Assembly (NCBI RefSeq): GCF_009497655.1
Contig: NZ_CP023317.1
Location: forward strand, 2,261,501-2,325,500
DNA from: Priestia megaterium
GTDB taxonomy: Bacteria; Bacillota; Bacilli; Bacillales; Bacillaceae_H
DNA: 64,000 nt
Direction: 5' to 3'
Shown: positions 1 to 64,000 of the stretch, piece after piece
Layout of the letters: each line of letters opens with the position of its first letter
How positions within the stretch are numbered: position 1 is the first letter of the stretch
The notes under the pieces: generated by a model
What the model was told of the DNA's origin: nothing
Database searches by the model: none
What the model saw: the letters and a program-made list of their open reading frames with translations, nothing else
Position numbers and translations under genes: made by a program

Positions 1-149
1 CATTGCCTTTTGTTAACAAAGTGACGCCGTTTATTTTAGGGATGCCTTTTTTTCTTTTTTGGATTGTTATGTGGGTAATCCTTACATCTTTTATTATGGG
101 TATTGTGTACAAGCTCGATCCTGCTGTTAAAGGAGGAGATAAACAATGA
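1..149 (+). CDS. DUF3311 family membrane protein, C-terminal part (5' end outside window)
   Basis: An open frame enters at base 3 and ends with TGA at 147-149. The 48 visible residues are strongly hydrophobic with one clear membrane helix (FFLFWIVMWVILTSF) and a short polar tail ending GGDKQ. The stop overlaps the ATG of the following Na+/solute symporter (ATGA), so the two are translationally coupled. DUF3311 proteins are small partner proteins typically encoded just before SSS-family symporters in Bacillus; that neighbourhood and the sequence character support the call. Function is unknown. The start lies upstream of the window. Confidence 0.7.
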   Translation, partial: LPFVNKVTPFILGMPFFLFWIVMWVILTSFIMGIVYKLDPAVKGGDKQ

Positions 150-1639
150 ATACCGCACTGATTATTATTTTCGGTTTTTTACTTTTAGCTATTTATCTTG
201 GAATTCGAGCTACGCGGGGCAAAAAAATGGATTTAGAACAGTGGAGCGTAGGGGGCAGAGGTTTTGGAACTATTTTTGTCTTCTTTTTGATGGCGGGTGA
301 AATCTATACTACTTTTACGTTTCTAGGTGGAAGCGCTTGGGCATATGGGAAAGGAGGGCCGGCGTTTTATATTTTAGCCTATATTTCTTTAGCGTACGTG
401 TTAGGGTATTGGATTGGTCCGCAAATATGGCGATATGCGAAGCAGCATAAGCTTATGTCTCAGCCGGATTTTTTTGTTTCAAAATACAAAAGTCCGTTTC
501 TTGGTATCGTTGTTTCATGTGCAGGGGTGCTGGCAATTGTTCCTTATATTATTTTACAATTCAAAGGCCTAGGTATTATTGTATCTGAAGCTTCTTATGG
601 CTCTATCTCTTCAACTGCAGCCATTTGGATTGGAGCCATATCATTAACGGTTTACTTAATGATATCAGGCATACATGGTTCTGCTTGGACGGCTATTGTG
701 AAAGATATTATGATTTTTATTGTTGTCTTATTTTTAGGAATATATATGCCGTTTCATTACTACGGAGGCTTACAGCCAATGTTTGAGGCTGTGCATCAAG
801 CAAATCCAACGTTTCTTACTCTTCCCAAGACAGGTCTCAGTATTTCGTGGTTTATTTCTACAGTCATGCTGACCGTATTAGGATTTTACATGTGGCCGCA
901 TACGTTTAATGCAACGTATTCAGCTGAAAACGAGAATGTATTTAGAAAGAATTCTATTATAAGTCCTATTTATACGTTAATGCTGCTTTTTGTCTTTTTT
1001 GTAGGGTTTACTGCTCTTATGCAGGTACCTGGACTACAAGGCGCAGAAGCGGACTTGTCACTGCTTCGTCTTTCCATTCAAACATTTGACCCGTGGATTG
1101 TCGGCTTTATCGGCGCAGCTGGTTTATTAACAGCGCTTGTGCCTGGATCGATGCTCTTGATGGCAGCTTCTACGTCACTATCTAAAAACGTTTACGGCGT
1201 GCTTGTTCCCTCAGCGACGGGCAAACAAATTTCGATACTGGCTAAATGCTTCGTACCAGTCATTGCGCTTGTTTCAGTCTATTTTACAATTCATGGAGGG
1301 AATACAATTGTAACGCTTTTACTAATGGGCTACAGCATTGTGACGCAGCTGTTTCCTGCTTTTATTTTTAGTTTAATGAAAAACAATATCGTGACTAAAT
1401 ACGGGGCGTGTGCAGGTATTGTTGCCGGCATTGCGTCTGTGATGTATATAACGATTACTGAAACAACGCTTGGCACGTTGTTTCCTGCGTTGCCACAAAT
1501 CATTAAAGATACAAATGTCGGCGTCATTTCTTTATTTATTAATTTAGTTGTATTAATGGTGGTTAGTTTAGCAACAAAAAAAATCGCCTCACAGCCGCAT
1601 TTTGAAAGCGGGGCAGTAGATGGCAAACAGATTTTATGA
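146..1639 (+). CDS. Sodium:solute symporter (SSS family)
   Basis: 497 residues, almost entirely hydrophobic with about 13 predicted membrane helices, the usual length and layout of SSS symporters (LeuT fold), which couple Na+ entry to uptake of organic solutes. The helix containing FTFLGGSAWAYGKGGPAFY near residues 55-75 is typical of the family's early core helices. The start ATG at 146 follows GGAGGAGATAAAC and overlaps the stop of the DUF3311 gene, so the pair forms one operon. The substrate cannot be read from sequence; related Bacillus pairs (YhjB/YhjC type) are uncharacterised. Confidence 0.85.
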   Translation: MNTALIIIFGFLLLAIYLGIRATRGKKMDLEQWSVGGRGFGTIFVFFLMAGEIYTTFTFLGGSAWAYGKGGPAFYILAYISLAYVLGYWIGPQIWRYAKQHKLMSQPDFFVSKYKSPFLGIVVSCAGVLAIVPYIILQFKGLGIIVSEASYGSISSTAAIWIGAISLTVYLMISGIHGSAWTAIVKDIMIFIVVLFLGIYMPFHYYGGLQPMFEAVHQANPTFLTLPKTGLSISWFISTVMLTVLGFYMWPHTFNATYSAENENVFRKNSIISPIYTLMLLFVFFVGFTALMQVPGLQGAEADLSLLRLSIQTFDPWIVGFIGAAGLLTALVPGSMLLMAASTSLSKNVYGVLVPSATGKQISILAKCFVPVIALVSVYFTIHGGNTIVTLLLMGYSIVTQLFPAFIFSLMKNNIVTKYGACAGIVAGIASVMYITITETTLGTLFPALPQIIKDTNVGVISLFINLVVLMVVSLATKKIASQPHFESGAVDGKQIL

Positions 1640-1794
1640 AAATCTTTTTCCAATTGCGTTTTAAGAACATCATGAAGGGTATAAAAGTAGTGCATCACCA
1701 AAATGTTCAATATGGCTGCAAGACGTAAGCAGCCTTCTCGATAAAATGTAACGATTGCGTTGTTTTTAAACATAGGTAACGAGTGTGAAAAGCA

Positions 1795-1834
1795 ACAAGA
1801 CGTATGCCACAAGCGGTGTACGTCTTTTCTATGA
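1795..1834 (+). terminator. Hairpin between symporter and FbpA-like gene
   Basis: AGACGTA and TACGTCT form a stem around a short loop, followed by TTTTCT. It is a moderate intrinsic terminator candidate that also lies in the leader of the next gene. No convincing Fur box (GATAATGATTATCATTATC type) was found nearby. Confidence 0.45.
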
Positions 1835-1865
1835 AAGATATTCACCTAAAAAAGGAGATGATAAC

Positions 1866-2033
1866 ATGACATCTGAAAAAGCATTTGAGCAAAAGAAAGA
1901 TCTTTTAATGAATCAAATTATTGAATCGGGTTACTTTAAAGCAGAAGACGGGAGACATTTGTACGAATTGAATTTAAGTGAACTAGAACAAACGCATCAC
2001 GACCTTCAAAGCCAAAAGGTAAGAGAAGTATAA
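1866..2033 (+). CDS. Fur-regulated basic protein FbpA-like small protein
   Basis: 55 residues. The start ATG at 1866 is chosen over an upstream in-frame ATG because it follows AAAGGAGATGATAAC. The core pattern, KKDLLMNQIIESGYFK followed by LYELNLSELEQ, fits the FbpA family (Fur_reg_FbpA), whose members are small proteins of the iron-sparing response in Bacillus; that role is family knowledge. This member is not strongly basic, and no Fur operator was recognised upstream, so iron regulation is not shown here. It stands alone between two terminator-like hairpins. Confidence 0.65.
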   Translation: MTSEKAFEQKKDLLMNQIIESGYFKAEDGRHLYELNLSELEQTHHDLQSQKVREV

Positions 2034-2239
2034 TTTGAATCTTCTAGATTATTAGCAATTCAGCTGATTTCGTATATGTCTGTAAACACCAGCTGTTCAG
2101 TTTGTTCCTCCGCGATTTTTTGGTTTGAAAGCAGGCACTTTTCTTTTTCTTCCGGTGCGTTTACAACCTCGCTGTTTACAACCATATTCCTCAAACATAT
2201 AACTCAACACTTAAGAAATAGGCAAATAAAAACAAAAAA

Positions 2240-2262
2240 AGCGCAGAAGCTGCGCTTTTTTT
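2240..2262. terminator. Bidirectional intrinsic terminator
   Basis: AGCGCAG-AAG-CTGCGCT with an A tract before and a T tract after it. It directly follows the stop codon of the minus-strand exonuclease gene and can also end plus-strand transcription from the FbpA-like gene. Confidence 0.85.
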
Positions 2263-2268
2263 ATTAAG

Positions 2269-2862
2269 TTAAAAACGAGTGGAAGCCGCTGTTTTTTTAG
2301 GTTTGCTCATTGCTTTTTTTAATACTTCAGAAAAATAGGGCTCTCCGCTAGGATTTTGCTGTCTTAGCAAGTCAATAGTTCCTTTCACGTCATCCATAGC
2401 TCTGTGAGCGTTCTCTCTCTCAATCTTATGATGGTCAAGAAGTGTTGTTAGTTTTTTGTTAGGAAAGCCGTACTCTTTCCATTTGACAGCACGCATAGAG
2501 CAGTGCCATTTTTGGTTAAATAAAGATGGATACCGTTTTAAAAGAAAACTGCGATCGAAAGAAGCATTATGAGCGATGATAGCCGAAACGCTAGTTAACA
2601 ATGATTCCACTTTTTTATCGTCTAATGTTTTATTTTTGACCATCTCATTTGTAATTCCCGTTAAGTTTGTAATGTACGGGAAAATGGGAGTTGAAGGCAT
2701 ATTAAATTCTTCATATTCTTCTACAATGTCGATTATTTCTCCGGTAGAAGAATCATAAGAAACAACAGCAATTGCCAGTTCGATAATATCGCATGTTTGA
2801 GCACTTAATCCCGTTGTTTCAACATCTAAAACGGCTGCTAATTTCACTTGTTCAGTTGACAA
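2269..2862 (-). CDS. 3'-5' exonuclease, DnaQ-like DEDDh family
   Basis: 197 residues with all five DEDDh positions visible: D13 and E15 in LDVETTG (Exo I), D103 in HNASFD (Exo II), and H153 and D158 in HRAMDDV (Exo III). These bind two metal ions and remove nucleotides from 3' ends. The protein is a stand-alone exonuclease domain with a basic C-terminal tail, unlike PolC-embedded proofreading domains, so a role in DNA repair or RNA trimming is possible. It is monocistronic, with its own terminator immediately downstream. The specific substrate is not inferable. Confidence 0.88.
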   Translation of the reverse strand: MSTEQVKLAAVLDVETTGLSAQTCDIIELAIAVVSYDSSTGEIIDIVEEYEEFNMPSTPIFPYITNLTGITNEMVKNKTLDDKKVESLLTSVSAIIAHNASFDRSFLLKRYPSLFNQKWHCSMRAVKWKEYGFPNKKLTTLLDHHKIERENAHRAMDDVKGTIDLLRQQNPSGEPYFSEVLKKAMSKPKKTAASTRF

Positions 2863-3095
2863 CTCGTCGCCCTCCCTTTCTATTTATCATTCTATTAGCT
2901 TATCATTTTTTAACAGAAAACGTTAGTAAAAAAGATGAGCAAGCATGTACACGGGTTTATTTTATACGCCCACGTGGAAAAGGAATTTACTTTTTTAAAG
3001 GAGATGACGATAGCAAAGGAGAATAGTAATATTTACTCATCTAAATTAAGTCTTCATTGAAAATAATGAAATGAAGGAAGAAGGGGATCGTTATC

Positions 3096-3392
3096 ATGCA
3101 ATTGCTGTATATGGTACTTTTTCTTGTCTTAATTTTTTGGGGAATTACATCTTTTATTCATTACAGGAATCAAACTATTAAAGTTCGTTTGAACAAACAT
3201 TATACGAATGCAGTAGAATGGATTGAAGCTGTTAAACAAGAGCTGGAAAAGCAAGGGAAATCCGTGAGTTATGAAGGGGATTTCTTGTTTAAAATTGATG
3301 AAAAACCTTATGAAATCGCAGCGCGCAATATGTCTATTTGGAGCACGTCGCTCTATCATATCTTGCTGCATCGTCAAAAAGAACATTCTTAA
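3096..3392 (+). CDS. Hypothetical membrane-anchored protein
   Basis: 98 residues: one N-terminal membrane helix (about residues 2-22) followed by a polar domain of about 75 residues with an amphipathic stretch around NAVEWIEAVKQELEKQ. The start ATG follows GGAAGAAGGGGATCGTTATC. No family was recognised. The gene stands alone and is followed by a strong terminator. The topology suggests an anchored cytoplasmic domain, but no function can be proposed. Confidence 0.65.
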   Translation: MQLLYMVLFLVLIFWGITSFIHYRNQTIKVRLNKHYTNAVEWIEAVKQELEKQGKSVSYEGDFLFKIDEKPYEIAARNMSIWSTSLYHILLHRQKEHS

Positions 3393-3413
3393 ATTTACTT
3401 GCATACAAAGGTT

Positions 3414-3447
3414 ATCACTTCTCGTCTATCGAGAAGTGATTTTTTTA
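3414..3447 (+). terminator. Intrinsic terminator
   Basis: Perfect 11-bp stem ATCACTTCTCG / CGAGAAGTGAT with a 5-nt loop and a T7 tract. It ends the 98-residue hypothetical gene. Confidence 0.92.
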
Positions 3448-3562
3448 TCTTTCTGTATCCATAATGGGGAATTTTTTGTTTTTATATAATAGTAATACGG
3501 AAAAGGTGGTTCTAATTCCCTAAAAAAATACGCTTCATACAGTTTTAGTTGTGGTTATCGAT

Positions 3563-3580
3563 TTGGCATGGAATTTGCAT
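3563..3580 (+). promoter_or_regulatory. Sigma-54 (SigL) type promoter, -24/-12
   Basis: TTGGCATG-GAAT-TTGCAT matches the sigma-54 consensus YTGGCACG-N4-TTGCW, with exactly 10 nt between the GG (3565-3566) and the GC (3577-3578). It points toward the M6 metalloprotease gene, whose start is about 195 bp downstream. No enhancer-binding protein gene is in the window. A near-identical promoter lies before the pdxS paralogue at 49111. Confidence 0.7.
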
Positions 3581-3700
3581 ACGCAAGAAGGGTTTATCAG
3601 ACATTTTAATTGTCAGGCAAAGAAAACTAGTTACATACTATAAAACTATTTTACATTATCTACTAGAATCAAAAAATTTTAATAATATAGTAAAATGTAG

Positions 3701-3729
3701 TTGACCTTCCTAGTTTTAGAATATAAAAT
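3701..3729 (+). promoter_or_regulatory. Sigma-A promoter of the M6 protease gene
   Basis: TTGACC, 17-bp spacer, TAAAAT, about 45 bp before the start codon. It is a good housekeeping promoter, so the sigma-54 element further upstream would be a second promoter for the same gene. Confidence 0.6.
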
Positions 3730-3773
3730 AAATCTTGCTAATAGTTTGAAAATTCTAAAATGGAGGGGTTTAC

Positions 3774-6125
3774 TTGAAAAGCTGGAAAAAGATTTTGGGG
3801 ACATCTTTTCTTGCCACAACTGTTACATTAAGCGGAGTGGGACCAGTACTTATGAATGGAAGTACTGCTTCAGCTAAAACCGCACAATCGGAGGAACTTC
3901 CGAGTTCACCAATTGATATGAATACAGTACCGGAAGAAAGATTGGCTAACGCACTGAAAAACCAAGGAGTTATTTCTCAAAGTGCAACACCGCAAGAAGT
4001 GAAGAAAGCCGTTACTTCTTACATAAACAAAAAAGATGCACATAAAGAGAGCATGAAAGGACATAAAGCTAGCAAAATTGATTTGAAAGCGAAAGAAATG
4101 CAAACAAAACAAAAAGAAAAGTTTCAACGAGGCGAATTTGCTAACATTAAGTCTCAAGGAAACAATTCGGGGAACGGGGTAAACGTTAAACCTGCAGCTC
4201 AGGCAAAATATAACGGACAAGTGAGAAAAGATAAAGTTCTTGTACTTTTAGTCGAATACGCAGACTTTAAGCACAATAATGTCGTTCAAGAACCTGGTTA
4301 CATGTATGCAAAAGACTTTAACCGAAATCACTATCAGCAATTAATGTTTGGAAAGAAAGACTTTACGCTATTCAACGGAAAGAAAATTAAAACGTTTAAA
4401 CAATATTATGAAGAACAGTCTGGAGGTAGTTACACAGTAGATGGAACGGTTTCTGACTGGTTAACCGTACCTGGAAACGCAAAAGAATACGGAGCAGACA
4501 ATCCAGCGGGAGGAAACGATAATGCGCCTGGATCTAAAGGGCCTCGTAACCTTGTAAAAGAAGCGCTTGCTGCAGCAGCAAAAAGCGGCATTAACCTTTC
4601 AGATTATGATCAGTTCGATCAATATGATATCGATGGAGATGGCAACCGCAATGAGCCTGACGGCATAGTGGATCACTTAATGGTCATTCATGCTGGAACT
4701 GGGCAAGAAGCAGGTGGAGGTAAACTAGGAAACGATGCTATCTGGTCTCACCGCTCTACTTTGGGACAAGTATATAAAGTTCCTGGAACAAACATGGCTG
4801 CTTATGATTATACAATCGAACCAGAAGACGGAGCAGTTGGGGTTTTTGCTCATGAATTTGGCCATGATTTAGGTTTGCCGGATGAGTATGATACACAGTA
4901 TACGGGTCAAGGTGAGCCGGTAGGCGTTTGGTCAATTATGAGCGGAGGGAGCTGGGCTGGTGAAGTAGCTGGAACAGAACCGACAAGTTTCTCCCCGCAA
5001 AATAAAGAATTTTTCCAAGCAAATATGGGTGGAAACTGGGCAAATATTCAACAAATCGACAGCAAAAACATTACAAAATCGGGCTCTGTGAGCGTGGTTG
5101 ATCAAAGTGTCACAAAATCTAACCGACCAGGTATTGTAAAGATTAATTTACCTAAAAAAGCTGTTCAAGGGATTAAGCCTGAGTTTGGAAGCAACTATTA
5201 TTACAGTAAACGCGGAGACGATCTGCATACGACGATGACAACGCCAGAGTTTGATTTAACAACAGCCAACACAGCTAAATTTAATTACAAAGCGTTCTAT
5301 GAAGTAGAGGCAGAATACGATTACTTATATGTAAATGCGATTCTTCCTGACGGTTCAAAAGTTCTGTTAGATACAATTGGTGATAAAGCGAATAATGCAG
5401 ATGGTTCTGCTGAAACATCTAACGGAAAATGGGAAGATAAAAGTTATGACTTAACGCAGTTTAAAGGTAAAAAAATCAAGCTTCAATTTGAATACGTCAC
5501 GGACGGCGGACTTGCTCTTCAAGGATTCGCTCTTGATAATGCTAGTTTAGTAGTAGATGGAAAAACGGTATTCACGGACGATGCTGAAGGAGCTCCAAAA
5601 GTAACGTTAGATGGATTTGAAAAGACAAACGGCATCAGCTATAAAGATAACTATTATTACCTTGAGTGGAGAAACTATGCAGGCAGTGATAAAGCACTTC
5701 AATTCGCGCGCGGTGCAAAATATAATACAGGCATGCTGCTTTGGTACGCAGATGAAAGCTATCTTGATAACTGGGTAGGACAACATCCGGGTGAAGGATT
5801 CCTTGGTGTAGTTGATTCACATGCTCATAAAGTTCTTTACTTTAATGTGAATGGTATTAGCACTACAGCAAATTCAAGCCGATATCAAATTGCAGACGCG
5901 GCGTTCTCATTTGATAAATCACCTGCTTGGTCATATTCTCATAAAACGTGGGGAACGATTTCATCTAAAGAATCAAACGGCGTTACAAGCTTTAACGACA
6001 AAAAATCGTATTTAGATGAAAGAATTAAAGATGCAGGCCGCTTGCTTCCTCAAAACGGATTAAAATTAGACGTAATTGGTGAAGCGAAAGACAATTCAGC
6101 TGGTGCTGTATGGATTCATAAGTAA
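3774..6125 (+). CDS. Secreted immune inhibitor A-type metalloprotease (M6 family)
   Basis: 783 residues, usual size for InhA proteins. It begins with TTG at 3774 after TGGAGGGG. The N terminus is a Sec signal peptide (KSWKKILG, hydrophobic core, then STASA cleavage region near residue 34), followed by a propeptide. The zinc motif HEFGHDLG gives ligands H360 and H364 with catalytic E361. Beyond the catalytic domain lies a beta-rich region with the YYYSKRGDD...[13 protein letters not shown] type segment seen in family members. InhA enzymes are extracellular proteases degrading host or environmental proteins. It is monocistronic, with a sigma-A promoter and a remote sigma-54-like promoter. Confidence 0.92.
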
Positions 6126-6140
6126 AATTGAACGTATTAA

Positions 6141-6176
6141 AAAGATCTGAAGAGCGTATTCTTCGGATCTTTTTGT
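6141..6176 (+). terminator. Intrinsic terminator after the M6 protease gene
   Basis: 13-bp stem AAAGATCTGAAGA / TCTTCGGATCTTT (one G-U pair) followed by T residues. Confidence 0.9.
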
Positions 6177-6346
6177 GTATCATAAAATCAAAATAAACTA
6201 TGAGCTAAATAATCAAAGACGCTAAGCCCGTTTAAAAAATAGAAAAAAGGGAATTTTCAACAGTGAATAATTGTTATTATGTCATGAAATTCATCCATAT
6301 AATCAATACTAATAGGTAAAGAAAATATTGAAAAGGAGTTCTAACT

Positions 6347-7726
6347 ATGAGCTATCGTATCGAAAGAGATTCAATTGGAGAAATCAAAGTGGCAGAAGAT
6401 AAACTATGGGGAGCGCAGACGCAAAGAAGTAAAGAAAACTTTCCGATAGGAATTGAAAAAATGCCGATTGAAGTAATACGCGCTTTTGCGGTTTTAAAGA
6501 AAAGTGCGGCTATTAGTAATCATAAACTAGGCAAACTATCAGCAGGGAAATCGGAAGCCATCGTACAAGCTGCTAACGAAATTATTGAAGGGAAATGGAA
6601 TGAACATTTTCCTTTAGTGGTATGGCAGACAGGAAGCGGAACGCAATCAAACATGAATGTAAATGAAGTGATTTCCCACCGTGGAAACCAGCTAATAAAT
6701 GGCGACGAAACGCTCCATCCAAATGATGATGTCAATATGTCACAAAGCTCTAACGATACTTTCCCTACAGCTCTTCATATTGCAGCTGTACTAGAAGTCG
6801 AAGATCAATTATTGCCTGCTCTAAAAACATTAAAAGAAACGTTCGCTGCGAAGCAAGAGCAGTTTAAAGATATTATTAAAATAGGAAGAACCCATTTGCA
6901 GGATGCTACACCGCTAACACTAGGACAAGAAATTAGCGGATGGCATCATATGCTCGAAAAGAACGAAGAAATGATTAAACAAAGCGTAGAGTATATGAAG
7001 GAATTAGCTATTGGCGGTACAGCTGTTGGGACGGGGATAAATGCACATCCTGACTTCGGTGCTGAAGTAGCGAAAGAAATCAGCAGCACGCTTGGAAAAA
7101 CATTTATCTCAGCACCTAATAAATTTCATGCATTAACAAGTCATGATCAAGTGGTTTATGCCCACGGTGCACTCAAAGCCTTAGCAGCTGACTTAATGAA
7201 AATCGCCAATGACGTACGCTGGCTGGCAAGCGGTCCTCGGAGCGGACTAGGCGAAATTACAATTCCTGCTAACGAACCAGGAAGTTCTATTATGCCTGGA
7301 AAAGTAAATCCAACTCAAAGTGAAGCTCTAACAATGGTTTCTGCACAAGTGCTTGGGAATGACGTGACGATTGGCATTGCGGCTAGTCAAGGAAACTTTG
7401 AATTAAATGTATTTAAGCCGGTTATTATTTATAATTTTTTACAATCAGTCAGACTGCTGACAGATTCCATGCAGGCTTTTAACGATAAATGCGCAGTAGG
7501 AATTGAACCCAACAAAGAAAAAATTCAGCATAATCTAGAAAATTCTCTTATGCTTGTAACAGCATTAAATCCGCACATAGGTTATGAAAACGCGGCTAAA
7601 ATCGCCAAACTGGCTCATCAAGAAGGAACCACATTAAAAGAAGCAGCGGTCAAAACAGGACTCCTGACAGAAGAACAATTTGAGCGATGGGTAAATCCTG
7701 CGAATATGATTCATCCATCAGAATAA
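6347..7726 (+). CDS. fumC: Class II fumarate hydratase
   Basis: 459 residues, the normal length of iron-independent class II fumarases, which interconvert fumarate and malate in the TCA cycle in the cytoplasm. The superfamily signature [11 protein letters not shown] lies near residues 312-322 and supplies the mobile-loop serine, while [10 protein letters not shown] near residue 95 and [10 protein letters not shown] near residue 182 build the active site at the tetramer interface. The start ATG follows AAAAGGAG. Monocistronic with a strong terminator. The B. subtilis name for this gene is citG. Aspartase and argininosuccinate lyase relatives differ in these motifs, so the assignment is firm. 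Confidence 0.95.
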
Positions 7727-7728
7727 AA

Positions 7729-7768
7729 AAAGAAGCCAAGCATTCCGAGCTGCTTGGCTTCTTTTTTT
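7729..7768 (+). terminator. Intrinsic terminator after fumC
   Basis: 14-bp perfect stem AAAGAAGCCAAGCA / TGCTTGGCTTCTTT with an 8-nt loop and T tract. Confidence 0.93.
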
Positions 7769-7898
7769 AATAAAATAAACATTGTTCTAAATAAACATAT
7801 AAAAGAAACTGCGGATTAAAAGAAATTTTACACGTCCTTATACTAGATTCAAGTACATAAGATTAGGGTACTTACATATTTATAAAGGAGGGATTCAC

Positions 7899-8117
7899 GT
7901 GACGTACGAAGTGAAGTTTTATTTTGGAAATGAAAAATCAATCAGTACATTGGTTGAATCAGAAAATGTAAAAGAGCTTGAGGAATCTATTATTCATACG
8001 CAAGGATGGTATCGTTATTATGATAAAAAACACGAAGCTTATTTAGCTATTCAAATGAGCAACGTTTTACACATTGTTATAAAAGAATATCAGGATCCGG
8101 AAAAACAGGGGTTTTAA
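7899..8117 (+). CDS. Hypothetical small protein
   Basis: 72 residues from a GTG start after AAAGGAGGGATTCAC, a very good ribosome binding site. The protein is mixed-charge and soluble, starting TYEVKFYFGNEK and containing a WYRYYDKKHEAY segment. No family was recognised. It precedes the GH25 lysozyme gene by 46 bp without a terminator, so the two may be cotranscribed, which is the only functional hint. Confidence 0.65.
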   Translation: MTYEVKFYFGNEKSISTLVESENVKELEESIIHTQGWYRYYDKKHEAYLAIQMSNVLHIVIKEYQDPEKQGF

Positions 8118-8163
8118 AGTATTCGTCGTATACATAAGGAAGCTAGCAAAAGAGGTGAAAACT

Positions 8164-9060
8164 ATGCAAAGGCGACACTCAAATAATCCTATTATTCTCG
8201 ACGTTTCTCATCATCAAGGAATCATTAATTGGAAAGAAATAAAAAACACCTCAGTAAAAGGGGTGTATATAAAGTTAACAGAAGGCGGAACTTTTGTAGA
8301 CCCTAGATCCTATGAAAATTATATAGGTGCCAAAAATGCGGGCTTGAGAGTAGGATTTTATCATTATGCTCACTGTACAAATAGTCCGGAAAAAGAAGCT
8401 GCTTTTTTTATTACTCAGCTCGGACAAATGAAACTAGACCTTCCTCCATGTTTGGATCTAGAAGAAGATAAGAAAAAGTCCAAAGAGTTTATTTCTCGCT
8501 TTGCCGTAAGCTGGCTCGAGCATGTTCACAAAACAACAGGGATTAAGCCTATCGTATATACGAACTATCATTTTGCTAAAACTTTTTTTACAAACGAAAT
8601 AAGTAAGTATCCTTTGTGGGTAGCAAGATATAGTGCAGCCAACAGACAAGGCGGTATGCAGCACCCTGGTGAGCTAAGTCAGTGGCAGCGATGGGCAATG
8701 TTTCAGTATACGGATTCTGGCAGAGTAAAAGGAATTTCTACAAACGTGGATATAAATGAAATGGACTCCTCATTTTTTAAAGAAGTCACAACAAATCTCT
8801 CTATGACGAATAATACAAAAGGACCCTTTGTGTATTCTAAAGGTGATAGAGGGTTAGGAGTCAAACAAATTCAGCAAAACTTACTTGCACTAGGTTTTTC
8901 TCTTCCGAAGTTTGGAGCAGACGGTTTCTATGGAGATGAATTAATTGCTGCGGTGAAAAAATTCCAGAATCGATATGGCCTTTTTTCAGATGGGATAGCA
9001 GGAGCGGACACACTGCCGCGTCTTGTTAAAGAAGTGAATAATCTGAATAATCTGGTTTGA
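8164..9060 (+). CDS. GH25 lysozyme with C-terminal peptidoglycan-binding domain
   Basis: 298 residues from ATG 8164, chosen because AGAGGTG sits seven bases upstream; an upstream in-frame GTG would lie inside that site. Residues 8-210 form a GH25 (N-acetylmuramidase) domain: IILDVSHHQG with D13, and CLDLEED with D98 and E100, the DxE acid pair. Residues about 225-290 match a PG_binding_1 repeat (GDRGLGVKQIQQNLLALGF, DGFYGDE, FQNRYGL). No signal peptide is visible, so export would need a holin, mother-cell lysis or another route; a prophage-derived or spore-wall hydrolase role is possible. No phage genes flank it. Confidence 0.88.
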   Translation: MQRRHSNNPIILDVSHHQGIINWKEIKNTSVKGVYIKLTEGGTFVDPRSYENYIGAKNAGLRVGFYHYAHCTNSPEKEAAFFITQLGQMKLDLPPCLDLEEDKKKSKEFISRFAVSWLEHVHKTTGIKPIVYTNYHFAKTFFTNEISKYPLWVARYSAANRQGGMQHPGELSQWQRWAMFQYTDSGRVKGISTNVDINEMDSSFFKEVTTNLSMTNNTKGPFVYSKGDRGLGVKQIQQNLLALGFSLPKFGADGFYGDELIAAVKKFQNRYGLFSDGIAGADTLPRLVKEVNNLNNLV

Positions 9061-9121
9061 GAGATTACCTGATAGGGAAAAGTCACTGTAAGATTCAAAA
9101 AGGTACAAGGAAGGAGCTATT

Positions 9122-9388
9122 ATGAGAAAACGAAAACAAAAAGCATTGATATCAGGTATTACCCTATCAACTGTAGGAGTCGGCATTACGTCTTATATAC
9201 TAAGCGATGCTGCGAAACGACGAAAAGTAAAAGGACTTGTTCGAAGTGCCAAAGTAAAACTTTCAAGTTTATCTAAAAAACAGCAGGTAAATGCTAGCCT
9301 AAATAAAGATGTGCATTCAGATCCTACGTACGTTTCTGAAAGCAATATGATTTCAGAAGGACCTATGTATCAAGATCAGCATAGATAA
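9122..9388 (+). CDS. Hypothetical small membrane protein
   Basis: 88 residues. A basic N terminus (MRKRKQK) is followed by one helix (about residues 9-27, ISGITLSTVGVGITSYIL), a basic KRRKVKGLVRSAKVKL stretch, and a polar serine/glutamate-rich tail. The start follows AAGGAAGGAGCTATT. It lies 61 bp after the lysozyme gene and before a strong terminator, so the hypothetical gene at 7899, the lysozyme and this gene may be one unit. No family was recognised. Confidence 0.65.
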   Translation: MRKRKQKALISGITLSTVGVGITSYILSDAAKRRKVKGLVRSAKVKLSSLSKKQQVNASLNKDVHSDPTYVSESNMISEGPMYQDQHR

Positions 9389-9390
9389 TA

Positions 9391-9428
9391 AAAAAACTAG
9401 TCTTGCCTCGGGCAAGACTAGTTTTTTT
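9391..9428 (+). terminator. Intrinsic terminator
   Basis: 17-bp perfect stem with a 3-nt loop (ACTAGTCTTGCC / GGCAAGACTAGT plus flanking A/T pairs) and T tract. It ends the lysozyme unit. Confidence 0.93.
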
Positions 9429-9523
9429 ATTAATTTTATAAATAGCAGCGCTTATTCATGTTACACTCTCTATATAAGGGAATTATTTCACGCATATTTA
9501 CAAGTAAAGGAGGAATAGAAGGA

Positions 9524-11611
9524 GTGGTTAGTAGCGGACTATTTGTTAACTTATGTATTTTTTCGTTTTTTGTCAGTATTATGATTGCGATACGAATATT
9601 TTTGTTACAGCGTCTAGCCCATAAATACAAGTGGATGAGTGGTATTTATGCAAGTATTGTTTCTGCTATTCTTATGGTATATAGCGTTACGTATCAACAG
9701 ATTACATATGATTTACGTTTTCTTCCTCTTATTTTGACCGTTTTATACTTTGGTTATAGAGCCGGTGCAGTTGCAGGTATTACTATGGCCGTGTGCAGTA
9801 TCTATTTAGAAAGTCATTGGTTACTGACTATCTTAATTTTAATTTTTACCTTTTTGTTTTCCCTTCCTCTTATTCGATATAGAAAGCAGTTTTCTTTATT
9901 AAAACAATCTCTTCTTTGTTTTTTTATTCATTTTATCGTTCATGTCTTACTGACAAATTACTTCTGGAATACACCTATTCAGTCGCCGTTTTATAGCGAA
10001 GTAGAATATTTAGTGTTCGGAATTCTCGGACTGGGAATAGCCGTAGCGACGATAGAATTTTATCGTAAATTTTACGCTGTAGCAGAAGAAGCTGCTTATG
10101 CTGGATCAGATTCATGTAAGGATGAAGAAGATTCTTTTTTTATCAGAATAATGAAAAAAGAATTAGAATATACGAAAGAACAGCTGGAGTCTTTTATTAA
10201 TCATCACATGGATGCGGTGATCATAACTGATTTAGAAGGGCGGATCTTGCGAGTTAATGAAGCCTACGAAAAAGTATATGGTTGGAAAGCCCACGAAGTC
10301 ATTGGGAAAAAATATTACGATATAGCAGGAGCTTTTAGTGAGGACGTACATGAGAATATAAAAAAGACGGTTGCTGAAAAAGAGGCAATCAATCGAGTAG
10401 AAGTAGTAAGAGCTCGTAAAGATGGAAGTTTAGTAGACCTTCGCATCACTATTTCGCCGATTTTTAATGGCAAAGATGAGTTGGTAGGTTTGTCTGGAGT
10501 ATGTGTGGATATATCTGAAGCTAAAAAAGCTAAACAAGAGCTTGACTTGTTACATCGTAAGCTTAAGGAAAGTGAGTTAAAGTACCGCACGTTATTTGAA
10601 TATGCAAACGACGCAATTTACTTACTTGAAATAGGTTCGAATCATTTTCCTTCTCGTTTTATTGAAGTAAATGAAGCCGGCTGTAAGCGCTTTGGATATA
10701 CGAGAGAAGAGCTTTTATCCATGCCTTGCCACCATATTATACCTAGAGATTCTGACATTGTTCAAAAAACAGTCGAAGAAATTCGCCAAGGAAATCTTTC
10801 TTTTACGCTGCAATCACAGTTTACATTTAAGTCTGGCGAAATAAAAAAACTAGAATATAGTGGAAAGCTGTTCAATATAGAAAACAAAAAAGTGCTTCTT
10901 ATTGTTTCAAGAGACAGAACAGAGTACTTAAAAACAGAAGAGCTGCTGCAGAAATCTGAGAAATTAGCAGCGGTCGGGCAGCTTGCTACAGCTATTGCTC
11001 ATGAAATTAGAAATCCTTTAACGGCCATCAAAGGGTTTATGCAGCTATTAACTGAAAAAGCGAGTAAAGAAGAGTTAACCTATATGAATATTATATCCTC
11101 TGAAATTGAGCGTATTGAAATGATTACAGATGAATTCATGTCAGTGGCAAAACCACAGGCCGTAACATTTCAGTCAATTGATTTGCGGCTGTTAATTCAA
11201 CAAGTGATTTTATTGCTGCAGCCTCAAGCAACCATGAAAAACATTTTTATTGAACTTCACTCATATGGAGAATTGCCTCTTGTATATTGTGAAAGCAATC
11301 AAATGAAACAGGTGTTTATAAATATTCTTAAAAATGCGATTGAAGCAATGCCTTCCGGAGGCGAAATTAAAGTTGAGCTGAGACAAAAAGACAACAATCA
11401 CCTTCATATTCAAATTATTGATGAAGGTGTAGGAATTTCAAAAGATCGCATTAAACATTTAGGTGAACCATTTTACAGTATTAAAGAAGACGGTATTGGG
11501 TTAGGGTTAATGATCTGCTTTAATATTATCCAGCAGCATAAAGGAACTCTTAGTATTGAAAGTGAAGTAAACAAAGGGACGAATGTGGAAATTTGTTTAC
11601 CGTTAAAATAA
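9524..11611 (+). CDS. Membrane PAS-domain sensor histidine kinase (sporulation-kinase type)
   Basis: 695 residues from GTG 9524, preferred because AAAGGAGG lies ten bases upstream; the earlier in-frame ATG at 9458 has no such site. The first ~180 residues form five to six membrane helices resembling the 5TM/LytS-type sensor. Two PAS domains follow (EGRILRVNEAYEKVYGW with its PAC segment, then FIEVNEAGCKRFGYT). The HisKA box AIAHEIRNPLTAIKGF places the phospho-acceptor at H493, and the ATPase carries NAIEAMPSGG (N box), DEGVGI and GIGLGLM. No response regulator is adjacent. This makes it an orphan kinase like the KinA-E enzymes feeding Spo0F, which is inference. Confidence 0.88.
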   Translation: MVSSGLFVNLCIFSFFVSIMIAIRIFLLQRLAHKYKWMSGIYASIVSAILMVYSVTYQQITYDLRFLPLILTVLYFGYRAGAVAGITMAVCSIYLESHWLLTILILIFTFLFSLPLIRYRKQFSLLKQSLLCFFIHFIVHVLLTNYFWNTPIQSPFYSEVEYLVFGILGLGIAVATIEFYRKFYAVAEEAAYAGSDSCKDEEDSFFIRIMKKELEYTKEQLESFINHHMDAVIITDLEGRILRVNEAYEKVYGWKAHEVIGKKYYDIAGAFSEDVHENIKKTVAEKEAINRVEVVRARKDGSLVDLRITISPIFNGKDELVGLSGVCVDISEAKKAKQELDLLHRKLKESELKYRTLFEYANDAIYLLEIGSNHFPSRFIEVNEAGCKRFGYTREELLSMPCHHIIPRDSDIVQKTVEEIRQGNLSFTLQSQFTFKSGEIKKLEYSGKLFNIENKKVLLIVSRDRTEYLKTEELLQKSEKLAAVGQLATAIAHEIRNPLTAIKGFMQLLTEKASKEELTYMNIISSEIERIEMITDEFMSVAKPQAVTFQSIDLRLLIQQVILLLQPQATMKNIFIELHSYGELPLVYCESNQMKQVFINILKNAIEAMPSGGEIKVELRQKDNNHLHIQIIDEGVGISKDRIKHLGEPFYSIKEDGIGLGLMICFNIIQQHKGTLSIESEVNKGTNVEICLPLK

Positions 11612-11700
11612 AAGGTAATCAGTTAAAGGCAGAAGAAATTTTGCAACAAGTTGTTTAGTAAAGTTATAATATTCTATGTTGGAGCAAAATAAGCAAAGGA

Positions 11701-11913
11701 GTGGTTACGATTAAACAGAAAAAGTGGATTAACATATTTCGTATTCTGTATATTATTTTTGCTATTATTGCGATTGGAGCATCTTTTGGAGACTATTCTT
11801 TTGGGCTGAATAATCCCCGCATAGTCAGTTTAACGGCTCTCGTTTTGGCGGTTATTTGTATTGTTCCGTATTACATACTTCGCTTTAAAGAACAAGCTTC
11901 TAAAAGTAAATAA
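11701..11913 (+). CDS. Hypothetical two-helix membrane protein
   Basis: About 70 residues with two membrane helices (WINIFRILYIIFAIIAIGA and the VSLTALVLAVICIVPYYIL region) and short basic ends. The start is uncertain: the GTG at 11701 directly abuts AAAGGA, too close for normal initiation, while an ATT codon at 11710 (protein IKQKKW) sits eight bases after AAAGGAG. It lies about 90 bp after the sensor kinase. No family recognised. Confidence 0.6.
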   Translation: MVTIKQKKWINIFRILYIIFAIIAIGASFGDYSFGLNNPRIVSLTALVLAVICIVPYYILRFKEQASKSK

Positions 11914-11934
11914 GTTAATATTTGTTATCTTAAA

Positions 11935-12077
11935 AGAGGATGGGACAAAAGTATTTTAGTTGAAGGAAGATCCGAACGATTCATCGTTCGGATTTTTTTG
12001 CTATGGTGAACATGGGTTTAATTTAGCTGGTTGCTTCTAGCGGTTGATTGGAGTGATTTCGTTATGTCTCAATCTCT
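11935..12077. repeat. Structured intergenic repeat, copy A
   Basis: 143 bp bounded by imperfect inverted ends AGAGGATGGGA (11935-11945) and TCTCAATCTCT (12067-12077). It shares its left end through GGGACAAAAGTA, the GTTGAAGG box, a central terminator-like stem (TCCGAACGAT / ATCGTTCGGA, then T7), and the right segments TTGCTTCTAGC and TGATTTCGTTAT with copy B at 26742-26918. It carries no gene. Here it lies after the 70-residue membrane gene. Confidence 0.75.
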
Positions 12078-12129
12078 TTTTATCGTCATAAAAGGGCGAT
12101 AAATGGGCGAGCATTTTTCCTAGCCTGTA

Positions 12130-12138
12130 CATATGCTA
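12130..12138 (+). promoter_or_regulatory. Possible SigK-type -10 element before the YjcZ gene
   Basis: CATATGCTA fits the SigK -10 pattern CATANNNTA about 40 bp before the start codon. The -35 AC motif is not clear, so this is a weak call supported mainly by the sporulation nature of the gene. Confidence 0.35.
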
Positions 12139-12169
12139 TAGAGTAAACAGGCTACGGAGGTGAAGTGAA

Positions 12170-12310
12170 ATGGGATTTTGTAACTGGGGTTACGGCGGTG
12201 GTTATGGCTACGGCGGTTACGGCGGCTACGGTAATTACGGTGGCGGTTTTGCATTAATCGTTGTACTATTTGTTTTATTAGTTATCGTTGGTTGTACATG
12301 TTTCAAATAA
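12170..12310 (+). CDS. YjcZ-family sporulation peptide
   Basis: 46 residues, start ATG 12170 after GGAGGTGAAGTGAA. The N-terminal half is Gly/Tyr-rich (GYGGGYGYGGYGGYG) and the C-terminal half is one membrane helix with the family hallmark FALIVVLFVLLVIVG, ending CTCFK. This is the pattern of the tiny Bacillus YjcZ family, membrane peptides expressed late in sporulation in the mother cell. The precise function is unknown. It is a single gene with a long terminator immediately after the stop codon. Confidence 0.85.
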   Translation: MGFCNWGYGGGYGYGGYGGYGNYGGGFALIVVLFVLLVIVGCTCFK

Positions 12311-12357
12311 AAAAAAGCACGAATCTGCAAAGATTTTAGTAGATTCGTGCTTTTTTA
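12311..12357 (+). terminator. Intrinsic terminator after the YjcZ gene
   Basis: 16-bp perfect stem (AAAAAAGCACGAATCT / AGATTCGTGCTTTTTT) with a 14-nt loop. Confidence 0.92.
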
Positions 12358-12617
12358 TGTTCATAAGAAGGGCAGTACTATAATAAAATAATGTTGTGCA
12401 CATACATAAAAAACATATAAAAAATTTAATTAATAGATTAAAAAAATAAAAAAATGAAGAGGAAGAGTAGATTTAAGCTGCAAAAAGGGTCTGAAATTTA
12501 TAATTTTCCTTATAAGTAATTTTTGTAAAATGCTTAATAGAACTGATAGTAAGACCGAATAACACTACCTAGACCGCTAGTTTTTATCAGCTGACTAGAA
12601 GAATTATTTTACTTGTA

Positions 12618-12642
12618 TGAAAATCAACGTAAATGATTTTCA
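12618..12642. promoter_or_regulatory. Perfect inverted repeat upstream of the neutral protease gene
   Basis: TGAAAATCA-N7-TGATTTTCA, about 85 bp upstream of the -35 element of the npr promoter, inside an otherwise featureless AT-rich 512-bp gap (12311-12822). It is a possible regulator-binding site; the protein is unknown. Confidence 0.35.
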
Positions 12643-12724
12643 TATAGTTTAAATAGGTAAAAAAGACTTATTGTAGAGTTTTTATTTTTAATTTTCATAA
12701 TAATAGGAATATTAAAATAATATA

Positions 12725-12753
12725 TAGACGTAGTAATTTTTAGTTGCTATAAT
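12725..12753 (+). promoter_or_regulatory. Sigma-A promoter of the neutral protease gene
   Basis: TAGACG, 17-bp spacer, TATAAT, 70 bp before the start codon. Confidence 0.6.
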
Positions 12754-12810
12754 GTTGCTAATTATCACAATTAACAGAAAAATTGAGGTAATTAAATTTA
12801 CTAGGGATAG

Positions 12811-14511
<1,701 letters not shown>

Positions 14512-14578
14512 GTTATAAACCAAAAGTCGCAAGATAAATGAGGTATCTTACGACTTTCTATACTACCTTACTACCAAT

Positions 14579-14620
14579 AAAGGAGTACTCGTATAAATAT
14601 ATTACAGTACTCCTTTATTT
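14579..14620 (+). terminator. Intrinsic terminator after nprM
   Basis: AAAGGAGTACT / AGTACTCCTTT stem, 15-nt loop, then TATTTTAT. A weaker hairpin (AAAGTCG...CGACTTT, 14523-14557) precedes it. Confidence 0.8.
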
Positions 14621-14818
14621 TATGTTAATAAATCAGGAAGATAGATTTCTTCTCAATTCATAAAAATCCGCTTCTTATTCCTCCCTTTTATATCCATTCG
14701 AATTATACCGTTGTTTGTTAAATGAAGAGGACCCGTTTTAGTAAACGGTCTTATTATAAAATGTTATAATAAAGAAAAGAATTGAATACATACATATGAA
14801 AAAGGAGTGGAGGAATCA

Positions 14819-15559
14819 ATGGATAAAATTGCTGTTATTTCAGATATCCACGGAAATCTCCCTGCATTAGAAGCAGTTTTAGCTGACATACAACAACGAG
14901 ATATCCATCGCATCATTTGTCTAGGTGATTTAGTAGGAAAAGGACCGGATTCAAGTAAAGCAATTGATATCATAAAAGAAAAGTGCGAAGTAACAGTAAT
15001 GGGGAACTGGGATGACTTCATTACAAAGCCTGCGGAATTTGAAGCGTTAAAATGGCATCAAGAGAAGTTAAGTTCAAACCAAGAAGCATACTTAAAGGAA
15101 CTTCCTTTTTCTGTTGAGTTTATGATGAGCGGGAAATTAATTAGAATGTTTCACGCTTCACCTAGAAGTCTTTATGACCGAATTCAACCCTGGGATTCAC
15201 TTGAAAAGCGCCTTAGTCTATTTGCTAATACGGAATATACGGAAAATATAAAAGGATCAAGAGAACCGGATGTCATCTGTTACGGAGATGTACATAATGC
15301 ATTTATTCAACATATTAAAGGGAAAACGCTGTGTAATGTAGGAAGTGTAGGAAACCCGCTTGATTTACCACAAGCTTCCTATCTTATCTTAGAAGGAAAG
15401 GATCAAGGCGAAAGTCCTTCAGCATTTTCTATTCAATTTGTGCGTATTCCATACGATATTGAAAAAGCAATCGAATTGGCGAGAGCTGTAGAGATGCCGG
15501 ACTTTGAACCCTACGTTCAAGAATTAAAAACAGCTCGCTATAGAGGACTAAAAAATTAA
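14819..15559 (+). CDS. Metallophosphoesterase family protein
   Basis: 246 residues from ATG 14819, which follows AAAGGAGTGGAGGAATCA; an in-frame GTG at 14807 lies inside that site. Calcineurin-like phosphoesterase motifs are in order: SDIHGN (D9, H11), GDLVGKGP near residues 40-47, GNWDD near 67 (GNWD in place of the usual GNHD), FHASP and YGDVHNAF near 162 with VGSVGNP. Such enzymes bind two metal ions and cleave phosphomono- or diesters. The substrate is not known. Monocistronic, with a terminator after it. Confidence 0.85.
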   Translation: MDKIAVISDIHGNLPALEAVLADIQQRDIHRIICLGDLVGKGPDSSKAIDIIKEKCEVTVMGNWDDFITKPAEFEALKWHQEKLSSNQEAYLKELPFSVEFMMSGKLIRMFHASPRSLYDRIQPWDSLEKRLSLFANTEYTENIKGSREPDVICYGDVHNAFIQHIKGKTLCNVGSVGNPLDLPQASYLILEGKDQGESPSAFSIQFVRIPYDIEKAIELARAVEMPDFEPYVQELKTARYRGLKN

Positions 15560-15575
15560 GAGTAGAATGTATCTT

Positions 15576-15606
15576 AACCTTCAGCATAAATGCTGGAGGT
15601 TTTTTA
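15576..15606 (+). terminator. Intrinsic terminator
   Basis: AACCTTCAGCA / TGCTGGAGGTT stem with TAAA loop and T tract, after the phosphoesterase gene. Confidence 0.88.
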
Positions 15607-15835
15607 GTTGAGTAAATGAGAGGTTTTTCAACATCATTAGTATGATACATACAAATAGAAGTTATTCAGGTGAGTTTAAAGAAGGGAAAACTTGGAGAAA
15701 AACATACAGCATTTGAAAGGAAATAAATTTTATTTTATGAAGACAATATGAAGAGGGCAATTCCATTTGAACATAAAGTTATGCAAAAATGCCCCTGAAA
15801 AGCTGGTTTTAACATAACGAGTGGAGGAATACATG

Positions 15836-16504
15836 ATGAAATTTTTTATTGATACAGCTAACCTGGAAGATATTAAAAAAGCATATAAAATCGGGGTATT
15901 ATCAGGTGTTACCACAAACCCTTCGCTAGTAGCTAAAGAAGGCGTAAAGTTTGAAGATCGCATCGAAGAAATTTTAAAAACCGTCCCGGAAGTAGAATCC
16001 GTTTCAGCAGAAGTCACACCCGACACAGTAACAGCAGAAGACATGATTGCGCAAGCAGAAAAGCTTATAAAAATTAACGGAGGAGACAAAAATATAACAA
16101 TTAAACTTCCTATGACCATTGCTGGATTGGAAGCAACCCGTTATCTAGCTAAAAAAGGCGTGAAAACAAACGTAACGTTAATTTTTACAGTGAATCAAGC
16201 GCTTCTAGCAGCCCGTGCCGGTGCCACATACGTATCGCCATTTTTAGGACGCTTAGATGATATTTCAGAAGACGGTGTGTATCTGGTATCTCGAATTGCC
16301 GAGCTATTTCGAATTCAACACATTGACTCACAAATTATAGCAGCGTCAGTCAGACACCCAGATCACGTCACACGAGTAGCTCTTGCTGGGGCTCATATTG
16401 CGACCATTCCGTATGCTGTAATTGAACAATTAGTAAAACACCCGTTAACAGAACAAGGAATTGAAAAGTTTGCATCAGACTGGGAAAAAGCCGTAAAAAG
16501 TTAA
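15836..16504 (+). CDS. Transaldolase / fructose-6-phosphate aldolase family protein
   Basis: 222 residues, the short single-domain class of the family. ATG 15836 is chosen ([10 protein letters not shown]) because GGAGG is eight bases upstream. Motifs: FIDTAN at the N terminus, GVTTNPSLV near 24-32, the Schiff-base lysine K90 in NITIKLP, and SPFLGRLDD near 140. Members transfer dihydroxyacetone units (pentose phosphate pathway) or cleave fructose 6-phosphate; the two activities cannot be separated from this reading. No sugar-metabolism genes are adjacent. Confidence 0.88.
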
Positions 16505-16515
16505 ATTGACTTAAG

Positions 16516-16547
16516 GAGAAGACATCATTTTAGTGTCTTCTCTGCTT
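16516..16547 (+). terminator. Hairpin terminator after transaldolase
   Basis: GAGAAGACA / TGTCTTCTC stem with a 9-nt loop. The T tract is poor, so termination strength is uncertain. Confidence 0.55.
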
Positions 16548-16668
16548 AAAGAGTACACGAAGATTCTTTTTTTGTATTTTGCAGAAAACAACTTATCATT
16601 AATAGGCGAACATCCTATACATATACATAGAGATGACATACGTTAATAGAAACGAAAGAGGTGTTAAA

Positions 16669-16887
16669 ATGGGCTGTATTATTAACATTGAGAATATCGT
16701 GACTAACGGGTTAAAAGACAATTCGAATGTAAGCGTAGGCTGTGTTGTACAAAATAGCCACACAGCAAATACAAAATCGGTAGGAGCTTGTTTTTCGTTT
16801 GGAAATGGTTCTCCTGCTATTGCCTCTATGACAAACAGTAATATCGACTTTTGCAAAGATGAAGAAAATAAAGAGCAACAATCTTGA
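16669..16887 (+). CDS. GerPA/GerPF-like spore germination protein
   Basis: 72 residues from ATG 16669 after AAAGAGGTGTTAAA. The small beta-rich, Asn/Ser/Gly-rich composition (NIENIVTNG, NSNVSVG, GACFSFGNGSPA) resembles GerPA/GerPF proteins, which help germinants pass the spore coat. Unlike classical members it has four cysteines. It stands alone, whereas gerP genes usually form a six-gene operon, so this would be an orphan paralogue. The assignment rests on sequence character. Confidence 0.55.
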   Translation: MGCIINIENIVTNGLKDNSNVSVGCVVQNSHTANTKSVGACFSFGNGSPAIASMTNSNIDFCKDEENKEQQS

Positions 16888-16926
16888 AAACAATTCCAGA
16901 AATACTCTTTCTGGAATTGTTTTTTG
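16888..16926 (+). terminator. Intrinsic terminator
   Basis: Stem ACAATTCCAGAAA / TTTCTGGAATTGT with a 5-nt loop and T7 tract. Confidence 0.92.
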
Positions 16927-17001
16927 GTAAGTGATAGAGTTTTGTTAATAAGATGTTGGATTTTTCAAAGACAAATATCCATGGGGAAGGTGAGCTGCGC
17001 T

Positions 17002-17289
17002 ATGAGCATTATTTCGATGATTCCTTATACATACATTGAAAGAAAAGTGAAACGAACACAAAAGGTGACGATTCAGCATTCAAAAGACATATGCTTATAC
17101 GCTGATAGTATTCAAACAGAGAAAAATTGCTTCCACGTTAACAGCGTGTTTGATATCTCTTACAAATGCGTCTCAAAAGAAAGCGGCTTTTTATACTTAC
17201 ATACAAATCAAGGGATGTTCGCTTATACCATACACACCGATCCTGCTGATTTTATAGCAGCATATAAAGATATAAAAAAGAAGGGATAA
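17002..17289 (+). CDS. Hypothetical protein
   Basis: 95 residues from ATG 17002, chosen because GGAAGGTGA lies ten bases upstream; the frame is open further 5' but without another site. The protein is soluble and beta-rich (KVTIQHSKDICLYADSIQ, FLYLHTNQGMFAYTI) with a C-terminal amphipathic helix, a small PH-like pattern. No family was recognised. It is followed by a terminator shared with the convergent nitroreductase gene. Confidence 0.6.
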   Translation: MSIISMIPYTYIERKVKRTQKVTIQHSKDICLYADSIQTEKNCFHVNSVFDISYKCVSKESGFLYLHTNQGMFAYTIHTDPADFIAAYKDIKKKG

Positions 17290-17314
17290 CATTGCTGTCA
17301 TCCCTTCTTTTTTG
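17274..17314. terminator. Bidirectional terminator between convergent genes
   Basis: 14-bp stem AAAAAAGAAGGGAT / ATCCCTTCTTTTTT with a 12-nt loop. It overlaps the last codons of the upstream gene and serves both strands. Confidence 0.9.
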
Positions 17315-17317
17315 TTA

Positions 17318-17989
17318 TTATTTTATCCACTGTACAACTTGATCCATACTTCTTCTTGTCTTGCCGCGCTTAGGTTCATGAATTCGGTAGCCGAATGCAA
17401 CCATAACGGAAACATCAAACTTGCCGTCTTCTAGTAATCCTTCTTCTTTTAGAATTTCATGTACTTGGTCATAGTTAAACCCTTCAATTGGGCAAGAATC
17501 AATGCCAATTTGAGCAGCTGATGTCATCATATTAGCTAGTGCAATATAAGATTGTTTACTAGCCCAATCAAATAGCGCTCGCTTGCTTTCGAACAAGTGA
17601 AAATCATTTTCTTGGAAATCTTTATAACGAGGCATTAATGTCTCTAATACATCATCCGGCATTTCTTTTACGTTTTTTTGAAGATCCAATACATATTCAG
17701 AGTCATATCTTGCGTCTGTGCGAGAAAGAATGATAACAAAATGACTTGCTGTAGGAATTTGACCTTGTGCTCCCCAAGAAACAGCTTTTAATTTTTCTTT
17801 TAAATCTTTATTTTCAACGACTAAAAACTTCCAAGGCTCGTAACCTACTGAGCTTGGAGATAAGCGCCCTGTTTCTAAAATGAATTGGAAATCTTCATCG
17901 GAAATTTTCTTCGTTGGATCAAACTCTTTTGTAGCATGACGAAAGTTAAATGCGTCTAAAATTTCTTGTTTCTTATCTGTATTGTTCAT
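17318..17989 (-). CDS. NAD(P)H-dependent nitroreductase (YfkO-like)
   Basis: 223 residues. Nitroreductase-fold features: [11 protein letters not shown] (FMN phosphate-binding Arg/His region near residues 15-24), [16 protein letters not shown] near 40-55, an [12 protein letters not shown] segment near 160-172 and a C-terminal [15 protein letters not shown] motif contacting FMN. Such flavoenzymes reduce nitroaromatics and quinones. Length and motifs are closest to B. subtilis YfkO. A palindrome CTATAC-CCT-GTATAG sits 50-66 bp upstream and may be an operator. The start ATG follows AAAGGTTGTTTACAC in the transcript. Confidence 0.87.
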
Positions 17990-18291
17990 GTGTAAACAAC
18001 CTTTCTGTAAAAATATTTAATGATGAACTGTTCAGAGTAATCTATACCCTGTATAGCTTACAACTAACAGTCAGTTAACATACAATTTGTCATAAAATCC
18101 GTTTGCAGATTTATCATAAATCATATAAATCATTCTAACAAGTACGCACATTTTTGTTGTATAGTATACTTTTTTATACTATTGATGCAGTTTTATAAGA
18201 AGCAGAAAGGAGTAAACAATCTGTGGAGTTTCGTCTTCGAAAAAGTAGTTAAGAGGGGTAGAAAGGAGAAGCGTAATCTTCTCCTTTTTAA
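17990..18291. promoter_or_regulatory. Intergenic region with two palindromes
   Basis: No gene. CTATAC-CCT-GTATAG (18041-18055) and ATAGTATA-N6-TATACTAT (18161-18182) are operator-like inverted repeats. A nine-codon GTG frame after AAAGGAG at about 18212 is too short to support. A hairpin GGAGAAG / CTTCTCC (18264-18287) ends the region and serves as terminator for the minus-strand spore gene. Confidence 0.4.
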
Positions 18292-18432
18292 TTAAATTTT
18301 TGTATTCGATTTCTTCGCTTTGTTTTCAAGTTCACTTTTCGGTTCTGTTGAAAATTCAACATCTTTTCCGTGTCCTTGAGGGTTAACACCAGGGGCTACT
18401 TGACCTCGGTTAGCAGATTTTTTTGTACCCAT
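18292..18432 (-). CDS. sspL: Small acid-soluble spore protein, SspL type
   Basis: 46 residues from the ATG at 18432, which follows GGAGGTGACAAAA; a longer in-frame start would add an unrelated N terminus. The C-terminal PKSELENKAKKSNTK closely resembles the end of B. subtilis SspL, and the NPQGHGKDVE middle matches its TPQGD-type segment. Minor SASPs accumulate in the forespore. A forespore-type promoter is visible upstream, and a hairpin terminator lies directly after the gene. Confidence 0.85.
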   Translation of the reverse strand: MGTKKSANRGQVAPGVNPQGHGKDVEFSTEPKSELENKAKKSNTKI

Positions 18433-18450
18433 TTTTGTCACCTCCGTTCG

Positions 18451-18484
18451 GTTAGTATGTGCAAAAAAGTGAAACAAAAATCAG
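18451..18484 (-). promoter_or_regulatory. SigG-type promoter of sspL
   Basis: On the minus strand TGATTT, 18-bp spacer, CATACTA, a good match to the forespore consensus TGAATA / CATACTA. Confidence 0.6.
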
Positions 18485-18574
18485 GAAGTAAAGAGTGGAA
18501 AGATAAATATGAAAAGATTATCTTTAAGCATCTTCATTACATAAACAAGATAGTTACTCATTTAAACGGCCATA

Positions 18575-18603
18575 AAAAAACACCCTCGGAAGGGTGTTTT
18601 TCG
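18575..18603. terminator. Intrinsic terminator
   Basis: AAAAACACCCT / AGGGTGTTTTT stem with a 4-nt loop and T tracts on both strands, at the end of the minus-strand SDR gene. Confidence 0.9.
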
Positions 18604-18604
18604 T

Positions 18605-19375
18605 TTAAGAATTTGAACTGGTTGCTCTGTCTGCATATGGATAGATAGGATCTTTTAAGTGAAATTCGTAAGTCACTCCATCTACAAGTCCTACCGTTTT
18701 ATTGCTATCATAAAGATCCAGCATAAAAGCAGCCATTTCTTTTGACGTATGGAACTTAGGTACTCGTCCTTCGTATTCAAAATCACTCATATCCATCGAA
18801 CGCTGTGCAAATTCTGTTTCAGTAGCAGCTGGAGCAAGAACTTTAGCCTGCATTTTTGCTCCTTTTCCCTTTAATTCTTGAGAAAGACCTTCTGTAAATG
18901 CACTTACGTAGAATTTTGTTGCGCAATAAGTGACTGCATCAGCAACAATCGTGTAGCCGCCTCCAGAAGAGACATTAATAAGCTGTGTACCTTCAACGTT
19001 TTCATAATCTCTTACAAATAGAGAAGAAAGAATGGTTAAAGCTTCGATATTTAAGTGAAGCATTGTTTCAATTTTAGTTAATTTTTGTTCACCGACAGAA
19101 GCAAAGTTTCCGAATCCAGCATTGTTAATCCAAGTTTCTAATTCATACTCTTTGAGTGACTCATAAAACGTATGAGCATTTTCTGCCACGGATAAATCAA
19201 CCGACTGGATAATAACATTTACATCTTGGTTCAGTTCTTCAATCTTTCCTTTTAATTCATCCAGCTTGTCCTCTCTACGTGCAGCTAATATAAGGTTTTT
19301 TCCGCGCGCTGCGAAAGCTAAAGCTGTTTCATATCCAATTCCTGAACTTGCGCCAGTAATTACTGTATATTTCAT
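18605..19375 (-). CDS. Short-chain dehydrogenase/reductase
   Basis: 256 residues from the ATG at 19375, which follows GGAGGAATCAAC; the longer frame lacks a site. Classical SDR features: TGASSGIG near residues 6-13 (cofactor binding), NNAG near 84-87, a VSSGGGY serine region near 138 and the YCATK catalytic Tyr/Lys near 153-157. The Arg pair after the second beta strand (AARREDK) suggests NADP(H). Substrate unknown. Monocistronic. Confidence 0.85.
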   Translation of the reverse strand: MKYTVITGASSGIGYETALAFAARGKNLILAARREDKLDELKGKIEELNQDVNVIIQSVDLSVAENAHTFYESLKEYELETWINNAGFGNFASVGEQKLTKIETMLHLNIEALTILSSLFVRDYENVEGTQLINVSSGGGYTIVADAVTYCATKFYVSAFTEGLSQELKGKGAKMQAKVLAPAATETEFAQRSMDMSDFEYEGRVPKFHTSKEMAAFMLDLYDSNKTVGLVDGVTYEFHLKDPIYPYADRATSSNS

Positions 19376-19514
19376 GTTGATTCCTCCATTTTCGATGTTT
19401 TCAAATTGATTATAATTGTTAAAGTACACTTTAAGTCAAGCGTTTATTCGATTTATTTTTCCCTTTAGAAGTCTGTTTGTAAACATTTGAAGTTGGGTGC
19501 TAAACTTCAGTGAT

Positions 19515-19601
19515 TTGCAACGATTTTTAATTAAGTGGGCTCTAGGCACTACGGCAGTGATGACAATAGCAGCATTAATCTTAGGTGTTATTTCCATTTA
19601 A
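19515..19601 (+). CDS. Possible 28-residue membrane peptide
   Basis: A TTG-initiated frame encodes MQRFLIKWALGTTAVM followed by a hydrophobic stretch ending LGVISI, a single membrane helix. Its stop codon abuts a strong terminator, suggesting that something transcribed ends here. No good ribosome binding site is visible and no family is recognised; it could be a remnant of a longer membrane protein gene. Confidence 0.25.
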   Translation: MQRFLIKWALGTTAVMTIAALILGVISI

Positions 19602-19630
19602 TAAAAAAAGACCCCGAAGGGTCTTTTTTT
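19602..19630. terminator. Intrinsic terminator
   Basis: AAAAAAAGACCC-CGAA-GGGTCTTTTTTT, strong in both directions. Confidence 0.9.
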
Positions 19631-19642
19631 ATACTCTTAATC

Positions 19643-20242
19643 TTAAGTTGAACTAGACTGTTCGCTGCAACTACTCTTTTTAAAATAGAACTTATAAATT
19701 AAAAATCCGCATACAGCCACTACCGCTGCAATTAGAATATACGTTTGTGCATCTGAGATAAAAGACTGAATGGACTTAAAGTTTCCGATTTGTCCTAGCC
19801 AAAGCATGGCAATATTCAAAGGAAAGATACCAAGAAATGTGAGCAGAGCAAACGGCATAGGTTTCACTTTAGATAGCCCTGAAAGGTAGGAAATGTAGTT
19901 TCCGAGCCCTAAAGGACGAGCAATCGCAATGCTCCATAATCCGCATTTTTTAAACCATTTTTGTGATTTCTCAAATGCTTTTTTCTTTTTTGATAATTTT
20001 TTCTTTACCTTATCTTCTAATTTATAGCCTATCCCATACGGTATAAAGCTAAAAGCTGTATAAACGGCGCTTCCTGCAAGAGCGATTAATAATAATTTTA
20101 CTATGTGCATGTTTAATAAGTATCCGTAGGTAAGGGTGAGAAGAGAACCAGGAAACGGCAGGGATGAAGCCTCAATGGCCAGTCCGCTTAAAAGTCCCCA
20201 AATTCCAAATTGTTTCAGTAAGTCTGTTATGAAGTGTAGCAT
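19643..20242 (-). CDS. DedA/VTT-type membrane protein
   Basis: 199 residues with four to five hydrophobic segments. Hallmarks of the DedA (VTT, SNARE-associated) fold are visible: a re-entrant-like EASSLPFPGSLL near residues 23-35, a basic KKKLSKKKKAFEKSQKWFKK loop, IARPLGLGNYISYLSG near 107-122 (the R-P-x-G helix) and a terminal helix. DedA proteins are polyprenyl-phosphate or phospholipid transporters/scramblases needed for envelope integrity. Monocistronic with a terminator downstream. Confidence 0.8.
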   Translation of the reverse strand: MLHFITDLLKQFGIWGLLSGLAIEASSLPFPGSLLTLTYGYLLNMHIVKLLLIALAGSAVYTAFSFIPYGIGYKLEDKVKKKLSKKKKAFEKSQKWFKKCGLWSIAIARPLGLGNYISYLSGLSKVKPMPFALLTFLGIFPLNIAMLWLGQIGNFKSIQSFISDAQTYILIAAVVAVCGFLIYKFYFKKSSCSEQSSST

Positions 20243-20579
20243 AAGATCGCCTCTTTTTCTGTGTCATAACATTCAAATACCCATCTATATGTTCGGAAAA
20301 ACTTATAAGAGAAAAGAAAATAAAGGAAGAGCGCGGGATATAACAGAAAAAAACTTAGCTTGTACAAGGAAAAAAGAAGGAAGTATATTTTATAGCTTCT
20401 ACTCAAAGTGAAATTATAGGAAAAAAATAATTGAGTGTGAATTTTTAAATAAACTACGACTTTTATTCATAGTTTTGATTCCTTTTATTCATTTTACTTA
20501 TAAAACTAACGGGTGTAAACTTGTTGTGTTGTGAAATAATCCATTATGTATATGTATTAAAAGGAAAGGAGGTTACCGT
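20243..20579. other. Intergenic region between divergent genes
   Basis: 337 bp, AT-rich. No gene or RNA is recognised. A weak promoter-like pair (TTGTTG, 17 bp, TTATGT, about 20525-20553) precedes the GntP permease gene. Confidence 0.4.
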
Positions 20580-21860
20580 GTGGTTATTATTGTAGGATTG
20601 TTATTGTTGATGTTTTTTGCTTATCTAGGATGGTCTATTATCTGGGTGGCACCTGTTGTCGCTACGTTTGTTGCTTATTTTAGCGGTTTAAAAGTACTGC
20701 CTACTTATACAGATGTGTATATGGGAGGGTTTGTAGATTTCGCTGCAAAATGGTTCCCCATCTTTTTATTAGGAGCCGTCTTTGGAAAGCTAATGGAAGA
20801 TACAGGCGCAGCTAAGTCGCTAGCGCAGCGCATTGCTAAATTGTTTGGAAGTAAAAGAGCCATTTTAGGGGTGCTGATTGCTTCAGCCATTTTGACATAC
20901 GGCGGAGTCAGTTTATTCGTTGTTGTCTTTGCGATTTATCCTTTAGCAATCGCATTATTTCGAGAAGCTAACGTATCGCGAAATTTACTGCCAGCAACCA
21001 TTGCACTCGGAGCATTTACATTTACAATGACAGCGATTCCAGGTACGCCTCAAATTCAAAATCTGATTCCGACTGCTACATTTAAAACCAATGCAATGTC
21101 CGGTTCGATTATTGGAATTGTCTCAGGTCTTATTATGGCAGTGGGAGGCTATTTATGGTTAGCTTATCGCGATAAAAAATTAAAAGCTAAAAATCAAGGG
21201 TTTACTGAGCCTAATGAATCATCGGTTGCCGCAAGTGAAGAGCAGGACTCGATGAATGTAATGTTAGCTATTTTACCGCTGATTATCGTTGTCGTGACAT
21301 TAAACGTTTTAAAATGGGAGCCTATCGTATCATTATTAATTGGTATTTTTTCTATTTTACTTATTAATTTCAAACACTATAAGACGTTTATTTCTTCTAT
21401 AAATGAAGGAGCAAAAGGATCCGTAATGGCTGTTATTAACACGAGTGCAGCAGTAGGCTTTGGCTCGGTTATTACAGCAGTTCCAGAGTTTAAAGATGTC
21501 ACGCACGTACTACTAAACATTTCGAGTAATCCGCTCGTTTCAGAAGCGTTAAGCGTTCAAGTGCTAGCGATGATCACGGGTTCAGCATCCGGTGGTATGG
21601 GTATTGCGCTTCAAGCATTAGGAGATACGTGGTATCACTTGTCTCAAACGACGAATTTAAGCGCCGATGCGCTTCACCGTATTGCAAGCGTTGCGTCAGG
21701 TGCATCTATTTTACCGCATAACGGCGCGTTGTTAACGCTATTAGCTGTAACTGGTCTTCGGCATAAAGAAACGTATAAAGACGTATTTGTTGTTGCATTT
21801 ATCATCCCGACAATCGCTTTATTTGCAGGAGTCGCATTAGCGGCAGCCGGCATTATTTAA
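20580..21860 (+). CDS. GntP-family permease, probably for 3-hydroxybutyrate
   Basis: 426 residues, about 12 membrane helices. GntP features include AILTYGGVSLFVVVFAIYPLA and TAIPGTPQIQN near residues 150-160. The start is GTG 20580 after AAAGGAGGTTACC; a GTG two bases earlier is out of frame and stops at once. It is separated by 19 bp from a 3-hydroxybutyrate-dehydrogenase-like SDR, the same pairing as B. subtilis yxjC/yxjF, so uptake of hydroxybutyrate or a related hydroxy acid is inferred from context. Other GntP members carry gluconate. Confidence 0.8.
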   Translation: MVIIVGLLLLMFFAYLGWSIIWVAPVVATFVAYFSGLKVLPTYTDVYMGGFVDFAAKWFPIFLLGAVFGKLMEDTGAAKSLAQRIAKLFGSKRAILGVLIASAILTYGGVSLFVVVFAIYPLAIALFREANVSRNLLPATIALGAFTFTMTAIPGTPQIQNLIPTATFKTNAMSGSIIGIVSGLIMAVGGYLWLAYRDKKLKAKNQGFTEPNESSVAASEEQDSMNVMLAILPLIIVVVTLNVLKWEPIVSLLIGIFSILLINFKHYKTFISSINEGAKGSVMAVINTSAAVGFGSVITAVPEFKDVTHVLLNISSNPLVSEALSVQVLAMITGSASGGMGIALQALGDTWYHLSQTTNLSADALHRIASVASGASILPHNGALLTLLAVTGLRHKETYKDVFVVAFIIPTIALFAGVALAAAGII

Positions 21861-21879
21861 AAACAGGAGGAGAATACAC

Positions 21880-22656
21880 ATGGTTGAAAATCAAGTAATT
21901 GTAATCACAGGAGCAGCAAGAGGAATTGGATTTGAAATAGGTAAACGATTCGCTGAAAACGGCGGGAAAATTGTGTTATCTGATATTGATCAAACTGCCG
22001 TAGAAGCTGCAGCACAAAATCTTCGTGAAGCTGGATTCGAAGCACTTGGTGTCAAAGCGGATGTAACAAAAGAAGAAGAAATCAAACATTTAATTGAAAC
22101 AGCAAACGCACATTTTGGAGCGGTTCATACGTTCATTAACAACGCTGGTTTGCAGCATGTTTCTCCAATCGAAGAGTTTCCAACTGAAAAGTATGAGTTA
22201 ATGATTAAAATTATGCTGACAGCTCCATTTATGGCGATTAAGCACGCGTTTCCAATCATGAAAAAACAAGGGTTCGGACGTATTATTAACGTTTCTTCTA
22301 TCAATGGTTTAATCGGTTTTGCAGGCAAAGCGGCTTATAACAGTGCCAAACACGGTGTAATTGGGCTAACAAAAGTAGCTGCTCTTGAAGGTGCAGCACA
22401 CGGTATTACGGTTAATGCACTTTGTCCTGGTTATGTGGATACACCACTAGTGAGAGGTCAGTTAGATGGTTTAGCTAAAACAAGAAACGTACCATTAGAA
22501 AGCGTTCTTGAAGAAGTTATTTATCCTTTAGTCCCTCAAAAAAGATTACTAGACGTGAGCGAAATTGCTGACTACGCTATCTTCTTAGCGAGTGATAAAG
22601 CAAAAGGTGTAACTGGTCAAGCGGTAGTAATGGACGGCGGATATACAGCTCAATAA
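21880..22656 (+). CDS. 3-hydroxybutyrate dehydrogenase (SDR)
   Basis: 258 residues. SDR motifs: TGAARGIG near 8-15, NNAG near 87-90, S in NVSSINGL near 140, YNSAKHG near 155 (Tyr/Lys pair). D37 after beta-2 (LSDID) indicates NAD preference. The HGITVNALCPGYVDTPLVRGQ segment with the downstream VPLE...YPLVPQKRL lid is typical of bacterial D-3-hydroxybutyrate dehydrogenases, which oxidise 3-hydroxybutyrate to acetoacetate. In operon with the preceding permease. P. megaterium-type bacteria store polyhydroxybutyrate, which fits. Confidence 0.8.
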   Translation: MVENQVIVITGAARGIGFEIGKRFAENGGKIVLSDIDQTAVEAAAQNLREAGFEALGVKADVTKEEEIKHLIETANAHFGAVHTFINNAGLQHVSPIEEFPTEKYELMIKIMLTAPFMAIKHAFPIMKKQGFGRIINVSSINGLIGFAGKAAYNSAKHGVIGLTKVAALEGAAHGITVNALCPGYVDTPLVRGQLDGLAKTRNVPLESVLEEVIYPLVPQKRLLDVSEIADYAIFLASDKAKGVTGQAVVMDGGYTAQ

Positions 22657-22657
22657 A

Positions 22658-22728
22658 AATAGAACAAATCATTAAAAGCATAAATGAGTCCAACGGGCTC
22701 ATTTATGCTTTTAATGATTTGTTCTATT
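22658..22728 (+). terminator. Very long perfect hairpin after the hydroxybutyrate operon
   Basis: 31 bp of perfect inverted repeat extended to 33 bp by a G-U and a G-C pair, with loop CAACG. The stem covers the first bases after the stop codon. The T tract is poor, so it may act as a bidirectional terminator or an mRNA 3' stabiliser. Confidence 0.8.
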
Positions 22729-22851
22729 CTATTGAGTTAATCAACGTTAAAATATAACTAGGCGATACATAAAAAAAGCCTCATATGCTATTTCTACTGT
22801 CAAGATAAATAGTAGGATAAAAAAGCGTACAGATTAGAAAGGATGATACAT

Positions 22852-24312
22852 ATGGTGCAAACAGTAAATGAATTAATTAAACATCCGGTTTTCTATTTCT
22901 TTAACGAAATCTCAGCTATTCCTAGAGAATCTGGAAATGAAAAAGAAATTAGTAACTATTTAGTTTCTTTTGCAAAAGAAAGAAGCCTTGAGGTTATTCA
23001 AGACGAAGCTTTAAATGTAATCATTAAAAAGCCGGCAACTAAAGGATATGAACATGCTTCAGCTATCATTTTGCAAGGACATATGGACATGGTATGCGAG
23101 TTAAATAAAGGAACTGTCCATGACTTTGAAAAAGATCCGCTTCAACTGCGAATTGTTGAAGATATGCTTTATGCAAATGGTACTACGCTAGGAGCTGATA
23201 ACGGGATTGCCGTTGCATATGCACTGGCTTTACTAGATGCTCAAAATATAGCGCACCCCTCTCTTGAAGTAGTCATTACCACTGAAGAAGAAACGACTAT
23301 GGGCGGAGCCATTGCTGTAAATCCAGCTTATTTTGAAGGGAAAATCTTTATTAACCTTGATACAGAAGAGGACGGAAAGCTCCTTGTCAGCAGCGTAGGC
23401 GGGGTAAAAGGCGTGCTTCGTATTCCTATAAACTGGGAGTCGTCTTCCAATAACTCAGAAACATATAGCTTAAGCATCGGAGGACTGCGCGGCGGACATT
23501 CCGGAATGGAAATTGACAAAGAAAGAGGAAATGCGAATAAACTGCTAGGGAGAGTTTTATATGATTTACAACAAGAACTTCCCTATTCTTTAAGCAGCAT
23601 TAGCGGAGGATTAAAATCAAATGCAATTCCCCGTGAATCAGAAGCAATTCTATCAGTTGAGCCTTCTGAGGTAGGAAAGCTAGAAAATAAGATTCGTGAG
23701 TGGAACGAAATAGTAAAAAATGAATTACAAGCGGCTGATCCGAGCGTATATGTAAAAATAAACAAATTTTCTTCCGTTGAGAAATGTTTTACAAGAGAAA
23801 CGACAGAACGAATTGTACAAGCTATTATGCTAACACCAAACGGCGTTCAAAGCATGAGTATGAATATTGAAGGATTAGTAGAATCTTCTACCAACTTAGG
23901 TGTGATCACGACGACAGAATCTGAGGTTGTTTTTCAAAATGAAATTCGCAGCTCAGTAAAAAGCTTAAAAGAAAAAATAGTAAGTCAAGTGCGCATACTT
24001 GCTCAGGTAGTCGGGGGAAGAGTTGAAACAAAAGGTAATTATCCTGAATGGGCGTACAATGGAGATTCAAAAATTCGCGAATTATGTAAAAAGGTTTACA
24101 AAGAAAAGTATGGTGAAGAGGCGGAGATCATCGCCATCCATGCTGGAATTGAATGCGGTATTTTCTTAGAAAAAATCCCTGGATTAGATGCCATTTCGCT
24201 CGGACCCGATATGTACGACGTTCATACACCTGATGAACACCTGAGCATTCCGTCTACTATTAAGACATGGGAATACTTATTAGCAGTATTAAAAGAGGCA
24301 AATAAGATATAA
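22852..24312 (+). CDS. Aminoacyl-histidine dipeptidase, PepD type (M20)
   Basis: 486 residues from ATG 22852, nine bases after AAAGGA; an in-frame ATG at 22843 lies inside the site. Metal-binding residues of M20 are visible: H77 and D79 in QGHMDMV, D116 in LGADNGIA, and E145/E146 in TTEEETTMGG. A dimerisation/lid domain occupies roughly residues 205-380 (GLRGGHSG), and the last ligand His lies in VHTPDEHLSI. Such enzymes hydrolyse Xaa-His and other dipeptides in the cytosol. Monocistronic. Confidence 0.9.
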   Translation: MVQTVNELIKHPVFYFFNEISAIPRESGNEKEISNYLVSFAKERSLEVIQDEALNVIIKKPATKGYEHASAIILQGHMDMVCELNKGTVHDFEKDPLQLRIVEDMLYANGTTLGADNGIAVAYALALLDAQNIAHPSLEVVITTEEETTMGGAIAVNPAYFEGKIFINLDTEEDGKLLVSSVGGVKGVLRIPINWESSSNNSETYSLSIGGLRGGHSGMEIDKERGNANKLLGRVLYDLQQELPYSLSSISGGLKSNAIPRESEAILSVEPSEVGKLENKIREWNEIVKNELQAADPSVYVKINKFSSVEKCFTRETTERIVQAIMLTPNGVQSMSMNIEGLVESSTNLGVITTTESEVVFQNEIRSSVKSLKEKIVSQVRILAQVVGGRVETKGNYPEWAYNGDSKIRELCKKVYKEKYGEEAEIIAIHAGIECGIFLEKIPGLDAISLGPDMYDVHTPDEHLSIPSTIKTWEYLLAVLKEANKI

Positions 24313-24335
24313 AGTTATCAGCATTCCTATAATCT

Positions 24336-24370
24336 TAAAAAGAGAGCTTCTGTAAAGGAGCTCTTTTTCA
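24336..24370 (+). terminator. Intrinsic terminator after pepD-like gene
   Basis: AAAAAGAG(AG)CT ... AGCTCTTTTT hairpin with T tract. Confidence 0.75.
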
Positions 24371-24431
24371 TTCGTCATTTATCAGATAATAAATAGGGTT
24401 CCATCAACGCGTCAGGCAATTGAGAACATTT

Positions 24432-24446
24432 ATGTAAGCGTTTTAC
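24432..24446. promoter_or_regulatory. Candidate cre site (CcpA)
   Basis: ATGTAAGCGTTTTAC fits WTGAAARCGYTTWNN with one mismatch. It lies upstream of the 158-residue unknown gene and downstream of the dipeptidase terminator. Confidence 0.45.
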
Positions 24447-24556
24447 AAATAAAGGTTTTAAAACGGTCCTAAAAGAGGTAAACAATTACTAAAACGATAG
24501 ACAAATGAATTCAAAACAAGCTCTGCAACTAATAAATTAGTAGGGAGAGAATGTAT

Positions 24557-25030
24557 ATGAATGATAATAGTCTTATCAAAGATCCTTTTTTAGAAAAAGG
24601 AGAAATTGAATTTTTAGAATTAAAGAAAGACGAAATACGTTATCTAAAGTTCGATCGATTTTTAAAAGTCATTAAAGCACTTAATCAACGCAGTGATAAA
24701 GGCTACCAGAGTCTTATGCTTTCCGTTGATGGCTTTAAAGGTACTTCAAGAGAATTATATGAGATAGAGGAGTTTCGCAGGTATGTAAATTTGTTAATTA
24801 ATCAAGTTCCTCAAATATTATTTTATATTCATGATAAAAACAAAATGACTAATCAAATTTTGAAGAGTTTATCAAATAATAGCAGCCAGCCGGCCTCTAT
24901 AGATCCTAAAAGAGCACGTTTAATGATTGATGCCATACAAGAGCAAGTAACGAAAACAGAAGATAAAGAGATAAAGGAGAATCTTTCTGAATTCGTATGT
25001 AAAATCCAGAGCTTTGTGAATCAGTATTAA
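24557..25030 (+). CDS. Hypothetical protein
   Basis: 157 residues from ATG 24557 (nine bases after GGGAG); ATG 24551 is nearer to the site and less likely. Soluble, charged and mostly helical by pattern (KDEIRYLKFDRFLKVIKALNQ; a C-terminal IDAIQEQVTKTEDKEIKENL segment). No family recognised. It has its own terminator and possibly a CcpA site upstream. Confidence 0.6.
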   Translation: MNDNSLIKDPFLEKGEIEFLELKKDEIRYLKFDRFLKVIKALNQRSDKGYQSLMLSVDGFKGTSRELYEIEEFRRYVNLLINQVPQILFYIHDKNKMTNQILKSLSNNSSQPASIDPKRARLMIDAIQEQVTKTEDKEIKENLSEFVCKIQSFVNQY

Positions 25031-25062
25031 CAGTTCCCAATAGAAAAGCAGAATCCATATTA

Positions 25063-25105
25063 TAAAAAAGTACGAGAACTTAAAGCTTCTCGTGCTTTTT
25101 TTGTT
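25063..25105 (+). terminator. Intrinsic terminator
   Basis: AAAAAGTACGAGAA / TTCTCGTGCTTTTT stem (one G-U pair) with an 8-nt loop. Confidence 0.88.
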
Positions 25106-25205
25106 GGGAAAACTGTAGAAAAAGAAAAGGATTATCAACATATATTGATAAATAATAAAAGTAAAACTTCATATTTGGCAGTGAAATAATCAGGAGGGAT
25201 GAACA

Positions 25206-25781
25206 TTGAATCATATTGAAATAAGAAGACCAAAAATAGAGGACAGCGCAGAACTCCACGAGCTTTTTAATGAAGTGATCACAGATACCTTTCATAGAGA
25301 GGGTCTATCTGACATGGTGAACGATATACAAATAGAAATTGAAAGTAAAGAACAATATTTAAAAAGTGACCTTGATAGCGATGGGAAATGTCGATTCTTT
25401 TGGCTCGGAATAGATACGTGCACCAATAAGATTATTGGCTGCATTGAATATGGCCCTGTTAGTGAATTAATTATGGCATGTACAAAAGGGGAGCTGCAAG
25501 GATGGATTGAAATCGGCACAGTTTTTGTTCATCCAAAGTACCAAAGAAAAGGGGTAGGAACACTGCTTATACATATTATGCTGCTTACGCTTCAAAGCAG
25601 AGAAATTAAAAAAATTTGTTTGGATAGCGGATACAAGAATGCTCAGAAAGTATGGAAAAACATATTTGGAATTCCCGATTACTTAGTAAAAGATTACTGG
25701 AGCAAAGGATATCATCACATGATTTGGAAAATAGAAACAGAACGTACACCGATAGTATTTAAGTTCAGTCATAACGGATAA
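25206..25781 (+). CDS. GNAT-family N-acetyltransferase
   Basis: 191 residues from TTG 25206 after GGAGGGATGAACA; the nearby ATG at 25200 runs into a stop after six codons. Acetyl-CoA binding motif A is VFVHPKYQRKGVGTLL near residues 103-118 (Q/RxxGxG/A), followed by LTLQSREIKKICLDSGY. GNAT enzymes acetylate amines; the substrate is unknown. Two terminators follow. Confidence 0.82.
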   Translation: MNHIEIRRPKIEDSAELHELFNEVITDTFHREGLSDMVNDIQIEIESKEQYLKSDLDSDGKCRFFWLGIDTCTNKIIGCIEYGPVSELIMACTKGELQGWIEIGTVFVHPKYQRKGVGTLLIHIMLLTLQSREIKKICLDSGYKNAQKVWKNIFGIPDYLVKDYWSKGYHHMIWKIETERTPIVFKFSHNG

Positions 25782-25800
25782 TAAGATGTCTTCTAGAAAA

Positions 25801-25892
25801 TAGCCGGTAGAAAGGTACCGGATATTTTTTACGGATTGAGCTACGATTATTTAAAGATAAAAAAAGACCTCTCTGAAGGTCTTTTTTTATGG
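25801..25892 (+). terminator. Two tandem intrinsic terminators
   Basis: CCGGTA-GAAAGG-TACCGG with a T tract (25802-25832), then AAAAAAGACCT-CTCTGA-AGGTCTTTTTT (25860-25888). Confidence 0.88.
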
Positions 25893-26051
25893 ACATATAA
25901 CAATTCTTTTTAAGAGCGAGCAGGATAGTTTATTAGAGAGCTAGAACACATTCATAATACGAACGATTACGGCAACAAGCTGAATATGAGAAAAACATAT
26001 TCGTATCTTTGAATAATAAAGCTTTTATCACTTATGTGGAGGAGTATGGAA

Positions 26052-26720
26052 ATGTCTATATATGAAATTTGGAATGAAGTGGATCTTTATATGAATCATA
26101 AGCTCATACAACCTGACCCTATTCTTGATGAGGTATTGAAGGCAAATCAAGAGGCTGGATTACCTGCCATCGACGTATCGCCTAGTCAAGGAAAGTTTCT
26201 GCATTTGTTAGCTTCATTAAAAGGGGCTAAACGCATTTTGGAAATTGGTACTCTTGGAGGGTACAGCACGATTTGGCTAGCCAGAGCTCTTCCGAAAGAT
26301 GGACAGCTGATTACGCTCGAATTAAGCGCTCAGCATGCAGAAGTAGCACGAGCTAATTTAAAAAGAGCGGGAGTAAGCCACTTAGTAGAAGTCATTGTCG
26401 GCCCCGGGCTTGATACATTAGCTGTATTAAAGGATAAGGGAACAGAGCCGTTTGATCTTATCTTTATTGATGCTGACAAGCCGAATAACCCAAATTACTT
26501 AAAGTGGGCTCTAGAATTATCAAAACGAGGAAGTACGATTATTTGTGATAATGTTGTTCGTCAAGGGCATGTGGTGAACTCAGAAAGTGAAGATGAAAAT
26601 GTAAAGGGAATTCGACAATTTATGGATGCTCTGGCTCAAGAAAAACGAATCAGCGCCACGGCTATACAAACCGTTGGAAGCAAAGGCTATGATGGATTCA
26701 TTGTAGGGATTGTTGAATGA
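26052..26720 (+). CDS. SAM-dependent O-methyltransferase (caffeoyl-CoA/MdmC type)
   Basis: 222 residues from ATG 26052, seven bases after GGAGGAG; two in-frame upstream ATGs sit at or before the site. SAM-binding motif LEIGTLGGYSTIWLA lies near residues 65-79, E in ITLELS near 90, and LIFIDADKPNNPNY near 136-149 carries the metal-binding Asp residues, with CDNVVRQG near 164 (third ligand region). The group methylates catechol hydroxyls in a Mg-dependent way; natural substrates of the Bacillus members are unknown. Confidence 0.85.
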   Translation: MSIYEIWNEVDLYMNHKLIQPDPILDEVLKANQEAGLPAIDVSPSQGKFLHLLASLKGAKRILEIGTLGGYSTIWLARALPKDGQLITLELSAQHAEVARANLKRAGVSHLVEVIVGPGLDTLAVLKDKGTEPFDLIFIDADKPNNPNYLKWALELSKRGSTIICDNVVRQGHVVNSESEDENVKGIRQFMDALAQEKRISATAIQTVGSKGYDGFIVGIVE

Positions 26721-26741
26721 TAGAACTCGTGTTACATATAA

Positions 26742-26918
26742 AGAGGCTGGGACAAAAGTAGTTTTGTTGAAGGGAAATCCGACCGATGAATTCAAATTCT
26801 TGATGGAGAATCTCGATTCCTCGGTCGGATTTTTTCATGGTGATAGTGAACGTAAATTTCATGTGTGTAGGCGTAGGTGCTTCTAGCTGTGGATTGATTT
26901 CGTTATCTCCCAGCCTCT
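26742..26918. repeat. Structured intergenic repeat, copy B
   Basis: 177 bp bounded by a perfect 11-bp inverted repeat AGAGGCTGGGA (26742-26752) and TCCCAGCCTCT (26908-26918). Central stem ATCCGACCGA / TCGGTCGGAT (26777-26786, 26821-26830) followed by T6. Related over its length to copy A at 11935-12077, with the central stem changed in a compensatory way. It fills the gap between the methyltransferase and the convergent LysR gene and could terminate both. Confidence 0.8.
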
Positions 26919-26920
26919 AT

Positions 26921-27832
26921 TTAATTTGCGTCCAACTTATTTGTTATTTGTTTTGCTGTCAGAAAATTAATCAACTCTCTTACAGCGAATGAACTGTAGC
27001 GTTCTTTTAACAGAATAATTCCAAGTTCCCACATCATTTCAGGATCTGCAATAGGTACCGTAATAATATTGGAATCTTTCACTTTGGCATAAAGCGATTC
27101 GGGTAAAATAGCAATACCTAGTTCTGCTGCTGTTAATTCAATAATTAAATCCCATTGAGAACTTTTATATGCGATAGAAGGCACAAATCCTGATTTTAAA
27201 GCATCTTGAATTAACCGGTCGTGCAGCGTAAATTCTTCACTGAACATAATGAATTTTTCATGCTCCAATTCTTTCATCCAGACGGAAGAACGTTTCGCTA
27301 AAGGATGGTTTTTATGGGCGTATAAAAGGAATCTCTCCTTAACGAACGGGTATACGTGAAAATGCTCATCATGACCGCTTGTGAGAGGAAGCATAACAAT
27401 CCCCATATCTACACCAGCCTCTTCCACAAGGGCTTCAATTTTTTTTGCTCCAAATTCAATAAGCTCTAGAGATACTTTAGGGTATTGTTCATTAAATGCT
27501 TTTGCAATCTTCGGGAAAAACAAGGTCCCGATGAGCGGAGGGATTCCCATCTTGATTTGCCCTGTTTGCAAGTTCATTAAATCGCCCAACAAGTGAGGCA
27601 TGTCTTTTAACACCGACAGCGCTTTAGTTGCCTGATGATACACGACTTCTCCTGCATCGGTTAGCTTTAATTCTCTTGTTGAACGGTCAAGAAGCTCAAA
27701 TCCTAGTTCATTTTCTACTTTTTTGACGGCTTTACTTAAAGCCGTTTGTGACAAATGAACTTGCAGCGCTGCCTTTGTAAAATTTTTATGATTCGCTACC
27801 TCTATAAAGTATTCTAAGTCTCTGATTTCCAT
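26921..27832 (-). CDS. LysR-family transcriptional regulator
   Basis: 303 residues from the ATG at 27832, which follows GGAGTTTCAC; an ATG four codons earlier is less well placed. The N-terminal winged HTH is clear (MEIRDLEYFIEVANHKNF, AALQVHLSQTALSKAVKK, ELGFELLDRSTRELKLTDAG), and residues about 90-295 form the periplasmic-binding-like effector domain. It is of the CidR/CzcR-like group by feel. No divergent target is adjacent, so its regulon is unknown. Confidence 0.87.
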   Translation of the reverse strand: MEIRDLEYFIEVANHKNFTKAALQVHLSQTALSKAVKKVENELGFELLDRSTRELKLTDAGEVVYHQATKALSVLKDMPHLLGDLMNLQTGQIKMGIPPLIGTLFFPKIAKAFNEQYPKVSLELIEFGAKKIEALVEEAGVDMGIVMLPLTSGHDEHFHVYPFVKERFLLYAHKNHPLAKRSSVWMKELEHEKFIMFSEEFTLHDRLIQDALKSGFVPSIAYKSSQWDLIIELTAAELGIAILPESLYAKVKDSNIITVPIADPEMMWELGIILLKERYSSFAVRELINFLTAKQITNKLDAN

Positions 27833-27964
27833 GTGAAACTCCATTTCTGCAAACTGCTTATCCTTTTTTTTTACTCTTTATTTTAACCATTAAATTATTT
27901 ACTGTAAATGCGCTGATTAAAAAAGGGAGCTATCCAATGAATAAAAACGAGGAAAGGAAATGAA

Positions 27965-28150
27965 CTAAAGTTTCTGTCGAAATTGATTTATAAAACCAAT
28001 AATCTTTTTATAGAGAAACATAGATTTTGCTACTAGCTGATGAGGAATATAAAGATTTTTGCCTGTACGTTCGGGCAAAAATGCAAAACTTATCAAAATA
28101 ACTGAAAGCCCAAAGGCTGCAGCTGTAATCTCTATCCAAGAAAACACCAT
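27965..28150 (-). CDS. Hypothetical small membrane protein
   Basis: 61 residues; one membrane helix at residues 5-25 (WIEITAAAFGLSVILISFAF) then a basic segment. The ATG at 28150 follows AAAGGAGGAATGAT, an excellent site, which is the main reason to accept the gene. No family recognised. Confidence 0.55.
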   Translation of the reverse strand: MVFSWIEITAAAFGLSVILISFAFLPERTGKNLYIPHQLVAKSMFLYKKIIGFINQFRQKL

Positions 28151-28248
28151 ATCATTCCTCCTTTTACAAACCTATTAATAGAATATGTAAAAGTTTGAAA
28201 GGAGGTTGTACGATAGACCTATAAAGAGCGTCGTCATTAAGCTCTCTC

Positions 28249-28312
28249 AAAATAAAATGACGTCAAAGAACGCAGGGCCTGTGCCAAACGTTCTTTGACG
28301 TCATTTTATTTT
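28249..28312. terminator. Long perfect hairpin, bidirectional terminator
   Basis: 24-bp perfect stem (28249-28272 with 28289-28312) and 16-nt loop; both arms end in AT-rich tracts. The right arm contains the stop codon of the minus-strand small gene at 28306. Confidence 0.85.
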
Positions 28313-28440
28313 CGCTCTTCAGCTTGATGCTCTTGTTTGTTTTGCTCAGTGAGACGTTTTTGATGAGCTTTTGTTTCTGCACTTACGTGATTCGCATCAT
28401 TCGGTTGATTCTTCTTTGAACCTCCTGCAGCGTTACTCAT
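28306..28440 (-). CDS. Small hydrophilic protein, probably spore-associated
   Basis: 44 residues, start ATG at 28440 after GGAGGTGTCGTCTA. The protein begins MSNAAGGSKKNQPND and is rich in Gln, Asn, Lys, Glu and His with no hydrophobic segment, like minor small acid-soluble spore proteins. Upstream on the minus strand is TGTATA-N17-CATTCTA, close to the SigG consensus. The stop codon lies inside the arm of the downstream hairpin. The family was not identified, so the spore role is inferred from composition and promoter. Confidence 0.6.
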   Translation of the reverse strand: MSNAAGGSKKNQPNDANHVSAETKAHQKRLTEQNKQEHQAEERK

Positions 28441-28479
28441 TAGACGACACCTCCAGTCCGGTTATGAAACATACCTATA

Positions 28480-28509
28480 GAATGTGCGTATTTACAAACT
28501 TTATACACG
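28480..28509 (-). promoter_or_regulatory. SigG/SigF-type promoter of the 44-residue gene
   Basis: On the minus strand TGTATA, 17-bp spacer, CATTCTA, matching TGAATA / CATACTA closely. Confidence 0.5.
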
Positions 28510-28531
28510 GCTATCGATATTACTGCACACG

Positions 28532-28578
28532 AAAAAAGCAAAGGGAGAGTCACTAAGACTGTTCCCTTTGCTTTTTTA
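28532..28578. terminator. Intrinsic terminator
   Basis: 15-bp stem AAAAAAGCAAAGGGA / TCCCTTTGCTTTTTT with a 16-nt loop, directly after the minus-strand symporter gene. Confidence 0.9.
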
Positions 28579-29841
28579 CTAGGCGACTTTATCGGTGGTG
28601 ATAATTTTGTTAATCCAGTCTTTTCCTTCTGTAAACCTTGTAACAAGCATCGCTGTTACTGTATTTCCCGTACTGTTTAAGAGCGTAGCAGGGGCGTCAA
28701 TAATTGTGGAAATGACCGCAATGATGGGCAGAACTTCTGGCGAAAATCCGTAAATTGTAATGATTAACATTTCGCCAATCATACCGCCTCCAGGAATTGC
28801 TCCCATTACGGCTCCAACTAAAAAGGCTACGCCTAATATGCTCAAAATACTCGTAGCAGACGTCATATCTTTGCCGAACAAACTGAATAAGAAAACAATT
28901 TTTAGAATACCACCGATAACAGAACCATCTTTATGGGTGTTTGCTCCTAATGGAATCACTGTTTCAGCAATATCCAGCGGCACACCCATTTTCTTTGTTG
29001 CGTCTAAATTGACTGGAATAGATGCCGCGGAAGAACAGGTAGCAATAGCAGTGATAGAAGGAGCAGCTGCATTTTTCCAAAACAGCTTAATTCCTGCTTT
29101 ACCGCCAGCAATCCATGCGTAGAGCGTAAAGAAGCCAAAATAGTAAACGATTGCAATTAATAAATAAAGAATAAATGCTCTAGCATACCCTTGCAAGATC
29201 TTTGGTCCAAGTTCTCCTACTACAGTAGCAAAATAGCACCCTAAACCAATTGGAGCATAGTACATGACAATTTTAACGACTTTCATCGATACTTCTTGAC
29301 CCGAAGTCAGAAATTTCGCCATAGGCTGTCCTTTTTCACCAGCCATCGTGGTAGCAATACCGAAGATAACGGCAAAGACAATTAATTGTAAAATATGCTC
29401 TTTCGAAAATAACTGAACAAAATCAGGTACAGTAAATGTACTAACAAGCTGATTTAAAAGCGTCATTTTTTCAGCTGTATTTTCACTGTCACCCATTAAT
29501 TCTTTAATGGCAGAAGTATCTACGTTGTGCAGCGGATTGTAAAGTGATGCGCCTAAAAAGCCTAGAACGGCTGAAACAGCAGCAGTGGCGACAAACACAA
29601 CGGCGATACCTAGCATAATTTTACCAAGACGTTTCATTTCGTTCATGTTTGCGATCGCCGAAGCCACACTAAAAAAGACAAGGGGAACGATAATCATGAA
29701 CATTAAATTAAGAAACAAATCACCAAAGGGCTTTACGACTGCCACATCGGGCCCGATAGCATATCCTGCTATCCCGCCAATTAAAATAGCGAGAAGCAGA
29801 ATAAGCGATGATCTGTACGTTTTAAATACACTTAAAACCAT
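28579..29841 (-). CDS. Dicarboxylate/amino acid:cation symporter (DAACS family)
   Basis: 420 residues from the ATG at 29841, eight bases after GGAGG. Glutamate-transporter-fold features: helical hairpin 1 serine-rich ATCSSAASIPVNLDA near residues 263-277, the NTHKDGSVI segment near 294 corresponding to the NMDGT motif (here NTHKDGS), and AIPGGGMIGEML near 345. Na+- or H+-coupled uptake of acidic or neutral amino acids/dicarboxylates is the family role. The gene lies 50 bp after lysA with only a weak hairpin between, so it is probably cotranscribed from the lysine-riboswitch leader. Confidence 0.85.
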   Translation of the reverse strand: MVLSVFKTYRSSLILLLAILIGGIAGYAIGPDVAVVKPFGDLFLNLMFMIIVPLVFFSVASAIANMNEMKRLGKIMLGIAVVFVATAAVSAVLGFLGASLYNPLHNVDTSAIKELMGDSENTAEKMTLLNQLVSTFTVPDFVQLFSKEHILQLIVFAVIFGIATTMAGEKGQPMAKFLTSGQEVSMKVVKIVMYYAPIGLGCYFATVVGELGPKILQGYARAFILYLLIAIVYYFGFFTLYAWIAGGKAGIKLFWKNAAAPSITAIATCSSAASIPVNLDATKKMGVPLDIAETVIPLGANTHKDGSVIGGILKIVFLFSLFGKDMTSATSILSILGVAFLVGAVMGAIPGGGMIGEMLIITIYGFSPEVLPIIAVISTIIDAPATLLNSTGNTVTAMLVTRFTEGKDWINKIITTDKVA

Positions 29842-29891
29842 ATAGATTTCCTCCAAACAACAATAGCTTCTTTACTACGCAAGAACAGCTA

Positions 29892-31220
29892 TCATTTGCT
29901 CATTGCATACGTAGTAACGACTGGCTTTACATCTTTACGCACCAAATCTTCGTATGTTTCTCGCTCTACAGCAAGACGAGCTTCTCCATTTTTCACAAAT
30001 ACAACAGCAGGGCGCGGAATACGGTTGTAATTGCTAGCCATTGAATAGTTGTAGGCACCTGTAGAGGATACTGCTAGTAAATCTCCTTGATTAACGCGCG
30101 GTAAATCGATATCCCAAATAAGCATATCTCCTGATTCACAGCATTTCCCCGCAATTGATACTGTTTCATCTTTTTTATCCGTCACTCTATTAGCCAAGAC
30201 AGCTTCATGTTTTGCATCGTAAAGAGCAGGACGGATATTATCGGTCATACCGCCATCAATTCCTACGTATTTGCGTACACCTGGAATCTCCTTCGTTGAG
30301 CCGATTGTATAAAGCGTTGTACCTGCTTCTCCTACGATGCTTCTTCCAGGCTCAATCCAGACTTCCGGAAGGGTATAATTCTGTTCAGTTAACGTGCGGC
30401 TTAGCTTTTCTGTCAGTGCATCTACATAATACTCAACTGGAAGTGGAGAGTCGCTTTCGGTATAACGAATACCAAAACCACCACCTACGTTTAAAACTTT
30501 TACTTCAAATTCCATTTTATCACGAATACTGAATAAGAAATCAGTTAAAATATCAATGGCGCGAGAAAAACCATCTACTTCAAAAATTTGCGAACCAATA
30601 TGACAATGAATGCCTAAAAGATCGTAGTAAGGCTTTTCTAATGCAGAACTTACCGCTTTCATAGCCTGGTCATTGGAAAGACCAAATCCAAACTTGGAGT
30701 CTTCCTGTCCGGTCATAATATACTCATGTGTGTGGGCTTCAATCCCTGGAGTAACACGCAGAAGAATAGATGCTTTCTGTTTGCGCTCAGCTGCTAAGGC
30801 ATGTAAAACTTCAAGTTCGGTAAAGTTATCCACAACAAAACAGCCAATATTCGCATCAAGAGCCATTTCAATTTCTTCAATCGTTTTGTTATTTCCGTGA
30901 AAATGAATGCGTTCAGCTGGATATCCCGCTTCAAGAGCTGTAAATAATTCGCCTCCTGAGACCACATCTAATGACATATCAAGCTTCGTTAAAAGGCTAG
31001 CCATTTCCATACAAAGAAACGCTTTCCCTGCATAGGCGATTTGATATGAAAATCCGCTTCTTTGAAAGGCTGAATGGAAGGCCTTGCATTTCGTCTCAAT
31101 TAATTCTTGATCGTAGATGTATAGGGGAGTGCCGTATTGTTTTTTCAGTTCGACCGTATCGCACTGCCCAATTTCTAAATGATTGCTGCTGTTAATTTTA
31201 CTCGTTCCATGTAAGTACAT
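29892..31220 (-). CDS. lysA: Diaminopimelate decarboxylase
   Basis: 442 residues from the ATG at 31220, chosen because GGAGGGATACGGATT precedes it and because the N terminus MYLHGTSK then aligns with B. subtilis LysA (MFLHGTS). PLP-binding lysine K66 lies in IAYAGKAF; SLDVVSGGEL near 85, FHGNNK near 108, GIHCHIGSQI near 205 and the CESGDML cysteine segment near 345 complete the active site. It catalyses the last step of lysine synthesis. Expression is controlled by the L-box riboswitch in its leader. The downstream symporter appears to be in the same unit. Confidence 0.94.
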   Translation of the reverse strand: MYLHGTSKINSSNHLEIGQCDTVELKKQYGTPLYIYDQELIETKCKAFHSAFQRSGFSYQIAYAGKAFLCMEMASLLTKLDMSLDVVSGGELFTALEAGYPAERIHFHGNNKTIEEIEMALDANIGCFVVDNFTELEVLHALAAERKQKASILLRVTPGIEAHTHEYIMTGQEDSKFGFGLSNDQAMKAVSSALEKPYYDLLGIHCHIGSQIFEVDGFSRAIDILTDFLFSIRDKMEFEVKVLNVGGGFGIRYTESDSPLPVEYYVDALTEKLSRTLTEQNYTLPEVWIEPGRSIVGEAGTTLYTIGSTKEIPGVRKYVGIDGGMTDNIRPALYDAKHEAVLANRVTDKKDETVSIAGKCCESGDMLIWDIDLPRVNQGDLLAVSSTGAYNYSMASNYNRIPRPAVVFVKNGEARLAVERETYEDLVRKDVKPVVTTYAMSK

Positions 31221-31280
31221 AATCCGTATCCCTCCATTTAAATCATTCAACTATAACTTTGATGGTCAGTAGAAAAACAC

Positions 31281-31317
31281 AAAAAAGACCCGTGAAGTGA
31301 TGTTCACGCGTCTTGGT
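31281..31317 (-). terminator. Riboswitch expression-platform terminator of lysA leader
   Basis: On the minus strand AAGACGCGTGAA / TTCACGGGTCTT (one mismatch) then T6, between the lysine aptamer and the lysA start. A standard transcription-attenuation arrangement. Confidence 0.85.
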
Positions 31318-31351
31318 TTCATAATAATAAAGTATTATTACATTCTAGGCA

Positions 31352-31548
31352 TCAACATCTCTTCAATAGCTCTCCACAAACCAAGTGGTTTGTGACAGCT
31401 CAGCATTTATTCAATACTGAACCAGTATATGAACACAATGGATGTTTATATACTTCGGCACGAAATCCCTTTTACTTATCTTCACAGACTCCATTAGTCT
31501 CCAATAAGTGACTCTTGATTTCATGCACCTCTATTCTCAGAGAGGAAA
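31352..31548 (-). ncRNA. Lysine riboswitch (L-box) aptamer
   Basis: Read on the minus strand, the conserved L-box blocks occur in order: AGAGGTGCAT, AAGAGTCAC, TTGGAG, AAAGGGA, GCCGAAG, CTGG, GAGCTGTCAC and GGAGAGCTATTGAAGAGATG. P1 closes through AATAG/CTATT plus TCTCT/AGAGA. The element senses lysine and promotes the downstream terminator when lysine is plentiful. It lies in the leader of lysA. Confidence 0.93.
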
Positions 31549-31607
31549 ATTATATTTAAATGTAACTCCTATTATATTTCCTTTTCCTCTGTCTAGTCAA
31601 TGAAAAG

Positions 31608-32120
31608 TTAAGGCATAGGAATATCAAAGAAGATAAATAAAAAAGCTATGAAGCTTCCAGATAGAATCCAAGCAGCCAGCGCTGTCTTCTGATGAATGAT
31701 TAAAAGTGAGAACGTGACAATATTGAAGAGAAAAGAACATAGCAGCGACCATCCATAATGATGAGTGATACTGTGATTAACATAAGCAATGAACTCAATC
31801 ACAGTAAATAAAAGCGCCCATAAAAGAATCCACCACAGCCGGCCGCTTACATGCAGCGGCAGCCTTCCTAAAAAAACCGGTATAACAAACGGATAAATAA
31901 TTAAGGTTATTCCAAGAGAAACCATTAGGTGATCGGGTAGAAAAAGATGATCAATACCAACAGGGTGAAATACCCATACGCGGTGATGAAACAGCAGCAC
32001 TTCATAAAGCAAATTCCCCGTGACCCAAAACAGCAAAGTAGGGTAGTATTCTTGATACCTTCGCCACTTGCCAAATAGTAAACCAAGAATGATAAAAAAT
32101 AATACAAATGAAGATTGCAT
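31608..32120 (-). CDS. CBO0543-like integral membrane protein
   Basis: 170 residues with five to six membrane helices connected by very short loops. Recognisable family features are the early FGKWRRYQEYYPTLLFWVTGNLLYE segment and the central HHRVWVF...LPDHL motif with conserved His/Asp. The family (CBO0543) is common in Bacillus and uncharacterised. Monocistronic on the minus strand; the start ATG follows AAGGAGAGCGT. Confidence 0.75.
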   Translation of the reverse strand: MQSSFVLFFIILGLLFGKWRRYQEYYPTLLFWVTGNLLYEVLLFHHRVWVFHPVGIDHLFLPDHLMVSLGITLIIYPFVIPVFLGRLPLHVSGRLWWILLWALLFTVIEFIAYVNHSITHHYGWSLLCSFLFNIVTFSLLIIHQKTALAAWILSGSFIAFLFIFFDIPMP

Positions 32121-32458
32121 ACGCTCTCCTTAAAATAATGGTTATTTCTTTTTATTTACATATTATAGTGGTTTTATTCTTTCATTTTTTTATTCAGCAC
32201 CTATAATAAAAAAGCCGTAAGCCACAGCGTTAAAGACGTACTACCACTATTTATGGCTTTCTTCACCCTGTTATAATCTTGGTAAAAGAACTTCTACCGC
32301 TTTTGTTTACGAGACGAAAGGAGCTATATGTCAAAGTCAGCAAGGCTTAAAAATAAGCTTAAAATAGCTTCGCCTAGTATGTGACTTCTTTTTTTGCTAT
32401 GCTAAAATTGCATACATATAGCATGAGAATACTAGAAGAAAGAAAAGGGTGTTTTGGT
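32121..32458. other. Intergenic region between divergent genes
   Basis: 338 bp without a gene. It holds a weak hairpin (AAAGCCGTAA ... TTTATGGCTTT, about 32210-32257) and an inverted repeat TATGCTA / TAGCAT (about 32398-32423) just upstream of the oxidoreductase ribosome binding site, which could be an operator. Confidence 0.35.
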
Positions 32459-33577
32459 ATGAAAACATACATCGTAGTTGGAGCTGGGGTACTTGGAGCT
32501 TCTACGGCATATCATTTAGCAAAAGCAGGAGCAGATGTGACATTGATAGATCGCAAGGATGCTGGTCAAGCTACTGATGCAGCAGCAGGAATTGTTTGTC
32601 CATGGCTTTCGCAGCGTCGAAATAAAGCATGGTACCGCTTAGCAAAAGGCGGCGCCAAGTACTATCAAACATTAATTCAGCAATTAGAAGAAGATGGAGA
32701 AACGGATACGGGATATAAGCGAGTAGGAGCAATTAGTTTACACACTGATGAACAAAAGCTTAAAAAAATGGAAGAACGAGCATATAAGCGTCGGGAAGAA
32801 GCCCCCGAAATAGGCGAGATTACACGTTTATCCGCTAAAGAAACACAGGCTTTGTTTCCGGCTCTTTCGGAAGAATACAGTTCAGTTCATATTAGTGGAG
32901 CCGCTCGCGTTAACGGAAGAGCTCTTCGAAACGCACTTGTGAATGCAGCGAAGAAAAACGGTGCAAAAATAATAGAAGGAAACGCAGAACTACTTTATGA
33001 AAATAATCAAGTAACGGGCGTTGCCGTAAATGGACAAACCCTTCTAGCAAGTACAACAATCGTGACAGCAGGAGCGTGGGCAAATCAATTACTAGAGCCT
33101 CTTGGAGTGAAATTTTTAGCAAGCTTTCAAAAAGCGCAAATTGTCCACTTGCATCTTCCTGATTTAGATACAAAAGACTGGCCCGTTGTAATGCCTCCAA
33201 GCGACCAATATATTCTTTCGTTTGAACAAGGTCAAATTGTCATAGGAGCAACACATGAAAACGACACGGGTTATGACTTGAGAGTAACGGCTGGGGGGCT
33301 TCATGAAATTTTTTCAAAGGCCTTATTAATTGCTCCTGGCTTAACAGAAAGCACAGTCTTAGAAACAAGGGTAGGGTTTCGACCATTTACTCCAGGCTTC
33401 TTGCCAGTCATTGGGGCTCTTCCAGCTTACGAAGGAATACTAGTAGCGAATGGTCTCGGAGCTTCAGGCTTAACGTCGGGTCCTTATCTTGGTTCAGAGC
33501 TTGCTAAATTAGCACTTGAAATGGAAATGGAAATTGATCTTAGCGATTATGATGTAAGAGGAGCTATTGAGTCCTAA
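32459..33577 (+). CDS. FAD-dependent oxidoreductase (D-amino acid oxidase/DAO family)
   Basis: 372 residues from ATG 32459, which follows AAAAGGGTG; the longer in-frame start has no site. The N-terminal Rossmann motif VVGAGVLGASTAYHLAKAGADVTLID (broken: GAGVLG at 8-13, acidic end at about 31) binds FAD, and the C-terminal RVGFRPFTPGFLPVIG plus NGLGASGLTSGPYLG is typical of DAO/glycine-oxidase/DadA-like enzymes, which oxidise the C-N bond of amino acids. The substrate cannot be assigned. Monocistronic. Confidence 0.85.
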   Translation: MKTYIVVGAGVLGASTAYHLAKAGADVTLIDRKDAGQATDAAAGIVCPWLSQRRNKAWYRLAKGGAKYYQTLIQQLEEDGETDTGYKRVGAISLHTDEQKLKKMEERAYKRREEAPEIGEITRLSAKETQALFPALSEEYSSVHISGAARVNGRALRNALVNAAKKNGAKIIEGNAELLYENNQVTGVAVNGQTLLASTTIVTAGAWANQLLEPLGVKFLASFQKAQIVHLHLPDLDTKDWPVVMPPSDQYILSFEQGQIVIGATHENDTGYDLRVTAGGLHEIFSKALLIAPGLTESTVLETRVGFRPFTPGFLPVIGALPAYEGILVANGLGASGLTSGPYLGSELAKLALEMEMEIDLSDYDVRGAIES

Positions 33578-33650
33578 GCAAATGGAATGAATGAAAACAA
33601 ATAGAAGTTCGCAAACTATAACTACTATATGATGAAAGGAAGTAGATTGT

Positions 33651-33965
33651 TTGCGAAAGGTTATGATAAGTGCAGCAGCAGCTTTTTTATTTATGAGCGG
33701 CACGCCTGTATTAGCGGAAAACAATCCTCAGCCAGAAACAAAAGACGTGCAGCTGACGTCTCAGCAAAAGCAGGAATTATCCGTTCTGTACAAAGAAATG
33801 TTCGAAAAAAAGAAAGAAATACTTTCAAAATATGTGGAGTACGGCGTGCTAAGCAAAACGGAGAGTCAAAACATTTCTTCACATATGGAAAATCGCTATC
33901 AGCATATGGAGAAAAATGGGTTTGTTCCGAAGCGGCACTGTCATAAAATGCATCATTCAAAGTAA
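33651..33965 (+). CDS. DUF2680 (YckD-like) secreted protein
   Basis: 104 residues from TTG 33651, ten bases after AAAGGA. A short signal peptide (RKVMISAAAAFLFMSGTPVLAE, described by its ALA-type cleavage near residue 22) precedes the DUF2680 core: LTSQQKQELSVLYKEM, KKKEILSKYVEYGVLSK, ending in a His-rich tail (HCHKMHH). Family function is unknown; members are small exported helical proteins of Bacillus. The His/Cys tail might bind metal, which is inference. Confidence 0.78.
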   Translation: MRKVMISAAAAFLFMSGTPVLAENNPQPETKDVQLTSQQKQELSVLYKEMFEKKKEILSKYVEYGVLSKTESQNISSHMENRYQHMEKNGFVPKRHCHKMHHSK

Positions 33966-33974
33966 TTCCTATTC

Positions 33975-34013
33975 ACATAAAAAAGCGCCTATACAGGCGC
34001 TTTTTTTATGTGA
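33975..34013 (+). terminator. Intrinsic terminator
   Basis: CACATAAAAAAGCGCCT / AGGCGCTTTTTTTATGTG with a 4-nt loop and T7, after the DUF2680 gene. Confidence 0.92.
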
Positions 34014-34126
34014 ATGAATGGAAAATATCTGCTTCTTTATCTAGTAAATTTTAAACGCCTCATGTAAAATTAAGAGAATGAGAACGATTAGGAAAGATGC
34101 TAGTGAGGGGTAGGTAAATATGAACG

Positions 34127-35851
34127 ATGAACGAAAATAAAAAAATAGTCCGATTACATGCAGAAAATCATTCAGCTGAGGCTCTAGGAATCATATTTGC
34201 TTACAAACAAAAAGGTGACCACCTTGTTTACAGTATGTATCAAGGAGAAAGCGTTTCTGAGCAAAAAATACCTCTAGAAGAATGGGTCTCGTATGAGCAT
34301 TTTTTCGAAGCGCTAAATAAAAAGAAAAAGCTTATGTACGAGCTTCAAATAAATGATAAACGCTATGTAGTAAACTTAACCCCTTTATCTTACACAGAAA
34401 AACCTGAAATTATGGGACATTGCGTGAATATAACTAGTTATCAGGAGAAAAAAGAACAGATTCAGCCTTTTATTTATCATAACGCAGATGCTGTTGCTAT
34501 CGTTGACTTAGAGGGTAAAACGCTTCAAGTGAACCCTGCGTTTGAGAATACATTTGGCTGGACGTTTGAAGAAATTCATCAAAAGCCTCTTCCGATTATA
34601 CCTTCGTTTTTAAAGGAGCCCGTGTGCGAACTTCATAAGACTATTCAATCAGGGGAATCGAAAACGGAATTCGAGACGGTCAGACAGCATAAAGACGGGC
34701 ATTTAATTAATGTAAGCGTCACACTATTTCGCGTTGAAAATATGAATGATTGGCCGTTATGCATTGCGTTTGTCTATCGAGATATAACATCGCGCAAGCA
34801 GGATGAGACGGCTTTAAAAGAAAGCGAACAGCGCTACCGAAGTTTGATTGAGTTATCCCCGGAAGCAATTATCGTTCATAGTGAAGGTAAAATTGATTAT
34901 ATCAACCCTGCAGGAGCTAAAGCACTAGGATACAAGAATCCTCAAGATGTATTAGGAGCTTGTGTTTATCAGTTTGTTCACCCTGATTACTATGATGTTG
35001 TAAAACAGCGAATTTATCGAATGAAAACAGAAAATAAATCTGTGGATCTGCAGGAAGAAAAGTTTATTCATAAAGACGGTCATACGATTGATGCCGAAAC
35101 CATTGCCTTTCCTATTCCGTATATGGGAAAGCAGGCCATTCAAGTTTTGTTTCGTGATATTACAGAACGTAAAAAAACTGAAAAATTGCTGCGTGAATCC
35201 GCTCAGCTTTCCTTAGTCGGACAGTTAGCAGCGGGTATCGCTCACGAAATCAGAAACCCTCTAACAGCGGTAAAAGGATTTATGCAGTTATTAGAAGAAA
35301 CGAGCGGTCAGCCTTACTATGTAGAAATGATAAATCATGAGTTAGATAGAATCGAATTGATTGCCGACGAGTTCTTGAGTCTTGCAAAGCCTCAGGCGAA
35401 AACCTACAAAGACAAACACGTCCAAGATATCTTAGAGAACACGTTAAAGCTAGCTGAGGTGCAGGGGATTACAGAGAAAATTCACGTAAAAAAAGAGATT
35501 GATCTTCATCTTCCTCTCGTATTATGCGAAGAAAACCAGTTAAAACAGGTCTTTAGCAATATATTTAAAAATGCCGTCGAATCCATGCCAAGTGGAGGAA
35601 CCGTAACGATTCAACTAAAAAGATTTAATCAGGAGAACCTTGTTGTCCGGTTTAGCGACGAGGGGCCAGGCATCACGCAGGAACGAATGCAGCATTTAGG
35701 AAAACCTTTTTATAGTACGAAAGAGAAAGGAACGGGGCTTGGACTGATGGTGTGCTATAAGATCATTCGAGAACATAGAGGAGAAATTAACTTTGTAAGT
35801 GAACTTGGAAAAGGAACTACCGTAGACATTCTTTTGCCTTTTAAAAAGTAG
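34127..35851 (+). CDS. PAS-domain sensor histidine kinase (cytoplasmic, sporulation-kinase type)
   Basis: 574 residues, no membrane helices. After an N-terminal region of about 110 residues that may be a degenerate PAS, two PAS domains follow (DLEGKTLQVNPAFENTFGW with PAC; EGKIDYINPAGAKALGY with PAC). The HisKA motif GIAHEIRNPLTAVKGF puts the phospho-acceptor at H373; NAVESMPSGG, DEGPGI and GTGLGLMV mark the ATPase. No response regulator is adjacent. Start: ATG 34127 is the second of a 7-bp tandem duplication; the first ATG, better spaced from GAGGGG, is in another frame and stops after six codons. The catalytic core is very like the kinase at 9524. Confidence 0.87.
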   Translation: MNENKKIVRLHAENHSAEALGIIFAYKQKGDHLVYSMYQGESVSEQKIPLEEWVSYEHFFEALNKKKKLMYELQINDKRYVVNLTPLSYTEKPEIMGHCVNITSYQEKKEQIQPFIYHNADAVAIVDLEGKTLQVNPAFENTFGWTFEEIHQKPLPIIPSFLKEPVCELHKTIQSGESKTEFETVRQHKDGHLINVSVTLFRVENMNDWPLCIAFVYRDITSRKQDETALKESEQRYRSLIELSPEAIIVHSEGKIDYINPAGAKALGYKNPQDVLGACVYQFVHPDYYDVVKQRIYRMKTENKSVDLQEEKFIHKDGHTIDAETIAFPIPYMGKQAIQVLFRDITERKKTEKLLRESAQLSLVGQLAAGIAHEIRNPLTAVKGFMQLLEETSGQPYYVEMINHELDRIELIADEFLSLAKPQAKTYKDKHVQDILENTLKLAEVQGITEKIHVKKEIDLHLPLVLCEENQLKQVFSNIFKNAVESMPSGGTVTIQLKRFNQENLVVRFSDEGPGITQERMQHLGKPFYSTKEKGTGLGLMVCYKIIREHRGEINFVSELGKGTTVDILLPFKK

Positions 35852-35937
35852 ATTCTACTTTTATAAGCATGAAACCTTTTCTAAAGGGGAATACATGTTA
35901 GTGAACGAATAATGAGGTTAAAATAGGAGGGAATACG

Positions 35938-36201
35938 ATGGAACGTATTGAAACGGGAGAGATTTTTACAATTTTAGATGAAAATGATCAAGAGCAAGAT
36001 ATTGAAGTGCTTGGAAAAATGACGATTGAAGGCCACGATTATATTGCCGTTGCGTTTGTGGAAGAAGTTTTAATTGAAACAGAAGAAGAAATTGATGTTT
36101 TCTTTTTAAAAATTGAAGATGATGGTGAATGGTCTTCAATTGAAGATGATGATGAGTTTGAAAAAGTATCAGCCGTATTTGAGGAAATGACATCCGCGTA
36201 A
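35938..36201 (+). CDS. DUF1292 family protein
   Basis: 87 residues, strongly acidic (many Glu/Asp), matching the DUF1292 pattern: FTILDENDQEQDIEVLGKM, YIAVAFVEE and DVFFLKIEDDGEW near residue 60, with an acidic DDDEFEKVSAVFEEM tail. ATG 35938 follows AGGAGGGAATACG. Members are small cytoplasmic proteins of Firmicutes (YrzB-like) with unknown function; they usually sit near yrrK/yrvJ, while this copy stands alone. Confidence 0.8.
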   Translation: MERIETGEIFTILDENDQEQDIEVLGKMTIEGHDYIAVAFVEEVLIETEEEIDVFFLKIEDDGEWSSIEDDDEFEKVSAVFEEMTSA

Positions 36202-36231
36202 AAAGAGAGGTTACAACCTCTCTTTTTTTAT
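36201..36231 (+). terminator. Intrinsic terminator
   Basis: AAAAAGAGAGGTT-ACA-ACCTCTCTTTTT with T tract after the DUF1292 gene. Confidence 0.9.
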
Positions 36232-36271
36232 TTATAAATAATATAATATTTAGAATTTTTCTAAAAATATC

Positions 36272-36300
36272 TTGCTGAATTATTTCCCTTCATTTATGAT
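36272..36300 (+). promoter_or_regulatory. Sigma-A promoter of the acyl-CoA island
   Basis: TTGCTG, 17-bp spacer, TATGAT, 53 bp before the start of the first dehydrogenase gene. Confidence 0.65.
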
Positions 36301-36312
36301 GAATATGTAACA

Positions 36313-36328
36313 TACCAACCGGTTAGTA
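36313..36328. promoter_or_regulatory. Palindromic operator, probably for the TetR regulator at 40075
   Basis: TACCAACC-GGTTAGTA is a near-perfect 16-bp palindrome (one mismatch pair) a few bases after the expected transcription start, an ideal repressor position. TetR-type regulators bind such CCGGTT-centred palindromes. No second copy was seen elsewhere in the island. Confidence 0.55.
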
Positions 36329-36352
36329 AGTAAATGAAAGCGAGGGACTACC

Positions 36353-37597
36353 GTGTATTTTTCTTACTCTGACAAAGTAGTGAAGCTGCAAAAAGAATTG
36401 AGCTCTTTTATGGAAGAGCATATTTATCCAAATGAACAGCTATACGAACAACAGCTGAATGAACAGCCATCTAGATGGTCAGCTGTTCCTCCAATCATGG
36501 AAGAGTTAAAAGAAAAAGCAAAGCGAGCTGGGCTATGGAACTTATTTTTGCCAGAAAGCGAATACGGAGCAGGTCTAACAAATGTAGAATACGCTCCTCT
36601 TTGCGAAATTATGGGCCGTTCTATTATTGGACCAGAAGCTTTTAACTGCGGAGCTCCTGACACTGGCAATATGGAAGTGCTGGTTCGATACGGAACGCCT
36701 GAACAGAAAGAAAAATGGCTAAAGCCTCTGTTAAATGGAGACATTCGCTCCTGCTTTTCTATGACAGAACCGGATATAGGTTCTTCTGATGCCACAAACA
36801 TTCAGTGCAGTATTGTAAGAGAAGGCGATGAATATGTAATCAACGGAAGAAAATGGTGGTCTTCAGGTGCGGGAGATCCTCGCTGCAAAATTGCTATTGT
36901 CATGGGAAAAAGCGATTTTAACGCATCTAAATATGAACAGCAGTCTATGATTCTAGTTCCATTAAATACTCCGGGAGTTAAAATTGAACGAATGCTGCCA
37001 GTCTTTGGATACGATCACGCTCCTCATGGACATGCTGAAATTCATTATGACAATGTGCGTGTGCCAGCATCCAATATGCTTTTAGGCGAAGGAAAAGGGT
37101 TTGCTATTGCTCAAGGTAGATTAGGGCCTGGACGTATTCATCACTGCATGCGTCTAATAGGAGCAGCTGAAAGAGCGCTCGAAGAATTATGTAAGCGTAT
37201 TCAAAGTCGTTCTACATTTAATAAGTTGCTTTCTCAGCAAGGGGTTATTCAAGAATGGGTGGCAGAATCGCGTATTGAAATTGAGCAAGCTCGCTTATTA
37301 ACATTAAAAGCTGCTTATATGATGGACACAGTTGGAAATAAAAAAGCGCGGAAAGAAATTGCCATGATTAAAGTAATAGCTCCTGCTATGGCTTTAAAAG
37401 TCATTGATCGTGCCATTCAAGCATTTGGAGCAGCAGGTGTTTCAGAAGACACGCCGCTTGCGGCACTTTGGGCAAATGCCCGCACTCTTCGCCTCGCTGA
37501 TGGTCCAGACGAAGTGCACAAAGCACAGCTTGCAAGACTTGAGCTAAAATCCTATCAAGAACAGGAGGCAACCTATGCACATAAAGGATCTGTTTGA
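36353..37597 (+). CDS. Acyl-CoA dehydrogenase, ACAD11-like
   Basis: 414 residues from GTG 36353 after GAGGGAC. Acyl-CoA dehydrogenase landmarks: [14 protein letters not shown] near 131-145 and a C-terminal [19 protein letters not shown]. Several segments are characteristic of the dehydrogenase half of ACAD11/ACAD10 rather than general beta-oxidation enzymes: [36 protein letters not shown] and [14 protein letters not shown]. In ACAD10/11 this half acts on phosphorylated 4-hydroxyacyl-CoA made by a fused kinase; here the matching kinase is the separate gene at 42827. First gene of a three-gene operon, overlapping the next by 23 bp. Confidence 0.88.
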
Positions 37598-38348
37598 TTT
37601 AACTGGAAAAACAGCTATTATTACCGGAGGAGGCAGAGGATTAGGAGAGCAAATGGCAGAAGGGCTTGCAGAGGCAGGGGCAAATATTGTTCTATGCTCA
37701 AGAAAAAAAGAAGCATGTCAGCAAGTGGCTGATCGATTGGCCACCGTGGGCGTAAAAACCCTCGCTTTAGCATGTGACATCAGTCAGCCTGAAGATATTA
37801 AAAATGTCGTGGATCAAACGATTGAAACATTTGGACGCATCGATATCTTAATTAACAACAGCGGAGCTACGTGGGGAGCTTCGGCTGAAGAAATGCCTCT
37901 TGAAGCATGGCAAAAAGTGATGAATATTAATGTGACGGGCACGTTTTTAATGTCACAAGAAGCTGGAAAAGAAATGATTAAACAAAAAGCTGGTAAGATT
38001 ATTAACATTGCTTCAATTGCGGGTCTTGGAGGAACGGACCCTCAGTATATGGATACAATCGGGTACAACACGAGTAAAGGAGCGGTCATTACGTTCACGA
38101 AAGATTTAGCTGTCAAATGGGGACAGCATAATATTCAAGTTAATGCAATTGCGCCGGGATTTTTTCCTACTAAAATGTCAGGTGCGATTATGGAACAAGG
38201 AAAAGATTATTTTCTAAGTCAAACCCCTTTAAAACGCTTTGGCTCCGAAGCTGATTTAAAAGGAGCGGCTGTTTTTCTTGCTTCTGCAGCGTCTAATTAT
38301 ATTACGGGCGATATTCTGACAGTAGACGGTGGAGTTCATGCTATGTGA
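37575..38348 (+). CDS. SDR family oxidoreductase
   Basis: 257 residues. TGGGRGLG near 18-25 binds the cofactor, NNSG (usual NNAG) near 92-95, SIAGLGG serine region near 146 and YNTSKGA near 162-168 supply Ser-Tyr-Lys. The gluconate-5-dehydrogenase-like profile ([17 protein letters not shown] type start) is common among hydroxyacyl or polyol reductases. The start ATG follows CAGGAGGCAACCT and lies inside the end of the dehydrogenase gene, so the two are coupled. A role in reducing or oxidising a keto/hydroxyacyl intermediate is inferred from context. Confidence 0.85.
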
Positions 38349-38367
38349 ATAAGAAAGGAGTTACTCA

Positions 38368-39984
38368 ATGGAAGACGTTAAAAAATGGTTTACACCTTAT
38401 CCAGAAGCCTACACTCATGACATTCACATCGAAGATATTTCACTATTTGATATGCTGAAAGAAACAGCCGAACGTTATCCTGCTCACACAGCCACGCGCA
38501 TGTATCAGCATACGTTAACGTACCAGGAGCTGTACCACTCAGTTCGCGTATTTGCAGGAGCACTGCAGAAAAAAGGGATTAAAAAAGGAGATCGTGTAGC
38601 AATTATGCTGCCAAATTGTCCGCAATATATAATAAGCTATTTTGGCATTATAGCAGCGGGCGGCATTGTCACTCAGGTCAACCCCATGCTTGTCGAACAA
38701 GAACTAAAGCATATTTTACACGATTCCGGCGCAAAAAAAATAATTCTACTCGATGATTTTTATACGAGACTTCAAGAGATAAGGAATCGTGTTGAGATAG
38801 AAGAAGCGATAACCGTCAGCTTGCAAAAACCTTTTGTTCCTACATCACCAGACCTTTCCTTCTTAGATTTTCTAACCATTAAGCATGAATTTCATCAGCC
38901 GGTCATCCATCCAGCACACGATATTGCTGTTCTTCAGTATACGGGAGGAACGACCGGACCATCTAAAGGTGCGATGCTTACACATACAAACATTTACACA
39001 AACGCAGTTCAATCATACGAAATATTTAAGCATGATATTGAATTAGGAAAAGAAAAATGCTTAACCGTTATTCCATTGTTTCACGTATTTGGCATGACTT
39101 CCTGTATGCATTTATCAATTCTTTGCGGAAATGAAATATTGCTATTGCCGCGTTTTGATTTAGAAGAAGTACTAAATACAATCAAAAAAGAGCAGCCTAG
39201 TATTTTTCCTGGAGTGCCAACTATGTATGTCGCGATTACCAATCATCCGCGGGCAGAAGAATACAATATCGAAAGTATTCGCATCTGCAACAGCGGCAGT
39301 GCGCCAATGCCTGTTGAGCTGATGAAAGAGTTCGAACGAAAAACGGGTGCTAAAGTGTTAGAAGGGTACGGCTTATCAGAAGCGTCCCCCGTGACGCATT
39401 GCAACCTGCCGTTTTGTGAACGAAAGCCAGGCACAGTCGGACTTGGCGTTCCGCAAACTGCTTATAAAATTGTAGACGTGGCTACAGGAACAAAAGAACT
39501 GCCAAGAGGAGAGCTCGGAGAAATAGTGATTAAAGGCCCTCAAGTTATGAAGGGCTATTGGAATCAGCCTGAAGAAACAGCTCACGCGCTTAGAAACGGC
39601 TGGCTGTACACAGGAGATATTGGACAGATAGACGAAGATGGGTATTTATCCATTGTTGATCGCAAAAAAGATATGATTATTGCGAGTGGTTTTAATGTGT
39701 ATCCTCGAGATATTGAAGAAGTTTTATATGAGCACAGCCACATTAAAGAAGCCGTTGTCATTGGCGTTCCGCATCCTTACAGAGGAGAAACAATTAAAGC
39801 GATTTTAGTAGTGAAAGAAGGAAAATCTCTTTCTGAAGAAGAGCTTACTTCTTATTGTCGACATCATCTTGCAGCTTACAAAATTCCGCGAATCTTTGAG
39901 TTTCGCGCTGAGCTTCCTAAGACCAATGTAGGGAAAATTTTACGAAGAGCACTGCGAGAAGAAGTGGTGAAAGAAACGATGTAA
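38368..39984 (+). CDS. Long-chain fatty acid-CoA ligase-type AMP-binding enzyme
   Basis: 538 residues. ANL superfamily motifs in order: YTGGTTGPSKGAMLTH near 191-206 (P-loop), EGYGLSEASPVTH near 332, WLYTGDIGQIDEDGYL near 411-426, VDRKKDMIIASGFNVYPRDIEE near 429 in two parts, and the C-terminal catalytic Lys in LPKTNVGKILRRAL. It activates carboxylic acids to acyl-CoA via acyl-AMP. It starts 19 bp after the SDR and ends the first operon of the island, so it probably loads the pathway's substrate acid. Confidence 0.9.
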   Translation: MEDVKKWFTPYPEAYTHDIHIEDISLFDMLKETAERYPAHTATRMYQHTLTYQELYHSVRVFAGALQKKGIKKGDRVAIMLPNCPQYIISYFGIIAAGGIVTQVNPMLVEQELKHILHDSGAKKIILLDDFYTRLQEIRNRVEIEEAITVSLQKPFVPTSPDLSFLDFLTIKHEFHQPVIHPAHDIAVLQYTGGTTGPSKGAMLTHTNIYTNAVQSYEIFKHDIELGKEKCLTVIPLFHVFGMTSCMHLSILCGNEILLLPRFDLEEVLNTIKKEQPSIFPGVPTMYVAITNHPRAEEYNIESIRICNSGSAPMPVELMKEFERKTGAKVLEGYGLSEASPVTHCNLPFCERKPGTVGLGVPQTAYKIVDVATGTKELPRGELGEIVIKGPQVMKGYWNQPEETAHALRNGWLYTGDIGQIDEDGYLSIVDRKKDMIIASGFNVYPRDIEEVLYEHSHIKEAVVIGVPHPYRGETIKAILVVKEGKSLSEEELTSYCRHHLAAYKIPRIFEFRAELPKTNVGKILRRALREEVVKETM

Positions 39985-40027
39985 AGAAGCTGAACATAAA
40001 CAAACTTTTTCAAAAGCTCCCTCTAAG

Positions 40028-40039
40028 CCATGGTATAAT
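40028..40039 (+). promoter_or_regulatory. Extended -10 promoter of the tetR-type gene
   Basis: TGGTATAAT (extended -10 TGn) about 35 bp before the regulator start; no good -35. Confidence 0.45.
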
Positions 40040-40074
40040 TTGTGAAAATGAGAAAAGACAGAGAGGGTTTGACG

Positions 40075-40641
40075 ATGAAAGATTTGATGATGGAACGAAG
40101 CATTCAGCTTTTTGCTCAAAAAGGTTTCAAAGAAACGTCTATTCAAGATATTGTAAATGAATTAAACGTCACAAAAGGAACGTTTTATTATTATTTTAAA
40201 AGCAAGCAAGAGCTTTTAATGGATATTCACCTTCAATATATTGAAAGATTAATAGAAAACCAAGAGACGATTCTTGCAGATAAGACAATATCTTATCCTG
40301 AAAAGCTGCACAGCATTATTTTTAAACTTGTTCATGATATTGAGAAAGAAGGTCTTCGAGCTAAAGTGTTTTTTCGAGAGATGCGTCATTTGAGTGAAGA
40401 ACACTTAGAACAAATCATTCCAAAGCGCGATCGTTTTAAAGAAAACGTACAGGAAATTATTGAAAAAGGAATGGAAGCAGGGCAGTTCCGTTCAGATTTG
40501 CCTTCAGATATCGTGACGCTAGGCATATTAGGAATGACAAATTGGAGCTATTTTTGGTTTCAGCCGGATGGTGAAAAGTCAGATCGAGAAGTTGCGGCTA
40601 TTTTTTATAAGATGTTAATGAAAGGTATTCAGTCACAGTAG
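40075..40641 (+). CDS. TetR/AcrR-family transcriptional regulator
   Basis: 188 residues from ATG 40075 (GAGAGGG upstream); an earlier in-frame ATG lacks a site. Residues 1-50 are a TetR HTH: RSIQLFAQKGFKETSIQDI, VNELNVTKGTFYYYFKSK, ELLMDI. The C-terminal ligand domain is of FadR/LiuR-like length. It sits between the two halves of the acyl-CoA island, so it is the likely local repressor, probably released by an acyl-CoA. The palindrome at 36313 is a candidate target. Confidence 0.88.
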   Translation: MKDLMMERSIQLFAQKGFKETSIQDIVNELNVTKGTFYYYFKSKQELLMDIHLQYIERLIENQETILADKTISYPEKLHSIIFKLVHDIEKEGLRAKVFFREMRHLSEEHLEQIIPKRDRFKENVQEIIEKGMEAGQFRSDLPSDIVTLGILGMTNWSYFWFQPDGEKSDREVAAIFYKMLMKGIQSQ

Positions 40642-40659
40642 CTGCTAGGCTGGACAGTG

Positions 40660-40700
40660 CTCGTAAAAGGTGGGAAAGTATAAGCTCTTTCTCTCCTTTT
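40660..40700 (+). terminator. Weak hairpin after the regulator gene
   Basis: AAAAGGTGGGAAAG / CTTTCTCTCCTTTT with one mismatch and one G-U pair, then ATATT. Partial terminator; some readthrough into the next operon is possible. Confidence 0.45.
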
Positions 40701-40721
40701 ATATTAAAAGGAGGCTATAAC

Positions 40722-41606
40722 ATGAATAGTAAAGATATACAGCGTATTGCTGTCATTGGCGCAGGACAAATGGGACATCAAATTGGTATGCTTTGTGCAC
40801 TTGGAGGATATGAAACAATTATTCAAGATATGAATGAACAATCACTCATAGAGGCAAAAAATAAGCTGGAAGCAATTATAGACAAGTGGGTTCACAAAGG
40901 CAAAATTTCCTCTGATGCTAAAGAAGCCGCATTTCAAAGGTTGTCTTTTACAAGCACATTAAAGGAAGCGGTTTCAAGTGCTGATTTTGTGATTGAAGCT
41001 GTTGTAGAAAAGTTAGATGTAAAACAAAGCGTCTTTAAAGAAATAGATGAGTACGCACCAAGTCACGCCATTTTAGCATCGAATAGTTCAACAATTGTTA
41101 ACTCGCTTATTGCAAGTGCAACAAACCGTCCAGAGCAAATCGTTAACATGCATTTCTTTTTTCCTCCTCTTGTAATGGACTGCGTAGAAGTTGTGATGAG
41201 TGAAAAGACAAGTGAACAAACAGCTCAAACGACAATGGAAGTTTGCAAGCAAATTAATCGCACAGCAGTCCTTCTGAAAAAAGAAATCTCAGGTTTTATT
41301 GCCAATCGAATTTTAGGAGCGCTGCAAAAAGAAGCCGTTTTCCTTTACGAAAATGGATACGCAGATTTTGAAGACATTGATACGATTTGCAAAAAAGCGC
41401 TCAATCACCCGATCGGTCCTTTTGAATTGATGGATCTCTCAGGAATTGACGTCGGATATTTTGTGATGCAGCAGCGCTATAGCGAAACAGGGGACCCTGA
41501 GGACAAGCCAGCTGCGTGCATAGAAGAAAAAGTTCAAAAAGGCGAGCTTGGACGCAAAACAGGAAAAGGTTTTTACACATACCACACACAGGGAGTGAAG
41601 CAATGA
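40722..41606 (+). CDS. 3-hydroxyacyl-CoA dehydrogenase (3-hydroxybutyryl-CoA type)
   Basis: 294 residues after AAAAGGAGGCTATAAC. NAD-binding motif VIGAGQMGHQIGMLCA near residues 12-27 (GxGxxG), catalytic HFFFPPLVMDCVEV near 143-156 (His, here H-F-F-F), FIANRILGALQKEA near 192 and a helical dimerisation domain with GPFELMDLSGIDVGY. It oxidises L-3-hydroxyacyl-CoA to 3-oxoacyl-CoA in beta-oxidation. First gene of an eight-to-nine-gene operon; its stop overlaps the ATG of the enoyl-CoA hydratase (ATGA). Confidence 0.9.
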   Translation: MNSKDIQRIAVIGAGQMGHQIGMLCALGGYETIIQDMNEQSLIEAKNKLEAIIDKWVHKGKISSDAKEAAFQRLSFTSTLKEAVSSADFVIEAVVEKLDVKQSVFKEIDEYAPSHAILASNSSTIVNSLIASATNRPEQIVNMHFFFPPLVMDCVEVVMSEKTSEQTAQTTMEVCKQINRTAVLLKKEISGFIANRILGALQKEAVFLYENGYADFEDIDTICKKALNHPIGPFELMDLSGIDVGYFVMQQRYSETGDPEDKPAACIEEKVQKGELGRKTGKGFYTYHTQGVKQ

Positions 41607-42385
41607 TGAAAAAATTTGTACGTATTGAAAAAGAAGAGAAAACAGCTATTGTAACCATTGATAATCCGCCTTTAAATGTAATGAGCCAGGCTGTTGTGCA
41701 GCAGCTTGAAGAAACGTATGAAGAGCTTAGTAAAGATCCTGATGTCATTACAATCATTTTAACGGGAGCGGGCGACCGGGCGTTTATGGCTGGAGCTGAT
41801 ATTAAAGAATTTCCACAGCTAATGGGACAAAGCGGTATTAAAGAAGAGTTTATGAAAACCCATCGTGTTTTGCAAAAACTTGAAAACATTGAAAAACCAA
41901 CAATTGTCGTGTTAAACGGTTTAACGTTTGGGGGAGGGTGCGAACTTTCACTAACCGCTGATATACGCATTGCCGAAGAACATGCTCAAATCGGTCTTCC
42001 GGAAGTGAAGCTCGGATTGTTTCCCGGAGGCGGCGGAACTCAGCGTCTTCCGCGCGTAATCGGCGCATCTAAAGCTAAAGAATGGATGTTTGCCGGCAGT
42101 CCTGTTTCGGCGGAAGAAGCACTTCATGCAGGCTTTGCCAATCATGTAACGCCTAAAGGAAAAGGGCTCGAAAAAGCAAAAGAGCTGGCTAAGAAATTTA
42201 ACCGTCACTCTCTTCCGTCACTTTCTCGAATTAAGGCAGCGGTAAACGAAGGAATGAATCGTACACTATCTGAAGGTCTTGAACTTGAGGCAGAGCTGTT
42301 TGAAGAAGTCTTTCAAACAGAAGATATTAAAGAAGGAGTATCAGCATTTTTTGAAAAGCGTCCCGCTGTTTTTTCACATAAGTAA
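41603..42385 (+). CDS. Enoyl-CoA hydratase/isomerase
   Basis: 260 residues from ATG 41603 (GGGAG seven bases upstream). Crotonase-fold motifs: AGAGDRAFMAGADIKEF near 56-72 (oxyanion hole), NGLTFGGGCELSLTADIRIA near 100-118, and GLPEVKLGLFPGGGGTQRLPR near 130 in which E and E-like positions (PEVKLG, PGGGGTQ) fit hydratases. Second gene of the operon, coupled to the dehydrogenase by ATGA overlap. It hydrates trans-2-enoyl-CoA. Confidence 0.88.
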   Translation: MMKKFVRIEKEEKTAIVTIDNPPLNVMSQAVVQQLEETYEELSKDPDVITIILTGAGDRAFMAGADIKEFPQLMGQSGIKEEFMKTHRVLQKLENIEKPTIVVLNGLTFGGGCELSLTADIRIAEEHAQIGLPEVKLGLFPGGGGTQRLPRVIGASKAKEWMFAGSPVSAEEALHAGFANHVTPKGKGLEKAKELAKKFNRHSLPSLSRIKAAVNEGMNRTLSEGLELEAELFEEVFQTEDIKEGVSAFFEKRPAVFSHK

Positions 42386-42399
42386 AGGAGGAGAAAACC

Positions 42400-42801
42400 A
42401 TGTATGAAACACAGGTCAAAGTGCGTTTTTGCGAAACAGACGCACTCGGTCACATTAACAATACGAGCTATTTCATTTATTTAGAAGAGGCACGCATTGC
42501 TTTTTTTGAAGAAATGGGAGCATCCATGCATACAGAAAAGTGGGAGTATATTTTAGCGTCTACTAAATGTGATTTTGTTGCGCAAGGATATTTTAATCAA
42601 GTGTTAATGATTAAAACCTTTGTATCTAATGTCGGCAATAAAAGCTTTACAATTGGTCATGAAATTACCGACAGCAAGACGGGATCGCTGATTGCCAAAG
42701 GAGAAGCTGTCATCGTGTACTTTGATTTTGATGCACAAAAAAGCGTTTCTATTCCAGCGGATATTAAGCAGTTTTTGATGAATTATAAAGTAGCTGTTTA
42801 A
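42400..42801 (+). CDS. Acyl-CoA thioesterase (4HBT hotdog family)
   Basis: 133 residues, the single-hotdog length. The 4-hydroxybenzoyl-CoA-thioesterase motif FCETDALGHINNTSYFIYLEEARIAFF begins at residue 8, with catalytic Asp in ETDALGHINN. It hydrolyses short or medium acyl-CoA thioesters and may release product or trapped CoA. Start ATG 14 bp after the previous stop, preceded by AAAGGAGGAGAAAACC. Confidence 0.87.
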   Translation: MYETQVKVRFCETDALGHINNTSYFIYLEEARIAFFEEMGASMHTEKWEYILASTKCDFVAQGYFNQVLMIKTFVSNVGNKSFTIGHEITDSKTGSLIAKGEAVIVYFDFDAQKSVSIPADIKQFLMNYKVAV

Positions 42802-42826
42802 CTATAAAAAAGCAGGTGGTAAAAGA

Positions 42827-43885
42827 ATGTCACAAATCATTCCCGTACGAAAAGGAGAGGAATTAAACACGGAAAAACTGCATCAGTTTCTCCGTGTTTC
42901 GATTCTTGATTTACCTAAAGAGCCTCTTGTAATCAAGCAATTTGGATCAGGTGCGTCCAATTTAACCTACGCTCTTTCAGTCGGAGAGTGGGAGGCGGTG
43001 TTGAGACGCCCGCCATTTGGGCCAGTTGCGCCAAAAGCGCATGACATGGAAAGAGAATACAAGATTTTATCTGTTTTATCGAAGTCGTTCCCTCTCGCTC
43101 CTAGGCCGTATGTGTTTTGTGAAGATGAGACGGTGGTCGGAAAATCCTTTTTTTTAATGGAGCGAAAGCACGGTGTTCTCATCGACACAGCGTTTCCAAA
43201 AGAAGTGAAAGAAACGAGCCAACTTTGCCGTCGTATTTCAGAACAAATGGTGGATGTCCTTGTTCAGCTTCATGATGTTCCTTATAAAGGCACGCTCCTT
43301 GAAGAAATCAGCAAGCCTGAAGGTTTTTTAGAACGTCAAGTACACGGCTGGATTCATCGTTATGAAAAATCAAAAACAAGTGACATACCGGAAGTAGAAG
43401 CACTAAAGAAATGGTTGACCACACACATCCCCACTTCACAGCATCCAACCATTATTCACTATGATTATAAGCTTAACAATACGTTATTTTCACCGGATGG
43501 AAATAAAATTGTAGGATTATTTGACTGGGAAATGACAACCGTTGGAGACCCGCTTGCTGATTTGGGAGTGGCGATGAGCTATTGGATGGAAGACAGCGAC
43601 CCTGAACTTTTAAAAAGAGGATTGGGGAACCCACCTGTTACTGTGCAAAAAAGCTTTTATTCCCGTCGAGATTTTGTGGAAGCGTATGCTAAAAAAAGCG
43701 GACGAGATGTGTCACACATTGACTTTTACCTGAAGTTTGCGTACTTCAAACTTGCTGTCATTTGTCAGCAAATTTATTACCGTTATAAAAAAGGCCAAAC
43801 AAATGACAAACGGTTTTCACAATTTGGAGAGTATGTAAAAACGCTGATTATTCATGCTCTGCATACAGAACGCAGGCATATATGA
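42827..43885 (+). CDS. APH-family kinase, ACAD10/11 kinase-domain and LvaA-like
   Basis: 352 residues with an aminoglycoside-phosphotransferase fold: FGSGASNLTYAL near 42-53 (nucleotide loop), VLRRPPFGP near 60, IIHYDYKLNNTLF near 208-220 (Brenner motif, catalytic Asp), GLFDWEMTTVGDPLADLG near 228-245 (metal-binding Asp) and YYRYKKGQ near the end. The LRRPP and WEM...GDPLADL details are those of the ACAD10/11 N-terminal kinase and of LvaA, which phosphorylate the 4-hydroxyl of hydroxyacyl-CoAs. Its stop overlaps the next ATG (ATGA), coupling it to a ComB-type phosphatase. Confidence 0.85.
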   Translation: MSQIIPVRKGEELNTEKLHQFLRVSILDLPKEPLVIKQFGSGASNLTYALSVGEWEAVLRRPPFGPVAPKAHDMEREYKILSVLSKSFPLAPRPYVFCEDETVVGKSFFLMERKHGVLIDTAFPKEVKETSQLCRRISEQMVDVLVQLHDVPYKGTLLEEISKPEGFLERQVHGWIHRYEKSKTSDIPEVEALKKWLTTHIPTSQHPTIIHYDYKLNNTLFSPDGNKIVGLFDWEMTTVGDPLADLGVAMSYWMEDSDPELLKRGLGNPPVTVQKSFYSRRDFVEAYAKKSGRDVSHIDFYLKFAYFKLAVICQQIYYRYKKGQTNDKRFSQFGEYVKTLIIHALHTERRHI

Positions 43886-44625
43886 AAAGAAAAGTTCACG
43901 TAATACTCAAAAAAGAAGAGCTTCTTGCCAAAAAGCTAGAAGGAAAAACGGTCGTTATATTTGACATCTTATTGGCTACTTCAACAATTGCGGCTGCTTT
44001 ACAACAAGGAGCAATAGAGGTTATTCCCGTAAAAAACGAAGAAGAAGCGCGCAATAAAGCAAAAACGTATAAGCCTGATGAAATTGCGCTTGTAGGCGAA
44101 TATAGAGGGAAAACGATTGAAGGCTTTTTTGATCCAAGCCCCAGCACGATAAAGCAGCATGTTCAAGATAAAACGGTTATTTTGTCCACCACTAATGGAA
44201 CGGTGGCCATTCATAACGCTGAAAAAGCAAAACATGTCTATGCAGCTTCACTGTTAAACGGAGAAGCGGTTGCCAGTGCTGTTTGTCAACCAAGTCAAGA
44301 TGAAACTGTTTTATTGGTTTGTTCAGGTTCATCCGATCGCTTCTGTCTAGAAGATTTATATGGAGCGGGGTACTTTATAAGCTGTCTTCTGCAACTAAAA
44401 ACATTTTATTTAACGGATGCTGCAAAAGCCGCACTGCTTTTGTATAAGGCTTATGAGCATTCATCTCTTGAAATATTGAAACACTCAGCCGTAGGAGAAA
44501 TGCTCACTCAGTATGGCTTTCTAGACGAAATTGGCTTTGTAAGCCGGAAAAACGTCTACTCTGTAGTTCCTAAGGTAGTGAAGAAAAAGCTAGTAAACGG
44601 GGAGGAAATGATATGTCTGAAATGA
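43882..44625 (+). CDS. ComB-family (2-phosphosulfolactate phosphatase-like) protein
   Basis: 247 residues, normal ComB length. Family features: VVIFDILLATSTIAAAL near 23-39 (usual DVLRATTT), VGEYRGKTIEGFFDPSPS near 72-89 (usual GGERGG...FDLGNSP), ILSTTNGTVAI near 100-110 and AASLLNGEAVA near 120. ComB hydrolyses 2-phospho-3-sulfolactate in archaeal coenzyme M synthesis; many bacterial homologues have unknown substrates. Here it is translationally coupled to the APH-type kinase upstream and overlaps the dehydrogenase downstream by 13 bp. Deviations at the R of LRATTT and in the GGERGG loop suggest a different substrate. Confidence 0.8.
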   Translation: MKRKVHVILKKEELLAKKLEGKTVVIFDILLATSTIAAALQQGAIEVIPVKNEEEARNKAKTYKPDEIALVGEYRGKTIEGFFDPSPSTIKQHVQDKTVILSTTNGTVAIHNAEKAKHVYAASLLNGEAVASAVCQPSQDETVLLVCSGSSDRFCLEDLYGAGYFISCLLQLKTFYLTDAAKAALLLYKAYEHSSLEILKHSAVGEMLTQYGFLDEIGFVSRKNVYSVVPKVVKKKLVNGEEMICLK

Positions 44626-46391
44626 AAACCGAAGCAAAAGGCGGATCATTTTTACTTAAAAAAACATCTGCGCAGCACGTCTATACATCTGAAGACTTAA
44701 CGGATGAGCATCGTATGATCGCTCAGACAGCAAAGCAGTTTATTGAAAAAGAAGTCGACCCTTACCACAGTGACATTGAGCAGCAGGATTTTAATAAAGT
44801 AGTAGAATTGATGCATAAAGCAGGCGAGCTTGGACTTCTTGCTCACAGTATTCCAGAAGCATATGGAGGACTAGGTCTTGATAAAGTAAGCAAAGGACTC
44901 GTCAGTGAAATCATCGGCCGGACAAGCGGATATGGAGTCGCTCATTCTAATCATACATGCATTGCGACACTTCCTATTACGTATTTTGGTACCAAAAAGC
45001 AAAAAGAAAAATACTTGCCCAAATTGGCAAGCGGTGAATATATTGGCGCCTACTGTTTGACAGAGCCAGAAGCTGGTTCTGATGCTCTTGCAGCCCAAAC
45101 AAAAGCCGTATTAAATCCTGAAAAAACGCATTATGTATTAAATGGAACGAAGCAGTACATTACCAATGCTGCCTTTTCAGATACGTTCATCACATATGCA
45201 AAAGTAGACGGAGAACATTTTACCGCTTTTATTGTAGAAAAAGATTTTGAAGGACTGTCTCTCGGGCCAGAAGAAAAGAAAATGGGGATTAAAGGGTCGT
45301 CTACTCGCCCGGTTATTTATGAAGATTGTTTAGTACCCGTAGAAAACGTACTTGGACAAGTAGGAAGAGGTCACTTGATTGCGCTGAACGTCTTAAACCT
45401 TGGACGTTTTAACTTAGGTTCTGCATGTATGGGCGCAGCGAAATATGCGTTTGAACTTGCTTTAGGTTATACAAAAGAACGCAAGCAGTTTAAAACAGCT
45501 ATTGCGGAATTTAACGCTTCAAAAGAAAAAATAGCAAAAATGGCGGCTCGTATTTTTGCATCTGAATCTATCCAGTACCGTACAGCTGGTTTACTAGAAG
45601 AGGCGCTTGGTGGACTATATGAAAGTGAAAATCATAAGTTAGTAGCTAAACAGCTGGCTGAATTTGCAATGGAATGTTCAGTGTGTAAAGTGTATGGATC
45701 GGAAACTCTTGATTTAATTGCCGATGAATCGCTGCAGCTTCATGGCGGAGCAGGATTTATTCAAGAATATAAAATCGAACAAGTATACCGTGACTCACGC
45801 ATCAATCGTATTTTTGAAGGTACAAATGAAATCAACCGCCTTTTGCTTCCAACTCAGCTTCTAAAAAAAGCAGGCAAAGGAGAAATAGAGCTGAACAAAC
45901 GAGTAGAACATGCCGTTAGTGAATTGATGAGCGGTCAGTGGGAAATATCTTCAAATGAACTTCTAGCACGAGAAAAGCAGGCTGTTATTACAACAAGGCA
46001 TTTATTTCTTGCATTGCTAGGAACAGCATTCCAAACGTTTCAGACAAATCTAGCGCAAGAACAAGAAACGCTGATGAAATTAGCAGAAATTGCTATTGGG
46101 CTATTCGCTATGGAGTCATCTGTGCTGCGCGTGGAAAAAGCTGTAACCAGAAATGGAGAAGAAAAAGAAACGTTAAAAAGCAAACTCACAGCAACAGTTG
46201 TTAGTGAAACGCTCTTTGAAATTGAAAAGCAGGCTCGACAATTAATAAACGGGATGTTAACGGGTGAAAAACACCGACAGTACCGCACAATTCTTGGAAA
46301 ATGGATGAATGATTTGCAAAGTGAAGGAGAGTTCATGCGCAATCGAGACATCGCCCGTGAATTTATCGACAGCGAACGATATGTTGTATAA
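44613..46391 (+). CDS. Acyl-CoA dehydrogenase, FadE/VLCAD-like
   Basis: 592 residues, longer than the 380-residue ACADs because of a C-terminal helical extension, as in B. subtilis FadE-type and VLCAD enzymes. Motifs: AYCLTEPEAGSDALAA near 145-160, YITNAAFSDTFI near 182, GIKGSSTRPVIYEDCLVP near 223, the GRFNLGSACMGAAK helix near 264 and VYRDSRINRIFEGTNEINRLLL near 390-411 (catalytic Glu in the FEGTNEI region). ATG 44613 follows GGGGAGGAAATGAT inside the ComB gene. It forms the 2,3-double bond of acyl-CoAs using FAD. Confidence 0.9.
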   Translation: MSEMKTEAKGGSFLLKKTSAQHVYTSEDLTDEHRMIAQTAKQFIEKEVDPYHSDIEQQDFNKVVELMHKAGELGLLAHSIPEAYGGLGLDKVSKGLVSEIIGRTSGYGVAHSNHTCIATLPITYFGTKKQKEKYLPKLASGEYIGAYCLTEPEAGSDALAAQTKAVLNPEKTHYVLNGTKQYITNAAFSDTFITYAKVDGEHFTAFIVEKDFEGLSLGPEEKKMGIKGSSTRPVIYEDCLVPVENVLGQVGRGHLIALNVLNLGRFNLGSACMGAAKYAFELALGYTKERKQFKTAIAEFNASKEKIAKMAARIFASESIQYRTAGLLEEALGGLYESENHKLVAKQLAEFAMECSVCKVYGSETLDLIADESLQLHGGAGFIQEYKIEQVYRDSRINRIFEGTNEINRLLLPTQLLKKAGKGEIELNKRVEHAVSELMSGQWEISSNELLAREKQAVITTRHLFLALLGTAFQTFQTNLAQEQETLMKLAEIAIGLFAMESSVLRVEKAVTRNGEEKETLKSKLTATVVSETLFEIEKQARQLINGMLTGEKHRQYRTILGKWMNDLQSEGEFMRNRDIAREFIDSERYVV

Positions 46392-46402
46392 GGAGGGATA
46401 TT

Positions 46403-47167
46403 ATGATGCGTTTTGAAGGGCAAATAGCTGTTATTACAGGAGCTGGAAGCGGCATTGGAGAAGCGACCGCTCAAAGAATGGCGAAAGAAGGCGCTCGCGT
46501 CATTCTTGTGGGGCGAACGAAAGAAAAACTAATACAGGCTGCATCCGCTATTGACACACGGTGTGAACGAAAATGTACAGATATTTTCCCAGCTGACGTA
46601 ACGAAAGAAGAAGACGTCAAAGAGCTTGCTGAGTTTATAAAAGAAAAGTACGGACAAATTCATTTATTAATTAATAACGCAGGCGGATCTGTTAATTCCA
46701 CAATCAAAGAAACAACGCTTGAACAGTGGAAACAGGTGCAGGACGTCAATTTAACAAGCGTATTTCTTGTAACAAAACATTTGATTCCTTTTTTAACTGA
46801 AGAAATAGCAGAAAATCGCTCTATTGTTAACATCGCTTCTCTTTCAGGACATAAAGCAGGTGCGCAAATTCCCCACTATAGCGCTGCTAAAGCTGCTTTA
46901 ATCAACTTTACAAAAGCAATGGCATTTGAATTAGCACCTCACGGAATCAGAGTAAACTCTGTGTCTCCTGGATTCGTAGAAACACCTTTAACACAGCCTG
47001 GACTTGAAAATGAGCGCTTCACTAAGGCAATCGAAAAAAATACGGCTTTAAAACGTGTAGGTAAACCAGATGAAATTGCAAATGTTATTGCTTTTGTAGC
47101 GTCTAAAGAGGCATCGTATATGACGGGAAGTGATTTATTAGTAGACGGCGGGTGGCTTATCGTTTAA
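46403..47167 (+). CDS. SDR family oxidoreductase
   Basis: 254 residues. TGAGSGIG near 11-18, NNAGGS near 92, SLSGHK region near 147, YSAAKAA near 161-167 (Tyr/Lys), and SPGFVETP near 190. FabG-like general architecture. R39 after beta-2 (VGRTKEK) hints at NADP(H). ATG 46403 follows AAGGAGGGATATT 11 bp after the dehydrogenase. It may handle an oxo/hydroxyacyl intermediate of the island; the substrate is not evident. Confidence 0.85.
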   Translation: MMRFEGQIAVITGAGSGIGEATAQRMAKEGARVILVGRTKEKLIQAASAIDTRCERKCTDIFPADVTKEEDVKELAEFIKEKYGQIHLLINNAGGSVNSTIKETTLEQWKQVQDVNLTSVFLVTKHLIPFLTEEIAENRSIVNIASLSGHKAGAQIPHYSAAKAALINFTKAMAFELAPHGIRVNSVSPGFVETPLTQPGLENERFTKAIEKNTALKRVGKPDEIANVIAFVASKEASYMTGSDLLVDGGWLIV

Positions 47168-47196
47168 TACAAAGCAAAGAGGAGGAAGTCGAAATT

Positions 47197-47970
47197 ATGA
47201 GTGATTTAGTAGTAGAAAAGCAGGGGACTATTTTATCTTTAACGTTAAATCGACCGGATCGTTTAAATGCATTCAGTGAGGAAATGATTGAAAAGTTAAC
47301 AGCTGAAATAAAACAGGCACAAAGCGATGAGTCTATTAAAGTGGTTATATTAAATGGAGCGGGGCGCTCGTTTTCTGCCGGAGGCGATGTGAAAACGATG
47401 GGCCAAGCATCGGGAGCTGATGTTTATGAACATATCGGCCGTTTAAATGAATGTATTTTAGCGATGCAAAATCTAGAGAAGCCAATTATTTCAGCAGTTC
47501 ATGGGTTTGCAGCAGGAGCTGCTTTTAATTTAGCTCTCGCTTCTGACTTTATCATCGCATCACAAGAAAGCCGATTTGTATTAAGCTTTTCTCAAGTGGG
47601 ATTGATTTCAGATGGAGGAGGTCTTTACTTTCTCACAAAGGTCGTTGGCCCCCACAAAGCTAAAGAACTGCTATTTTTAGCAGAGCCTCTGGATGCCGAT
47701 ACGGCTTACAAAGCCGGTTTTTTGAACCGTGTAGTGCCGTTAGATCAGTTGAAAGATGAGGTTACGTCTTTTGCAAGCCGTTTATCACAAGGGCCAACGA
47801 AAGCGTACGGAAAAATGAAAAAAATCGTCAACGATTCATTCCATTTAACGCTAGAACAAGTGCTTGAACAAGAAAGGCTAACGCAAGTTCTTATGGTAGA
47901 AACGAGGGATCATCAAGAAGGAATATCTGCATTTAAAGAAAAAAGAAAGCCACTATTTCAAGGGAAATAA
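47197..47970 (+). CDS. Enoyl-CoA hydratase/isomerase family protein
   Basis: 257 residues from ATG 47197 (GAGGAGGAAGTC upstream); the longer frame overlaps the SDR and lacks a site. Crotonase motifs: NGAGRSFSAGGDVKTM near 56-71 and HGFAAGAAFNLALASDFIIA near 100-118; SQVGLISDGGGLYFLTK near 132-148 has D in place of the second catalytic Glu region, as in PaaG-like isomerases. It could isomerise or hydrate the product of the second dehydrogenase. Confidence 0.87.
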   Translation: MSDLVVEKQGTILSLTLNRPDRLNAFSEEMIEKLTAEIKQAQSDESIKVVILNGAGRSFSAGGDVKTMGQASGADVYEHIGRLNECILAMQNLEKPIISAVHGFAAGAAFNLALASDFIIASQESRFVLSFSQVGLISDGGGLYFLTKVVGPHKAKELLFLAEPLDADTAYKAGFLNRVVPLDQLKDEVTSFASRLSQGPTKAYGKMKKIVNDSFHLTLEQVLEQERLTQVLMVETRDHQEGISAFKEKRKPLFQGK

Positions 47971-47986
47971 GAGGGGGATATAAAAG

Positions 47987-48970
47987 ATGAAAGCTATTCA
48001 ATTCACGCAGTATGGAGGGCCTGATGTTCTGCAAGTTATCGATATTGCACGCCCTGTACCTAAAAAGAAAGATGTGCTCATTAAAGTTGCGGCAATTGGC
48101 GTTAATTATGCCGACGCTGCGCGGCGCGAAGGAGCATATGTAGTCGAAACGCCGCTGCCTTTTATTCCAGGCTCTGAAGTAGCAGGCGAAGTGGTTGAAG
48201 TAGGCGAGGATGTACAAGGGATAAAAGTAGGTACAAAAGTCGTGACACTGCTGGGATCTAATCGAGCAACAGGATACGCTGAGTACACGCTGGCAGATTC
48301 AAGAGGCCTTATTCCGTTGCCGGAGAATGTGGATTTAACACAGGCCGTTGCTTTGCCTCTTCAAGGACTAACGGCTTATCATATTTTAAAAACAATGGGT
48401 CGCCTTGAAAAAGGAGAAATCGTCATCGTTCATGCAGCAGCAGGCGGCGTCGGAACCTTAGCTGTTCAGCTTGCGAAAATTTTTGGAGCTGGAAAAGTTA
48501 TTGCTACAGCGAGCTCTAAAGAAAAGCTTGAGCTTGCAAAAAATCTTGGAGCCGACGAAGTGATTAACTATACAGAAACAGGCTGGGAAAAACGGATTTT
48601 AGAAGTAACAGAAGGAAAAGGAGCCGATATTATTTTAGAAATGGTAGGAGGGCATATATTCTATGAATCTCTTCAATGTCTTGCACCATTTGGACGCCTC
48701 GTTTTTTACGGAATGGCTAGCGGAAAATCTGTAAAGTTTAACCCTGCTCGCCTGATGGAAAAAAATCAGTCGGTTCTCGGCTTTTTCTTACCTCAAATGA
48801 TGGCAAAACCAGCACTTTATCAGCAAAGCCTGCATGAGCTATTAAACTACGTGAATTCCGGTCAGTTAAAATTAATGCTGGGCGGTACATTTTCACTTGA
48901 AGAAGCAGCAGATGTACATCGTCTGCTTCAAGGAAGAAAAACGACCGGAAAATTAGTGTTAGTTCCTTAA
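47987..48970 (+). CDS. Quinone oxidoreductase / zinc-independent medium-chain dehydrogenase
   Basis: 327 residues. MDR superfamily: N-terminal GroES-like domain (MKAIQFTQYGGPDVL, IPGSEVAGEVVEVG near 62-75), NADPH-binding VHAAAGGVGTLAVQLAKIFGA near 147-167 in two parts, and no zinc-ligand cysteine pattern, as in QOR/crotonyl-CoA-reductase relatives. These reduce quinones or conjugated enones. Last gene of the island; a terminator follows at once. Confidence 0.85.
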   Translation: MKAIQFTQYGGPDVLQVIDIARPVPKKKDVLIKVAAIGVNYADAARREGAYVVETPLPFIPGSEVAGEVVEVGEDVQGIKVGTKVVTLLGSNRATGYAEYTLADSRGLIPLPENVDLTQAVALPLQGLTAYHILKTMGRLEKGEIVIVHAAAGGVGTLAVQLAKIFGAGKVIATASSKEKLELAKNLGADEVINYTETGWEKRILEVTEGKGADIILEMVGGHIFYESLQCLAPFGRLVFYGMASGKSVKFNPARLMEKNQSVLGFFLPQMMAKPALYQQSLHELLNYVNSGQLKLMLGGTFSLEEAADVHRLLQGRKTTGKLVLVP

Positions 48971-48971
48971 C

Positions 48972-49010
48972 AAAACAGCTTCCGTCTCTAATAGGGATGG
49001 AAGCTGTTTT
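48972..49010 (+). terminator. Intrinsic terminator closing the acyl-CoA island
   Basis: AAAACAGCTTCC / GGAAGCTGTTTT stem with a 15-nt loop. Confidence 0.88.
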
Positions 49011-49033
49011 AGTTTAAAAAATTGGCTTTCGCC

Positions 49034-49068
49034 TGCCAAATTTTTAAAAACCGCTTAATAATTTGGCA
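49034..49068. promoter_or_regulatory. Inverted repeat, candidate enhancer site for a sigma-54 activator
   Basis: TGCCAAATT-N17-AATTTGGCA, a perfect 9-bp inverted repeat 43-77 bp upstream of the sigma-54 promoter. A further AATTGGC half-like copy lies at 49020-49026. Position and symmetry suit an enhancer-binding protein; the protein is not encoded in the window. Confidence 0.55.
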
Positions 49069-49110
49069 TAAAAATCAGTACTTTTTACTAATTTCTTCTA
49101 TATTTTAACA

Positions 49111-49127
49111 CTGGCATGGAAGTTGCA
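49111..49127 (+). promoter_or_regulatory. Sigma-54 (SigL) promoter of pdxS-fer
   Basis: CTGGCATG-GAAG-TTGCATA matches the -24/-12 consensus, with 10 nt between the invariant GG (49113-49114) and GC (49125-49126). The start codon of the pdxS paralogue is 37 bp downstream of it. Confidence 0.85.
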
Positions 49128-49163
49128 TAATAAGTGTTTGAACATATAAAGGAGGAATTGAAT

Positions 49164-50048
49164 ATGGTGAGAAATGGAACGGACCGCGTGAAGCGGGGAA
49201 TGGCAGAAATGCAAAAAGGCGGCGTTATCATGGACGTGATCAATGCAGAACAGGCAAAAATTGCAGAGGTAGCAGGCGCTGTTGCTGTTATGGCGTTAGA
49301 GCGTGTTCCAGCTGATATTCGTGCAGCAGGCGGCGTGTCTCGTATGGCAGACCCAACAATTGTTGAAGAAGTGATGAACGCTGTATCCATTCCAGTTATG
49401 GCAAAAGCCCGAATCGGCCATATTGTTGAAGCACGCGTGCTAGAAGCGATGGGTGTAGACTACATTGATGAAAGTGAAGTGCTTACTCCAGCTGATGAGG
49501 AATATCACCTTAACAAAAGTACATTTACGGTTCCATTTGTATGCGGATGCCGTGATTTAGGGGAAGCAGCAAGACGAATTGGTGAAGGTGCTTCGATGCT
49601 TCGTACAAAAGGCGAACCAGGAACAGGAAATATCGTGGAAGCAGTGCGTCATATGCGCCAAGTCAACGCTCAAGTACGTAAAGTGGTAGGCATGGATGAA
49701 GACGAGTTAATGACAGAAGCCAAACTATTAGGTGCCCCTTATGAGCTATTACTGCAAATTAAACGTGAAGGCCGCTTACCGGTTGTAAACTTTGCAGCAG
49801 GCGGCGTAGCAACACCCGCGGACGCAGCGTTAATGATGCAGCTTGGAGCAGACGGTGTGTTCGTTGGTTCAGGAATCTTTAAATCCGACAACCCTGAAAA
49901 ATTTGCTCGAGCAATCGTTGAGGCAACAACGCATTATCAAGATTATGAACTCATTGCAAGCTTGTCAAAAGGGCTAGGAAGTGCAATGAAAGGAATTGAA
50001 ATTTCATCATTATTACCAGAAAATCGTATGCAAGAACGCGGCTGGTAA
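49164..50048 (+). CDS. pdxS: Pyridoxal 5'-phosphate synthase, PdxS subunit
   Basis: 294 residues from ATG 49164 (AAAGGAGGAATTGAAT upstream), exact length and register of B. subtilis PdxS: catalytic lysines K81 (VMAKARIG) and K149 ([11 protein letters not shown]) are both present, as is the phosphate-binding [17 protein letters not shown] and [11 protein letters not shown]. PdxS makes PLP from ribose 5-phosphate, glyceraldehyde 3-phosphate and ammonia, normally with glutaminase PdxT. No pdxT lies nearby and the gene has a sigma-54 promoter, so this is probably a second, specialised copy next to the PLP-dependent lysine degradation genes. It could use free ammonia. Confidence 0.93.
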
Positions 50049-50058
50049 TAAGTAATAA

Positions 50059-50334
<276 letters not shown>

Positions 50335-50435
50335 AGCCGAATAAATAAAAAAATAGAAAGTTTTTTTAAAAGAAAAGAAGGATTTTGTCTAGAAAAGGCG
50401 AAATGTTAGTTGTGTAAGAACATATCTTTTTAAAA

Positions 50436-50450
50436 ATGAAAGCACTTACA
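50436..50450. promoter_or_regulatory. cre-like element upstream of the kam gene cluster
   Basis: ATGAAAGCACTTACA differs from WTGAAARCGYTTWCA only at the central G. It could place the cluster under CcpA control. Confidence 0.35.
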
Positions 50451-50548
50451 TAACTAAAAGCATATGAGTTAGTCTCATTTGACCTTTCAGAATTATTAGT
50501 GTAAATGTGCGGAGTAATTAAATAGTTTTTAAAAGGAGATTAAGGGGC

Positions 50549-50878
50549 ATGCAAATACTGAATACAGTCATTGTGACAGGATATGCAAAAGCTCCACAGG
50601 GAACTTCCATGTATGAAATGTATAAGCATGCGGGAATTGTACTAGAAGTGGATCTGACAGAGCATAAAATTGTAAATGCTGAGTTTACGTTTATTACGGA
50701 GCTGACGCAAAATTTTTTCCGGAAGCTGCTTATTGGTTACTGCCTTGCAGATGGAATTGAACCTCTTATTGAACGTATTCAAAATTATTATTTTGCTCCA
50801 TCTCAACAGGCGATTATCGTAGCGCTTCAGGCTGCAATCCAACGTTACTGGGATAATGTGAATCAAAAAATTACATAG
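50549..50878 (+). CDS. DUF3870 family protein
   Basis: 109 residues after AAAAGGAGATTAAGGGGC. The pattern TVIVTGYAKAPQGTSMYEMYK and FFRKLLIGYCLADGIEPLIERI fits DUF3870, small proteins often found beside sigma-54-controlled or CoA-intermediate catabolic genes in Firmicutes. The function is unknown. It lies between ferredoxin and the CoA-transferase genes and is separated from the latter by a structured 180-bp leader. Confidence 0.75.
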   Translation: MQILNTVIVTGYAKAPQGTSMYEMYKHAGIVLEVDLTEHKIVNAEFTFITELTQNFFRKLLIGYCLADGIEPLIERIQNYYFAPSQQAIIVALQAAIQRYWDNVNQKIT

Positions 50879-50927
50879 CGTTTGGTTAGAATAAAGTGAG
50901 AAGACAACCTCTTTTCATGGTCTTATT

Positions 50928-51024
50928 AAAACCAAGCAGACACACACGCTTTACAAAGAATGGGGGACGTTCCTGTTTCTTTGGGGAGTCATTGTGTCCT
51001 GCTTGGTTTTTTTCGTGTAAAGCG
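50928..51024 (+). promoter_or_regulatory. Structured leader/terminator before the CoA-transferase genes
   Basis: ACCAAGCAGACACA (50931-50944) pairs with TGTGTcCTGCTTGGT (50993-51007, one bulged C) and is followed by T7, a terminator with a 48-nt loop that holds its own stem (CAAAGAA / TTCTTTG). CGCTTTACA in that loop (50947-50955) is complementary to TGTAAAGCG downstream of the T tract (51016-51024), giving an alternative pairing that would compete through CACA/TGTG. Attenuator-like; no known riboswitch class was recognised. Confidence 0.5.
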
Positions 51025-51057
51025 CTGTGAAATATAAAAAGAAAAGGAGGAAACAAA

Positions 51058-51714
51058 ATGAACAAAATCATCACGCGCGAAGAAGCAGTAGGAAAAATAA
51101 CTGATGGCGCACGCATTATGGTAGGTGGATTTGGTCTTGTAGGAAGCCCGCTTAGTCTAATTGAGGCGATTGCCAAATCAAACCTTAAAGATTTAGAGAT
51201 TATTAGTAATAACCTCGGTGAACCTGGAAAAGGATTGGGTATATTGGTTCAAAGAAAACAAGTAAAAAAAGCTATAGGTTCGTATTTCACTTCCAATCCT
51301 GAAGTTGTGCATGCCTATCAACAACAAGAACTTCAAGTGGAGCTTATCCCGCAAGGAACAATGTCCGAGGCTATTAGAGCAGGAGGTGCGGGCATTGGAG
51401 GATTTTACACGCCTGTGAGCGTAGGGACTCAGCTCGCTGAAGGAAAAGAAGAACGAGTATTAAAAGGAAAGAAATATGTTTTGCAAGAATCGCTGCACGC
51501 AGATGTAGCGCTTATAAAAGCTAAAAAAGCAGACCGACTCGGAAATCTTATTTACAGCAAATCAGCAAGAAACTTTAATCCAATGATGGCAACGGCCGCT
51601 GATATCGTGATTGCTGAAGTAGAAGAAGTGGTTGAAGTTGGACAAATTTCTCCTGAAGAAATTATCACTCCTCATTTATACGTTACTTATATCGTAGTGA
51701 AAGGAGAAAAATAA
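51058..51714 (+). CDS. yodS: 3-oxoacid CoA-transferase subunit A (YodS-like)
   Basis: 218 residues after AAAGGAGGAAACAAA. Alpha-subunit motifs of class I CoA-transferases: GARIMVGGFGLVGSP near 17-31 and GAGIGGFYTPVSVGT near 110-124. It pairs with the beta subunit 1 bp downstream. In the B. subtilis kamA-yodPQRST cluster the corresponding pair is YodS/YodR; here it probably activates the 3-oxo-6-aminohexanoate-type acid derived from beta-lysine. ScoA/AtoD-type acetoacetate transferase is the alternative. The symbol rests on context. Confidence 0.85.
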   Translation: MNKIITREEAVGKITDGARIMVGGFGLVGSPLSLIEAIAKSNLKDLEIISNNLGEPGKGLGILVQRKQVKKAIGSYFTSNPEVVHAYQQQELQVELIPQGTMSEAIRAGGAGIGGFYTPVSVGTQLAEGKEERVLKGKKYVLQESLHADVALIKAKKADRLGNLIYSKSARNFNPMMATAADIVIAEVEEVVEVGQISPEEIITPHLYVTYIVVKGEK

Positions 51715-51715
51715 G

Positions 51716-52378
51716 ATGAACGTCAAACAATATATTGCTGGGCGCGCTGCAAAAGAGCTTTGTCAAGGAGATGTAGTGAACTTAGGGATAGGGATTCCTA
51801 CTTTGGTTGCTAATTATATTTCACCCGATGTTCACGTGTTTTTACATTCAGAAAACGGAATTCTCGGCGTTGGCCCTACTCCTGAAGAAACCTATATAGA
51901 TCCAGAGCTTGTGAATGCTGGGAAGCTTCCCGTCACGGTCTTGGAAGGTGCCTCATTTTTTAACAGCGCTGATTCTTTTGCGATGATACGCGGAGGTCAT
52001 GTGAATGTATCCATTCTTGGAGTGCTTCAAGTAGATGAAGCAGGGCGAATTGCGAACTGGGCTGTCCCTGGGAAAAGTGTTCTTGGCGTAGGAGGAGCAA
52101 TGGATTTATTAGAAGGATCGAAAAAAGTGATTGTGACGACTCTTCATACGAATAGTCAAGGAGAGTCAAAGCTAGTTAGGAATTTAACCTATCCGCTTAC
52201 TTCAGAGCGACGAGTCGATATGATTATTACGGAATTAGCTGTCTTTTCGGTAACCCATCTTGGTCTTGAACTTCTTGAAACAGCTCCGGGTGTTTCTTTA
52301 GAGGAAGTAAAACAAAAAACAGAGGCTTCTTTTCATGTTTCTAAATTATTTAATAAAAACAATGAGGTGACGGCATAA
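51716..52378 (+). CDS. yodR: 3-oxoacid CoA-transferase subunit B (YodR-like)
   Basis: 220 residues. Catalytic glutamate E46 in HSENGILG, preceded by NLGIGIPTLVANY near 22-34; GGHVNVSILGVLQVDEAGRIANW near 104 and VGGAMDL near 140 are standard beta-subunit motifs. The glutamate carries CoA as a thioester intermediate. Start ATG immediately after the alpha subunit (GAAAAATAAG); its stop overlaps the thiolase start (TAATG), so all three are coupled. Confidence 0.87.
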   Translation: MNVKQYIAGRAAKELCQGDVVNLGIGIPTLVANYISPDVHVFLHSENGILGVGPTPEETYIDPELVNAGKLPVTVLEGASFFNSADSFAMIRGGHVNVSILGVLQVDEAGRIANWAVPGKSVLGVGGAMDLLEGSKKVIVTTLHTNSQGESKLVRNLTYPLTSERRVDMIITELAVFSVTHLGLELLETAPGVSLEEVKQKTEASFHVSKLFNKNNEVTA

Positions 52379-53559
52379 TGGCAGTGATTGTAAATGCATT
52401 TCGAACCCCTATTGGAAAGTTTGGCGGTTCGCTTGCAGATACGCTTCCAGAAGAACTAGTCTCTCTTGTGATGAAAAACAATTTGTCTTCAGCGGGATAT
52501 ACTTCAGAGATTGTTGATGAAATCATTGTCGGACAGACGAAACAAAGCGCTCATGCTCCTAATATAGCGAGAGTAGCCGGGCTGAGAGCTCAATTCTCTG
52601 AACGTATTCCAGCTTATACCGTGCACCGCCAGTGCGGTTCAGGCATGCAGGCTGTAATGAATGGAGCTATGTCCATTTTATCAGGTCAAGCCGAAGTGGT
52701 ATTAGCCGGAGGAGCGGAAAGCATGTCTCAAGCACCGCACTATACGGTAGGCACTCGTTTTGGTTTTCACGTTGGTGATTTAACACTCTATGACTCTAAT
52801 ACAGAAAGTCAGCCAAAATCACAGCCTGAAACGCTATACGGAACGTTTACAATGGGACAGACGGCGGAGTGGCTTGCTGAAAAGTATAGCATTAGCCGTA
52901 CGGAGCAGGACGAGTTTGCTTTTTATAGTCAGGAAAAAGCTAGGCGGGCTATAGAACTTGATTTGTTCGAAGAAGAAATTATACCGGTTCCTGTAAAAGA
53001 AGGAATGAGGCATTTTGCAACAGATGAATTTCCTCGTCTTACTAGCAAAGAAAAGCTTGGTACGCTTAAGCCCGTTTTTCAAAGAAATGGAACGGTGACA
53101 GCCGGAAATTCATCCGGAAGAAACGATGGCGCTTCGATGCTGCTGATGATGTCGGAAGAAAAAGCTGAGCATCTCGGATTAACACCTATGGCAAAGATTG
53201 TGTCGTTTGCCGCAGCCGGCGTCTCTCCAAAGGAAATGGGAATTGGCCCCGTTTCTGCTTCGCAAATTGCTTTAACTAAAGCCGGTTTAAGCTTAAATGA
53301 TATGGACTTAATTGAATTAAACGAAGCATTTGCCGCCCAAAGTATTGCTTGCTTAAGAGAATGGGACATCACATCAGAGAAAGTGAATGTAAACGGAGGA
53401 GCAATTGCGCTTGGACATCCTTTAGGCTGCTCCGGGGCAAGAATCATCACAACTCTGTGTCATGAGCTCCACAAGCAAAAAAGACGATACGGCCTTGCTA
53501 CTATTTGCGTTGCAGGAGGGTTAGGAATGGCGATGGTGGTGGAAAGATGGACGAAATAA
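52378..53559 (+). CDS. Acetyl-CoA acetyltransferase (thiolase)
   Basis: 393 residues. Active-site cysteine C86 in HRQCGSGMQA, GGAESMSQAPH near 112-122, ELNEAFAAQ near 312, histidine in GGAIALGHPLGCSGAR near 341-356, and the second cysteine in TICVAGGLGMA near 378 (usual CxGGGxG, here CVAGGLG). In this cluster it most likely cleaves the 3-oxoacyl-CoA formed by the CoA-transferase to acetyl-CoA plus a C4 aminoacyl or acetamidoacyl-CoA. Such a thiolase is absent from the B. subtilis yodTSRQP-kamA set. Confidence 0.88.
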   Translation: MAVIVNAFRTPIGKFGGSLADTLPEELVSLVMKNNLSSAGYTSEIVDEIIVGQTKQSAHAPNIARVAGLRAQFSERIPAYTVHRQCGSGMQAVMNGAMSILSGQAEVVLAGGAESMSQAPHYTVGTRFGFHVGDLTLYDSNTESQPKSQPETLYGTFTMGQTAEWLAEKYSISRTEQDEFAFYSQEKARRAIELDLFEEEIIPVPVKEGMRHFATDEFPRLTSKEKLGTLKPVFQRNGTVTAGNSSGRNDGASMLLMMSEEKAEHLGLTPMAKIVSFAAAGVSPKEMGIGPVSASQIALTKAGLSLNDMDLIELNEAFAAQSIACLREWDITSEKVNVNGGAIALGHPLGCSGARIITTLCHELHKQKRRYGLATICVAGGLGMAMVVERWTK

Positions 53560-54932
53560 AAAGAGATTATGTTTTTCATAGAGATTTAACAAAAAAGTAC
53601 CCTATGATTACGCACGGTCAAGGAAGCTACTTAATAGATGAACAAGGAAAAAAGTATTTAGACGGCTGCTCCGGGGCCGTAGCGGCAAACTTAGGGCACG
53701 GCATTGTAAAAATAGCCGAGGCGATGGCTGATCAGGCTAAAAAAGCGGCGTTTGTTCATACATTACGTTTTGAAACAGATGTTTTGCATAAACTTGCAGG
53801 AAAAATCGGTAAAATGGCTCCACTCCATTTAAACAAAGTCTATTTTACATCAGGAGGATCAGAAGCCAATGAAAGTGCAATAAAATTAGCAAGGCAATAT
53901 CACAGAGATGCCGGAAAGATGCAAAAACACATCGTAATCGGAAGGTGGCAGTCTTACCATGGAAACACGATAGGGGCACTATCAGCTGGAGGAGACGTAA
54001 AAAGACGATATCCTTATACACCTAATCTTTTACATTTTGCGCACGTCTATTCGCCGTATTGTCATCGCTGTCCGTATAATCGCAATCAAGAAGACTGCGT
54101 GGCAAATCAAAACTGGAGCTGCATCACCGATATTGAACGCACCATTTTAGAGCTTGGTCCAGAAAATATTTCAGCTTTTATCGCAGAGCCCATCGTAGGA
54201 AGTCAGCAAGGAGCTGTTGTACCTCCGCTTGACTATTTCAAAAAAGTACGTGAGCTCTGCAGCCGTTATGACATTCTTTTGATTGTTGATGAAGTGATGA
54301 CAGGCTTTGGGAGAACGGGAACTGATTTTGCAGTGGAACAATTCGGAATCGAACCGGATATTCTAACGTTTGGTAAAGGAGTTTCAGCAGGGTACGCTCC
54401 TTTAGGAGGAATGGTTGTCCATGACCGTCTGATTCAAGGACTGTTAGAAAATAGCGGCGGAAAATTCCTTCACGGCTATACGTACAGTGGACATCCTGTT
54501 TCGATAGCGGCAGGACTTGCTGCTTTGGACATGTATGAAGAAGTAAATATCCTTCAAAATGTAGAAACTCAAGGTGCGTATTTAATGGAATGTTTAGTAG
54601 CGCTGCAGCGCAAGCATCCGTATATTTCAGATATTCGCGGCCGCGGACTTTTAATTGGATTAGAACTAATGAAAGACGCCAATCAACAGATATTTTTCGA
54701 GCCAGGTGAAGCAGCCAGCGAAAAGCTCAATGAAATTTGTATGGAGCTTGGAGGCGTATTTTATCCAGGGTCCGGATCTATAGATGGACATAAAGGAGAA
54801 CATATCATTATTAGTCCTCCTTTAAATATAACGAAATCAGAAGTTGATGAAATAGTGAGATTGCTAGATCATGCGTTTTCTATTTTTCATCAGCACATAA
54901 GAAAGGATGAGTCATATGAAAGTGCAAAATAA
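53547..54932 (+). CDS. yodT: Class III aminotransferase (YodT-like)
   Basis: 461 residues from ATG 53547 (GGTGGTGGAAAG), overlapping the thiolase end by 13 bp. PLP fold type I: LDGCSGAVAANLGHG near 31-45, YFTSGGSEANESAIKLAR near 102-119, IVDEVMTGFGRTG near 246-258 (Asp binding the pyridine N) and the lysine in LTFGKGVSAGYAPLGG near 275. A CxxC-rich insertion (YCHRCPYNRNQEDC) is unusual. By analogy with YodT it would remove the 3-amino group of (acetylated) beta-lysine. Confidence 0.88.
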   Translation: MDEIKRDYVFHRDLTKKYPMITHGQGSYLIDEQGKKYLDGCSGAVAANLGHGIVKIAEAMADQAKKAAFVHTLRFETDVLHKLAGKIGKMAPLHLNKVYFTSGGSEANESAIKLARQYHRDAGKMQKHIVIGRWQSYHGNTIGALSAGGDVKRRYPYTPNLLHFAHVYSPYCHRCPYNRNQEDCVANQNWSCITDIERTILELGPENISAFIAEPIVGSQQGAVVPPLDYFKKVRELCSRYDILLIVDEVMTGFGRTGTDFAVEQFGIEPDILTFGKGVSAGYAPLGGMVVHDRLIQGLLENSGGKFLHGYTYSGHPVSIAAGLAALDMYEEVNILQNVETQGAYLMECLVALQRKHPYISDIRGRGLLIGLELMKDANQQIFFEPGEAASEKLNEICMELGGVFYPGSGSIDGHKGEHIIISPPLNITKSEVDEIVRLLDHAFSIFHQHIRKDESYESAK

Positions 54933-56211
54933 AACAGAAGAGCTTCAAATCAAAGGCAAAAAACATTTATCACCCGTGATGACAAGAGTAACAGAGCTTG
55001 TTATTGAAAAAGCGCACGGTGCGAAATTTTGGACAGCTGATGGCACGGAATATATTGATTTTGTATCAGGAGTAGCTGTCAATGCAGTAGGTCATACACA
55101 TGAAAAGATGGTAGAAGCAATTAAAAAACAAGCAGATCAGCTGCTTCACCTCGGTTTAAATTACGGATACTACGAAACAGCTGTGAATTTGGCAGAAAAA
55201 CTTGCGCAAATTACGCCAGGAAACTTAGATACGGTTTTCTTTTCAAACTCAGGCGCAGAAGCTATTGATGGAGCGCTTAAGTTAGCAAAAGCGGCCACTG
55301 GCAGACCAGGGATTATCGCTTTTGAAGGTTCTTTTCATGGCCGTACACTCGGAGCTACAGCTATTACGGCTTCAAGCTCCAAGTACCGAAGCTACTACGA
55401 GCCGATTTTGGGAGAAGTGTATCACGCGCCTTATCCGTATCCAAGTCAGCTTCCTAATATTGACGAGGAAGAAGCGGAAGCATATTGCTTAAATCAACTG
55501 CAAAAGCTGTTTGAACTGCGGGTGGATCCTTCACGCGTAGCGGCGATTGTTATTGAGCCAGTCATGGGCGAAGGAGGCTATTACCCTGCTCCTTCTAGCT
55601 TTTTACGCGCACTGAGAGACATAGCGAATGATTATGGCATTCTGCTTATCTTTGATGAAGTGCAAACGGGATTCGGGCGCACTGGAAAAATGTTTGCCGC
55701 GGAACATGCTGGAGTCACACCAGATATTTTAGTTTTAGCAAAAGCTCTTTCCGGTGGTATGCCACTAGGAGCGATTGTAGCAAGCCGAGAACTGCATGAG
55801 AAATGGCCAACAGCCGGACATGGTTCTACTTTTGGTGGAAATCCAGTATCGTGCGCAGCTGCTTTAGCTAACATTTCAATCATTGAAGAAGAAAAGCTTG
55901 TAGAGCGCAGTAAAAAAGTAGGTGCCGATATTGTGAAACGTCTTCAGCATTCTATCGGACATTTACCGGCTATTAAAGAGGTTAGAGGAATTGGCATGAT
56001 GATTGGCATTGAATTTCATGTTGAAACAGCAGCTGCTTATGTTCCTGCCATTAAATCAAAAGCGCTGGAAAGAAGACTGCTTATCATGAACTGTGGAGTC
56101 AAAGGGCAAACCATTCGCTTAATGCTGCCGCTGAATATTGATAAAGACGTGCTGAATCAAGGGCTGTCTTTATTAGAAGAAGTCATCACAGAAGCAGTTT
56201 CAATTAACTAG
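54916..56211 (+). CDS. gabT: 4-aminobutyrate aminotransferase-type class III enzyme
   Basis: 431 residues from ATG 54916, ten bases after GAAAGGA; an ATG three codons earlier is too near. Motifs: FVSGVAVNAVGHTH near 51-64, FFSNSGAEAIDGALKLAK near 111-128, FEGSFHGRTLGATA near 138, LIFDEVQTGFGRTG near 244 and lysine in LVLAKALSGGMPLGA near 272. GabT transfers the amino group of 4-aminobutyrate to 2-oxoglutarate giving succinate semialdehyde. Its place before an aldehyde dehydrogenase supports that role. It overlaps the previous gene by 17 bp. Confidence 0.87.
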   Translation: MKVQNKTEELQIKGKKHLSPVMTRVTELVIEKAHGAKFWTADGTEYIDFVSGVAVNAVGHTHEKMVEAIKKQADQLLHLGLNYGYYETAVNLAEKLAQITPGNLDTVFFSNSGAEAIDGALKLAKAATGRPGIIAFEGSFHGRTLGATAITASSSKYRSYYEPILGEVYHAPYPYPSQLPNIDEEEAEAYCLNQLQKLFELRVDPSRVAAIVIEPVMGEGGYYPAPSSFLRALRDIANDYGILLIFDEVQTGFGRTGKMFAAEHAGVTPDILVLAKALSGGMPLGAIVASRELHEKWPTAGHGSTFGGNPVSCAAALANISIIEEEKLVERSKKVGADIVKRLQHSIGHLPAIKEVRGIGMMIGIEFHVETAAAYVPAIKSKALERRLLIMNCGVKGQTIRLMLPLNIDKDVLNQGLSLLEEVITEAVSIN

Positions 56212-56239
56212 CTTTTTAAATGAAAAGGAGGGTAACGAT

Positions 56240-57697
56240 ATGAGTCAAACTAAAACCGAACTGCTGCAAGGAGATTTATATATTAACGGCGAGTGGGTAA
56301 GTGAAGAGGAGCAAACCTATTTTAAAAGTATAAACCCTGCAACACAAGAGCTCGTCGGAATGTGCGCAGCCGCTACGGCTAGTCAAGTCGATGCTGCCGT
56401 AAACGCGGCTAGTAAAGCCTACAGCCACTGGAAAAATACATCTATTCCTGAACGTGCAGCATTTTTAACAAAAGCAGCTTTGCTTTTTGAAGACAGAAAA
56501 GAAGAGCTAGCTCAAGTGATGACAAAAGAAATGGGAAAACCGCTATCAGAATCCATAGGGGAAGTTGGTGTCGTCATTGCAACAGCTCAGTATATGGCGG
56601 GAGAAGGAAGACGTTTGTTTGGCGAAATAGTGCCCGCTGGCTTTCCTGACCGAGATATAAAAATGGTGCGCGAACCGCTTGGAGTTGTGGCATGTATTAC
56701 ACCTTGGAACTTTCCTGTTTCTCTCGCTTCTTATAAAATGTTTGCTGCTTTAATTGCTGGCAACACGGTTGTTTGGAAGCCGGCTTCAGAAGTGGCGCTC
56801 TCAGCGAAGATTTTTATGGAAGTATTGCACGCTGCGGGGCTTCCAAAAGGAACGATTAACTTGCTTACAGGATCGGGCAGAATCGTTGGACAAAAGCTTG
56901 CTACGCACTCTGAAGTGAAAATCATCTCATTTACAGGTTCTACGGAAGTTGGTCAGCAATTAGCAGAAATGAGCAGCAAAACCTTAAAGCGTATTTCTTT
57001 AGAGCTAGGAGGAAAAAACGCGGTTATCGTATTAAAAGATGCCAATCTGGATAAAGCAGCAGAGGGAATCGTTAAATCAGCATTCACGACAACGGGTCAG
57101 CGCTGTACCGCAGCTAGCAGAGTCATCGTGGAGCGTTCAGTAAAAGAAGAGCTGTTGAAAAAAGTAATAGCTCTTACAGAAGAAATGAAGATTGGAAATG
57201 GTCTTGATGAAGGGGTTGCAATAGGACCGCTTGTTAATGAACAGCAGTGCCGTTTAGTAGAAGATTACGTACAAAAAGCGGTAGAAGAAGGTGGGAATAT
57301 TGCGCTCGGAGGTCGTGCTTTATCAGAGTTAGGAACTTGTTATTACATGCCTACAATCATCGATAACGTCTATTCAAATCACACAATTGCTCAAGAAGAG
57401 ATTTTTGGTCCCGTGCTTGCTTTTATTGAAGTAGATGGCTACGAAGAAGCAATGAGCGTCAATAATGGAACGGTGTACGGACTTTCCACTTCTATTTATA
57501 CAAGCAGCTTGCACTATGCCAGCCGAGCTGCCAAAGACGCTGTTAGCGGATTAGTCTATATCAATAACGGAACATCTAATGCTGAAATGGGGGTAGCATT
57601 CGGTGGAATGAAAATGTCTGGCAACGGCCACAGGGAAGTTTCTCATCATGCATTTGATGTGATGACAGAATGGAAGTCTGTCTACACCAACTATTAA
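56240..57697 (+). CDS. gabD: Aldehyde dehydrogenase, succinate-semialdehyde type
   Basis: 485 residues. ALDH motifs: TPWNFPVSLASYKMFAALIAGN near 157-178, FTGSTEVGQQLAE near 235, the general base Glu in SLELGGKNAV near 256-265, catalytic Cys in TTGQRCTAASR near 288-298, and EEIFGPVLAF near 388. It follows gabT by 28 bp with AAAAGGAGGGTAACGAT. Oxidation of succinate semialdehyde to succinate is inferred from this pairing; other semialdehydes are possible. Confidence 0.85.
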   Translation: MSQTKTELLQGDLYINGEWVSEEEQTYFKSINPATQELVGMCAAATASQVDAAVNAASKAYSHWKNTSIPERAAFLTKAALLFEDRKEELAQVMTKEMGKPLSESIGEVGVVIATAQYMAGEGRRLFGEIVPAGFPDRDIKMVREPLGVVACITPWNFPVSLASYKMFAALIAGNTVVWKPASEVALSAKIFMEVLHAAGLPKGTINLLTGSGRIVGQKLATHSEVKIISFTGSTEVGQQLAEMSSKTLKRISLELGGKNAVIVLKDANLDKAAEGIVKSAFTTTGQRCTAASRVIVERSVKEELLKKVIALTEEMKIGNGLDEGVAIGPLVNEQQCRLVEDYVQKAVEEGGNIALGGRALSELGTCYYMPTIIDNVYSNHTIAQEEIFGPVLAFIEVDGYEEAMSVNNGTVYGLSTSIYTSSLHYASRAAKDAVSGLVYINNGTSNAEMGVAFGGMKMSGNGHREVSHHAFDVMTEWKSVYTNY

Positions 57698-57726
57698 TCT
57701 CGCACCTTAGCGAAAAGGAGGAGCAC

Positions 57727-59247
57727 ATGTCTTCATATCGCATTGGCATTGCCTTTTTTTATCATGAATCTCACAGCTTTAGTCCATTAAAAACAGAAAT
57801 AGAACAGTTTGTACAAGAAGGATATTTTGTTGGAACGGAAATATATAAAGCATACTCAGGAACCAAAACAGAAGTAGGGGGATTTTTGGATGTATTAAAG
57901 CAAGAGAAGCAAGTAGAAATCGTTCCCCTTGTTTGTGCAGCTGCAATTCCGTCTGGGGTTGTATCTTCGGCAGCTTATTACACAATTGAAAAGCAAATGC
58001 TGCATATGCTTACTCACGCCGGCCCGCTAGATGGCTTATTAATCGCCTTGCACGGCGCAATGGTAGCAGAGCATCTTTTCGATCCGGAAGCTCATTTGTT
58101 AGGTCAAATAAGAAGCTGTATAGGAAATAACGTTCCTATTGCCACTACGCTCGATATGCATGCAAATGTCAGTGAAGATATGCTTACGTACACGTCGCTT
58201 CACTTTGGTTTTAAAACATATCCTCACGTTGATATGTATGAACAAGGAGTTAACGCTGCGCGAGCGCTTTTAACACAAGTAAAAGAAAGCGCTATCTATT
58301 ATGCGTCTTTAAAAAAACTGCCCATGCTTTTGCCGTCGATTAATATGCGAACAGCAGAAGGGCCGATGAAAAAAATGATTGATCTTGCTAAGCAAGCCGA
58401 GCAAGAAGAAGACGTATACAATGTTTCCATTTTTGGAGGCTTTCCGTATTCTGATATTCCAATTGCGGGAGCAAGCGTGCTCGTAACAGCTTTGAATCCT
58501 GAAACAGCAGAAAAAACAGCAAATAGACTAGCTTCTCAGTTTTGGAGTATAAAAGAAGATTTTATCATGGATTTGCCTACCGTTGAAGAAGGTCTGCAAA
58601 CAGCGTTAAAACGATCAAACGAACAGCCAATTGTGCTCGCTGATATAGCGGACAATCCTTTAAGCTGTGGAAGCGGTGATACAACAGAGCTTTTAGAATA
58701 CATGCTGAAGCTAAATATGCCGGGGACACTGTTTGGAGGTCTTTATGACCCTGAATCTATTAAACAATGCGTGCAAGCAGGAGTTGGAAGCTACGTCTCT
58801 CTTTCCTTAGGAGGAAAAGTTTCTCCTGAGTTTGGAAAGCCCGTTGAAGTTGAAGCAAAGGTCATTGGCTTATCAGAAGGTGAGTTTTACAATTCGGGAC
58901 CGTTTAATCAGCATTTAAAAGTAAATGTAAAAGGCGCAGCTCATATTCGAGTAGGAGAATTGGATATTTTGTTGATTGGAAGGCCGGTATCAGCAAACGA
59001 TCCTGAACTTTTTCGCCATATCGGTATCGAGCCAGCAAGGAAAAAAATAATTGGTTTAAAAGCTAAAAATCATTTCAGAGCCGCTTTTGAACCGCTTGTA
59101 GGGTCTATCGTCTATGTGGATGCTCCAGGCGTAGCGTCAAATCGCTTAACGACCTTTAATTATCAGCACCTTCCAAGTCCAATATGGCCGCTGCAAGATG
59201 CAAAATATGAAAGTGAAAAAAGGAGGAAAGAAAAATGGATGCATTAA
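57727..59247 (+). CDS. M81-family metallohydrolase (MlrC-like)
   Basis: 506 residues from ATG 57727 after AAAAGGAGGAGCAC. MlrC-family features: GIAFFYHESHSFSPLKTEIEQF (broken at the HESHSFSP box near 12-20), ALHGAMVAEHLFDPEAHLL near 111-129, TTLDMHANVSEDM near 145 and FKTYPHVDMYEQG near 169, giving metal-binding His/Asp/Glu, plus the C-terminal ADIADNPLSCGSGDTTELL. Family members are zinc amidohydrolases/peptidases. B. subtilis has the M20-type YodQ at the corresponding step, so this enzyme may be the deacetylase here. It overlaps the next gene by 13 bp. Confidence 0.83.
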   Translation: MSSYRIGIAFFYHESHSFSPLKTEIEQFVQEGYFVGTEIYKAYSGTKTEVGGFLDVLKQEKQVEIVPLVCAAAIPSGVVSSAAYYTIEKQMLHMLTHAGPLDGLLIALHGAMVAEHLFDPEAHLLGQIRSCIGNNVPIATTLDMHANVSEDMLTYTSLHFGFKTYPHVDMYEQGVNAARALLTQVKESAIYYASLKKLPMLLPSINMRTAEGPMKKMIDLAKQAEQEEDVYNVSIFGGFPYSDIPIAGASVLVTALNPETAEKTANRLASQFWSIKEDFIMDLPTVEEGLQTALKRSNEQPIVLADIADNPLSCGSGDTTELLEYMLKLNMPGTLFGGLYDPESIKQCVQAGVGSYVSLSLGGKVSPEFGKPVEVEAKVIGLSEGEFYNSGPFNQHLKVNVKGAAHIRVGELDILLIGRPVSANDPELFRHIGIEPARKKIIGLKAKNHFRAAFEPLVGSIVYVDAPGVASNRLTTFNYQHLPSPIWPLQDAKYESEKRRKEKWMH

Positions 59248-59714
59248 AAGAGCAGTATTATATCGAAGTCCCAGAGTCGTTAAGTCCCGCGCAGCAAAAA
59301 ATGATGATTGAACTTGAAAAAGATGCGTTTCCGGGCATGGGAGCCGTTGATGAACAGACGCTTGTACCTTTAGCGCGCTACGGAAAGCTCATTCAATATT
59401 TCCAGGAAAATGACGCAAGGCCAATTGCCATTTGCGAGCTGCTTAGAGATTACAAAGATGTCACAAAAGCTTATATCTTTGGGTTCTACGTCCGCTCTGA
59501 TAAACAAGGAAGCGGAATTGGACAGCTGTTCTTAGAAGAGATATTTTCGATTCTACAAAAAGATAATTTTGAAAGTGTTTGTTTGACTGTGAATGTAAAA
59601 AATGAAGGCGCTGTTAAGCTGTATAAAAAAATGGACTTTACGATTAAAGAAACGCGAGCAGGAGAGTTTGGCGAAGGAGAAGATCGCTATTATATGGTGC
59701 GGTCAATTTCTTAG
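59235..59714 (+). CDS. GNAT N-acetyltransferase, probable beta-lysine acetyltransferase
   Basis: 159 residues; acetyl-CoA motif YVRSDKQGSGIGQLFLEE near 90-107 and VNVKNEGAVKLYKKMDF near 120-136. ATG 59235 follows AAAGGAGGAAAGAAAA inside the end of the hydrolase gene. Its position right before kamA equals that of AblB/YodP, which acetylates the 6-amino group of beta-lysine, but AblB proteins are longer (about 270-280 residues), so this may be a compact functional counterpart. The role is inferred from context. Confidence 0.75.
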   Translation: MDALKEQYYIEVPESLSPAQQKMMIELEKDAFPGMGAVDEQTLVPLARYGKLIQYFQENDARPIAICELLRDYKDVTKAYIFGFYVRSDKQGSGIGQLFLEEIFSILQKDNFESVCLTVNVKNEGAVKLYKKMDFTIKETRAGEFGEGEDRYYMVRSIS

Positions 59715-59756
59715 TAGAACATCTATTCAAAAAATGAACCTTGGAGGGAATATAAA

Positions 59757-61166
59757 ATGAAAAATACATTATATAAAGCAAGCAGACATTGGAAAGAAAT
59801 CGAGCTTTGGAAAGATGTAACGGACGAGCAGTGGAACGACTGGGTATGGCAGCTGACAAACACGATTAAAACATTGGAAGATTTAAAGAAAGTGATCAAT
59901 TTAACACCTCAAGAAGAAGAAGGCGTTAAAATTGCAACTAAAACGATTCCGTTAAACATCACTCCTTACTACGCATGGTTAATGGATGAGAATGATCCGA
60001 AATGTCCAATCAGAATGCAGTCCGTTCCTATTTCAGAAGAACTGCATAAAACAAGGTATGATTTAGAAGATCCGCTTCATGAAGATGAAGATTCACCGGT
60101 TCCTGGCTTAACGCACCGTTATCCCGACCGCGTCCTGTTTTTAGTTACAAATCAGTGCTCCATGTACTGCCGCTATTGTACAAGAAGACGTTTTTCAGGA
60201 CAAATCGGAATGGGCGTTCCAAAAAAACAGCTGGATACAGCGATTAATTACATTGCAGCCAACCCTCAAATTCGTGATGTATTAATTTCCGGAGGAGACG
60301 GCCTATTAATCAATGACAATATTTTAGAATATATTTTGAAAAATTTGCGCGATATTCCGCACGTAGAAATTATTCGTATCGGTACAAGAGCGCCGGTCGT
60401 GTTCCCTCAGCGCATTACAGAAAATCTGTGCAACATCTTAAAGAAATATCATCCGGTTTGGCTAAATACGCACTTTAACACATCAATTGAAATTACAGAA
60501 GAATCAAAGCGTGCATGTGAAATGCTTGCGAACGTAGGAGTTCCAGTTGGAAACCAAGCGGTTATTTTAGCCGGAATTAACGACAGCGTGCCAATCATGA
60601 AGCAGCTTATGCATGATTTAGTAAAGATCCGCGTGCGTCCTTACTACATTTATCAATGTGATTTATCAGAAGGAATCGGCCATTTCCGTGCGCCAATCAG
60701 CAAAGGGCTAGAAATTATGGAAGGACTTCGCGGCCATACGTCCGGCTATGCAGTTCCTACGTTTATCGTGGATGCTCCTGGAGGAGGCGGTAAAATTCCG
60801 CTGCAGCCAAACTATATTATTTCTCAAAGCTCCAATAAAGTGGTGCTTCGAAACTTTGAAGGTGTTATTACGTCTTATCCAGAGCCGCAAAATTACCAAA
60901 GTGGAAGCGCAGAAGAATTTTATAAAAAAGTATATCCTGAAGTGTTTGAAAAATTTGAAAGCAATGGTGTTCTTTCGATTATCGATGATACAAAGTTCAA
61001 CTTAACGCCAGAAGGTCTAAACCGTCTTGACCGCCGGAAAACGTATGATCAAAATCCAGAGCATAGCTCTTTAAAAGACAAGCGTGAAAAGCGCGATCAA
61101 TTAAAAGAGAAAAAATTTGAAACGCAAATGAAAAAATACGAAACAGCGGGAGCGAAGGAGGAATAA
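59757..61166 (+). CDS. kamA: Lysine 2,3-aminomutase
   Basis: 469 residues. The radical-SAM cluster motif is C134-x3-C138-x2-C141 (CSMYCRYC), followed by TRRRFSGQIG; SGGDGLLI near 180 binds SAM, and the PLP lysine lies in PGGGGKIPLQPNY near 341-353. N-terminal helices and a charged C-terminal tail complete the usual KamA length. It converts L-lysine to L-beta-lysine with PLP, SAM and a reduced 4Fe-4S cluster. ATG 59757 follows TTGGAGGGAATATAAA. It is followed directly by yokU, as in known Bacillus kam loci. Confidence 0.95.
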   Translation: MKNTLYKASRHWKEIELWKDVTDEQWNDWVWQLTNTIKTLEDLKKVINLTPQEEEGVKIATKTIPLNITPYYAWLMDENDPKCPIRMQSVPISEELHKTRYDLEDPLHEDEDSPVPGLTHRYPDRVLFLVTNQCSMYCRYCTRRRFSGQIGMGVPKKQLDTAINYIAANPQIRDVLISGGDGLLINDNILEYILKNLRDIPHVEIIRIGTRAPVVFPQRITENLCNILKKYHPVWLNTHFNTSIEITEESKRACEMLANVGVPVGNQAVILAGINDSVPIMKQLMHDLVKIRVRPYYIYQCDLSEGIGHFRAPISKGLEIMEGLRGHTSGYAVPTFIVDAPGGGGKIPLQPNYIISQSSNKVVLRNFEGVITSYPEPQNYQSGSAEEFYKKVYPEVFEKFESNGVLSIIDDTKFNLTPEGLNRLDRRKTYDQNPEHSSLKDKREKRDQLKEKKFETQMKKYETAGAKEE

Positions 61167-61168
61167 TA

Positions 61169-61447
61169 TTGAAGTGCCAATGGTGCGAATCATATGAAGC
61201 CAAGGAGACGGATGCAACGGTTTATTGGGAGCTTCCTGACGGTACAAAAGCTATAGAAATTAAAGAGACGCCTTCCATTACATGTTCAGAATGTGGAATT
61301 ACGTATCAAACAGACGAAACAGTTGGACACATTGAAGATCAACTGTTTTTAATCAACACCTCTGCCTTAGAAAAAAGTGTAACGTACGAACAGCTTATGA
61401 GCCTGCCTCGTCTATTAAAACGAAACTACTTTGATTTTTCAAAGTGA
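61169..61447 (+). CDS. yokU: YokU family protein
   Basis: 92 residues from TTG 61169 after AAGGAGGAATAATA, two bases after kamA. Two cysteine pairs, CQWC at residues 3-6 and CSEC near 46-49, suggest a zinc ribbon; the remaining domain ends SLPRLLKRNYFDFSK. YokU-family genes accompany kam loci in Bacillus, but the protein's function is unknown; related YgiT/MqsA-like zinc proteins are regulators. Confidence 0.85.
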   Translation: MKCQWCESYEAKETDATVYWELPDGTKAIEIKETPSITCSECGITYQTDETVGHIEDQLFLINTSALEKSVTYEQLMSLPRLLKRNYFDFSK

Positions 61448-61457
61448 GCAATAAAGG

Positions 61458-61492
61458 ATCCATCTCCTACTTTTTATAGGAGATGGATATTC
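61458..61492 (+). terminator. Hairpin terminator after yokU
   Basis: ATCCATCTCCTA / TAGGAGATGGAT stem with a 7-nt loop, T-poor tail. Confidence 0.65.
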
Positions 61493-61548
61493 TTATACGC
61501 TTTACGTTAAACATGTTCGCATAGTTCTTTTATGAAGGTGGGATAAGT

Positions 61549-63030
61549 ATGGAAGCAGTCGATATAAATCGTAATGAAGAAGAAAAAAAACAGGACGATA
61601 AGCATGTAAAACGCCATTTAAAAGCTCGTCATATGACCATGATTGCCATTGGAGGTTCAATAGGAACTGGCTTATTTCTAGCCACGGGATCTTCCATCCA
61701 AACTGCTGGACCGGGAGGAGCGCTGATTGCTTACGGGGCTATTGGAATTATGGTTTATTTTCTCATGACTAGCCTTGGAGAAATGGCCACGTTTATGCCG
61801 GTATCAGGTTCTTTTTCAACATACGCCAGTCACTATGTAGACCCAGCTCTCGGGTTTGCGCTCGGCTGGAACTACTGGTTTAACTGGGCTGTTACGCTCG
61901 CTGTAGAAATAGCTGCTTCTGCTATTATCATGAAGTTTTGGTTCCCTGATGTGCCAAGTATTATCTGGAGCGCTTTGTTTTTAGGCTTAATTTTTTTACT
62001 TAATTTCCTATCTGTAAAAAGCTATGGAGAATCTGAATATTGGTTTGCTCTCGTAAAAGTAGTAACCATCATTGTATTTATCGGAGTGGGCCTTCTGACG
62101 ATCTTTGGCATCTTCGGCGGTGAATATATCGGCTTTAAAAACTTTACATTAGAAGAAGCGCCGGTCAACGGCGGATTTCTGTCCGTACTAAGCATTTTCT
62201 TTATCGCGGGATTTTCTTTTCAAGGTACAGAGCTAGTCGGTATTGCGGCAGGGGAAAGTGAAAACCCTCAAAAAAATATACCAAAAGCCATTCGCCAAGT
62301 CTTTTGGCGCATCCTTCTATTTTATATTGCAGCCATTGCTGTAATCGGGCTTATCATTCCTTACACCAGTCCATCTCTTCTAGGAGGAGATGTGGATAAC
62401 ATTGCGGTTAGTCCATTTACGCTTGTTTTTGAAAAAGCAGGAATTGCTGCAGCTGCTTCGGTGATGAATGCTGTTATTCTTACATCCGTTTTATCAGCCG
62501 GAACATCTGGTTTATATGCTTCTACGCGAATGTTATGGTCAATGGCCAATGAAGGGCAAGCGCCTAAAGCGCTTCGGAAAATTAATCGTCGAGGAATTCC
62601 AGTAAATGCGCTTGTTTTAACCACTATTATTGGCGGTCTTGCCTTTTTAACATCAGTTTTTGGTGATCAAATGTATATGTGGCTTTTAAACGCTTCAGGT
62701 ATGAGCGGATTTATTGCGTGGATTGGTATTGCCGTCAGCCACTATCGTTTCCGAAAAGCATATGTTGCTTCAGGACAAGATCTAAATGATCTAGCCTATA
62801 AAGCAAAATGGTTCCCTCTAGGTCCTGTTCTTGCATTTGGAATGTGCCTCATTGTTATTTTAGGACAAAACTATCAAGCGGTACTTTCCGACAAAATTGA
62901 TTGGTACGGCTTGACGGTCTCATACATTGGCCTGCCTCTCTTTTTAGCGACGTGGTGGGGATATAAAATAGCAAAGAAAACCAAGGTTGTACCTTTACAT
63001 GAGTGCATTCAAAAAGAGGATAAGAAATAA
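61549..63030 (+). CDS. lysP: Amino acid permease, LysP-like (APC family)
   Basis: 493 residues with 12 predicted membrane helices. N-terminal signature KRHLKARHMTMIAIGGSIGTGLF (HMTMIAIGG...GTGLF near 25-40) is the amino-acid-transporter hallmark; GSFSTYASHYVDPALGFALGWNYW near 88-110 and FSFQGTELVGIAAGESENP near 220-238 are shared with LysP/AAP. ATG 61549 follows GAAGGTGGG. Lysine import is inferred from location behind the kam cluster and similarity; GabP-type 4-aminobutyrate transport is an alternative that would also fit the pathway. Confidence 0.83.
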   Translation: MEAVDINRNEEEKKQDDKHVKRHLKARHMTMIAIGGSIGTGLFLATGSSIQTAGPGGALIAYGAIGIMVYFLMTSLGEMATFMPVSGSFSTYASHYVDPALGFALGWNYWFNWAVTLAVEIAASAIIMKFWFPDVPSIIWSALFLGLIFLLNFLSVKSYGESEYWFALVKVVTIIVFIGVGLLTIFGIFGGEYIGFKNFTLEEAPVNGGFLSVLSIFFIAGFSFQGTELVGIAAGESENPQKNIPKAIRQVFWRILLFYIAAIAVIGLIIPYTSPSLLGGDVDNIAVSPFTLVFEKAGIAAAASVMNAVILTSVLSAGTSGLYASTRMLWSMANEGQAPKALRKINRRGIPVNALVLTTIIGGLAFLTSVFGDQMYMWLLNASGMSGFIAWIGIAVSHYRFRKAYVASGQDLNDLAYKAKWFPLGPVLAFGMCLIVILGQNYQAVLSDKIDWYGLTVSYIGLPLFLATWWGYKIAKKTKVVPLHECIQKEDKK

Positions 63031-63058
63031 AAAAGCCATAGTGGCTAACGACAAAGAA

Positions 63059-63096
63059 AAAAGGTGAACCCCGGACAGTGGGGTTCACCTTTTCAT
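63059..63096 (+). terminator. Intrinsic terminator after the permease
   Basis: AAAAGGTGAACCCC / GGGGTTCACCTTTT with a 7-nt loop. Confidence 0.9.
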
Positions 63097-63269
63097 TTAT
63101 AAAAATCGATTATTTTACACTCTGTTATACAAATATCATATCATAAAAAGTGATTTTTTTCCAGTCTGGTTTTTATTTTGTTTATTGATAAAATTCAAGA
63201 ATACCACTGCATGCTAAGCAATTGTGGAGGTTGGAAATCTTTGTACTTTAATAAGAAAAGGGGTTCGTA

Positions 63270-64000
63270 ATGAGAATTTCTGCAGGTGTTGAGATGCTAC
63301 AGTTGACTGCCAGAGCTTTTGACCAAGATATAATATTAAATCCTACGTTAGTTTGGAATAACGATGAAGCTATTCTAATTGATACAGGAATGCCTGGGCA
63401 AACCGATCAACTGAAAGAGATCTTGGGTGAATTGAATATATCTATTGAACAGCTAAAAGTAATTCTTCTAACGCATCAAGATCTAGATCATATAGGGTGT
63501 GCGACTGATATACGAAAAAAATCAAATGAAAATATCATCGTATATGCTCATGAATTTGATAAGCCGTATATTGAAGGGAAACTTCCGCTTATTAAAACGA
63601 ATGCTAGTCAAATGAGTAAAGAAGAACTATCAGCTATACCTGATGAAATAAAATATTTATATAAAACCCCTCCAAAAGTTGACGTGGATATAGTATTAAA
63701 AGGAAGTCAACTGCTTCCATACTGCGGAGGCATTGAAGTTATTTTTACTCCCGGACATACGCCTGGGCACGTTAGTTTTTATTTAAGAAAATCAAAAACG
63801 CTGGTTGCCGGAGATGCTCTAGTATTGGCAAATGGACAGCTAATGGAACCTGTTAAACAAACGACCTTAAATATGGACCAAGCAGTTCAATCACTTGAAA
63901 AGTTTTTAAACTATGAGATCGAGCATGTTATTTGTTATCACGGAGGCTATTTTCAAGGCTGTCCGAAAGAAGCGATTTTAAGGATAAAAGAACACGTTGC
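63270..64000 (+). CDS. MBL-fold metallohydrolase (3' end outside window)
   Basis: The frame from ATG 63270 (AAAAGGGG upstream) stays open to the window end, about 243 residues seen. Metallo-beta-lactamase-fold motifs: LIDTGMPG near 36-43, the metal box THQDLDHIG near 72-80 (HxDxDH variant of HxHxDH), FTPGHTPGHVSF near 160-171, VAGDAL near 182 and CYHGGYF near 222. Such proteins hydrolyse thioesters, lactones or phosphodiesters with two metal ions. The Q-D in place of H at the second box position is a slight variation found in part of the family. Separate from the kam cluster by a terminator. Confidence 0.85.
   Translation, partial: MRISAGVEMLQLTARAFDQDIILNPTLVWNNDEAILIDTGMPGQTDQLKEILGELNISIEQLKVILLTHQDLDHIGCATDIRKKSNENIIVYAHEFDKPYIEGKLPLIKTNASQMSKEELSAIPDEIKYLYKTPPKVDVDIVLKGSQLLPYCGGIEVIFTPGHTPGHVSFYLRKSKTLVAGDALVLANGQLMEPVKQTTLNMDQAVQSLEKFLNYEIEHVICYHGGYFQGCPKEAILRIKEHV

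Follow-up and report, generated by a model that had tools for sequence, protein, structure and literature searches.

A ComB-fold putative phosphatase linked to an LvaA/ACAD11-type kinase in a beta-oxidation operon of Priestia megaterium

The window analysed here is a stretch of 64,000 nucleotides from the Priestia megaterium contig NZ_CP023317.1. Between positions 36353 and 48970 it holds a run of genes on one strand, separated by short gaps or overlapping, with terminator-like hairpins at both ends. The features, in window coordinates, are as follows.

36200–36227, + strand: terminator-like hairpin with a 12-bp stem, just 5' of the gene run (consensus scan)
36353–37597, + strand: ACAD11/LvaC-type acyl-CoA dehydrogenase, 414 aa (PDB matches to ACAD11 2wbi and 8v3u; R-x7-H-x2-R motif)
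37575–38348, + strand: SDR oxidoreductase, a possible 4-oxoacyl reductase (Pfam adh_short_C2, 8.2e-62)
38368–39984, + strand: acyl-CoA ligase of FadD type (Pfam AMP-binding, 8.6e-95)
40042–40641, + strand: TetR-family regulator, scanned from 40078 (Pfam TetR_C_24, 4.1e-33; TetR_N, 4.9e-16)
40722–41606, + strand: 3-hydroxyacyl-CoA dehydrogenase (Pfam 3HCDH_N, 4.2e-57)
41600–42385, + strand: enoyl-CoA hydratase, its start chosen within the ORF 41516–42385 (Pfam ECH_1, 5.2e-61)
42400–42801, + strand: hot-dog thioesterase-like protein (Pfam 4HBT_2, 2.6e-22)
42827–43885, + strand: APH-fold kinase of the LvaA/ACAD11 kind, a predicted 4-hydroxyacyl-CoA kinase, 352 aa (Pfam APH, 4.5e-47; PDB matches)
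43882–44625, + strand: ComB-fold putative phosphatase of the kinase-linked ('beta') type with L31 and P85, 247 aa (Pfam PF04029, 3e-65; AlphaFold2; Foldseek; residue signature)
44613–46391, + strand: ordinary FadE acyl-CoA dehydrogenase (NCBIfam FadE, 818 bits against a cutoff of 600; PDB 3owa, 2e-174)
46403–47167, + strand: SDR oxidoreductase (Pfam adh_short_C2, 7.8e-70)
47152–47970, + strand: enoyl-CoA hydratase (Pfam ECH_1, 4.6e-60)
47987–48970, + strand: quinone oxidoreductase-like zinc-type dehydrogenase (Pfam ADH_zinc_N, 1.5e-37)
49022–49039, + strand (listed on both strands): terminator-like hairpin, just 3' of the gene run (consensus scan)

From this arrangement we infer that the genes form a single transcript, any single terminator-like site being weak evidence since the region contains 23 of them against 12.2 in shuffled sequence. 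An earlier note, made from the letters of this DNA, had described a kinase and a ComB-like phosphatase joined by an ATGA overlap within a beta-oxidation operon, the phosphatase in turn overlapping the next acyl-CoA dehydrogenase by 13 bp. The ORF coordinates bear out both overlaps: the kinase and ComB-like ORFs have the ATGA at 43882–43885 in common, and the FadE ORF starts at 44613, before the ComB-like ORF ends. The operon stands too, with the amendment that the dehydrogenase overlapping the ComB-like ORF is a FadE of the ordinary kind, the ACAD11-type partner of the kinase being the more distant 36353–37597 gene, which had gone unnamed.

The kinase had been assigned to the kind found in ACAD11 and LvaA, and solved structures support this. 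Its matches include 9o56 (9.8e-146), 3dxp (2.1e-45) and ACAD11 8v3v (4.2e-43); the assignment is judged against these rather than LvaA itself, and the best of them, 9o56, is named only as an aminoglycoside phosphotransferase. The protein also contains HYDYKLNN and FDWE, which we take to be kinase-like motifs. For the 36353–37597 dehydrogenase the best PDB matches are human ACAD11 2wbi (5.6e-146), 8v3u (1.2e-142) and a putative acyl-CoA dehydrogenase, 4hr3 (3.9e-142); beyond 4hr3 and the ACAD11 entries (2wbi, 8v3u/8v3v), the next sequence scores 7e-40. A motif search places R-x7-H-x2-R once in it, at R256, H264 and R267, and a hand count along the alignment sets these residues and one aspartate against R626, H634, R637 and the catalytic D753 of ACAD11, which the relevant passages of a paper dealing with ACAD10/11 tie to the phosphorylated substrate (PMC12440821). 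The same motif search finds no R-x7-H-x2-R in FadE, whose closest solved relative is 3owa. The 36353–37597 enzyme is thus expected to eliminate phosphate from 4-phosphoacyl-CoA.

Together, a kinase and ACAD11 are known to bring 4-hydroxyacyl-CoA into beta-oxidation by way of a 4-phospho intermediate (PMC12440821, PMC11342911, PMC6692424). Since an ACAD11/LvaC-type dehydrogenase and a kinase of the LvaA/ACAD11 kind are both present, the operon would contain both halves of this route, as far as substrates can be predicted from homology. It resembles LvaABCDE of Pseudomonas putida, where the kinase belongs to the same family and is clustered with a dehydrogenase of ACAD11/LvaC type, an SDR and a CoA ligase (same sources). 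The lva operon of P. putida KT2440, as described there, has the small LvaB and no phosphatase, whereas in the window the kinase adjoins a ComB-fold gene, the beta-oxidation genes make up a fuller set, and no separate ORF lies between the kinase and its neighbours.

Membership of the ComB-like protein in Pfam family 2-ph_phosp (PF04029) is clear, with 220 bits against a gathering score of 26.4 (E = 3e-65). An AlphaFold2 model built with 50 sequences has a pLDDT of 94.6 and a pTM of 0.92, and at E ≤ 0.001 a Foldseek search with it matches seven PDB chains, all from the ComB structures 1vr0 (4.5e-22), 2z0j and 2yyv. The protein nevertheless falls under the cutoff of all eight NCBIfam models listed for 2-phosphosulfolactate phosphatase; the best score is 175.6 bits against a cutoff of 330, and TIGR00298 gives 108.6 against 175.05.

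The earlier note had proposed a survey of whether this variant of ComB co-occurs with the kinase. We searched 397 genomes of the order with the two window proteins. ComB matched in 184 at E ≤ 0.001 and in 148 below 1e-30, and the kinase matched in 180 at 1e-40; both were present in 147 genomes, ComB alone in one, the kinase alone in 33 and neither in 216 (Fisher p = 9.5e-75, a value that overstates independence because many of the genomes, each counted separately, are related). Thus 147 of the 148 ComB genomes hold the kinase, and the sole exception, G125, has a broken ComB copy with an in-frame stop and K-N replacing E157-D158. The pairing is not due to chance. The figure of 33 rests on a single-sequence E-value cutoff and may be too high: 12 of these genomes have a weak ComB match and one member of the set, G035, scores 1.9e-42 with a profile. 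With the kinase lacking ComB in 33 of 180 genomes, ComB is accessory to it.

Gene order and gaps were taken from match coordinates for 150 listed ComB places. The kinase lies immediately upstream in 110; in nine it is farther off on the same contig and strand (within about 4–7 kb in eight), in seven it is elsewhere, and in 24 there is no kinase coordinate among the matches listed. The translational coupling to which the earlier note had drawn attention is not supported as a conserved feature. ATGA occurs in four of the 110 adjacent places, all in the window's own genus, the other 106 having gaps of 3–102 bp, and we have set it aside as lineage-specific. In a second scan of named genomes, 370 ComB relatives passed a tblastn check. 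Among the best 80 of these 370, 79 have Bacilli-type titles and one, possibly mislabelled, is from Chryseobacterium; a kinase ORF accompanies 76, lying directly upstream of 67, and ACAD11 accompanies 75. This set and that of 397 genomes are not independent, since some genomes are common to both.

The earlier note had pointed out altered ComB motifs, and both are present in the window protein, ILLATST at residues 29–35 and EYRGKT at 73–78. Here R31 and N85 of the solved ComBs are replaced by L31 and P85. We aligned 225 ComB sequences, namely the window protein, three from the PDB and 221 from the surveyed loci. Fragments included, 204 of them have L, F, M or I at position 31 and P85, together with D28, E73, N105, N126 and D158, which are shared with 1vr0, 2yyv, 2z0j and the ComA-linked copies. 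R31 occurs in 15, with N85 in 14 and H85 in one; the 15 comprise all three PDB chains, 10 copies linked to ComA, and L291 and L295, which come from other families in the class. Both residues are present in 3/3 PDB ComBs, while the ComA-linked copies have R31 in 10/10 and N85 in 9/10. The remainder are fragments or singletons, such as L285 (T85) and L294 (C31). When sequences from the loci are classed by residues 31 and 85, the kinase is found in the fetched region of 195 of 206 beta-type sequences against none of 12 of the R31 type. The motif changes are therefore type-wide, which supports the suggestion that they mark a different substrate class. Residues 31 and 85 are near D28 and E73 in the sequence, from which we infer that they line the substrate pocket.

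Family and fold could be taken to mean that the ComB-like protein is a genuine 2-phosphosulfolactate phosphatase present in the operon by happenstance. We give this almost no credence. The P. megaterium genome contains no match to ComA (PF02679), although the same search detects ComA in the B. subtilis and M. jannaschii controls. In the 397 genomes ComA accompanies 22 of 148 with beta-type ComB and 45 of 249 without it, so the two are not tied, and ComB was not detected in two of 12 ComA regions (L172, L181). Sulfolactate, at 5% of spore dry weight in B. subtilis, was reported absent from spores of B. megaterium (PMC517825), in line with the expectation that this organism does not make it; its presence in B. 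subtilis implies that Bacillus relatives do have ComA and ComB. Adding the replacement of R31 and N85, the different gene neighbours and the scores under the NCBIfam cutoffs, a sulfolactate role is unlikely for the protein, and we rejected it.

Variation among the loci narrows the association further. Six consist of the ACAD11, kinase and ComB genes alone between genes on the opposite strand, which ties ComB to these two partners and not to fatty-acid genes in general. In nine others ComB lies between the SDR and ACAD11 genes, still within the cluster. For 11 of the 206 beta-type sequences the region shows no kinase ORF. In one of these cases, L217, the locus runs into a contig end and tblastn gives a partial kinase; in two loci from Planococcus (L187, L193) ComB is accompanied by ACAD11 and a CoA ligase, but the kinase was not found, nor was it in L228. 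These 11, and the 33 of 180 kinase genomes that do without ComB, count against a phosphatase whose business is to oppose the kinase.

Conversely, 20 kinase loci chosen for missing ComB (L152–L171; G035 is outside this set) contain no ComB ORF in the regions viewed and retain ACAD11 and pathway genes in 20/20. The phosphatase is therefore not needed for the chemistry. This bears on the notion that it performs an obligate step, stripping phosphate in the forward conversion of 4-phosphoacyl-CoA, as has been proposed for a histidine phosphatase of Pseudomonas citronellolis (PMC6692424). Hydrolysis would merely give back 4-hydroxyacyl-CoA, and the LvaC/ACAD11 enzyme, whose key residues are kept in the 36353–37597 protein, itself eliminates phosphate (PMC11342911); with kinase and ACAD11 persisting where ComB is missing, we consider an obligate step very improbable.

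On a quick tree of 139 kinases, of which 119 are accompanied by ComB and 20 (those picked for missing it) are not, the state of ComB has to change 11 times, at least eight of these on starred branches, compared with a shuffled mean of 19.0. Since the ComB-less kinases are scattered tips, repeated loss of ComB is the simpler reading. The hot-dog gene does not track ComB, being present in 109 of 195 loci with it and 15 of 20 without, so that a coupling of ComB to the thioesterase was rejected; this also speaks against free acids released by the thioesterase as the main load. Replacement of ComB by a histidine phosphatase in kinase-only Bacillota was likewise considered, and a profile search of the locus ORFs (E ≤ 1e-3) in the Bacillota regions L044–L263 and L274–L297 found none.

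Some unrelated bacteria, on the other hand, seem to have placed a different phosphatase in the same position. In Pseudomonas citronellolis LA18T a histidine phosphatase gene adjoins the lvaA homologue, as the ComB gene adjoins the kinase in the window, and removal of phosphate from 4-phosphovaleryl-CoA was suggested as its function in 2019 (PMC6692424); the two phosphatases belong to different families. A survey of plasmids gave 248 records with a kinase match, and we viewed 14 loci drawn from 60 among the matches listed. One, from Cytobacillus (Bacillales), has the kinase but neither ComB nor a phosphatase in its annotation. In six of the 13 non-Bacillota loci a histidine phosphatase directly adjoins the kinase, and in seven it is absent there. 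The six, from Sulfitobacter M368, Deinococcus deserti (where the two genes overlap by 4 bp), Pseudoalteromonas, Ideonella, S. pontiacus and Azoarcus, can be aligned as a single set in which R-H-G and further positions do not vary, and all four of those scanned match Pfam His_Phos_1.

The Ideonella protein as query retrieved 46 plasmid records, 27 of them with a kinase on the same strand and no more than 125 bp away, a proportion biased upward because the query itself comes from a gene next to a kinase. Four are not adjacent by their listed coordinates, among them D. aetherius, with no kinase beside its histidine phosphatase, and 15 have no kinase coordinate among the matches listed; of three of these 15 viewed, one is adjacent and two are not. 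In D. psychrotolerans the kinase occurs without the histidine phosphatase, Deinococcus D7000 has both, and the Cupriavidus metallidurans region carries no annotation. ComB itself gave a single plasmid match, within a run of Calvin-cycle genes.

Animal proteins offer a third comparison. The kinase and dehydrogenase domains of ACAD10 (HAD-kinase-ACAD) and ACAD11 (kinase-ACAD) are related to the two window proteins, and ACAD10 has a phosphatase-type domain fused to them where the window has a separate ComB-fold protein. The earlier note's statement that a kinase/phosphatase pair is no part of described systems is therefore not supported, in view of both P. citronellolis (PMC6692424) and ACAD10 (PMC11342911); for ComB paired with an LvaA/ACAD11-type kinase in particular, we found no publication in the open-licence literature. 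The HAD domain of ACAD10 is described as restraining the kinase and limiting its output, with negligible phosphatase activity (PMC11342911), and so a non-catalytic regulatory role has a real precedent. By analogy the ComB-like protein might be an allosteric brake, binding the kinase or its product without real turnover, and its position immediately beside the kinase in 110 of the 150 listed places would suit this. However, the HAD domain has an incomplete DxD, having lost one aspartate (PMC11342911), whereas D28, E73, N105, N126 and D158 are retained in 204 of the 225 ComB sequences, and we regard a brake of this kind as distinctly unlikely.

The protein is, in our judgement, probably a metal-dependent phosphatase, catalytically active and working against the kinase, a repair or overflow valve for 4-phosphoacyl-CoA or the corresponding free acid. 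We favour this because the gene depends on the kinase and is dispensable for the pathway, the residues shared across the family are kept while two positions are changed, and counterparts of unrelated fold occur elsewhere. The evidence leans the same way as the earlier note, which had envisaged hydrolysis of a phospho-hydroxyacyl intermediate, proofreading or control of flux. The case may also draw on ACAD10, whose HAD domain limits the kinase, and on free 4-phosphohexanoate, which was seen in cells and read as the hydrolysed CoA adduct (PMC11342911).

On this model the operon would feed 4-hydroxy acids into beta-oxidation, beginning with CoA ligation. The APH kinase would phosphorylate the 4-hydroxyl, and the ACAD11-type dehydrogenase would eliminate the phosphate, with ordinary beta-oxidation to follow. 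The ComB-fold enzyme would hydrolyse any 4-phosphoacyl-CoA that the dehydrogenase refuses, whether as the wrong stereoisomer, the wrong chain or simply in excess, or else the free 4-phospho acid remaining once the thioester is cut. CoA and phosphate would thereby be kept out of a dead end.

The substrate might instead be some other compound arising in this catabolon. A promiscuous kinase could, for instance, produce 2-phospho or 3-phospho acids, or the target could be a phosphorylated by-product that has nothing to do with 4-hydroxyacyl-CoA. ComB enzymes are known for acting on phosphates of 2-hydroxy acids, which lends this some appeal, and the substrate of the Bacilli kinase is assigned by homology. 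Against it are the strict dependence on an LvaA/ACAD11-type kinase and the loci reduced to the trio, and ACAD10 in cells does not phosphorylate 5- or 6-hydroxyhexanoate (PMC11342911), which argues against broad regiochemistry. We hold such a substrate to be unlikely.

A wider proposition, which we put forward tentatively and with slightly less than even confidence, is that opposing phosphatases of unrelated folds were recruited several times over, each time independently, by organisms that use an LvaA/ACAD11-type kinase: ComB in Bacilli, histidine phosphatases in Deinococci, Pseudomonadota and some Streptomyces plasmids, and the HAD domain in animal ACAD10. The Bacillus protein would then be the first ComB-fold 4-phosphoacyl(-CoA) phosphatase, and hundreds of genes called 2-phosphosulfolactate phosphatase would be misnamed. 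If so, 4-hydroxy-acid catabolism by kinase and ACAD11 would gain an overlooked third component that clears the phospho-intermediate, a metabolite-repair need served by unrelated phosphatases, and the puzzling HAD domain of human ACAD10 would gain a bacterial model. ComB-fold enzymes would acquire a role beyond sulfolactate, PF04029 having been found in seven of 14 control genomes and ComA in two, and many Bacillota genes, to judge by the 370 relatives passing tblastn in one scan, would be given a corrected label.

In four more distant relatives (L288, L289, L290 and L292), the ComB-fold putative phosphatase gene lies upstream of the LvaA/ACAD11-type kinase gene, and the residues of the kinase-linked (beta) type, L, F, M or I at position 31 together with P85, are retained. 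The regions of L288, L289 and L290 also contain the ACAD11/LvaC-type dehydrogenase gene; that of L292 does not. Among 397 genomes of the order, only one (G125) holds a beta-type ComB without the kinase, and its copy is interrupted:
L142:7957-8790, G125: ComB gene broken by an in-frame stop, its E-D pair altered

A locus recorded under the title Chryseobacterium sp. ISL-80 (L210) has a Bacilli-type gene order despite its Bacteroidota name; this record could carry a wrong name or contaminating sequence.

Downstream of the operon, judging by its matches, a further gene run looks like a beta-lysine degradation cluster:
window 51058-61166: matches to 3-oxoacid CoA-transferase subunits, thiolase, aminotransferases, aldehyde dehydrogenase and lysine 2,3-aminomutase

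Two further arrangements were seen on plasmids. In other phyla, an LvaA/ACAD11-type kinase gene is directly adjoined by a histidine phosphatase family gene at L300, L301, L303, L309, L298 and L307. On Allomeiothermus silvanus pMESIL01, a run encoding RuBisCO small subunit, CbbX, phosphoribulokinase, Rpe and Fba ends in a phosphatase-annotated gene, whose product possibly acts on phosphoglycolate or a sugar phosphate.
L300:4480-6284, plasmid, other phylum: kinase and histidine phosphatase family gene pair
L319:3833-4567, pMESIL01: annotated 2-phosphosulfolactate phosphatase gene

A ComB-family protein (PF04029) was found in seven of the 14 control genomes, whereas ComA (PF02679), its sulfolactate-pathway partner, was found in only two, so that the majority of ComB-family members in that set need a different role.
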